From IMG/VR virus record IMGVR_UViG_3300010233_000076, positions 1 to 33,956 of that record: DNA of 33,956 nt; one strand, given 5' to 3'. The translations under genes were made by a program, and so were the position numbers. This document shows, piece after piece, positions 1 through 33,956 of this stretch (its first letter is position 1; each line of letters starts with the position of its first letter). The DNA comes from a virus. Below the pieces are notes generated by a model. That model did no database searches. It was not told where the DNA came from and saw only the letters and a list, made by a program, of their open reading frames with translations.

Positions 1-20
1 TTAAATTTTAAGGATAAAAT

Positions 21-446
21 ATGGAAATCTCAATTGGCTCCATTATTCGCAAAGCTAGAAAAGAAAGAGGCATGAGCCAAAAGGAAGTGGGAGCCTTAGC
101 GTCTATATCACATGTTCTAATATGCCACATCGAATGTGATAGGTTTTTTTATAGCGAAGAATCTCTTAAAAAACTTGCGTCTACACTCGATTTAGATATA
201 AATCATCTCCTTGACCTTAGAAAAAATCAATATACGACCCCTCAAGTTCAAATTCAGGAGATGATAGCTGAAAAAATTGATAAATGGTACATAAAATGGA
301 AGGATAGAATTGTAGATAATGGCAAACAACACAGATTGGGTATAGCAAAGGAAGAATTAAAGAATATGCTTTGTACCCCCTATGAAGAATCTACAAACAA
401 GATTTTTGATATGATTCATGAGGATATATTAAATAACCGCCCTTAA
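21..446 (+). CDS. XRE-family helix-turn-helix regulator
   Basis: A 141-residue protein with an XRE/Cro-CI type helix-turn-helix at about residues 6-65: IGSIIRKARKERGMSQKEV, then SLKKLASTLDLDINHLL. The C-terminal half is charged and unrecognised; it may mediate oligomerisation. An AAGGAT Shine-Dalgarno sits just before the ATG. It is one of only four plus-strand genes seen and converges with the gene at 429-737, overlapping it by 18 bases. A phage repressor or a regulator of neighbouring early genes is plausible by inference, but no operator can be seen because the window starts 20 bases upstream. The HTH family is clear; the role is not. Confidence 0.85.
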   Translation: MEISIGSIIRKARKERGMSQKEVGALASISHVLICHIECDRFFYSEESLKKLASTLDLDINHLLDLRKNQYTTPQVQIQEMIAEKIDKWYIKWKDRIVDNGKQHRLGIAKEELKNMLCTPYEESTNKIFDMIHEDILNNRP

Positions 447-737
447 GCCCATATTCTTTTTATAATCATTGAAATTTACGACATTGTCTGGGATACTCAT
501 TTCTGGCTCATTGTTAATAGCATCAAGGTATTTTACAAAGGCCATCATTTGATAAACTAGACATTGAAAGGACGAAGAGTCTCTAAATTCTAAAGCAAAA
601 TCTGCAAATACCTCATGTTTGTGCTTATCATACATCATAAGGAATGTTCCAAGCCCTATCTTTGTTTTAAAGGGATCAGATGCTCTAATAAATTTTGCTG
701 CTGTGCCTAAGCACTTTAAAAACTCTTCTTGAGGCAT
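429..737 (-). CDS. Hypothetical protein, 102 aa
   Basis: I do not recognise this family. The protein is predicted soluble and mostly helical, with a mixed hydrophobic core (GLGTFLMMYDKHKHEVFADF) and a basic C-terminus (NDYKKNMGLRAVI). There is no signal peptide or membrane segment. The ATG lacks an obvious Shine-Dalgarno; the upstream sequence is A/T only. Its 3' end overlaps the end of the XRE gene by 18 bases tail to tail, so the two transcripts would be antisense there. Length and intact frame support a real gene; function is unknown. Confidence 0.6.
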   Translation of the reverse strand: MPQEEFLKCLGTAAKFIRASDPFKTKIGLGTFLMMYDKHKHEVFADFALEFRDSSSFQCLVYQMMAFVKYLDAINNEPEMSIPDNVVNFNDYKKNMGLRAVI

Positions 738-895
738 TTATTATTATTCTTTTGTTTTTTATAGATAATGGGGTCCTCAATTTAAAAAGTCCTGAGCATG
801 AAAGGTTTTCACAAAATTTTAAATCAGAGTCCCCAAAGCATCTATATCAAAACAAAAAATATTAATCAATAGAAAAATTTTAAGAAAACTATAAT

Positions 896-1123
896 CTAAG
901 CCTTCTTTTTAGGATTTTCTTTGAAATAGAGTCTTTCAAAGAGCTTCTCCCATTTTTCTTCCATCTTAGAAAATCTAGCGTCCCATTTTTCCTCCATCTT
1001 ATAGAATCTTTCATCTAAATTAGTTATTCTTCTATTTGTAATTATATACATAGCCCATACAGAACCAACTGTTAAGGTAGATATAGTTCCTATAATTGTA
1101 AGAGTTTGTTCTAATAAATTCAT
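896..1123 (-). CDS. Small membrane-anchored coiled-coil protein, 75 aa
   Basis: One N-terminal membrane segment (about residues 8-28, LTIIGTISTLTVGSVWAMYI) is followed by a charged helix with a repeated unit, RFYKMEEKWDA then RFSKMEEKWEK, and a lysine-rich tail. The frame is open to a TTG at 1141, but the ATG at 1123 has an AAGGAT Shine-Dalgarno six bases upstream, so I chose 1123. It is the last gene of the small-gene run 1843-896. This topology resembles inner-membrane spanins or other small phage membrane effectors, but no family is recognised. It could also be a superinfection-exclusion type protein. Confidence 0.65.
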   Translation of the reverse strand: MNLLEQTLTIIGTISTLTVGSVWAMYIITNRRITNLDERFYKMEEKWDARFSKMEEKWEKLFERLYFKENPKKKA

Positions 1124-1133
1124 TTTTATATCC

Positions 1134-1400
1134 TTATCCAAATATCCTTCTATACCAAGGCTTTCCCATATTATTTTTCACGATTTGATATAATTCGACG
1201 ATCATCTTGTGAGTATCCTGAGATTGAGGATTACCCACGGAAGCAGGAATGGAAGAAATCCCCTTGCTTTCCATAGCATTTGATAAAAGCAAATCTATAT
1301 ATTGAGAGAGAGATATCTTTAAGGTTTTAGCCTTAGCTTTAGCATATCTCTTTGCATTGGATGAAACTTCACATTGGAGTTTGTCTTTTGTATTAATCAT
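1134..1400 (-). CDS. Ribbon-helix-helix-like small DNA-binding protein (tentative)
   Basis: An 88-residue protein. The first 45 residues (KLQCEVSSNAKRYAKAKAKT, then LKISLSQYIDLLLSNAM) have the pattern of a ribbon-helix-helix or mobilisation-accessory type fold: a short strand, a basic helix, then an 'SLSQYIDLLL' helix. The C-terminal half is polar and ends WYRRIFG. A GAGG Shine-Dalgarno precedes the ATG. The start codon overlaps the stop of the 1397-1573 gene as ATGA, which indicates translational coupling. It may autoregulate the small-gene cluster. The fold is inferred from pattern only. Confidence 0.65.
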   Translation of the reverse strand: MINTKDKLQCEVSSNAKRYAKAKAKTLKISLSQYIDLLLSNAMESKGISSIPASVGNPQSQDTHKMIVELYQIVKNNMGKPWYRRIFG

Positions 1401-1573
1401 TTTTTAATTCCTCTCTTTTTTTCTTCAGTTTTATGAAACAATTTATAGAACAGAGTTCGATTCTCTTGTAATTTTTTCAAACAGTTATGAAGATGATGTG
1501 CCTCTAGAACCTTAACCATATACTCATGGTTCTTTTCCATAATAATAATAGCTGCCTCTTTATCTTCGTTCAT
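1397..1573 (-). CDS. Small charged helical protein, 58 aa
   Basis: A short frame beginning MNEDKEAAIIIMEKNHEYMV and ending KKRGIKK. It is highly charged, probably one long helix, with no membrane segment and no recognised family. It is supported by context: its start lies 14 bases inside the end of the upstream gene (1560-1715), and its TGA overlaps the ATG of the downstream gene (1134-1400) in an ATGA junction. Such two-sided coupling is unlikely by chance. Function unknown. Confidence 0.5.
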   Translation of the reverse strand: MNEDKEAAIIIMEKNHEYMVKVLEAHHLHNCLKKLQENRTLFYKLFHKTEEKKRGIKK

Positions 1574-1715
1574 CTTTTTCTTTCCTAATAGTCACTCCCC
1601 AACCTTTAGCAGATAGCGCAGCTATTGATTCACCAATAAGTCTTTTTCTGTCTTCTTGATCCTGTTTCCAATCAACATTATCAGATGATAGTTCCTTTTT
1701 ATCTTCATTATTCAT
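1560..1715 (-). CDS. Small hydrophilic protein, 51 aa
   Basis: Starts MNNEDKKELSSDNVDWKQDQ and contains LIGESIAALSAKGWGVTIRK. The protein is soluble and charged, with no recognised family. Its ATG overlaps the TGA of the 1712-1843 gene (ATGA), and its stop lies 14 bases inside the next gene. It belongs to the run of five coupled small genes from 1843 to 896. The short length makes it easy to miss; evidence is positional. Confidence 0.5.
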   Translation of the reverse strand: MNNEDKKELSSDNVDWKQDQEDRKRLIGESIAALSAKGWGVTIRKEKDERR

Positions 1716-1843
1716 TCAACATCTTTCCTTTTTTTTACGGACCTATAATAAACTAATGCAACAACACAAACCATTACAACCATATACATGGCTATATAGA
1801 ACGCCCTTGTTTCCAATTCAATCATTCTTGTTGGGTCAATCAT
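1712..1843 (-). CDS. Single-pass membrane microprotein, 43 aa
   Basis: Begins MIDPTRMIELETRAF, followed by one hydrophobic segment at about residues 16-33 (YIAMYMVVMVCVVALVYY) and a basic tail RSVKKRKDVE. The topology is N-terminus out, C-terminus in by the positive-inside rule. An AAGGAA Shine-Dalgarno lies about seven bases before the ATG. The TGA overlaps the next gene's ATG. It is the first gene of the small-gene run. Single-pass phage proteins of this size include pinholin-like and exclusion proteins; nothing here is specific enough to choose. Confidence 0.5.
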   Translation of the reverse strand: MIDPTRMIELETRAFYIAMYMVVMVCVVALVYYRSVKKRKDVE

Positions 1844-1858
1844 ATTATTTCCTTAGAT

Positions 1859-1889
1859 TACATCAATTTATTTATTTTATCATGATGTA
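1859..1889. repeat. Inverted repeat upstream of the small-gene cluster
   Basis: TACATCA at 1859-1865 and TGATGTA at 1883-1889 are exact 7-base inverted copies separated by an A/T-only spacer of 17. They lie directly upstream of the 43-residue gene, so they could be an operator for the coupled small genes. The spacing is long for an RNA hairpin terminator and there is no T-run. Weak evidence. Confidence 0.3.
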
Positions 1890-1947
1890 GGAGTAAGATA
1901 ACTAAAATGATTCATTAAATCAATAAAATTATTTTGAACAAATAATA

Positions 1948-2166
1948 TTAATTTTTGAAATTTCGAGCCATTATTTCTTTATCTAATTTTCTAATATCAT
2001 TATTTATTTCTTTAAATTGATCTTCTAATCGATCTAATCGTAAATATATAGCCCAAAATTTAGATGCAAGATAAAATGAGCAAACTACTAACACATTTGA
2101 GGTTATAAGAGCTAAAAAATGAAACCATTTCATATTTTTATTCTTTCTTAAATTAATTTCATCCAT
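1948..2166 (-). CDS. Membrane-anchored coiled-coil protein; inner-membrane spanin candidate
   Basis: A 72-residue protein with one membrane segment (about residues 15-36, FHFLALITSNVLVVCSFYLA) and a following charged heptad-like helix (LRLDRLEDQFKEINNDIRKL). This is the layout of a short inner-membrane spanin or similar envelope protein. No Shine-Dalgarno precedes the ATG at 2166; an in-frame ATG at 2133 has a weak AAGAAAG before it and would give 61 residues with the membrane segment closer to the start. A lipoprotein gene lies just upstream at 2324-2545. The spanin role is inference from topology and neighbourhood. Confidence 0.6.
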   Translation of the reverse strand: MDEINLRKNKNMKWFHFLALITSNVLVVCSFYLASKFWAIYLRLDRLEDQFKEINNDIRKLDKEIMARNFKN

Positions 2167-2214
2167 TCATAGCACATATGCTAAGATAGCTCAAATCTTA
2201 TCAGGAGAACACTT

Positions 2215-2316
2215 ATGTGTTTAATTAAATGGATAATGAATAGGTGCCGTAAGCGCAAGAGAAGACAAGGAGTGATTCGTAACATGCGCTACAAATCACT
2301 CAATGTGGAAAAATAA
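2215..2316 (+). CDS. Basic microprotein, 33 aa, on the opposite strand
   Basis: An ATG at 2215 preceded by a strong AGGAG seven bases upstream opens a 33-codon frame: MCLIKWIMNRCRKRKRRQGV, then IRNMRYKSLNVEK. It is very basic (RCRKRKRRQ) with a short hydrophobic start. It sits alone between two minus-strand genes and points against them. No family is recognised. It could be a nucleic-acid or membrane binding peptide, or a leader. The good ribosome site is the main support. Confidence 0.4.
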   Translation: MCLIKWIMNRCRKRKRRQGVIRNMRYKSLNVEK

Positions 2317-2323
2317 ACAGGTA

Positions 2324-2545
2324 TTACCTTTTTTTAACCGTATCGGGCCACTTCCATAACTGTGGCGCTTTCGCCCGTTGTGGTAAGGGCCGTGACTCCG
2401 GTTTGGGACTTTCAGGTTGTGTGGGTCCTTCACAATCCTGATTGTCCACAGAAATCTTTAAATCATTATGATTGCTCATAGTCGTGCAACCAGTAGTAAA
2501 CGAAGCCAAAAAGATAAACGCAATTATAGTGATAAATAATCTCAT
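2324..2545 (-). CDS. Small proline-rich lipoprotein; outer-membrane spanin candidate
   Basis: A 73-residue protein with a lipoprotein signal peptide: MRLFITIIAFIFLASFTTGC, with the lipobox cysteine at residue 20. The mature 54 residues are hydrophilic and hold eight prolines (GPTQPESPKPESRPLPQ), plus a second cysteine at 38. Small proline-rich lipoproteins in phages are typically Rz1-like outer-membrane spanins that act in the last step of lysis of Gram-negative cells. An AGGGGA Shine-Dalgarno precedes the ATG. Unlike lambda Rz1 it is not nested inside an Rz gene; the nearest membrane coiled-coil partner is downstream at 1948-2166. Lipoprotein call strong, spanin role inferred. Confidence 0.7.
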   Translation of the reverse strand: MRLFITIIAFIFLASFTTGCTTMSNHNDLKISVDNQDCEGPTQPESPKPESRPLPQRAKAPQLWKWPDTVKKR

Positions 2546-2585
2546 TTCAATTCCCCTCTTTTATATTCACTAAGCCCCATCATTA

Positions 2586-2614
2586 ATGGTATCTAAAAAA
2601 AGAATACTATTCAA
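2586..2614 (-). promoter_or_regulatory. Possible sigma70-like promoter for the lipoprotein gene
   Basis: On the minus strand TTGAAT (2614-2609) is followed after 17 bases by TACCAT (2591-2586), about 40 bases before the lipoprotein start. Both hexamers are only partial matches to consensus. It sits in one of the few intergenic gaps of the run (2546-2649), which is why it is listed. Confidence 0.25.
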
Positions 2615-2649
2615 GCAATAAAGGTATGGTAAAAAATGAAAGTATAGGA

Positions 2650-2838
2650 TTAATCAGGTTTTTTTATTTTTTTCTTTGATTTTTTATTAAAAGCCTTCGA
2701 GCTATCCTCAATACCTATCATCATCATTAAAGCCATGATAATTTTATCAGTATGGTCATCAAGGAAAGGCATAGCACCTGAACCAATGATAAATAATGGA
2801 CCCTTCCAGGAATGTTTAAAACGATCTATTAGTTTCAT
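2650..2838 (-). CDS. Small hydrophobic protein with basic tail; holin-like candidate
   Basis: A 62-residue protein with two short hydrophobic stretches (GPLFIIGSGAMPFL at about 13-26 and KIIMALMMMIGI at about 32-43) split by DDHTD, and a strongly basic C-terminus (KKSKKKIKKP). Two short membrane segments with a charged cytoplasmic tail is a holin-like layout, but the segments are short and no holin family is recognised. A GAGGA Shine-Dalgarno overlaps the end of the upstream gene at 2842. It is the first small gene after the virion proteins. Confidence 0.55.
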   Translation of the reverse strand: MKLIDRFKHSWKGPLFIIGSGAMPFLDDHTDKIIMALMMMIGIEDSSKAFNKKSKKKIKKPD

Positions 2839-2841
2839 AAA

Positions 2842-3777
2842 TCATTCCTCTTTATCAGATGATTGGTTTTTTTCGTTCAATTTATTATACATTTCCCTTG
2901 CCTGTTGATTAAGCACCTTACTTCCAAGAGAATCCTTAAGTTGATTTTTTACCTTTCCAGAATTTACACTATGTACTCTTGCTGCGGCAGCATTAGGATT
3001 AGATAGCCAATCTATATTTTTTCCGATCTTTCCCCCAGCAAGAGTTGCTAATAAACCAGCCGTCATTGTTGATCCTGGACCCGCCTCAGGATTAAGATTC
3101 ATAAATTGCTGTGTTCCAGCAGCTCCTGCAGTCGTCGCCGCTACATTACCGGGGGTAATAGCATTGGATGATTGTAAAAATTTTCCAGGTTTATTTATCC
3201 AAGAAGAAGCATTACCAGCTAACTTATTACCAATTGTAGAAATTGTTTTCATAGGTAAAACTGATTGCATAACAGCTTCATTGACCTTTTCCATATTGGA
3301 TTCAGGCCGTGTATAATTATTAGTTAGATTATCAATTTTTTCACCTATATATCCTGATGGTACAAAACCTTGTTTACCTGCAATTGCCGCCCCAACGTTA
3401 TAAGGAAGGAAAGGTAAATCAGCTACAGAAGCCGGAACAGTAGCAATATTTCGGATTCCTTTAGCGGCTGTTTGAGCTTCTTGTGCCATTTCCTCTCCAG
3501 TAGGATAGAGAAAGTTAGGAAGCCAAGGAGCTTTTTTTGTACTCTTTTCACGTCGTTGATTGTATTTTTCTATCTCTTCTGGTGTAAAATCGAGAGATGA
3601 TTGTCCTCTTTGATATTTAGGTTCTTCCTTTTCTTTTTTGTTTGTTTTTTCGGATGTTCTCATGCCTCTACGTGCTAATTCTGCCCGAGCCATTTCGGGC
3701 GTAATAATATTTGACGGAGTCAATAATTGCTTTCTTCTATCCAACTCCGCTCTTGCCATTTCAGGTGTAATAGGCAT
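2842..3777 (-). CDS. Probable internal virion or ejection protein
   Basis: A 311-residue protein. The N-terminus carries a duplicated motif, ITPEMARAEL, at residues 3-12 and 25-34, each followed by a pair of arginines. The middle is glycine/alanine-rich and weakly hydrophobic (AATTAGAAGTQQFMNLNP, then a GLLATLAGGKIG stretch). The C-terminus is helical and polar. I chose the ATG at 3777, six bases after a GGAGG; a TTG at 3783 would leave no spacing. Position after the fibre, gp10-like and glycine-rich genes matches where short-tailed phages place DNA-ejection proteins. Function inferred from position and composition. Confidence 0.6.
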   Translation of the reverse strand: MPITPEMARAELDRRKQLLTPSNIITPEMARAELARRGMRTSEKTNKKEKEEPKYQRGQSSLDFTPEEIEKYNQRREKSTKKAPWLPNFLYPTGEEMAQEAQTAAKGIRNIATVPASVADLPFLPYNVGAAIAGKQGFVPSGYIGEKIDNLTNNYTRPESNMEKVNEAVMQSVLPMKTISTIGNKLAGNASSWINKPGKFLQSSNAITPGNVAATTAGAAGTQQFMNLNPEAGPGSTMTAGLLATLAGGKIGKNIDWLSNPNAAAARVHSVNSGKVKNQLKDSLGSKVLNQQAREMYNKLNEKNQSSDKEE

Positions 3778-3779
3778 TT

Positions 3780-6044
3780 TCAACCTCCAGCTATTTTACG
3801 AAGTTCTTCATCTGACATTGACATAGTATCATTATAATTTTGAGAAAATGGCGCCTGACCATTTTCTTTTTCTTCATGAATTGCTATAAGAAATTCTTCT
3901 GGGGAATTAGGAAATTTTTCACCAGGATTAGCTTCTTCATATGCTAATTTGGCATCAACATATTGTTTCCAAGCTAATTTGATTTCATTTGCATCAAACT
4001 TAGGAATTCCATTTTTATCCTCATATTTATGTAACATTAGAGTCCCAAATTCTGCTTCTCCCATTTCTACTTCTTCTTTAGTTAAACCATTCTTAATATT
4101 TTGTTTATTTGCTTCATATTCAGCGCCTGAATTAGGCTTAGAATCTAAAACCAATTGTTGATGCATCTTATTTTGTGCTCTTGCTGGTATTTCTTTTATT
4201 TGTTCAGCAGCTAATTGACCAGCATTCATATCATATTTGTCTTTTATTTCTTGGCCTACTCTAAAATATTTACTTGTTGAAGCCGCTACTCCTCCTACTA
4301 ATGGAATTCCTTTCATAAATGATTCATATCCTGGCGTTTTCATCTCTTCATTCAATTTTTCGAGCTCTTTATATTTATTTACAACATTAGGACCATGACT
4401 TAGTTTTTTTCCCCAATCACGTTTAGCTTCTTCATTAATCTTCTTTGCCCTATCTATATCTGCCTTAGATTTGGGGTTAGAGATCATACCCTCTAATGGT
4501 TTAGCAATTTGTTTTCCCTCTTCATTTGTTTCCAAATTATAAAACATTTTTCCAGGGCCTTCTATCATGCCCTTGGTTTTTTCGTAATCCGCCGCTTCTC
4601 TTCCTTCTTTAGCAGATTGCAAACCCTCACCATGTCTATTATGACGGGAAGTTTCTTCAAATTGTTTTAATGCAAGTTCATGATTGCGAAGACGTTCTTT
4701 CTGTAACTCACGTGTTGTATTAATCATGTCATAAATTTTTGCAGCACCACTCTCTCTATTATCTTGAAGTCCAAGTTGTGTGCTATATTCATCTAAAGCA
4801 GCATTACCAGCTTCTCCAAGCTTACCTAAAACTCCTAACTTTGGATTTGCAGCAAGATTAAAACCAGCACGAGAAACAGCTGCCCAAGCAGGATTAATAC
4901 GTTCTTGTGATAATTTTTGAGCATGTCTGCGCATTGCTTGAATCTCTGATGTATCAAGAGCATCATTTACACCCTTTTGAATGGGAGACATATCCACATC
5001 TCCACCATCTGCAAAATGTCTTAAATGACTCACAGATACATGCTTTTTCTTAACTGTTCCACCCTCAGCATATCCTTGTCTTTGTCCCATCATTCCAGCA
5101 GCTCCAGCTAACAATCCAGCTCCTTGTGACCAAGGACTTGGTTGAGGAAGAGGAGGAACATATGGATTAGTAGATGCTGTATACTGACTGACAGGAAGTC
5201 CCCTAACAAGTTCATTTTCTCTGGCTGCTTGCAAATAAGGAAAATTCTGTTCAGCTTGAAAATCTTGAAATGCTGTATTTAAACCAGCTTGTTCCTGTTG
5301 CTGTTGCTGAGTTCCAAGATTGCTTAATACACCGATACCTTGACGGCGTTCAGCTTGTTGTGCTCCCCCTAAATTCTGAAGAGCGGTTCCTCCAGAAATT
5401 TGTCTCTCAAGATCAAGACCTAATGCATTGCCTGCGACACGTCCAGCACCTAACTGCGCTCCTTGCTGCCCAACAGACGTTCCTAGGGCCTCTGAATATC
5501 CTTTTTGAAGAGCTTTGTTCTGTTCATCAGCAACGACCTGTTGTGTGTCTCTAATGGCTCTTCCAGTAATATCCTCATGACTTCGGCTACCAGGGCGTCC
5601 CGATGATCCATATGCACCAGACCGTATAAATTGATCATTCACTTGAGGAAGGATGTTTTCTGTAAGATTTCTAGAAGCTAATCTACCAATATTATTGGTA
5701 ACAGCTTCATTATATGGGTTCATGTATTGTTGAGCATTAATTGTTGGATTAGCAGTTGCTCCAGCCAAATAAGGGGCCAAGGTAGGACTTATGTTTTGCC
5801 CCAAAGCATTTCGAATAGCTACTGTGCTTTGATTAAAAATATTTTGATATTCAGGATTTTGAAATTCATCTTGTCCCGCTTGAAAAGCTTGAGTTTGTAA
5901 TGGATTAAATGGAGCATTACGAAGTCTATTATTAGGATAAGGAGTATAAGGTGTAGTTGTTACCTGATGAGCCCTAGTAGCTGCATTTCTTAAGACACTA
6001 ACGTCGCCGCTATACCATTCTGGATGACCTGTAAATGCTGGCAT
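3780..6044 (-). CDS. Large internal virion protein
   Basis: A 754-residue protein resembling long internal virion or DNA-transfer proteins of short-tailed phages. The N-terminal third has the conserved pattern YMNPYNEAVTNNIGRL, then FIRSGAYGSSGR and an alanine/glutamine-rich helix. Around residues 325-350 two glycine motifs, YAEGGTV and FADGGDV, separate it from a long charged helical C-terminal half that ends DTMSMSDEELRKIAGG. A GGGAG Shine-Dalgarno precedes the ATG. It follows the glycine-rich protein by 12 bases. Such proteins leave the capsid with the DNA and help it cross the envelope; here that role is inferred. Confidence 0.65.
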   Translation of the reverse strand: MPAFTGHPEWYSGDVSVLRNAATRAHQVTTTPYTPYPNNRLRNAPFNPLQTQAFQAGQDEFQNPEYQNIFNQSTVAIRNALGQNISPTLAPYLAGATANPTINAQQYMNPYNEAVTNNIGRLASRNLTENILPQVNDQFIRSGAYGSSGRPGSRSHEDITGRAIRDTQQVVADEQNKALQKGYSEALGTSVGQQGAQLGAGRVAGNALGLDLERQISGGTALQNLGGAQQAERRQGIGVLSNLGTQQQQQEQAGLNTAFQDFQAEQNFPYLQAARENELVRGLPVSQYTASTNPYVPPLPQPSPWSQGAGLLAGAAGMMGQRQGYAEGGTVKKKHVSVSHLRHFADGGDVDMSPIQKGVNDALDTSEIQAMRRHAQKLSQERINPAWAAVSRAGFNLAANPKLGVLGKLGEAGNAALDEYSTQLGLQDNRESGAAKIYDMINTTRELQKERLRNHELALKQFEETSRHNRHGEGLQSAKEGREAADYEKTKGMIEGPGKMFYNLETNEEGKQIAKPLEGMISNPKSKADIDRAKKINEEAKRDWGKKLSHGPNVVNKYKELEKLNEEMKTPGYESFMKGIPLVGGVAASTSKYFRVGQEIKDKYDMNAGQLAAEQIKEIPARAQNKMHQQLVLDSKPNSGAEYEANKQNIKNGLTKEEVEMGEAEFGTLMLHKYEDKNGIPKFDANEIKLAWKQYVDAKLAYEEANPGEKFPNSPEEFLIAIHEEKENGQAPFSQNYNDTMSMSDEELRKIAGG

Positions 6045-6056
6045 TGATAATCTCCC

Positions 6057-7658
6057 TTATGCTCTCTTAATATTGCCAAGATAACCACCCAAAGACTTAG
6101 ACTTAGGGGGTAACTTTTCACCTGATGTTCTCTTCTTTGATCTAATCTGCTTGATCATATGCTCAATCATTTTTGCACCCTTTTCTTGGGAACCACCACC
6201 AAGAGCAGCAACCTTTTCAGGTGGAACTTCATATTCACCATCAGATAAAAGGGCTTTAATATATCCACCCTTTGCATTTCTTTGATTTGAAGCTGGAATT
6301 TTACCAAAGAACGAATTTAATTCCTTAAATCCGGCATCAGTAGAACCATCACCCAAATCAGATACGGTTGAAGCATCTATGATATAACTATTTTCTTTAA
6401 TATTCTGAGGGATTTTATCATCTTGACCTTTGCCACGGCCCGTTATCATTCCACCTTTTTTAGCCCCGTATCGAACTTCATTCAAAGGTGGATGTCTGAA
6501 ATTCTGTACCTGTCTACCACCCATAATTTCTTCTTGAGATATAGGTGTGTCTAAGGGTTCCAAACCATACGGAAGTGGTTTTTTCCAAGGAGTTCCTCTA
6601 ACGGCTGAAAGAGCTTGAGAATTGGCTCTATCATGCTCTTCTCGACGTTGTCTTTCATAATCAGCTTGTCGACGATTTTCATCTCTATTGCCCATGAATC
6701 CCATACCAGCAGAACCAAGCAATGCGAGACCTTGAGGACCACCGAGCATGCTCAATAGACCGCCCCCTCCTCCTTGTCCTCCTCCACCGCCCATCATGCC
6801 ACCACCGCCTTGACCCCCGCCAAAAGCTGATCCTGGCAACATACGACCTACAGTATCTCTTCCAACGACATTCCCGCCACCACCACCACCGCCAAACATT
6901 CCGCCGAGCATTCCAGTCCCACCCTGACCACCACCAAGCATTGAAGGACCAAAGCCACCTGTACCAGCACCAGGCATTCCCATCATTCCTGGAAGACCCA
7001 TCATGTTTGCACCAAATCCAGCACCAAAACCCAACAATCCAGCTTTTGCAGAACCGCCTAAGTTATCTCCTGTCAAACCATGAGCTGCCGCTGTCGCTAA
7101 TCCTGCTCCAACAGGTCCACCAACTAAAAATCCACCTACACCGGCTGCAATTCTTAGCATCTGTTTTAGAAAGCCATATTCAGGTAATCCAGTAACAGGA
7201 TTTGTCTTTGTCTTTCCGCCAACCCACTCATCAAATACTTCTGAAAGAGCAGGGGTAATAATAACTAATTCTGTATCTTCGCCTCGACCCTCCGCACGTA
7301 ATTCTTCAAGTTCAGGAACAATAGGACGACCAGGTTCATTTGCTTCCCCACCCTCTGCCATTTTCATAGGAGCTTCGCTTTGAGCTGCTTGTTCTACCAT
7401 TCCTTTAAATTGGGGATCAGTCATAATTGGTTCTAATGGAGATAAGTCCCAAAGATTGGTTTCAGGATCAATCAATGATTCTTGAGGTATTTGGAAAAGA
7501 GCAGCAATTTCCATTGCTTCCTTAAGTTCATCAGGCGTGAAATGCGCAAGAATCTTTTGTGGTTCTTGACGTTGCTCTTCACCCATTTGTGGTGGTCCCA
7601 TTTGCGCCATATTTTGTGAAGGCCCTTGATTGTTTAAAGCAGGTGGCAAGTTATTCAT
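6057..7658 (-). CDS. Glycine-rich virion protein with paired DxIPxxLxxxEYxI-type repeats
   Basis: A 533-residue protein in three parts. Residues 1-110 are acidic and proline/glutamine-rich and end MAEGGEANEPGRP. The centre is extremely glycine- and methionine-rich with runs such as FGGGGGGGNVVG. The C-terminal part has two related units: GGMITGRGKGQDDKIPQNI with YIIDASTVSDLGDGSTDAG, and KGGYIKALLSDGEYEVPPEK followed by VAALGGGSQEKGAKM. Those units recur in many phage internal or tape-measure-associated proteins. A GGGAGA Shine-Dalgarno precedes the ATG. Probably an internal virion or ejection protein; exact role unknown. The glycine tract is also why long false frames appear on the opposite strand. 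Confidence 0.65.
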   Translation of the reverse strand: MNNLPPALNNQGPSQNMAQMGPPQMGEEQRQEPQKILAHFTPDELKEAMEIAALFQIPQESLIDPETNLWDLSPLEPIMTDPQFKGMVEQAAQSEAPMKMAEGGEANEPGRPIVPELEELRAEGRGEDTELVIITPALSEVFDEWVGGKTKTNPVTGLPEYGFLKQMLRIAAGVGGFLVGGPVGAGLATAAAHGLTGDNLGGSAKAGLLGFGAGFGANMMGLPGMMGMPGAGTGGFGPSMLGGGQGGTGMLGGMFGGGGGGGNVVGRDTVGRMLPGSAFGGGQGGGGMMGGGGGQGGGGGLLSMLGGPQGLALLGSAGMGFMGNRDENRRQADYERQRREEHDRANSQALSAVRGTPWKKPLPYGLEPLDTPISQEEIMGGRQVQNFRHPPLNEVRYGAKKGGMITGRGKGQDDKIPQNIKENSYIIDASTVSDLGDGSTDAGFKELNSFFGKIPASNQRNAKGGYIKALLSDGEYEVPPEKVAALGGGSQEKGAKMIEHMIKQIRSKKRTSGEKLPPKSKSLGGYLGNIKRA

Positions 7659-7684
7659 AATCCGATCTCCCTATATAAATAGTA

Positions 7685-7900
7685 TTACATATAATTTGTT
7701 AAATAATTAGCCCATTCTCTCCAATTAGAGAAGTTTTCTGGAAGAGGAAATTGACCTAATTTGTTCTCTTCTATAACAAAGAGTGCCCATTGTTTCCATT
7801 CATCCTCATCATTAATCACAGGTATATCTAGATCTGGCAAATCAATTACCAAAGAGCTAGCCCAATCTACAAAATTAATTCCATTTGGATTGACTATCAT
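7685..7900 (-). CDS. Small conserved phage protein, 71 aa
   Basis: An acidic, tryptophan-rich protein with two similar W-W patterns: EDEWKQWALFVIEENKLG and ENFSNWREWANYLTNYM. The phrase 'P.P..F.NWREWA' is one I associate with small proteins next to gp10-like genes in short-tailed phages, without known function. Its ATG overlaps the TGA of the gp10-like gene (ATGA), which indicates coupled translation and suggests it is needed in the same assembly step. Confidence 0.65.
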   Translation of the reverse strand: MIVNPNGINFVDWASSLVIDLPDLDIPVINDEDEWKQWALFVIEENKLGQFPLPENFSNWREWANYLTNYM

Positions 7901-10248
7901 GGTCTGTAATCTCCTGGAGCGTAATTGAGAAGAACTTTTCCGCCTTGATAATATCCATCTGAAATATTGCTCTCAAATCTAAATGAAACCAATCTTCCCA
8001 TTTGGAATGTATCAACCTTGGCTAGTTCAACAATCGTTTGACCTGGTTGAAATGTATAGGTAGGCGATGAGGTAATTATGCTTTGAGCAAATGATCTATA
8101 ATTTATCGTCAATGTCATTTGTTGTTGTTGGATAAAGTCAGGTTCTATTCTGCGAGCGCGAAGATTCATATCTCCTTGAGGACTTCTCTCAAACATCGTT
8201 TTAATGGGAGTTTCATAAAAAGATTGGATAGCTAATGATTGACCATAAAGAACCATATCGGTTCCCTTTTCATGTTGCCAGACACCGTAACAAAGATTAG
8301 GTATATTATAGGTAAAAGTTACAGCATTACCACCTGCCGCACCTGCTCCAACTCCTGCATTAGCCCCGGCAATATAAGTAAAATGAGTTGCGTCCGTTAC
8401 AATAATTGGTCCGGTCACATTCATTTGTGCAGCTGTAAGACCTCCAGAATCAACAGCGCCAGCTATGGTAACAATAGTTCCATTGAACAATCCTGCCGTG
8501 GAGACCGTTGTGACTATGACAACATTTGATCCATTGACTGTAAAGAGAGGATTGTTTGCTAATGGAACTGTAACAGGAACGGTTGGTAAAAATTGATTCA
8601 ATATGGGATTAGAATCAGCCAACATAGGCTTAGGAAAGAAACTTGGAGCAAATGCAGCAGATCTTCCTAAAACTGAATCATACCAAGCATTATCTTTATA
8701 GTTAAAGATGAGTACATCCGTACATTCTGTGGCGTTACCTTTCGGCCAGTGCCACCAGATTTCGTTAAATCTCTCATTAACCCACCCAAAGACCTTATTA
8801 CGTTGGTCCATGTTAATATTATCGAAAAAGTAATCTCTTGATTGGTCATTGTCTAAAGGTCTGACAACACCGTTGTAGATGTAAAACTGATCAACACCGA
8901 TCCAGTAATATATATTGAAAATGCTAACAACACAATTTTGACCCATGATGGATATACCATCTTGTATAGTATCAAAGGAAAAAGGAGTGATACCACCCTG
9001 GAATGTACCTCTAACCAAAGAATCCATAGCCCAGAACAAGACGGCGGGTGTATTCGATCCACCTCTCGTTCGTAAACCAAGAATTATCTTTGTTCCTGCT
9101 ATTGGTACATTGAGTGCTGTTGCCCAATTATTAGGAGTTAGCGTAATACTTACGACTCCATCATTTCCATACATCATGAGATATGGACCAACAACAACAA
9201 TACCACCAGATGTCCTTGGAAGATAAACTGGATCAAGTAGGGTTAATGCTCCATTGCTATTAATATCCCCAGCATAAATGTTTGTTTGAACTTCGTTGTT
9301 GATATCATCTGCATTTGGAGCAGCATTGGCTAATAAATAAGTTATAGTTGCTGCATAGGATAGGATAGCTGCGTTTCCACCTCCATTAGCCCCAACCAAT
9401 CCAGCAGTTCCAGCAACAAATGATATATGTGTAGGATCTACGATCGTAATAGGAGAAACAACATTTAGCGTTGCTGCTGTTATAGTATCTGTTGTGGTTG
9501 CACCAGCCAAACCAACAAGTTGACCATTTTGAAAAATAGATGAATCAGGAACAGTTATTGTCACTACCCTTGATGCGGCCATAGTTGTTAATGGATTTAC
9601 TGCTAAAGCAACAGTTGTTAAATAACTTAATGTTACCTCATTTCCTCCACCTACTGCTGTTGAAGTTGCCGTAGCAGGAGCCACAAAGGAATAATGAGTT
9701 CCATCAACAATTGTAATAGGAGCTTGAATGTTAATTTGAGGAGCCGTTAATCCCCCTGTAGCAGCAGCTCCACTTAATGTGAGAATCTGACCGGCTCTAA
9801 ATATGGAAGAATCAGGAACGGTAACCTGAACCACATTTGTGTTAATCGTTGTTGATATAGGATTATTACCCAATAATATAATCGTAGAAACAGCTGGATT
9901 CGTATATTGATCAAAAGTCCAAGTGTTGTTTGGATCTGCTATAAATCCGACTGGCGTTCGAGAAGTTTCTGCATTTGTAATGCCTTGTAGAGTAGAATTA
10001 AAGAACTCTAAAGATGCTGGTCTTCCTAAATATACATCAACAGAATTCTGTTTATTAATAACATACATGTTTCTGATTATCTCTGATGAACCTGGATCTA
10101 TAAGATCATAACCACCTATTTTCTTTGGCTCACCTAAATAAAAACGACACCATTGACCATCTATATATCTTCGAGAGTGAAATGGGGTTCCATCCCGCTG
10201 TATGCCAGGTAAAAATTGTAATGGTTCAATGAGGTGATCTATTGCCAA
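7897..10248 (-). CDS. gp10-like packaged-DNA stabilisation / tail accessory protein with inserted beta modules
   Basis: A 783-residue protein. The N-terminus (LQFLPGIQRDGTPFHSRRYI, then DGQWCRFYLGEPKKIGGY) matches the pattern of the P22 gp10-like family, which closes the portal after DNA packaging. The middle contains FGWVNERFNEIWWHWPKGN and the end LNYAPGDYRP. Three copies of a roughly 80-residue beta module are inserted: two near residues 120-300 (each with VTVPDSSIF) and one near 570-650. The module also occurs in other proteins here. P22 gp10 is about 470 residues, so the insertions explain the size. The start is TTG at 10248, six bases after GGGGG; no in-frame ATG lies nearby. Confidence 0.7.
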   Translation of the reverse strand: MAIDHLIEPLQFLPGIQRDGTPFHSRRYIDGQWCRFYLGEPKKIGGYDLIDPGSSEIIRNMYVINKQNSVDVYLGRPASLEFFNSTLQGITNAETSRTPVGFIADPNNTWTFDQYTNPAVSTIILLGNNPISTTINTNVVQVTVPDSSIFRAGQILTLSGAAATGGLTAPQINIQAPITIVDGTHYSFVAPATATSTAVGGGNEVTLSYLTTVALAVNPLTTMAASRVVTITVPDSSIFQNGQLVGLAGATTTDTITAATLNVVSPITIVDPTHISFVAGTAGLVGANGGGNAAILSYAATITYLLANAAPNADDINNEVQTNIYAGDINSNGALTLLDPVYLPRTSGGIVVVGPYLMMYGNDGVVSITLTPNNWATALNVPIAGTKIILGLRTRGGSNTPAVLFWAMDSLVRGTFQGGITPFSFDTIQDGISIMGQNCVVSIFNIYYWIGVDQFYIYNGVVRPLDNDQSRDYFFDNINMDQRNKVFGWVNERFNEIWWHWPKGNATECTDVLIFNYKDNAWYDSVLGRSAAFAPSFFPKPMLADSNPILNQFLPTVPVTVPLANNPLFTVNGSNVVIVTTVSTAGLFNGTIVTIAGAVDSGGLTAAQMNVTGPIIVTDATHFTYIAGANAGVGAGAAGGNAVTFTYNIPNLCYGVWQHEKGTDMVLYGQSLAIQSFYETPIKTMFERSPQGDMNLRARRIEPDFIQQQQMTLTINYRSFAQSIITSSPTYTFQPGQTIVELAKVDTFQMGRLVSFRFESNISDGYYQGGKVLLNYAPGDYRP

Positions 10249-10249
10249 T

Positions 10250-12595
10250 TTATACCCCCATTACACTTAGGAAAAGAGCACCAGCTGGATCAATACCCGC
10301 AGCTAAATTAGTAACAAAAATTCGACATGAATTTGAACTAGAAGCAAATAGAGAAGTAGTCATAGGTACATTCAGTCCAAATGCATTTGTCATTACTACA
10401 GGAAAATTGGTGACAAATGCATTTGTATAGGTAATGGTATAATCACCAGCAGCATTTCTAACAATTGTATTAACTCCCACATTATAACTAATGGTTGGAT
10501 TTGGATTTGCCATGTTTGTAAACGTAGCTACCACTTTTGGAATATTTGTAACAAAAGGAACGGCAGGGTAAGGAATAGCTTGATACGTAGGCAGTGCAGC
10601 TGCGCCATTAGAAGTTAATACTTGCGTAGCAGCGCCTGGAGCAACTGTTTGCACTGGGTTTGTTGCGGTGGTACCAGCACAAAGCGTTCCATAAGCCGTT
10701 GTGAGGGTAGCAACTCCCGTGCCCCCAAATTGGACTGTAACCGGCGTTCCATTCCATACACCAGTCGTAATTGTTCCAACAGATACAATGTTTAACTGTG
10801 TGGCTTGAGGAATCGTTGAACTGATAGAAGGAATTCCACCTGCGCTTGTTACCAAAACACCATTGTTGGCTGTCGCTAATCCTGTAACCGTATTTGCAGC
10901 ACTAGAATATAATATCTGGTTGATTGTACTAGCATTCGGGTATGAAGCAGCTGTATAAGAAAGTTGTCCTGCCGCATTTGAAACCAGAACTTGATTAGCA
11001 ACTGTTGCATCTGCTAATGGAAGTGTCCAATTAACATTAGCTCCCAAAGCTCCGGCACTTAAAGTCGCATAATTTCCTAAATTTGTACCAGTTAGCCGTA
11101 CAACATTCCCAGCAGCTACTGATATACCTGTTTGCCCATTTGTCAGGGTTCCTAGATTTGCAGCTAAGTTTCCACCTGCTGAAAACCCAAAGTTACCCCC
11201 TGCAAAACTGTAAAATCCTGTATTATTTGAATTTGTAAAAACGATAGTAGGATTTGCGACACTACCAGGACCAAAGTTTGCTGTCACCGCGACTGTAGGT
11301 GTTTGATACAAATTTGCACCGTCTGAATATAAAATTACTTTTTCTCCTTGAGGAACTATAATTGGTGCGCCAATGCCAAATAGTTGAAATCCTAATGTAT
11401 TTAAACCAGCGGTATGATTGTATATATACCATTGACCAGCTGCCACAGGAAAAGTAACGGTGGTATTTGCAATCATATTGCCTGTGAATGTCTGTACCAA
11501 TCTTGAAGCTTGCTGTGATGTCTCATTAAATTGACCTCCTGCTGTCACATCCAGGGCTAATGTATTTACTTGAAATGTAGTTGATTGACCGAATCCAAGT
11601 GAATTCCAATTTGGTGAATTAAATACAAATTCAGAAGAACCACCAGGATTTATGGAAAAGGTTGCCAAACTATCAATTGTTGATCCATCTGTCGTTGTAA
11701 CATTAACAACACCAGTTCCATTGTTATTAACAGCTAAATAATATCCTGAAGGAGTAGGTATGGCAGAAGAAGGAAGATTTATCGTTCCTGCACCTCCAGT
11801 CCAAACCAATAAGGATGCTCTATCTGCTAAAACTGCTGTATAATTACCCGCAACTATTTTAGAAGGAAATGATGAATTCAAAGTTCCGCCAATGGTTGTA
11901 AGTCCCAATCCTTGTATTGCCTGAGCATTAGCCGTTGAAGTTGTGGCACCTCGAAGAGAAGTAAGCCATGTTCCACCAATAGTTGTGTTGTCGGTTAATA
12001 TAAAATCATAGGTTTGAGAAATTCTTAATGAGAGGAGAAAATTGCCGGCGAAATCATAAATATAAAATGGGTTTAAACCATTATTTACAAAGGTTAATGG
12101 TTGTCCTACAGAAACTTGAGTAGCATTTGGGAGAGTTATAGATTGATATTGATTATAGGTCGCTGTGACAGCTGCGCCGCCACCTGATCCATTAGCATTA
12201 GCATTTCCTGCAGTTGGATATTGAAAACTATTTGCCCCAACTCCTTGTGCAATGGAATTAATATTAATTTGAACAGCTGTTATGGCATTTACATCAGCAG
12301 AACCAGCTATTGTAATAGGTGTCTGGGATAAAATTTGAGAATTAAAAGGACCATTGATCTGTATTATATTAGATCCGTTAAATGTTTGAACCGGATTTAA
12401 AGGTAGATTAATAGTAACAGGTGCACCAGCATTAGCTTGAACCGTCATAACAGAAGCTGCAACATTATTAGCAGCATCATCCAAATAGGTTGTTGGCCAT
12501 GTTAATTGAATAGGGGCATTGAGTACTATATTTCGAAAAGAAATGGTCGAAGGTTGAACAAAATTACCATTAAAAACATTATTATAGGTAGTCAT
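10250..12595 (-). CDS. Tail fibre / receptor-binding protein
   Basis: A 781-residue protein. The N-terminus (VFNGNFVQPSTISFRNIVLN, then PIQLTWPT) resembles the attachment domain of many phage tail fibres. It carries one copy of the beta module seen in the gp10-like protein (residues about 65-145), then DRASLLVWTGGAGTINLP-type beta sheet, then stalk repeats shared with the other fibres (LYSSAANTVTGLATANNGVL and GGTG...CAGTTATNP). The C-terminal head (GDYTITYTNAFVTNFPVVMT) differs from the other fibres here. It is the last fibre gene of the array and precedes the gp10-like gene by one base. Confidence 0.75.
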   Translation of the reverse strand: MTTYNNVFNGNFVQPSTISFRNIVLNAPIQLTWPTTYLDDAANNVAASVMTVQANAGAPVTINLPLNPVQTFNGSNIIQINGPFNSQILSQTPITIAGSADVNAITAVQININSIAQGVGANSFQYPTAGNANANGSGGGAAVTATYNQYQSITLPNATQVSVGQPLTFVNNGLNPFYIYDFAGNFLLSLRISQTYDFILTDNTTIGGTWLTSLRGATTSTANAQAIQGLGLTTIGGTLNSSFPSKIVAGNYTAVLADRASLLVWTGGAGTINLPSSAIPTPSGYYLAVNNNGTGVVNVTTTDGSTIDSLATFSINPGGSSEFVFNSPNWNSLGFGQSTTFQVNTLALDVTAGGQFNETSQQASRLVQTFTGNMIANTTVTFPVAAGQWYIYNHTAGLNTLGFQLFGIGAPIIVPQGEKVILYSDGANLYQTPTVAVTANFGPGSVANPTIVFTNSNNTGFYSFAGGNFGFSAGGNLAANLGTLTNGQTGISVAAGNVVRLTGTNLGNYATLSAGALGANVNWTLPLADATVANQVLVSNAAGQLSYTAASYPNASTINQILYSSAANTVTGLATANNGVLVTSAGGIPSISSTIPQATQLNIVSVGTITTGVWNGTPVTVQFGGTGVATLTTAYGTLCAGTTATNPVQTVAPGAATQVLTSNGAAALPTYQAIPYPAVPFVTNIPKVVATFTNMANPNPTISYNVGVNTIVRNAAGDYTITYTNAFVTNFPVVMTNAFGLNVPMTTSLFASSSNSCRIFVTNLAAGIDPAGALFLSVMGV

Positions 12596-12597
12596 AT

Positions 12598-13236
12598 TTA
12601 GTCAGCCTTTCTGGTTGTATATCTATCAGTCTTGCGCAGCGTATCCTTATTATTCCAAGAAGCAATCAGCTTTGCATAAGAATCTTCAATTAATGCTGCT
12701 CTCTCATCATTCTTCATGGTAAGCATCGCTTCTAACAAAACAGCTCTTATTAGAATCTCAGGCATAAATTGGGTAAGATAATTGGTTTGAAAGTTGATAT
12801 CTATAACTTGTGGAGTCTCAAGATATATAAGCTCATAAGGATAAGCCTGATCTGGTGTTGGAGAGATATAAAAGTTTTGATATGTATAATCGGCATAGAA
12901 ATAAGGAGTAGCAACTTGTGTTGCATCAGGCCAATAATCCCTGCAAAACTCATATGTTCTTTGTAGAAGGTTGTTAGATGTATTAAATCCAACTCCAGTT
13001 CCATAATTGAAAGAAACCGTATTTTGCCATCTATTTGGTTTTTGCAAAACAAATTGATTGGGTACAAAATTAGAATTCAATACCACTTCAAACAATAGTG
13101 TATCAGAATCTCTTGCAATTCTCTCATGTGCAAACTTTATCCAGCTGTCCATATTGTCTGTCACAGAAGAATCATCTCGTTCAAGATCAGAAATAACACG
13201 AGCAACTAATGTATTATAGGTGAGAACAAAAGACAT
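12598..13236 (-). CDS. Head-tail adaptor-like protein
   Basis: A 212-residue protein beginning MSFVLTYNTLVARVISDLER, with WIKFAHERIARDS near residue 35 and a C-terminal helical part (FMPEILIRAVLLEAMLTMKN, then YAKLIASWNNKDTLRKTDR). This pattern, an N-terminal helical bundle and 'F..LAEERI.RD', is that of small phage adaptor proteins that join the portal to the tail in short-tailed phages (SU10/T7 gp11-like). Its start overlaps the previous stop as TAATG. Finding an adaptor inside the fibre array is unusual but the family match is reasonable. Confidence 0.65.
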   Translation of the reverse strand: MSFVLTYNTLVARVISDLERDDSSVTDNMDSWIKFAHERIARDSDTLLFEVVLNSNFVPNQFVLQKPNRWQNTVSFNYGTGVGFNTSNNLLQRTYEFCRDYWPDATQVATPYFYADYTYQNFYISPTPDQAYPYELIYLETPQVIDINFQTNYLTQFMPEILIRAVLLEAMLTMKNDERAALIEDSYAKLIASWNNKDTLRKTDRYTTRKAD

Positions 13237-13565
13237 TATTTGCCCTCACTTTTTGGAAATTTGTCTTTTACATTTTTGATATGATCGAAGAATTCCTTTG
13301 ATTTTGGAATCTCGCCAGCATCCATTGAATGCCAAAGCATATCTATATAATCTTCAGGCTTTTTATAGAGTGGTTTTCTATCTAATTGATATTTGGTAGC
13401 TTCATATTCCGCTTGCAGTTCCAAATCAGCCTTTTCTAATTCATCAATAGTTGGCAAATCGAGACCATCTAAAGAAACGAGACCGCTATATTCCTCGCCA
13501 CTCATTGACCAAATTCTGCCTTTAAATTTATGTGTCAAAATCCATGGTATATTATATTTCATCAT
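13236..13565 (-). CDS. Small tail-fibre accessory protein
   Basis: A 109-residue protein. The N-terminus is MMKYNIPWILTHKFKGRIWS; the C-terminal half carries YIDMLWHSMDAGEIP and FFDHIKNVKDKFPK, a signature I associate with small phage proteins encoded beside fibre genes (often named tail assembly or DUF4376-like). The frame is open to 13592, but the ATG at 13565 has GGAG five bases upstream and forms an ATGA overlap with the previous stop, so I chose it. A role in fibre assembly or attachment is inferred from position. Confidence 0.65.
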   Translation of the reverse strand: MMKYNIPWILTHKFKGRIWSMSGEEYSGLVSLDGLDLPTIDELEKADLELQAEYEATKYQLDRKPLYKKPEDYIDMLWHSMDAGEIPKSKEFFDHIKNVKDKFPKSEGK

Positions 13566-14224
13566 GCTAACTCCATTGCAAAGATTGTACATATTCCTCT
13601 AAAACCAGAACTACTATTAGGATCATTTACAGTATAATTTATTTGTCCTGATTCCCCTTGAACTGCCATTTGAATACTATATGTTATTGATGATGTCGTA
13701 GCAGGGCTATCCACCCAAGCAAATCTAACGGTGTCATTATCATATCCAAAATCATTCGATCCATTACCAGTCGTACAGGCTACCCTTGACCCAGGGCTTG
13801 AACCTATTCCTATACCAGTAGTTCCATTATATATTTGAAAGGCAGTTCCTGAAGCTTGACCAATGCCAGTGATAGATCCAAAAACAAGAACATTACTTGT
13901 GGAATATGTTGGCGTAATTGAAACAGACAATCCCGTTAATGCAGTATATGTTGCACTAGAAGTTATAAATGTAGTGTTTAGAACTGTAGTTACACATTGA
14001 GTAACAACACCTCCCATTTGAAATGAAGGAAGAGCAGAAGCTCCATTGGAGATCAGGTATTGTGAAGAATTTCCGACATTAGCAACATGTTGAAGTGCAC
14101 CTGTAGAAGTTGTCCCTCCACACAATATTGTATAAGCAGTAAAACTTGTATCTCCTGTGCCTCCGTTTGTAACGGTTATTGGCGTTGGAGTATTAATACT
14201 ATTAATATTATTATTTTTAGTCAT
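13562..14224 (-). CDS. Short receptor-binding protein, paralogue 3
   Basis: A 220-residue protein with two parts. Residues 1-65 form one stalk unit (VTNGGTGDTSFTAYTILCGG). The rest is a beta head with YTALTGLSVSITPTYSTSN, WVDSPATTSSITYSIQM and a terminal FAMELA. The head belongs to a group of phage tail C-terminal domains marked by 'DSPATTSATTY'. It is the most diverged of three adjacent paralogues (with 14237-14899 and 14899-15552): it has CTTGNGSNDFGYDNDT where the others have a serine-rich stretch. Likely a small fibre tip or adhesin. Confidence 0.75.
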   Translation of the reverse strand: MTKNNNINSINTPTPITVTNGGTGDTSFTAYTILCGGTTSTGALQHVANVGNSSQYLISNGASALPSFQMGGVVTQCVTTVLNTTFITSSATYTALTGLSVSITPTYSTSNVLVFGSITGIGQASGTAFQIYNGTTGIGIGSSPGSRVACTTGNGSNDFGYDNDTVRFAWVDSPATTSSITYSIQMAVQGESGQINYTVNDPNSSSGFRGICTIFAMELA

Positions 14225-14236
14225 TATTAATCCCCC

Positions 14237-14899
14237 TCATGATGTTTCCATTGCCGTTATAGTGCTGACACATCTTTTATAGGTAGCTGAATTCGTATCG
14301 GTAATTGAATAATTTATATAAGCTGTCCCTGAAGGAATAATCACTTGAACTTGATAAGTTGTAGCGGAAGTCGTTGCTGGAGAATCTAGATAAGTAAAAC
14401 TTTCTGTTGTCGTATCCGACCCTGTATAAGCAATCGCCATAGATGATGTACATGATGATCTTGATCCAGCAGTTGCACCAACTCCAATAGGTGTTGCTCC
14501 TCTTAATAACCTAAAACAAATAGGAACACCACCAAGTGGACCGGCTGACCCACTAATTGATCCAAAGAGTATAATTTTATTGCTGGAAGATGCTGGAGTA
14601 ATTGTGAGTGATAATCCAGTTATATTTGTAAAAGTGGTGCTTGAGCTTGAAAATGTTGTAGTTAAAGTTGTAGATACTATCTGTTGAATACTACCTGAAT
14701 TAGATATCCATTGTGGAATAGAAGTCCCATTAGATGCCAAAACTTGACCTGAAGTTCCAACTCCGGAAACATTTTGTAATGCACCTGTAGTTGTTGTTCC
14801 AGCACAGATTACAGAATATGCAGTGAAGGTTGTATTGGCTGTTCCACCCTCAGCAATTGTAAATGGTAATTGAAAGTTAACGGAATTGTTTTTAGCCAT
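14237..14899 (-). CDS. Short receptor-binding protein, paralogue 2
   Basis: A 220-residue paralogue of its neighbours. The N-terminal stalk unit is FTIAEGGTANTTFTAYSVIC; the head includes FTNITGLSLTITPASSSNKI, LLRGATPIGVGATAGSRSSC, FTYLDSPATTSATTYQVQV and ends TAMETS. Its ATG shares one base with the upstream stop (TAATG), so the pair is probably translated together. Conserved framework with variable loops between the SRSSC and DSPATTS elements suggests these genes diverge at the tip that contacts the host. Confidence 0.75.
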   Translation of the reverse strand: MAKNNSVNFQLPFTIAEGGTANTTFTAYSVICAGTTTTGALQNVSGVGTSGQVLASNGTSIPQWISNSGSIQQIVSTTLTTTFSSSSTTFTNITGLSLTITPASSSNKIILFGSISGSAGPLGGVPICFRLLRGATPIGVGATAGSRSSCTSSMAIAYTGSDTTTESFTYLDSPATTSATTYQVQVIIPSGTAYINYSITDTNSATYKRCVSTITAMETS

Positions 14900-15552
14900 T
14901 ATGTAATCTCCATAACAACTATTGTACTAATTGATCTTTTAAAAGTTGATGAATTCGTATCAGCAGAAGTAAAATTCACATATCCTGTTCCTGAAGGAAC
15001 AAGTACTTGCAATTTATAAGTCGTAGCAGAAGTAGTTGCCGGAGAATCTAGAAAATCGAACGGAGCACAAAACATTTGTGTATTGGCAGCTTGACTAGTA
15101 ATAGATGATGTAGCGGCTGTTCTAGAACCAACAGATGTACCTATACCAATAGCTGTACTACCTCTTAGTAGTCGAAGTGCCATTCCAGCTGTAGAAGTTC
15201 CACATACATAACCCCATACATATATTACATTGCTCGAAGATATTGGAGTAATCGTTACTGATAAACCTGTAAGATCGGTATAAGATGTGCTGCTTGTTGA
15301 AAAAGTAGTTGTAAGGGAAGTAGATTGAGTTTGAAACATTGAGCCGCCGAGAGCTTGCCAAGTAGGCAATGCACTTGAGCCATTAGAAGTTAATGCTTGT
15401 CCGGCTGTTCCCACACCCGAAACATTTTGAAAAACGCCTGTAGCAGTGGTTCCAGCACATAAAACAGAGTATGCCGTAAATGATGCAGCTCCAGTTCCAC
15501 CATTTCCTACGACAAAAGGTTCTGGAGCATTAATTGCATTGTTTGTTGTCAT
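14899..15552 (-). CDS. Short receptor-binding protein, paralogue 1
   Basis: A 217-residue protein: stalk unit VVGNGGTGAASFTAYSVLCA in the first 65 residues, then the 'DSPATTS' type beta head (LLRGSTAIGIGTSVGSRTAA, FDFLDSPATTSATTYKLQV, ending STIVVMEIT). First of three tandem paralogues, nine bases after the 394-residue fibre gene. The N-terminal unit is also found inside the long fibres, so these may be short fibres attaching through the same kind of contact, or exchange cassettes for the long fibre tip. The second is speculation. Confidence 0.75.
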   Translation of the reverse strand: MTTNNAINAPEPFVVGNGGTGAASFTAYSVLCAGTTATGVFQNVSGVGTAGQALTSNGSSALPTWQALGGSMFQTQSTSLTTTFSTSSTSYTDLTGLSVTITPISSSNVIYVWGYVCGTSTAGMALRLLRGSTAIGIGTSVGSRTAATSSITSQAANTQMFCAPFDFLDSPATTSATTYKLQVLVPSGTGYVNFTSADTNSSTFKRSISTIVVMEIT

Positions 15553-15561
15553 TCATACCCC

Positions 15562-16746
15562 CTACACATATGTAATATTCCCGTATGAAGAATAAACAAC
15601 GAAGACAGTATTTGCCGTGACACAAACTAATTGCACGCAATCATATTGTAGAGAACTTGCGAGCGATCCCCCTGTACCAGAAGTAGTTACTTGGTTTCCT
15701 ATATTGATAGTTTGACTAGCTGCCTGACCAATTTTCCAACCACCTGCTCCTTTACCAACTACTTGAAATACACTTCCAAGCGCAGCTGTTGCAGGAAGAG
15801 TAAGCGTAACTAATCCGGAATTATCTGCTACATATGCTGTATTAACAGCCATAGTCACAGATGTTGAAGTTTGATCTACCCAAGGGATTATTGCTGAGGC
15901 TTGCCACGTAGGAAGGGCTGATGCCCCATTTGATGTTAGAACTTGGCCCGAACTACCAACCCCTGAAACATTCTGGAATGCTCCCGTCGCAGTTGTGCCA
16001 GCACAGATAACAGAATAAGCGGTAAAGGTTGTGTTTCCTGTTCCCCCCACTGCAACAGTTGCTGTCCCTATAGAAGGAACTCCAGAACCGCTCGTTAAGA
16101 GCACACCATTATTAGCCGTTGATAATCCAGAAATGGTATTTGCCGCAGAGGAATAGAGTAGTTGATTAATGGTAGTCGTTGCAGGATAGGTAGCTGTACT
16201 CCAAGCCGGTGTTGTGGATGCTCCTGATAATAAAACTTGATTAGCTGTAGCCGTACCACTTAGAATTGCACCCGCTGAAGCAGTAGAATAGAATATACCA
16301 CCGTTCGAGGCTGTCAAGTTTGCGTTTGTGCCTCCATAAGCCAATGGAATCAATGAGCCATTCCATACGCCAGTTGTGATCGTGCCTAATGTTGTAAGAG
16401 AAGTTTGACCAACGTAGGCAGAAGAGATATCAATTACAGGTCCGTGTGAAACAGTACTAACTGTAATACGGTTTGATATTCCACCAACCGCTATGTCTTT
16501 CCATGTAGGCCAAGCCGCTACATCATTTGATGTTAATACTTGACCTAGAACTCCAAGTCCAGAAACATTTGTCATTGCTGATGTAGAAGTTGTTCCTTGA
16601 AGGATTACAGAGTATGCGGTAAAAGATGTATTCCCTGTACCACCATTTGGAACGGTAACGGCTGTTCCATTCCAAACTCCTGTGGTAATCGTACCTAAAG
16701 TCGTAATAGTTGTTGAACCAATATCTATTGCTGTATTTGTCGTCAT
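15562..16746 (-). CDS. Tail fibre protein, shorter relative of the 1632-aa fibre
   Basis: A 394-residue protein built from two short stalk units (GGTGNTSFTAYSVILQGTTS near the start, GGTGNTTFTAYSVICAGTTA near residue 230) around one long unit (YGGTNANLTASNGGIFYSTA). The C-terminal head of about 100 residues (LVTLTLPATAALGSVFQVVG, GAGGWKIGQAASQTINI, NTVFVVYSSYGNITYV) is the same type as in the 1632-residue fibre, so it looks like a shortened copy of that gene. The two genes are separated by one base. Confidence 0.75.
   Translation of the reverse strand: MTTNTAIDIGSTTITTLGTITTGVWNGTAVTVPNGGTGNTSFTAYSVILQGTTSTSAMTNVSGLGVLGQVLTSNDVAAWPTWKDIAVGGISNRITVSTVSHGPVIDISSAYVGQTSLTTLGTITTGVWNGSLIPLAYGGTNANLTASNGGIFYSTASAGAILSGTATANQVLLSGASTTPAWSTATYPATTTINQLLYSSAANTISGLSTANNGVLLTSGSGVPSIGTATVAVGGTGNTTFTAYSVICAGTTATGAFQNVSGVGSSGQVLTSNGASALPTWQASAIIPWVDQTSTSVTMAVNTAYVADNSGLVTLTLPATAALGSVFQVVGKGAGGWKIGQAASQTINIGNQVTTSGTGGSLASSLQYDCVQLVCVTANTVFVVYSSYGNITYV
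16358..16386 (-). repeat. 29-base copy of the fibre repeat in the 394-aa fibre gene
   Basis: This stretch matches exactly part of the 62-base repeat found twice in the neighbouring 1632-residue gene (17562-17623 and 20019-20080). It encodes the start of a TTGVWNG-type junction between stalk units. Exact DNA identity between two genes indicates recent exchange. Confidence 0.7.
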
Positions 16747-16747
16747 T

Positions 16748-19700
16748 TTACACCACCGTTATTACGCCAGAGGAGCTAAATACAACAAATGTCGTATTAG
16801 CGGTTATACATTTAACTGTTAAAGTATTATATTGATTCGTAGATGCTAGACTTCCACCTGTTCCAGTTGTAGTAGATGTCGAGTTGAAATTGGTTGTTTG
16901 GCTTGCTGCTTGAGCCATTTTCCACCCACCACTGGATCCTCCAACAATCGTAAATGTGTCCCCTTGAGCAGCTGTTCCAGGAAGTGTAAGAGTTACAAGA
17001 GAGGCACCATTATTTATAAAATACTGTGACCCAGCTACCATAGTTACTGAGCTTGAATTTTGATTTACAATGACAACTCCACCAGATGCAGCTTGCCAGG
17101 TAGGAAGAGCCGAAGCACCATTAGAGGTGAGAACCTGACCCGATGATCCAACACCTGAAACATTTTGGAATACTCCGGTAGAAGTCGTTCCAGCACAAAT
17201 AAGGGAATAAGCGGTAAACGTAGTGTTACCCGTTCCGCCATTGGCAACGGTAATCGCAGTTCCATTCCATACACCTGTAGTAACGGTACCTAATGTCGTG
17301 ATTGAGGATTGGCCAACATATGAAGCAGATATATCAATTGCCGGCGTTGTTCCTCCAGAAGAAGTAATCCTATTAGTGGTTCCAGTAACAGATGTTACGC
17401 CACCAGTAGCAGCTTGCCATGTTGGTAATGCACTCGCGCCATTTGATGTTAGAACCTGTCCTGATGTTCCAACCCCTGAAACATTCTGAAATGTTCCCGT
17501 CGCAGTTGTACCCGCACAAATAACAGAATATGCCGTGAATGTTGTATTGCCTGTTCCACCATTAGCAACGGTAATAGCTGTACCATTCCATACGCCAGTT
17601 GTGATCGTGCCAAGAGAAGTTATATTAAGTTGAGTAGTATTAGGAATTGTTGTGCTTATTGAAGGAACTCCACCAGCGCTCGTTATAAGAACACCACTAT
17701 TTGCGGTTGCCAAATCAACTATTGTGTTGGCAGCTGATGAATAGAGAAGACGGTTAATTGTAGTTGTTGCAGGATACGTAGCCGTACTCCAAGCCGGTGT
17801 AGTAGAAGAACCAGACATTAAAATCTGATTAGCTGTTGCTGTACCAGCAAGAATTGCACCCGCAGATGCTGTTGAATAGAAGATTCCACCGTTGGAAGCG
17901 GTTAGGTTTGCATTTGTTCCGCCATAAGCTAAAGCAACAACTGTTCCATTCCAAACGCCCGTTGTGATAGTGCCAAGAGTTGTAATAGATGATTGTCCAA
18001 CGTAGGAAGCTGATATATCAATAACTGGTGTTGTTCCACCCGTAGAAGTGATTCTGTTTGTTGTTCCAGAAACGGAAACTACATTAGAAGATCCAAATTG
18101 GCTAAAGGATATAGAATCCGTACCAATTGTAGTTACTGTAGCAGTTTCAACCCAAGCAGTTGCCGCATTTACAGTTCCGTTATCAATAAGGACAAAATCT
18201 CCAGGTTGAATCTGGGCTATTGTATTGTAATCGGTAGATCTGGTAAGTACCCAATTGGTTGAACCTGATCCCACAGTCGTAAGATTATATATACCGTTTT
18301 GGGCTGCTGTAGATTGATTTTTAACTAATATTCTAGAAGTAGATGCTGGAGATACACCATCTACTGAAAATGCAACTTGAGTACTATTGTTTGTTAATGT
18401 GGCACCAACACCAGCCGCTCCATTAGAATAAGTGGCGGATAGATTCGCAGTTGTTCCAGCATAACAAGCATTTTTAAAGGTTAGCCCCTGACTTATAGCA
18501 TCGGCATATTCTTTTGTTACAGCACCAAGATTCGTTACAGGATCTCCACTTAAAATAAGAAGACCCGTCATTGTTCCGCCAGCTAAAGGAACAGCACCAA
18601 GATTAGATAAAGCTGTGGGTGCTGTAGTGGCTCCTGTCCCGCCATTGGCAATAGCTATAGTTGTTCCAGTCCAGGTTCCGGATGTGATAGTACCAACTGT
18701 CGTAATATTACCTTGAGTAGCTGTTGGAAGTGTTGATGATATAGAGGGAACACCTCCGGCACTGGTTATCAATACTCCGTTGTTTCCAGTTGCAAGACCA
18801 ACAATCGTATTCGCAGCTGACGAATAGAGTAGTTGATTAATTGTCGTTGTTGCTGGATAAGTTGCGGTTGACCAAATTGGAGCAGTAGATGAGCCAGATA
18901 ATAAAACTTGATTAGCTGTAGCAGTCCCTGACAAAATAGCTCCGGCAGAAGCTGTTGAGTAAAAGATACCACCATTAGATGCCGTTAGATTTGCATTCGT
19001 TCCACCATATGCCAGAGGAATTAAAGAGGCATTCCATGTTCCTGTAGTGATCGTTCCCAAAGTAGTGATAGATGTTTGCCCAACATAAGCGGCAGAAATA
19101 TCAATAACGGGATTAGTTCCGCCAGTTGATGTAATCCTATTTGTTGTACCAGATACAGAGATAACTACTCCTGTACCCGCTGCTTGCCATGTAGGGAGGT
19201 TACCAGCACCATTTGATGTTAGAACATATCCGGAAGTACCTACCCCTGACACATTCTGAAATGGGTTTGTCGCACTTGTTCCAGCGCAGATGACAGAGTA
19301 AGCAGTGAAAGTAGTATTTCCGGTACCCCCATTTGGAACGGTTATCGCTGTACCTTGCCATGTACCTGATGTGATAGTTCCAACAGCAGTAATATTGCCT
19401 TGTGTTGCGGCAGGAATCGTTGTGCTTATTGATGGAATCCCAGAACCATTTGTTACCAAAACACCATTGTTAGCAGTTGATAACCCAGAAACTGTATTCG
19501 ATGCTGATGAATATAATAACTCATTAGCAGTTACTGTTGCGGGATATGTAGCAGTCGACCAAGCAGGTGTCGTTGCAGATCCTGATAGAAGAACTTGGTT
19601 TGCTGTTGCAGTTCCAGCAAGGATAGCTCCGGCAGATGCTGTTGAATAGAATATACCACCATCAGAAGCCGTTAAATTGGCGTTAGTTCCACCATAAGCA

Positions 19701-21646
19701 AGAGCTATAACATTACCATCCCATGTACCAGTAGTTATAGTACCTAAAGTTGTTATTGATGTTTGTCCAACATATGTGGCAGCAATATCAATAACAGGTG
19801 TTGTTCCGCCAGAAGATGTTATACGGTTTGTGGTTCCTGTCACTGATGTTACAGCACCGGATATACCTGTTTGCCAAGTAGGTAATGTACCTGCTCCATT
19901 GGAAGTCAGAACTTGTCCGGATGTTCCTATGCCAGAAACATTTTGAAATGCACCTGTAGCAGTAGTTCCAGCACAGATAACGGAATAAGCAGTAAATGTA
20001 GTATTTCCGGTTCCACCGTTAGCAACGGTAATAGCTGTACCATTCCATACGCCAGTTGTGATCGTGCCAAGAGAAGTTATGTTAAGCTGCGTAGCATTTG
20101 GAATGGTAGTACTTATAGATGGGATTCCACCCGCACTTGTTATCAAAACTCCATTGTTTGCTGTAGAAATACCTGTAATTGTGTTCGTTGCAGACGAATA
20201 AAGAATCTGATTCACAGTAGTGGTTGCGGGGTAAGTAGCCGTTGACCATGCTGGAGTTGTTGACGATCCAGAAAGCAAAACTTGGTTCGCTGTTGCTGTA
20301 TCACCTAATATAGCTAGTGCGGAAGCCGTAGAATAAACAATGCCACCGTTACTTGGCGTCAAATTAGCATTTGTGCCTCCGTATGCTAACCCTACTATTC
20401 CTGCTTGCCATGTTCCAGTGGTGATTGTACCAAGAGTCGAAAGAGAAGTTTGTCCTACGTATGATGCTGAAATATCAATCTGAGGATTTGTTCCGCCTGT
20501 TGATGTGATACGATTTGATGTGCCAGTAACAGATGTTACGTTTGTGGCGCCAAATTGATTAAAATCTATGGGGTCTGTACCAACTGTAGTGATGGTATTA
20601 ATCTCAACCCACAATGTATTTGCGTAAAGAGTACCGTTTGTTACAAATGTTGCTGATCCAGGTACAATCTGGGAATTTGTATCATAATCCGTTGTTCTAG
20701 TTAAAACCCATGCGGCTGCACCACTACCAACAGTAGTTAAAGAGTAAATTCCATTTTGAAAATCTGAAGTCTGATTTTTAACAAGAATACGAGCATTTAT
20801 AGAAGGACTTGTTCCATCTGTTGAAAATGCTGCTAAAGCACCATTATTAGTTAAAGTAGCTCCAACACCAGCAGATCCATTAGCATAGGTAGCATTTAAA
20901 TTTGCTGTAGAACCTGCGTAACAAGCGGATTTAAAACTTATTCCAGAACTAATAGCATCTACATATTGTTTTGTTGCAGCTCCTAAAGAGTTAACCGGAT
21001 TGGCATTAAGGATAAGATATCCTGTCATTGTTCCACCAGCTAAAGGAACAGCACCTAAATTTGCCAAAGCGTTAACAGCTGTAGTAGCACCAGTTCCACC
21101 ATAAGCAATAGCAACGGCTGTTCCTTGCCAAACACCAGTACCTATAGTTCCAACAGTTGTAATATTGCTTTGAGTTGCTGTTGGCAGCGTGGAAGAAATA
21201 GAAGGCACCCCCCCAGAACTTGTAACAAGGACACCATTATTTGCGGTAGTAAGTCCCGCAATTGTGTTTGCGGCAGAGGAATATAGTAATTGATTAGCCG
21301 ATGTTGTAGCGGGATAAACAGCTGTACTCCAAGAAGGTGCTACATTTGATCCAGCTAACAAAACTTGGTTAGCAGTTGCGGTAGGCGTTAATATATCTAT
21401 CTTTGTGGCATCTGAATAAAGAATACCGCCATTTGCTGCGGATAATGTATTATTTGTTCCACCCCATTGCAATGCCACAGGAGTAGCTTCCCATTGACCA
21501 GTTACAATGGTACCAAGTTCTGTAAAAGAAGTTTGACCAGGATAAGCCGGATCAATAGAAATAATAGGCGTAGTGCCTCCAGAAGAATCTATTTCTAGAG
21601 CCGAACCTGTTACTGTTCTTACAGCTACAAATGTTCCAAATGCCAT
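16748..21646 (-). CDS. Giant repetitive tail fibre protein, 1632 aa
   Basis: The longest gene in the window. The chain alternates five long stalk units (YGGTNANLTASNGGIFYSTA through SAGGVPSIST), four short units (GGTGNTTFTAYSVICAGTTA through LTSNGASALPTWQ) and two copies of a larger domain (PLAGGTMTG, then GVGATLTNN, then ILVKNQ and NGIYSLTTVGSG) near residues 200-370 and 990-1160. It ends in a 100-residue beta head with SGGWKMAQAASQTTNF. It is serine/threonine/glycine-rich with no membrane segment, as expected for a trimeric fibre stalk. A GGGAGA Shine-Dalgarno precedes the ATG. Probably the main long fibre that contacts the host. Confidence 0.85.
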   Translation of the reverse strand: MAFGTFVAVRTVTGSALEIDSSGGTTPIISIDPAYPGQTSFTELGTIVTGQWEATPVALQWGGTNNTLSAANGGILYSDATKIDILTPTATANQVLLAGSNVAPSWSTAVYPATTSANQLLYSSAANTIAGLTTANNGVLVTSSGGVPSISSTLPTATQSNITTVGTIGTGVWQGTAVAIAYGGTGATTAVNALANLGAVPLAGGTMTGYLILNANPVNSLGAATKQYVDAISSGISFKSACYAGSTANLNATYANGSAGVGATLTNNGALAAFSTDGTSPSINARILVKNQTSDFQNGIYSLTTVGSGAAAWVLTRTTDYDTNSQIVPGSATFVTNGTLYANTLWVEINTITTVGTDPIDFNQFGATNVTSVTGTSNRITSTGGTNPQIDISASYVGQTSLSTLGTITTGTWQAGIVGLAYGGTNANLTPSNGGIVYSTASALAILGDTATANQVLLSGSSTTPAWSTATYPATTTVNQILYSSATNTITGISTANNGVLITSAGGIPSISTTIPNATQLNITSLGTITTGVWNGTAITVANGGTGNTTFTAYSVICAGTTATGAFQNVSGIGTSGQVLTSNGAGTLPTWQTGISGAVTSVTGTTNRITSSGGTTPVIDIAATYVGQTSITTLGTITTGTWDGNVIALAYGGTNANLTASDGGIFYSTASAGAILAGTATANQVLLSGSATTPAWSTATYPATVTANELLYSSASNTVSGLSTANNGVLVTNGSGIPSISTTIPAATQGNITAVGTITSGTWQGTAITVPNGGTGNTTFTAYSVICAGTSATNPFQNVSGVGTSGYVLTSNGAGNLPTWQAAGTGVVISVSGTTNRITSTGGTNPVIDISAAYVGQTSITTLGTITTGTWNASLIPLAYGGTNANLTASNGGIFYSTASAGAILSGTATANQVLLSGSSTAPIWSTATYPATTTINQLLYSSAANTIVGLATGNNGVLITSAGGVPSISSTLPTATQGNITTVGTITSGTWTGTTIAIANGGTGATTAPTALSNLGAVPLAGGTMTGLLILSGDPVTNLGAVTKEYADAISQGLTFKNACYAGTTANLSATYSNGAAGVGATLTNNSTQVAFSVDGVSPASTSRILVKNQSTAAQNGIYNLTTVGSGSTNWVLTRSTDYNTIAQIQPGDFVLIDNGTVNAATAWVETATVTTIGTDSISFSQFGSSNVVSVSGTTNRITSTGGTTPVIDISASYVGQSSITTLGTITTGVWNGTVVALAYGGTNANLTASNGGIFYSTASAGAILAGTATANQILMSGSSTTPAWSTATYPATTTINRLLYSSAANTIVDLATANSGVLITSAGGVPSISTTIPNTTQLNITSLGTITTGVWNGTAITVANGGTGNTTFTAYSVICAGTTATGTFQNVSGVGTSGQVLTSNGASALPTWQAATGGVTSVTGTTNRITSSGGTTPAIDISASYVGQSSITTLGTVTTGVWNGTAITVANGGTGNTTFTAYSLICAGTTSTGVFQNVSGVGSSGQVLTSNGASALPTWQAASGGVVIVNQNSSSVTMVAGSQYFINNGASLVTLTLPGTAAQGDTFTIVGGSSGGWKMAQAASQTTNFNSTSTTTGTGGSLASTNQYNTLTVKCITANTTFVVFSSSGVITVV
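17562..17623 (-). repeat. 62-base exact direct repeat, copy 1
   Basis: Identical over all 62 bases to 20019-20080 in the same gene. It spans the junction between a long and a short stalk unit. The two copies are 2457 bases apart, exactly 819 codons, so recombination between them would remove half of the fibre without breaking the frame. Confidence 0.85.
20019..20080 (-). repeat. 62-base exact direct repeat, copy 2
   Basis: Second copy of the repeat at 17562-17623. Flanking units are similar in protein but differ at many third codon positions, so the perfect match stands out and suggests recent duplication or gene conversion. Confidence 0.85.
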
Positions 21647-21658
21647 TAGTTATTCTCC

Positions 21659-23710
21659 CTACAACTGTTGACCAGCATAATTAAGCCAAACAGCTGTCGT
21701 TGATGATGTAGCAATAAATAAAGATTTTTTTATTTGTCCCACTGTATTAGGTTCAACAGACGTATAAACTCCAGCAACAGTAGGAGATAAAAAATATCCA
21801 GTAGCTGGGCTTAAACCACCTAAAACAGTAATTAATCCTCCAAATTGATAAGTAAAATTGTCTGCATCAATAACAGCCGTGACGATCCCTATAACTTGTG
21901 AATCAGCGGCATTATCGGCCATGGCATAATTATATGTATTTGATCCAATACAATTGATGATATCTCCGACAATAAATGCATGAGCAACTTGATGAACATT
22001 TACGGAAAATTCTGCTGCAGAAGTGTTTTGCCAAGTTGGAAGAGCTGCGGCCCCATTGGAAGTTAAAATTTGCCCTGCGACACCAGTTCCAGCGTTTTGA
22101 AGAGGATTTGTTGCCGTAGTTCCTGAACATATAACTCCATATCCTGAACCAAAAGTTTGAACACCAGTTCCACCAACAACTACAGTTGCGGTTCCGATAG
22201 AAGGAGTTCCTGCAAAGTTTGTTAGAAGAACACCGTTGTTAGCGGTCGCCAGACCTATAACAGTATCATTGGCTATCGCATATAATATTGAATTGCTATT
22301 AACCACAGATGGATAAGTTGTGAGGGACCAAGCAGGAGCTGCGTTTGAACCAGATAACAAAACTCTACTAGCTGTTCCCGTTCCAGCTAATATTGCGCCT
22401 GCGGCAGCTGTTGAATAAAAAATACCACCATTAGAGGCAACTAAGTTTGCATTCGTTCCACCATATGCAAGTGAAACTGGAGTTCCATGCCACACACCTG
22501 TTGTTATCGTTCCCAAGGTTGTTATGGATGCTTGACCAAGGTATGCCGGATCAATGGATATAATTGGGGTCGTGCTATTATTAACAACATCGATTTCACC
22601 AACTGTGCCTGTAACGGTAGTTACCGTACCAATAAATCCAAACTGTGACCAGGTGATAGGATCAACACCAACATTGTTTACAGTGTTGTTTTCGATCCAA
22701 GAAGTATCAGCATTAACGGCACCATTTTGAATAATAGTATAATCACCGGCTTGTATATTTGTTGGTGAATTAAAATCACTGGCTCTCGTTAGCACCCAAT
22801 TAGTCGCAATGGAACCAATATTGGTAACAACATAGATTCCATTTTGGAATGTTGTGCCTTGATCTTTGATAAGAACTCTAGAATTAAGAGGAGGATTCAC
22901 AGTATCTAAGGCAAATTGTGCTTGAACACCATTGTTAGTTAAGGTAGCACCAACTCCAGCAGCCCCATTATTATAAAGAATATTAAGATTTGCTGTTGTG
23001 CCAGCATAACAAGAAGCTTTAAAAGGAAAAGCAAATTGTTGGGCTGTTAATGTAATGTCAGTTCTATTTAACCCAGCATTATCAATAATATTGATACCCA
23101 TATTCAGGCCAGGTATAAGATTGATACTTGGCCTTGTGCTTGTCTGCACTCCATTATTCAAGACATTTATCTTTTGCACTGATGTGTTTGGATTGACCAC
23201 GATAGAAGGATTGCCAGCTATACCATCACCATTAGTAATAGTTGTCGTAGCATCCCCATTGGTTAAAGCAACAGTGGCAAACGTATTTACACCGTTACGA
23301 ACAACAAGACCTGTCGTGTTTAAAGCATTAATACCAGCTGAGTTACCCGTGACAGCAATGGTTTGATTTCCACCACCAGCTATAATAGAAATTCCCGCAC
23401 CAGCAGTTAGAACACTAGAGTTTGGTAAGTTAATGTTGGGAGCAGAAAGGATATAACCGGCATCTGTTACAAGTGTAATATTATTAAGAGAAGCGGCGGT
23501 AGCCGTTAAGGCTACACCATCCAATTGAATTTGACCAAATACTCTATCAAAATTGACAGCTAAATTGCTCATGGTCATCATAGAACGATTACCATAACCA
23601 TCACACACAGGAGCGGCTAAATTCGTAAAACCTGTTCCACCAGAATTAAGATTTAAAATATCTGGATATGTACCGGCAGGTGCTAGAGGACCCCAATTAA
23701 TAGCTGTCAT
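21659..23710 (-). CDS. Tail fibre / receptor-binding protein with distinct N-terminal domain
   Basis: A 683-residue protein. The unique N-terminus (MTAINWGPLAPAGTYPDILN) may dock to the tail. It is followed by beta-rich repeats, one copy of the larger fibre domain (GVGATLTNN, VLIKDQGTTFQNGIYVVTN), one long and one short stalk unit, and a third type of C-terminal head (VAHAFIVGDIINCIG, LSPATGYFLSPTVAGVYTS). The frame stays open to 23734, but the ATG at 23710 overlaps the preceding stop as ATGA and has GGGAGA upstream, so I chose it. First fibre of the array. Confidence 0.8.
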   Translation of the reverse strand: MTAINWGPLAPAGTYPDILNLNSGGTGFTNLAAPVCDGYGNRSMMTMSNLAVNFDRVFGQIQLDGVALTATAASLNNITLVTDAGYILSAPNINLPNSSVLTAGAGISIIAGGGNQTIAVTGNSAGINALNTTGLVVRNGVNTFATVALTNGDATTTITNGDGIAGNPSIVVNPNTSVQKINVLNNGVQTSTRPSINLIPGLNMGINIIDNAGLNRTDITLTAQQFAFPFKASCYAGTTANLNILYNNGAAGVGATLTNNGVQAQFALDTVNPPLNSRVLIKDQGTTFQNGIYVVTNIGSIATNWVLTRASDFNSPTNIQAGDYTIIQNGAVNADTSWIENNTVNNVGVDPITWSQFGFIGTVTTVTGTVGEIDVVNNSTTPIISIDPAYLGQASITTLGTITTGVWHGTPVSLAYGGTNANLVASNGGIFYSTAAAGAILAGTGTASRVLLSGSNAAPAWSLTTYPSVVNSNSILYAIANDTVIGLATANNGVLLTNFAGTPSIGTATVVVGGTGVQTFGSGYGVICSGTTATNPLQNAGTGVAGQILTSNGAAALPTWQNTSAAEFSVNVHQVAHAFIVGDIINCIGSNTYNYAMADNAADSQVIGIVTAVIDADNFTYQFGGLITVLGGLSPATGYFLSPTVAGVYTSVEPNTVGQIKKSLFIATSSTTAVWLNYAGQQL

Positions 23711-24048
23711 GGTTGATTCTCCCAATCTCCCCAAGCAAACCAGACGGGATTAAAATCATCTTGCCAATCAACAAATTGATCTTGCCATTGTTGTTCTGGT
23801 TGTTGCCATGGACGTGGATGTTCTAAAGGAACTGGATCCCGCTTGATAACAGGATTAAGATTTTGAGGATTTGGCTTATCATAAAAGTATTTATTAACAT
23901 AAAGGCCAGTCCAGATAAGTCCGGTTCCCCGATAATCCATTTGCTTTACAAGATCATTGTAATTACAAAGCTGTCCTGAACGGTCACATCTAGCAACCGC
24001 ATCTGGATTGTTTGGTTTAATTCTTACCCACTTACCTTTTGGAAACAT
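23707..24048 (-). CDS. Small conserved phage structural-cluster protein, 113 aa
   Basis: The N-terminal half (DAVARCDRSGQLCNYNDLVK, then QMDYRGTGLIWTGLYVNKYF) resembles a family of small phage proteins found between the gp4-like gene and fibre genes: 'CDRSG....DL..Q..YRG..L..TGL.V', followed by 'DKPNPQ'. The two cysteines in C-D-R-S-G-Q-L-C might bind metal, but a second pair is missing. The C-terminus is proline/tryptophan-rich (WQQPEQQWQDQFVDWQDDF). A GAGGAG Shine-Dalgarno precedes the ATG, and it is coupled to the fibre by ATGA. Function unknown. Confidence 0.7.
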   Translation of the reverse strand: MFPKGKWVRIKPNNPDAVARCDRSGQLCNYNDLVKQMDYRGTGLIWTGLYVNKYFYDKPNPQNLNPVIKRDPVPLEHPRPWQQPEQQWQDQFVDWQDDFNPVWFAWGDWENQP

Positions 24049-24059
24049 TTTTCATCTCC

Positions 24060-25106
24060 TCAAGTTGGATAAATATTAGGTTTAATACGCAATGGAACTT
24101 TTTCCGTATCTTCAATGCCTGCCAATCGATAAGCTTCGTCAGCCAATGATTTTAAAAGAGTGAATCTATCTGGAGAATAGATGATTGCCATTTCAGCTGC
24201 TAAAGCTGTTCTGGCTGCATTCATAAATCTTTGAGGTATATCGATATTCTGATTAATGGATGTTATATCCTGAATCTGAACGGACCTATTATAAACAATG
24301 GTCTGATATGAATTATCAGGTGTAGGCCATAAGGTCATAGAAGGAACGGATTGCCGATCTAGATAGAAGCTAGATGGTGTGGCTCTTTGAAGTTTATTTG
24401 GATAGGTGATGTATTCTTCGCGAGAAATTGCCGTTAAATAGCGGCTGAAAGTCGGCTGACTAAAATAGATTTGTTGAACATTAAGCGTAGAACCGCCTGT
24501 CTCTCTTATTCTGATAGCTTGAACATTAAGGGGTGTATTTACGACCCACCAGACAATCTGACCAATAGGATAGGGTGTAAGTGGCGTTGTTAGATTGTTT
24601 ATCCAAGTTACATTGTCAAATGAGTATTCAACGACAAGAGTATAATTTGTAGATACATTGGATTGAACCCCAACATAGAATACACATTGGAGTGAATTGT
24701 TAGGATAAACGTAAGAGATGTATCCGTTAGGAGCAACTTGTGTACAAGCAACATTTGGTGTTCCAGAAAATGCATTTTGAGCCACGCCTCCAGCGCTTGA
24801 AAAAGCCGTACCCCCTAGTAATCTTTGATTGTTGCTTGCTGTGACCTCAGGAGTTTCAATCGTAGATGCTGGCAAGAGATAGGATGGCTGACCAATATTA
24901 ATTTGGAACATAGCCTTTTCAACTGTGAATAAGTTAAAGCCTTTATCTGCCCACTCGGAGAGAAAGAAATTGAGACAGGTAATTGCTGACTTATTGTGAA
25001 TTCCTAGGATATCTGTGCCGTAGATTCCGCAACGTTCGAACGCAGAGATAATGAAGTCTGACACGAGAGTGTTCGTTCTGAAATTATAGGAATTACTCGT
25101 TGCCAC
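24060..25106 (-). CDS. P22 gp4-like head-tail accessory protein
   Basis: A 348-residue protein. The N-terminal helical region (FIISAFERCGIYG, then CLNFFLSEWADKGFNLFTVE) and the C-terminal region (IPQRFMNAARTALAAEMAII, DEAYRLAGIEDTEKVPLRI) match the pattern of tail accessory proteins in short-tailed phages that extend the portal (P22 gp4-like). Between them is an inserted beta domain of about 110 residues (YTLVVEYSFDNVTWINNL, IRIRETGGSTLNV), discoidin-like in feel. The start is GTG at 25106, seven bases after AGGAT. It follows the small basic protein by 19 bases. P22 gp4 is 166 residues, so this is a long form. Confidence 0.65.
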   Translation of the reverse strand: MATSNSYNFRTNTLVSDFIISAFERCGIYGTDILGIHNKSAITCLNFFLSEWADKGFNLFTVEKAMFQINIGQPSYLLPASTIETPEVTASNNQRLLGGTAFSSAGGVAQNAFSGTPNVACTQVAPNGYISYVYPNNSLQCVFYVGVQSNVSTNYTLVVEYSFDNVTWINNLTTPLTPYPIGQIVWWVVNTPLNVQAIRIRETGGSTLNVQQIYFSQPTFSRYLTAISREEYITYPNKLQRATPSSFYLDRQSVPSMTLWPTPDNSYQTIVYNRSVQIQDITSINQNIDIPQRFMNAARTALAAEMAIIYSPDRFTLLKSLADEAYRLAGIEDTEKVPLRIKPNIYPT

Positions 25107-25125
25107 TTTTTCATCCTATTAATGC

Positions 25126-25311
25126 TTACTTAAAGCCCTTTAGAGTTCGTGCTAATACCGCTTCCTTCTTAATCGTCGGATTTTTACTATGTGTGGCTTT
25201 TGATAGTTTTCCGGCAGATATCTTTTTGCCTTGAGGAACACCTAATGCTTTATGCAATTTTCCCTTTGAAGAGGGCTTGATTGCGTCTTTAATCCACATA
25301 TCTTTTGCCAT
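25126..25311 (-). CDS. Small basic phage protein, 61 aa
   Basis: Begins MAKDMWIKDAIKPSSKGKLH, then KALGVPQGKKISAGKLSKAT, and ends ARTLKGFK. Small lysine-rich proteins with 'W I..AIK.....LH.ALGVPQG.KI' are recurrent in phage structural clusters; their role is not known to me, though DNA binding or a capsid-associated function is plausible given the charge. The ATG directly follows the stop of the 691-residue upstream gene, and an AAGGAA lies inside that gene's end. Confidence 0.75.
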   Translation of the reverse strand: MAKDMWIKDAIKPSSKGKLHKALGVPQGKKISAGKLSKATHSKNPTIKKEAVLARTLKGFK

Positions 25312-27387
25312 TTATGTAATTCCTTGTTGTGTGACATTAAGTATTAAGGCTCCGCCAGCTGATGACGAGTTTACGATAGCTTGAATACCACTAGCGGGAG
25401 TTGTCAGTGTATAGAGTTGGCTTGTCGTAGCGTTTGTTAGACCAGCTACGATAGGGAATGAAATGGGAAGAGCAGGGAAGTAATAATAAACATTCGCACC
25501 ACCACCAGGAGGAACATCATTTGCGTTACCCCCTGCAGCATAACTAAAATGAGTGGCATCTATAACAGTAATTTGCGCATTAATATTGAGATTTGCAGCA
25601 GATATATTGTTGGTAGCAGCTGCTCCTTGAATCGTTACCATATCTCCTGTATGTAAGGAAGCTGTCGAAGGTACTGTAACCGTCACTAGTGGTGATCCAT
25701 TGACCGTAACCAAAGGATTATCTGCAAGAAAAACTGCTTTAGGAGATTCAAATTGATATGAGGGACCAGCTGGTTTGTAATACCCAACAGTATCCATTGT
25801 CTGATTGACGGAGTAATTGATTACGCCTGTCTTAATGGCTTCAATAGTCGTATTTGGGAATGTGGCAAAGGTATTGAGAAACAACCATTGTAATATACAA
25901 GTAGAATCCCAACCAACGCTCATAGCGAAGAAATCACCGCTGGTCGTAATATTGTTTATGATATGATATTGATAAACGGAAGTTACCGTACCACCATTTG
26001 GTCCCGTGAGGGTTTCTGTAAATGCATTCCCGTATAAATCCAAACCATTAATGGTAATGGTAATTCCAGCATTATTCTGAACTGAGCTAAAATTTAACTT
26101 TCTTTGTAGATTTGGCAAAATCACTGGATAAGGCAACGTTAAAGGAAGTGAGCCAGTTGCTGCCGCTACAACATTTTGTGTCGCAGCAATAAGACCATAT
26201 GCCCCAGCAGAAAGCGCAGTTTGTCCGTTATCTTGAGTGATCGAAGATATAGTATGGAAGGCATTTAAGGAGACTACAGTGGCGTTATTAGGACCAACCA
26301 AAGTGTTTTCGATAATTGCCCCTCCAGCAATATTGGTTCCTGTAATCGTAAAGGTAGATGCAGAATTATCGGCAGCTGATGTTAAGGTAACATGATAAGC
26401 CGTTCCCGTTGGAAAGGTTATAACATTTTGTTGAAGGATAGCATTGGCCGCGCCTGCAACTGTTTGATTGGCAGATATATAATCTGGAACACTTAAAGTT
26501 ATAGCCGCGGCGGCTGTATTAACTTGAATAGATGTCACTGTTGAATAATTATTAGCGGAGTTAACGCTGTTAGCATTAGGTCCGGCTTTGAATTCTGATG
26601 AAGCACCCGCTAGATTAGTTCCAGTAATATGAAATGTTGAAGCCGATAAATTGTTTGGACTTGATAATGCAAGAAGCCATTCTTGATTAGGGAAGGTTGT
26701 TTCTCCTAATACAAAGACTCCATTTGCGGGAGTGTTTTGGAGAGCAGCAAGATAAACTTCTGTTCCGACTGAAATATTAGTAACGGCACCATCAGGAGTG
26801 ATACTAATAATAGAATTGAAAGTATCAGCAGAAAAAACAGTGTTCGCATTTGGTCCTACCACAACTTTAGTTTGGGGTGCTCCAGCATTATCAGTGCCTA
26901 CAATTGTAAAATTAACTCCGGATTCATCCGCTGTTGATGTGAATGCGACAAGGAATGCCGTTGCAGGGGAAGGAACAAAGGTAAATGCCGAATTATCACC
27001 TACATTTAATATTAAGGCAGTTGCACCAGCTGTGCTCTGTGATTGAGCAATAAGATCTTCTACACCAGCTTTTAGATTAGTAACAGCGGCAGCAACGCCA
27101 CCAGTCTTAGAAATAATACTCGTAACAGTGGCATATTGCTTTGTAGAAATAGCATGTACGTTAGCGGCAGCTCCAGTGAGTGTCTCGCTAATTACGGCGC
27201 CGTTAACATCAGTACCAGTAATGGTAAATGTATTACCGGCATTGTTGGAGGTTCTCGTGATCGCAACTTTATAAGTTTTAGAGAAAATGGTAGTGTTTGC
27301 CAAGGCAACCCCAGCTTGTAAGTCCGTAATAGGCATTAAAGCTGTATTGCTTGCCGGTGGAAAGTTCACTACCATTGGTCTCGACAT
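25312..27387 (-). CDS. Virion protein made of tandem beta-sandwich-like repeats
   Basis: A 691-residue structural protein with about five tandem units of roughly 90 residues, each recognisable by FTITGTDVNGAVISETLTG-like then TVTSI-like text (examples: FTITGTDVNG, FTIVGTDNAG, FHITGTNLAG, FTITGTNIAG, ITINGLDLYG). Near residues 575-660 it also carries one copy of the beta module seen in the gp10-like protein (VTVPSTASLHTGDMVTIQGA). The chain is Ala/Thr/Asn-rich with no membrane segment. The gene lies between a capsid-cluster protein and the gp4-like gene, so it is probably a head or neck decoration; the exact place in the virion is unknown. Confidence 0.65.
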   Translation of the reverse strand: MSRPMVVNFPPASNTALMPITDLQAGVALANTTIFSKTYKVAITRTSNNAGNTFTITGTDVNGAVISETLTGAAANVHAISTKQYATVTSIISKTGGVAAAVTNLKAGVEDLIAQSQSTAGATALILNVGDNSAFTFVPSPATAFLVAFTSTADESGVNFTIVGTDNAGAPQTKVVVGPNANTVFSADTFNSIISITPDGAVTNISVGTEVYLAALQNTPANGVFVLGETTFPNQEWLLALSSPNNLSASTFHITGTNLAGASSEFKAGPNANSVNSANNYSTVTSIQVNTAAAAITLSVPDYISANQTVAGAANAILQQNVITFPTGTAYHVTLTSAADNSASTFTITGTNIAGGAIIENTLVGPNNATVVSLNAFHTISSITQDNGQTALSAGAYGLIAATQNVVAAATGSLPLTLPYPVILPNLQRKLNFSSVQNNAGITITINGLDLYGNAFTETLTGPNGGTVTSVYQYHIINNITTSGDFFAMSVGWDSTCILQWLFLNTFATFPNTTIEAIKTGVINYSVNQTMDTVGYYKPAGPSYQFESPKAVFLADNPLVTVNGSPLVTVTVPSTASLHTGDMVTIQGAAATNNISAANLNINAQITVIDATHFSYAAGGNANDVPPGGGANVYYYFPALPISFPIVAGLTNATTSQLYTLTTPASGIQAIVNSSSAGGALILNVTQQGIT

Positions 27388-27399
27388 ATTATAAATCCT

Positions 27400-28539
27400 T
27401 TATGTAAATGCAACTACATATTGATTCACACCAAATCTTCCGAAAGTGGTCTGATACAAATTACCTTTACCAGGTGTCATTTGAATTGCAGCACCGCCAC
27501 CAGCTCCAGCACCGTTTGCAGCTGTCAAAGCATTATAAGAAAATGAATTGGCATTAATAACGGTAAGAGTTGCCGTAATGTTATAATTTGCAGGAGTAAT
27601 GTTATTGATATTTCCAGTACCGCCAGAAATTGTAACAGATTCACCAGTGGTAAATTGATGCCCTGGAGCTGTAACATTTATTTGAGTGCTAAGGTTGGCA
27701 GCTGTAGCTAAAGCATTATTTGCTAGATATACGGTACCATTATTAGAATTATAATAATTACGAGTGTCACCACTTGTACTATAAGCATTAATGGTCAGCC
27801 GCTTAACCGAATCCGCATTTGCCGCAGGTGTATAAGTACCCCTTACATCACCCGTTGTTCCTGTAGCTGGCAATGGATCACCAACCGTGATAGTTCCAGC
27901 ATCTAAAGCTCCGTTGAACTTTTGAGCGAAGATATCGTTTGCATTCTCAAGATAGTAGGGAAGTCCAAACTTATTTCCTACACCAATTGAAACGTTTGCT
28001 GTAGTTCCAGCATCTACATACATTGCTGAAATCCATTTAAAGGCTTTATTCAATGTCGTGGTATTTGCACCGGCAGTAGTAAGAACTGTTTCCACCATTG
28101 GTTGTTCATATTGATCCCATCCCCATACTGTGAAGTTAACAGCTGTAGAGTTAACGAGACCTGTATAAATAATATTACGAGGAACATCTAACATAATAGC
28201 ACCAGCATTTTGAGCGGGACCGCCTGCTGGAAAACTATTTGGAGAAAAGTTATTTACAAATGTCTGAAAGATAGAATTTGTCGTAATTAATGGTACATAT
28301 CCATTACCAGCTATAGTAGCTAATGCAAAAAGATTAGCGGTATTAACTGCCGCCGGAATAATATCCAACAATGCTGTAGGAGTTACATAAATTCCTGGTG
28401 AATGAGAATCAATAGGTGACGCAACTTGTGTAGAAGGTTGCAATACATTGGCTCCCGCTGCGAAGCGGGAACCTAGTATTGGTCCAACTCTAACACCATC
28501 AGAAAAGTGCGTACCCTTTGGAGGGAGAGTTATAGACAT
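27400..28539 (-). CDS. Head-associated structural protein
   Basis: A 379-residue protein immediately after the major capsid gene (three bases between). It has SRFAAGANVLQPSTQ near the start, one unit related to the tandem repeats of its downstream neighbour (FTVWGWDQYEQPMVETVLTT), and near residues 280-360 one copy of the shared beta module (TGESVTISGGTGNINNITPA, then VINANSFSYNAL). The end is GRFGVNQYVVAFT. An AGGAG Shine-Dalgarno lies eight bases before the ATG. Probably a capsid or neck accessory protein; I do not recognise a named family. Confidence 0.65.
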   Translation of the reverse strand: MSITLPPKGTHFSDGVRVGPILGSRFAAGANVLQPSTQVASPIDSHSPGIYVTPTALLDIIPAAVNTANLFALATIAGNGYVPLITTNSIFQTFVNNFSPNSFPAGGPAQNAGAIMLDVPRNIIYTGLVNSTAVNFTVWGWDQYEQPMVETVLTTAGANTTTLNKAFKWISAMYVDAGTTANVSIGVGNKFGLPYYLENANDIFAQKFNGALDAGTITVGDPLPATGTTGDVRGTYTPAANADSVKRLTINAYSTSGDTRNYYNSNNGTVYLANNALATAANLSTQINVTAPGHQFTTGESVTISGGTGNINNITPANYNITATLTVINANSFSYNALTAANGAGAGGGAAIQMTPGKGNLYQTTFGRFGVNQYVVAFT

Positions 28540-28542
28540 AAA

Positions 28543-29448
28543 TTATACTCCTTGTGAACCGTAAGCCGCACGCCAGTTAGAACAACCAAATGAATACCGC
28601 TCTACGAAAGTAACGTTAAGGTTACGAGTCGTTGTATCAGTAAACATATCGATAGTTAGAGGATCACGTTCATAGTACTTAAATCCATTGGTCTCATTTG
28701 TGAGAAGGAACCAAGCAGTTGGATTAGATAAGAATTGATTAACGCGATATCCCATAGGAACGCTACTTAAGTTATAAACAGCGTTGATATCGTTGTTGGC
28801 AGTAGCAGTTCTGAATTTGGATTCCAAAAGAACGTTTGCCGTAAACTGTAGTTCAGGCGGAACGATCAACTTTTCAGAAGTCAAAGCAATGCGCAAGCCA
28901 GAAGCATTCAAGAACTTTTGAATACCAATGAGTGCATCTTGCAATGATGTTTCATTAAGCTGTGTTGGAACGGCAAATGTGTTCGGTACTGTATTACCTT
29001 GAACAGGGTGAGCTGTTGAAAACAAAGGTTGACCATCTGATACGGGGAAGTTTGTACTAAACCCGTTATTCAAAATAGCTGCACCTTCAATATTCTTAGC
29101 CTGGCGCATAGAATCCTTGCCAGATTCCGTTGCACGTGGCCACTCATCCTTATACAAGTTATCGCGAATTGTGTTTGCAGTAATCTGGAAACCAATACCG
29201 AAGTTCCTGTGATAATACTGAGTTGTGAACTGTTGAGCCATATCACCATAAATGACAGGACCACCATCTGCTTTGAACTGAGCCATTGGAAGTAGACGCA
29301 TCTCAACTTCATATTCGACAGCCTTGTCAGAAATATGTTGAGTAAAGATGTCTTTCCATTGGTCTGGATAAGTTAGATAGTCACCAAAAACAGCTGCCAA
29401 ACCTGGGCGAAGCAACTGTTGGATAGATTGTAATGTAATAATCGCCAT
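28543..29448 (-). CDS. Major capsid protein
   Basis: A 301-residue protein with features of HK97-fold major capsid proteins of the Mu gpT-like group: N-terminal helix (LQSIQQLLRPGLAAVFGDYL), an extended loop region, SDGQPLFSTAHPV at about residues 137-149, then LQDALIGIQKFLNASGLRI and a C-terminal WRAAYGSQGV. The LFSTAHP element and overall length are typical; the family normally runs from about 300 to 350 residues. An AGGAG lies about ten bases before the ATG. It is flanked by a decoration-like gene upstream and head proteins downstream, in the usual order. No separate N-terminal scaffold domain is seen; a scaffold-like gene lies upstream at 33104. Confidence 0.8.
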   Translation of the reverse strand: MAIITLQSIQQLLRPGLAAVFGDYLTYPDQWKDIFTQHISDKAVEYEVEMRLLPMAQFKADGGPVIYGDMAQQFTTQYYHRNFGIGFQITANTIRDNLYKDEWPRATESGKDSMRQAKNIEGAAILNNGFSTNFPVSDGQPLFSTAHPVQGNTVPNTFAVPTQLNETSLQDALIGIQKFLNASGLRIALTSEKLIVPPELQFTANVLLESKFRTATANNDINAVYNLSSVPMGYRVNQFLSNPTAWFLLTNETNGFKYYERDPLTIDMFTDTTTRNLNVTFVERYSFGCSNWRAAYGSQGV

Positions 29449-29453
29449 TTCAA

Positions 29454-30053
29454 TTATACTCCTGTTGCGCCGGCTGAGGTTGATGTCCAGTTCAGCTTTA
29501 CTAACAAATTAGCGTAAGGTGTTCCTGAGACGTTTCCAGGAATTGGATCAAATCCGATAACATGTAGTGGAAAATAGTTAGTAGCTGCGAAGGTATTAGT
29601 ATCTAACATCATCCCTGATTGACCAGTAGATGTACTACCAGCTGTCGCAAAACTTACAGATGCATTCTTGTTAACAGCATTTGTAGTTGTAGGAGTGGTG
29701 GTAGCATTACATTGAATCGTAAAGATTGTGTTAGGATCAGTAATGATATTTGCTTGAGGTGTAGTTCCGGCAAACACTGTCGTATTAGCTGGCCAATATT
29801 TACTAAACTGTACGATACCGTTAGTATCTGTATATCTACATCCCCAGAAAACACCAACAGCTGGTGTAGCTGCTGCGGCCGCTAAAGTATAAATAGTTAC
29901 CAAACCATTTGTAAGTTGAACTAGATCGCCTTCAAATAGACTCGTTCCATAAGCAGAAGCAATTGGATAGTTCCAAAAACTTCCCACCCAAGGGGCAGCA
30001 CCATAAGTGCTATTCGCAACGAGACCTAAAGGCGCATTGACGCCATAAGTCAT
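29454..30053 (-). CDS. Probable capsid decoration or head protein
   Basis: A 199-residue beta-rich protein directly upstream of the major capsid gene (five bases between). The signatures PIASAYGTSLFEGDLVQLTN, VGVFWGCRYTDTNGIVQFSK and YWPANTTVF are ones I associate with a conserved phage protein that pairs with the capsid gene in short-tailed phages. Decoration or capsid stabilisation is the likely role, inferred from the pairing. A GGAG Shine-Dalgarno precedes the ATG. This gene is separated from groEL by the plus-strand toxin-antitoxin cassette. Confidence 0.65.
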   Translation of the reverse strand: MTYGVNAPLGLVANSTYGAAPWVGSFWNYPIASAYGTSLFEGDLVQLTNGLVTIYTLAAAAATPAVGVFWGCRYTDTNGIVQFSKYWPANTTVFAGTTPQANIITDPNTIFTIQCNATTTPTTTNAVNKNASVSFATAGSTSTGQSGMMLDTNTFAATNYFPLHVIGFDPIPGNVSGTPYANLLVKLNWTSTSAGATGV

Positions 30054-30120
30054 GAAAAATCTCCAAATAAGAATTAATATATGTAAAAAATCAAAGGGAT
30101 TTGCGCACGAAGCGATTGTG

Positions 30121-30152
30121 AAAATATAAGGAGTCCTATCACCCTATATTTT
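30121..30152. repeat. Inverted repeat between capsid operon and toxin-antitoxin cassette
   Basis: AAAATATAAGG (30121-30131) and CCCTATATTTT (30142-30152) pair over 10 of 11 positions around a 10-base loop. It lies 68 bases upstream of the decoration-like gene. It could be a regulatory hairpin or operator for the head genes, or a scar of the cassette insertion. The stem is too A/T-rich to be a convincing terminator. The rest of 30054-30305 shows no gene. Confidence 0.45.
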
Positions 30153-30271
30153 ATGAACGTCAACCCGAGGGGACGAAGTAACCAATGAATGGATACTTGA
30201 TGTATAATCGTAACAGAGATTAAAGAGGGAAGATAGATAAAATTTTAGGATAATTAATTATTGTTAAGCTG

Positions 30272-30300
30272 TTGACAAATTACGTCACTGACGGTAAAAA
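30272..30300 (+). promoter_or_regulatory. Promoter and possible operator of the toxin-antitoxin operon
   Basis: TTGACA (30272-30277), a perfect -35, is followed after 17 bases by TAAAAA (30295-30300), a partial -10. The spacer holds an almost perfect inverted repeat, TTACGTCA-C-TGACGGTAA (30280-30297), with one extra base in the right arm. HigA-type antitoxins repress their own promoter by binding such palindromes, so this is the expected operator position. The toxin ATG is at 30306, so the leader is very short. Confidence 0.5.
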
Positions 30301-30305
30301 GTGAT

Positions 30306-30617
30306 ATGATATATATAGAGACTACATTTTTTTCTAAGATTCGTGATTCTTATTTTAATACTGATGAGTTTAATCTCTTTCAACTTTACTTAGAAGAAAA
30401 TCCGGAAAAAGGCGATCTAATTCCTCATAGTCGGGGATTAAGAAAAGTTAGATGGTCAGCAAGAGGAAAAGGTAAAAGCGGTGGGTTAAGAGTTATATAT
30501 TATTATATCAATCGGGAAAATAAAATTATATTGCTTACTGTTTATTCTAAAAATGAAGCATCAGATATAAGCAAAGAGATGATTAAAAAACTTAATAAGG
30601 AATTAGAAGATGACTAA
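30306..30617 (+). CDS. higB: HigB/RelE-type toxin
   Basis: A 103-residue toxin of the RelE/HigB superfamily, which cleaves mRNA at the ribosome. Family signatures: ENPEKGDLIPHSRGLRKVRW (about residues 31-50), ARGKGKSGGLRVIYYY (52-67) and ILLTVYSKNEASDIS (75-89). The basic patch around R46, K47, R49, R53 and R62 is where RNA contacts and catalysis occur in relatives. Length is normal. It precedes and overlaps the antitoxin gene by eight bases, the toxin-first order typical of HigBA. The pair runs against the minus-strand virion genes, so it is a separately transcribed cargo gene. Confidence 0.9.
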   Translation: MIYIETTFFSKIRDSYFNTDEFNLFQLYLEENPEKGDLIPHSRGLRKVRWSARGKGKSGGLRVIYYYINRENKIILLTVYSKNEASDISKEMIKKLNKELEDD

Positions 30618-30909
30618 AAGAGATATAGGACAAGAGATATTGGATGGTTTGCGTGAAGTCAAGGCAGGTGGTGGAACTTATACATATGTTGAGGGAGTTA
30701 AACCTCCTAAGGAAATCCGTAACGGTTTAGATATGTCTCAAGATGAATTTGCTATTTTTATGGGAATTAGCAAGCGCACTCTTCAAGAATGGGAACAAGG
30801 ACGTCGTAAGCCTACTGGTAGTGCGATTTCTTTATTAAGAATAGCACAACGAAGTCCCCAAACATTTGTAACCTTAGGAGGTACGGATTTTCAAGGGATT
30901 AGAAGGTGA
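30610..30909 (+). CDS. higA: HigA-type antitoxin, XRE family
   Basis: A 99-residue antitoxin with an XRE helix-turn-helix at about residues 33-82: IRNGLDMSQDEFAIFMGISK, then RTLQEWEQGRRKPTG and ISLLRIAQRSPQTF. The N-terminal RDIGQEILDGLREVKAG is the usual toxin-facing part. AAGGA lies eight bases before the ATG, within the toxin gene. It should neutralise the upstream toxin and repress the operon. Its last 36 bases overlap the 3' end of groEL on the opposite strand, so the two genes share sequence tail to tail. Confidence 0.9.
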   Translation: MTKRDIGQEILDGLREVKAGGGTYTYVEGVKPPKEIRNGLDMSQDEFAIFMGISKRTLQEWEQGRRKPTGSAISLLRIAQRSPQTFVTLGGTDFQGIRR

Positions 30910-32538
30910 TTGAATATCATTGATTGTGATCTCGTTCTCTTCAACAAGAACAGCTTCAGTGGTCAAGAAAAGGCCAGCAATAGAAACAGCATCTTGAAGA
31001 GCTGTAATGACTACCTTTGTTGGATCAATAATTCCTGCTTCAAACATATTAACATATGTATCATCTTGGGCATTGTACCCATATGGTACGGGAAATGATT
31101 CTGTTTCTTTGGGTCGGTGTCTTATAAAATTAGCTAAGGTAGTTTGAATTTCAGCTACATCTTTTCCAGCATTCATAATAATCTGCTTAAAAGGGGAGTT
31201 CATTCCCAACCACATCATATTATAACCAGATGCAGGCGCATTAATATCAAATCCAGAATAAGTGCTATTTGATACACTTCTTAATGCAATACCCCCACCT
31301 GGTACTATCCCATCTTGCAATGCAGCTCTGGTTGCATGCACGGCATCATCAACACGGTCTTTACGTTCTCTTAATTCAATGTCCGTGGTTCCACCGACCT
31401 TTATAACCCCAATCCCGTTTGTGAACCTAGCAAATCGAAGATCAAGAGTTGCTTTTTTAAAATCATCCTCACAAGAAGAGATTTCTTCCTTAAGATAGGA
31501 GATTTTAGCATCGATCTCTTCCCTAGAACCACAACCTCCCATAATTGTCGTTTTATCAGACGTGATAATAATCTTTCTACAGCTTCCCAACATATCCTTA
31601 GTAACTTTTTTAAGCTCATTACCTTTATCTTGTGATACAATTTGAGCTCCCGTCATAATAGCTAAGTCATTGATTAACTCATTCTGCAATTCCCCTATGA
31701 ATGGACATTTGACAGCTGCCAGTTTAAATCCATTGCGCATCTTGTTAATAACGAGGGTTGATAGAGCTTCCCCATCTACATCCTCAGCTATAATAAGAAG
31801 AGAACGGTTCTCCCTTACAATAGATTCCATTAGAGGCATGATTGGATGTAAGGTAGATATCTTCTTATCATAAATCAAAATGTATGGATTTTCTAACTCA
31901 CAGATCATCTTATTGGGATTAGTCACAAAATAAGGGGATATAAATCCTTTATCTAATTCCATACCCTCAACAATGGTTAATTCTGTTTTGCCTGTTGATG
32001 ATTCTTCTATAGCAACAACACCATCTTTGCCAACCTTATCAAACACTTCCGCTATGAGCTTCCCAATTTCCTTTTCACCATTAGCAGCTATGGTTGCAAT
32101 GTATTCTACTTCCTCTGGTGTTGAGATTGGCTTTGAATATAATTTCAGTTTTTCAATAGCTAGATTGCAAATAGAGTCCATATTGCGTTTTAAATCCATT
32201 GGATTAACACCCAAGGATACGGCCTTCATACCTTCATCAATGAGAGTTTGAGCTATTACGGTAGCTGTAGTAGTACCATCACCAGCAATATCACATGTTC
32301 TGGTTGCAACTTGCCTTATAAGTTCAGCCCCAACACTCTCGAACTCGTCGTAGATTTCAACTTCACGAGCTACAGATACGCCATCCTTTGTAATACGCAA
32401 AGGTGCATTTGTTCTCTTTATAATTACATTGCGCCCTTTAGGACCCAAAGTTACCTTAACAGCATTAGCGATCGTATTGATCCCAACCAATATCTTATTG
32501 CGCGCAAGCTCTCCAAATTCTATTTTCTTTGGTAACAC
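30874..32538 (-). CDS. groEL: Phage-encoded GroEL-like chaperonin
   Basis: A 554-residue group I chaperonin, full length and in register with E. coli GroEL to about residue 416. ATP-site residues are kept: LGPKGRNV (31-38), KDG (51-53), GDGTTT (86-91) with D87, D398 in RVDDAV, GGG 414-416. The apical substrate-binding face keeps SPYF (201-204), L259, V263 and I264, with methionine replacing leucine at 234 and 237. There is an insertion of about ten residues before DPTKV (505-509). The C-terminus ends NPLKIRTS and lacks the glycine-methionine tail. No groES is visible. The start is GTG, after GAGGG. It probably folds capsid or fibre proteins, inferred from its place in the head operon. Confidence 0.93.
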   Translation of the reverse strand: MLPKKIEFGELARNKILVGINTIANAVKVTLGPKGRNVIIKRTNAPLRITKDGVSVAREVEIYDEFESVGAELIRQVATRTCDIAGDGTTTATVIAQTLIDEGMKAVSLGVNPMDLKRNMDSICNLAIEKLKLYSKPISTPEEVEYIATIAANGEKEIGKLIAEVFDKVGKDGVVAIEESSTGKTELTIVEGMELDKGFISPYFVTNPNKMICELENPYILIYDKKISTLHPIMPLMESIVRENRSLLIIAEDVDGEALSTLVINKMRNGFKLAAVKCPFIGELQNELINDLAIMTGAQIVSQDKGNELKKVTKDMLGSCRKIIITSDKTTIMGGCGSREEIDAKISYLKEEISSCEDDFKKATLDLRFARFTNGIGVIKVGGTTDIELRERKDRVDDAVHATRAALQDGIVPGGGIALRSVSNSTYSGFDINAPASGYNMMWLGMNSPFKQIIMNAGKDVAEIQTTLANFIRHRPKETESFPVPYGYNAQDDTYVNMFEAGIIDPTKVVITALQDAVSIAGLFLTTEAVLVEENEITINDIQSPSNPLKIRTS

Positions 32539-32540
32539 TA

Positions 32541-33098
32541 TTAACGCCCTCTACTTCTATGAGCTGGTTGATAGCTTCTTTCATCAACAACGACATTTCT
32601 TGGGTCTCTACCATTGCTCAAGTATTCAGTAAGGGCACCAGATTCTTTGCGTATCTCTTCGCCTTGGATTCTGTGTTCTTCTTGTTCTTCTAAGTACATC
32701 TCCATAGGTTTTTTCATTAGGATACAACCACCACGACGAATCCTTCCGTCACTACGGCTTCTATCAAAATCATGATTAAGCTCTACCATCTTTAGTTGTG
32801 GAATTTCGTTTGCATTTACAAACTCCCATCCATCTAATACTCGTTCATGAAGATTATCATTTTGAGGAACGTTAAGAACATATTCGACCATCCATCCTAA
32901 CATGAATCCATTTGGCCAAATCTCATATGGTATATGGAACTTTCCCTCATGTCCTCTCTTTGCTCGAGACATCGGTCTTGATCTAGAAGATTGTATTTGA
33001 TCTCTCGGAGTTTGTTCTCTAGACCATTGGTGCATTACGTGATCTTCAGCGAATACGCAGACATCTTCAACAACTTCAGTATCTTGTTTTTTAGCCAT
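32541..33098 (-). CDS. Conserved head-cluster protein of unknown function
   Basis: A 185-residue hydrophilic protein. The centre (WPNGFMLGWMVEYVLNVPQN, then NLHERVLDGWEFVNANEIPQ) and CILMKKPMEMYLEEQEEHR resemble a small family of phage proteins located between scaffold and capsid genes: 'YEWV...V.G.P...N..R....GW..V....P' then 'G..LM..P.E'. The frame also offers an ATG at 33104, overlapping the upstream stop as TAATG; the ATG at 33098 has AGGA eight bases upstream, a better spacing, giving MAKKQDTEVV. It is followed after two bases by groEL. Function unknown. Confidence 0.7.
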   Translation of the reverse strand: MAKKQDTEVVEDVCVFAEDHVMHQWSREQTPRDQIQSSRSRPMSRAKRGHEGKFHIPYEIWPNGFMLGWMVEYVLNVPQNDNLHERVLDGWEFVNANEIPQLKMVELNHDFDRSRSDGRIRRGGCILMKKPMEMYLEEQEEHRIQGEEIRKESGALTEYLSNGRDPRNVVVDERSYQPAHRSRGR

Positions 33099-33103
33099 TT
33101 GCA

Positions 33104-33956
33104 TTATCCTCGCTTAGATTGATTGATGAGATTAGCCTTATACATTGCTTCAAGTTTGGCCTTATCTGTCACTCTTTGACCATTTAAGCTAACTCTGCCA
33201 GCCATTGAATGAGCCATACTTATTTGCTCAGGTGTAAGATGAACTTCCTGTTTGCTTCTTACATGATTGCTACCAGTGGATGCTCTTGATACAGGTGCGA
33301 CACCAGGTTGGGCATCGCCCTTCATAACTAACTTTTCTTTAGGAGGTTTTGAAGGAGAGGGAGAAATACCAAAGGATTCCCGTACATGCTGCGTAATTTC
33401 GTTAAAGAAATCGGGAGTTCCAATTTCTTCCGCCCTTCCTTCAAACTTGTATTGCTTCATGAGAGATTCAACATGACTTTCCGCCTCTTGAAGCATGTCA
33501 TGATCATAATTTACAGATTTTGCATCTGCCCAAGGATTGTTTTGAAGCCAAGCTTTCCCATTAACCTGAAACTCTTCGCTTAAGTCTGGGCTTTGCGTAT
33601 CTTGCGGTTGTTGTTGATTTTGTGGTCTTGAATGTTGTCTTGATAATTCCATTTGATATTTTTGTTGAGCCAGGGACTCTTGACGAGCTGTATATTGTGC
33701 CAAGAGGGATGCTGCTTCAGTAGCAGTCTCATTGTCACCATCCGAAAGAGCATCTGAATAAGCCTTCTTAATGGTGCCGATCTGAGAACTAATATATTTT
33801 GATTCATCTTTAAGCTTTTCCTCTTCTTTCAAAGCGAGCTGTTTTTCAAGATAATCGTTCTTTGCATATTGTTCTTGTAAGAGGGCATCTCTTTGCTTTA
33901 TTTTTCGAGTAAAGTCCGCAAATCTCTTGTCTTTTGGTGCTCTGAGAGGCTTTTTC
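33104..33956 (-). CDS. Scaffold-like head protein, 5' end outside the window
   Basis: The frame is open from the right edge: reading inward it begins KKPLRAPKDKRFADFTRKIK and continues without a stop through a TTG at 33832, so the gene is cut by the window edge and at least 283 codons are present. The first 120 visible residues are a charged coiled coil (YLEKQLALKEEEKLKDE, QESLAQQKYQMELSRQ), then a Q/P-rich linker, then WLQNNPWADAKSVNYDHDML and TPDFFNEITQHVRESFG, then a basic C-terminus (KANLINQSKRG). Coiled coil plus 'NPW' helix and basic tail is the pattern of phage scaffolding proteins upstream of capsid genes. Scaffold role inferred. Confidence 0.65.
   Translation of the reverse strand, partial: KKPLRAPKDKRFADFTRKIKQRDALLQEQYAKNDYLEKQLALKEEEKLKDESKYISSQIGTIKKAYSDALSDGDNETATEAASLLAQYTARQESLAQQKYQMELSRQHSRPQNQQQPQDTQSPDLSEEFQVNGKAWLQNNPWADAKSVNYDHDMLQEAESHVESLMKQYKFEGRAEEIGTPDFFNEITQHVRESFGISPSPSKPPKEKLVMKGDAQPGVAPVSRASTGSNHVRSKQEVHLTPEQISMAHSMAGRVSLNGQRVTDKAKLEAMYKANLINQSKRG

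What the first reader, a model, noticed from the sequence alone, without database searches (positions are those of the whole stretch)
10250..23710. Seven fibre-type proteins assembled from a common parts list
Seven proteins (683, 1632, 394, 217, 220, 220 and 781 residues) share a short stalk unit (GGTGNTTFTAYSVICAGTT-like, 11 copies by my count) and several share a long unit (YGGTNANL...ANNGVL, 7 copies). They end in four different head types: 'GYFLSPTVAG', 'GGWKIGQAASQ', 'DSPATTSATTY' and 'GDYTITYTNAF'. Fibres use about 40% of the window. A phage with several alternative or co-assembled heads on interchangeable stalks could have a broad or rapidly shifting host range.
Basis: partly seen in the sequence, partly recalled or inferred. 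Interest (0 to 1): 0.75.

Follow-up and report, generated by a model that had tools for sequence, protein, structure and literature searches.

The report
Snap-together phage tail fibre kit
This uncultured short-tailed phage has a row of fibre genes that look like a snap-together kit (a long fibre ending in a socket, a connector with plug and socket, and three short plug-bearing fibres with sugar-binding-type heads), and over a hundred other environmental phages follow the same plug-and-socket gene order.

Summary
In detail: seven intact co-directional fibre genes (37% of the window) share exactly 11 short stalk units and 7 long units and have four C-terminal types. The reading changes. F1 (N-terminal half) and F7 are mostly fixed-position orthologues in relatives; F2-F6 form a variable island. 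The 'GGWKIGQAASQ' end (F2, F3) is probably not a receptor head: its model (pLDDT about 97) matches the trimeric T4 gp9 / CBA120 TSP4 connector fold. The 'DSPATTSATTY' ends (F4-F6) model as TNF/C1q-like lectins. Genes just downstream of a connector end start with a short cap (MxxNNxIN); a second, unrelated C-terminal domain ('TYEVF') precedes a second cap (MxYKxxSP). In 144 fresh contigs chosen only by C-terminal domain, 135 typed followers match and 3 mismatch (p=5e-34); in 20 contigs with both systems it is 33 to 0. The same head families occur on both caps. Best explanation: a branched, serial plug-and-socket fibre, F2 to F3 to F4/F5/F6. Gene order, cap-socket matching and folds are shown; physical docking is inferred. 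It works like the CBA120, G7C and K1-5 branched receptor-binding systems, with a different socket and relay logic: a new variant of a known kind.

The parts
21659..23710 (-). F1, 683 aa: conserved N-terminal half (about residues 1-230), C domain, one long and one short unit, H1 end (about 571-683, bases 21662-22000)
   Evidence: Fixed position after g23707 in relatives; end varies
16748..21646 (-). F2, 1632 aa: long shaft, 4 short and 5 long units, two C domains, own N-terminal anchor type
   Evidence: N-terminus shared with L058
16751..17080 (-). F2 C-terminal H2 domain (probable socket, type N)
   Evidence: profile match
15562..16746 (-). F3, 394 aa: relay protein, N cap, 2 short and 1 long unit, H2 end
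16705..16746 (-). F3 N-terminal cap MTTNTAID (probable plug)
15565..15894 (-). F3 C-terminal H2 domain (probable socket), model pLDDT about 97
14899..15552 (-). F4, 217 aa: N cap MTTNNAIN, one stalk unit, H3 TNF/C1q-like head (bases 14902-15339)
14237..14899 (-). F5, 220 aa: N cap MAKNNSVN, one stalk unit, H3 head
   Evidence: 54% identical to F4
13562..14224 (-). F6, 220 aa: N cap MTKNNNINSIN, one stalk unit, H3 head
   Evidence: 49% identical to F4
12598..13236 (-). Adaptor (SU10_adaptor), right border of the variable island and likely attachment site
   Evidence: Pfam PF24175, E=2e-16
10250..12595 (-). F7, 781 aa: conserved fibre between adaptor and nozzle, one stalk unit, H4 end
   Evidence: orthologues in the same place
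7897..10248 (-). Nozzle protein, downstream neighbour of F7
   Evidence: matches solved nozzle chains

Best explanation
F2-F6 encode one branched, multi-tier tail fibre built by plug and socket. F2, a long trimeric shaft, attaches to the tail by its own N-terminus and ends in a trimeric connector domain (socket). F3 plugs into that socket by its short N-terminal cap and ends in a second socket. F4, F5 and F6 plug in by the same cap type and end in TNF/C1q-like heads that bind the host surface. Tandem duplication and exchange of cap-stalk-head genes changes which heads are mounted. Shown: gene order, module boundaries, fold of the socket and head models, cap-socket matching across phages. Inferred: that caps physically dock in sockets, that the fibres are homotrimers, the tier order, and receptor binding.
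For: The socket model resembles T4 gp9 and CBA120 TSP4 connector domains and lies within 12 residues of the C-terminus in 78 of 78 and 218 of 221 proteins. A rule set on training loci was tested on 144 fresh contigs chosen only by the C-terminal domain: Y cap after Y socket 50/66 and after N socket 1/122; N cap after N socket 85/122 and after Y socket 2/66; p=5e-34. It survives collapsing sockets at 75% and 60% identity (p=1e-25, 7e-4); in 20 contigs with both types 33 match and 0 mismatch. Second followers, not adjacent to the socket DNA, match 51 to 2. Relay proteins with both cap and socket are common, including 11 with a Y cap and an N socket. The same head families occur on both caps. F4-F6 heads resemble trimeric lectins.
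Against: No complex was predicted or seen; the structure tool folds one chain. Stalk and caps have low confidence in the monomer models. In CBA120 the matching domain is XD1, described as a probable spacer, while XD2/XD3 do the binding (PMC8825819). The two socket types are not detectably related by profile comparison (probability 8%), so the Y domain being a socket rests on gene order only. 36 of 122 N followers and 14 of 66 Y followers show neither cap, and the N-cap pattern is lenient: 136 of 667 other genes fit it.
Confidence: 0.68

Rival explanations
1. H2 is simply another receptor-binding end; the seven proteins are independent homotrimeric fibres each attached to the tail, and cap and upstream C-terminal domain travel together only because they are neighbours on the DNA.
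For: H2 is always C-terminal, as heads are; cap and socket DNA are adjacent, so block transfer would link them.
Against: Second followers, separated from the socket by a whole gene, still match 51 to 2; contigs with both types never mismatch; H2 models as a connector fold. Tandem duplication could explain part of the second-follower result.
Confidence: 0.17
2. F4, F5 and F6 co-assemble as one heterotrimer, like complement C1q, giving one composite head.
For: Three diverged tandem copies (44-54% identical) recur with different head families in L038, L051, L052, L058 and L093; the head fold is C1q-like.
Against: Arrays of two (L002, L060, L049) and of five (L059) also occur; copies mostly group within a phage rather than as A/B/C orthologues. 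P-SSP7 has four.
Confidence: 0.08
3. The array is a silent or switching reservoir: only one fibre is used at a time and the others supply sequence by recombination.
For: Shared units give repeats up to 62 identical bases.
Against: All genes intact, same strand, most with a start-proximal ribosome-binding-like stretch; only 10 exact repeats of 20 bases or more; no reverse transcriptase and no long inverted repeats; in relatives each copy is also intact.
Confidence: 0.05

Closest known systems
Branched tailspike complex of CBA120 (TSP1-4) and T4 gp9/gp10
   Same: Trimeric connector domains on one fibre mount other fibres (PMC8825819); the H2 model matches the TSP4 XD1 / gp9 fold.
   Different: There the connectors are N-terminal or mid-protein and XD2/XD3 do the binding. 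Here one XD1-like domain sits at the C-terminus and is reused in series.
Klebsiella phage anchor-branch systems and the K1-5/SP6 adapter (PMC6872550)
   Same: A second receptor protein docks by a short conserved N-terminal peptide; a headless adapter can carry two receptor proteins.
   Different: The peptides there differ per phage group. Here two peptide-domain pairs recur across many phages, co-occur in one genome without mixing, and form relay chains; the heads are TNF-like, not depolymerases.
Prochlorococcus phage P-SSP7 short fibres (PSSP7_037, 038, 039, 041)
   Same: Tandem short fibre genes with H3-type ends behind a long fibre.
   Different: No shared stalk unit, cap or H2 domain was seen.
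PDB 9efk orf22
   Same: One solved protein combines the C domain of F1/F2 and the H3 head of F4-F6.
   Different: One long protein, whereas the window splits these parts over several genes. Its phage could not be identified here.

Membership tests
Branched multi-RBP systems with peptide docking (CBA120, G7C, K1-5, KP32 type) | One fibre carries a trimeric connector domain of the T4 gp9/gp10 type | tested here: met
   H2 model Z 10-12.5 to T4 gp9, CBA120 TSP4 and KP1 Lilla1 chains; trimer itself not modelled
Branched multi-RBP systems with peptide docking (CBA120, G7C, K1-5, KP32 type) | Connector is gp10 domain 2/3 (XD2/XD3) | tested here: inconclusive
   The matched TSP4 residues 77-185 are XD1; XD2/XD3 neither listed nor excluded
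Branched multi-RBP systems with peptide docking (CBA120, G7C, K1-5, KP32 type) | Mounted fibres share a short conserved N-terminal peptide | tested here: met
   Caps MxxNNxIN and MxYKxxSP
Branched multi-RBP systems with peptide docking (CBA120, G7C, K1-5, KP32 type) | Physical binding of mounted fibre to connector | not testable with these tools
   No multimer modelling or binding assay
TNF/C1q-like lectin heads (PLTL, BC2L-C) | TNF-like jelly-roll fold over the whole domain | tested here: met
   Z 14-14.7 over 118 residues of the F4 head
TNF/C1q-like lectin heads (PLTL, BC2L-C) | Trimer with a sugar site | not testable with these tools
   Single-chain model only
Diversity-generating retroelement target | Reverse transcriptase nearby | tested here: not met
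   No PF00078 match in the 40587-base record; the record may be incomplete

The most novel reading that the evidence does not exclude
Many uncultured phages share at least two orthogonal plug-and-socket codes, each a roughly 15-residue N-terminal cap matched to a roughly 100-residue C-terminal domain. These let fibres be chained to several tiers and heads be traded between phages as ready-to-mount genes, so that fibre assembly order can be read from sequence alone.
Probability: 0.5. Interest if true: 0.75.

Novelty: new variant of a known kind. Interest (0 to 1): 0.6.

Why it matters
If caps dock in sockets as the statistics suggest, the assembly order of complex fibres in uncultured phages can be predicted from gene order, and receptor heads can be told apart from connectors. 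That would correct a natural misreading (including the one tested here) that every variable fibre end is a host-range determinant, and it would explain how phages can trade heads without breaking fibre assembly.

Tried and rejected
Heterotrimer idea for F4-F6: attractive because triplets recur, weakened by arrays of two and five and by within-phage grouping. DNA gene conversion: only 10 exact repeats of 20 bases or more, the longest (62) with both copies inside F2. Switching devices: none found. F7 against solved structures by sequence and by profile: nothing. Socket N against cultured phages: one record, where the genes downstream run the other way; socket Y none; long unit none. A scan of bacterial and archaeal genomes gave six bins, with too few clean followers for a test. 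Pfam gave nothing above its cut-offs for the seven fibres. Papers naming 9efk: none held. One tree of 'cluster 1' heads drew in stalk-only matches and was used only for its short-fibre clades.

Full report
Setting. The window is bases 1-33956 of a 40587-base virus record. It holds the late genes of a short-tailed phage, nearly all on the minus strand: portal and a GroES-like gene in the remaining part, then GroEL, major capsid protein, adaptor and nozzle in the window. Cultured relatives of the capsid protein reach only about 42% identity (Pelagibacter phage HTVC027P), but IMG/VR holds contigs with 76-92% identical capsid proteins.

Observation. The seven ORFs, the 11 short units, the 7 long units and the four C-terminal types are all there. 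Shuffled proteins give no short units.

What is fixed and what varies. In relatives the order is capsid genes, g24060, g23707, F1, a variable island, adaptor, F7, nozzle. F7 stays in place in every relative examined that reaches the adaptor. F1 keeps its N-terminal half but changes its end: H1 in the window and five relatives, an H2-type end in L078 and L036. In L037 F1 is replaced entirely. The island differs in each relative: two H3 fibres in L033, three fibres of another head family in L038 and L058, a repeat spike of another kind in L034 and L040.

Heads. The F4 model places residues 70-217 in a TNF/C1q-like jelly roll (pLDDT mostly above 90 there), closest to the lectins PLTL and BC2L-C and to chlamydial Pgp3. 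By sequence it matches the C-terminus of PDB 9efk orf22, present as 18 chains, which would fit six homotrimers. Prochlorococcus phage P-SSP7 carries tandem short fibres with the same kind of end. So F4-F6 most likely carry receptor-binding, perhaps sugar-binding, trimeric heads; this is inference from fold.

The H2 end is different. Residues 285-394 of F3 fold with pLDDT about 97 and match connector domains: T4 gp9, CBA120 TSP4 residues 77-185, and baseplate chains of KP1 Lilla1. It also matches C-terminal parts of a capsid spike and a tailspike, so the fold alone does not prove a connector role. In CBA120 such domains belong to the part that assembles four tailspikes into one branched complex; the specific match is XD1, whose role is described as not fully understood (PMC8825819). 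A second C-terminal domain ('TYEVF', type Y), not detectably related in sequence, was found in other phages.

Grammar. Listing genes in order showed that genes after a type N end start with a cap like MATNNAIN, and genes after a type Y end start like MAYKRISP. In L049 the chain reads: Y end, then Y cap with N end, then two N caps with heads. L055 has both systems side by side, each consistent.

Test. The patterns were set on the first loci. New loci were then fetched using only the C-terminal domains as queries and contigs already seen were removed, leaving 144. Among immediate followers, 50/66 after a Y end had a Y cap against 1/122 after an N end; 85/122 after an N end had an N cap against 2/66 after a Y end (p=5e-34). 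Collapsing ends at 75% identity leaves 99 matches and 2 mismatches; at 60%, 21 and 0. In 20 contigs with both types the count is 33 to 0. To separate function from simple linkage of neighbouring DNA, second followers were counted: 51 match, 2 do not. Tandem duplication may account for part of this. Head families occur on both caps, for instance 32 N and 13 Y in one cluster and 5 and 5 in another, so cap type is not a by-product of head family. Proteins that carry a Y cap and an N end occur (11), so cap and end of one protein are separable.

Model for the window. F2 (socket) to F3 (cap and socket) to F4, F5, F6 (cap and head). Which of F2 or F3 holds which heads, and whether one virion carries all three, is not known. 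F2 presumably attaches at the adaptor, by analogy with SU10, where long fibres attach to the adaptor and short ones to the nozzle (PMC9509320).

Relation to known systems. Docking of a second receptor protein by a short N-terminal peptide, and headless adapter proteins, are known from K1-5, SP6 and Klebsiella phages (PMC6872550); layered branching was proposed for phage phiKp24 (PMC9700779). This case works like them. It differs in the C-terminal gp9-type socket, in relay proteins, and in two cap-socket pairs that keep apart inside one genome. I found no description of these pairs in the papers searched, which is not proof of absence.

Limits. All phages in the test are metagenome-derived contigs. 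Start codons were chosen by rule. The N-cap pattern is permissive (136 of 667 other genes fit). No complex was modelled, no expression data exist, and the host is unknown.

Noticed in passing
nozzle 7897-10248 (9616-9891, 9349-9618, 8302-8580), F7 (12146-12424), g25312 (25312-27387), g27400 (27400-28539): An about 90-residue module is inserted in four different structural proteins (three copies in the nozzle). In relatives L003, L034, L037 and L038 it is also inserted in the adaptor, which lacks it here; the F7 copy is present in L058 and L078 but absent from other relatives. It looks like a mobile surface domain.
   Followed up: partly
30874-32538: Phage-encoded GroEL (PHROG 5725, E=4e-152), with a GroES-like gene just outside the window (L032:435-863).
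   Followed up: no
30306-30909 (+): Two small plus-strand genes resembling a RelE/HigB-type toxin and HigA-type antitoxin pair, between capsid genes and groEL; judged by eye only.
   Followed up: no
F1 and F2, C domain (for example F2 residues 215-375 and 1050-1185): The C domain is found in tail fibres, in PDB 9efk orf22 and weakly in a solved capsid decoration protein, 9nx3, so it may be shared between head and tail appendages.
   Followed up: partly
L034:4958-8722, L040:7463-10624: In two relatives the F2 position holds long repeat spikes (SIFGYQSL...NCAFG repeats); L040's still ends in the H2 domain, so shafts of unrelated kinds carry the same end.
   Followed up: partly
collections: The short stalk unit and both socket domains are frequent in IMG/VR (145-289 confirmed stretches per scan), whereas both sockets and the long unit are nearly absent from 50,697 cultured phage records, so these phages seem poorly represented in culture.
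   Followed up: no
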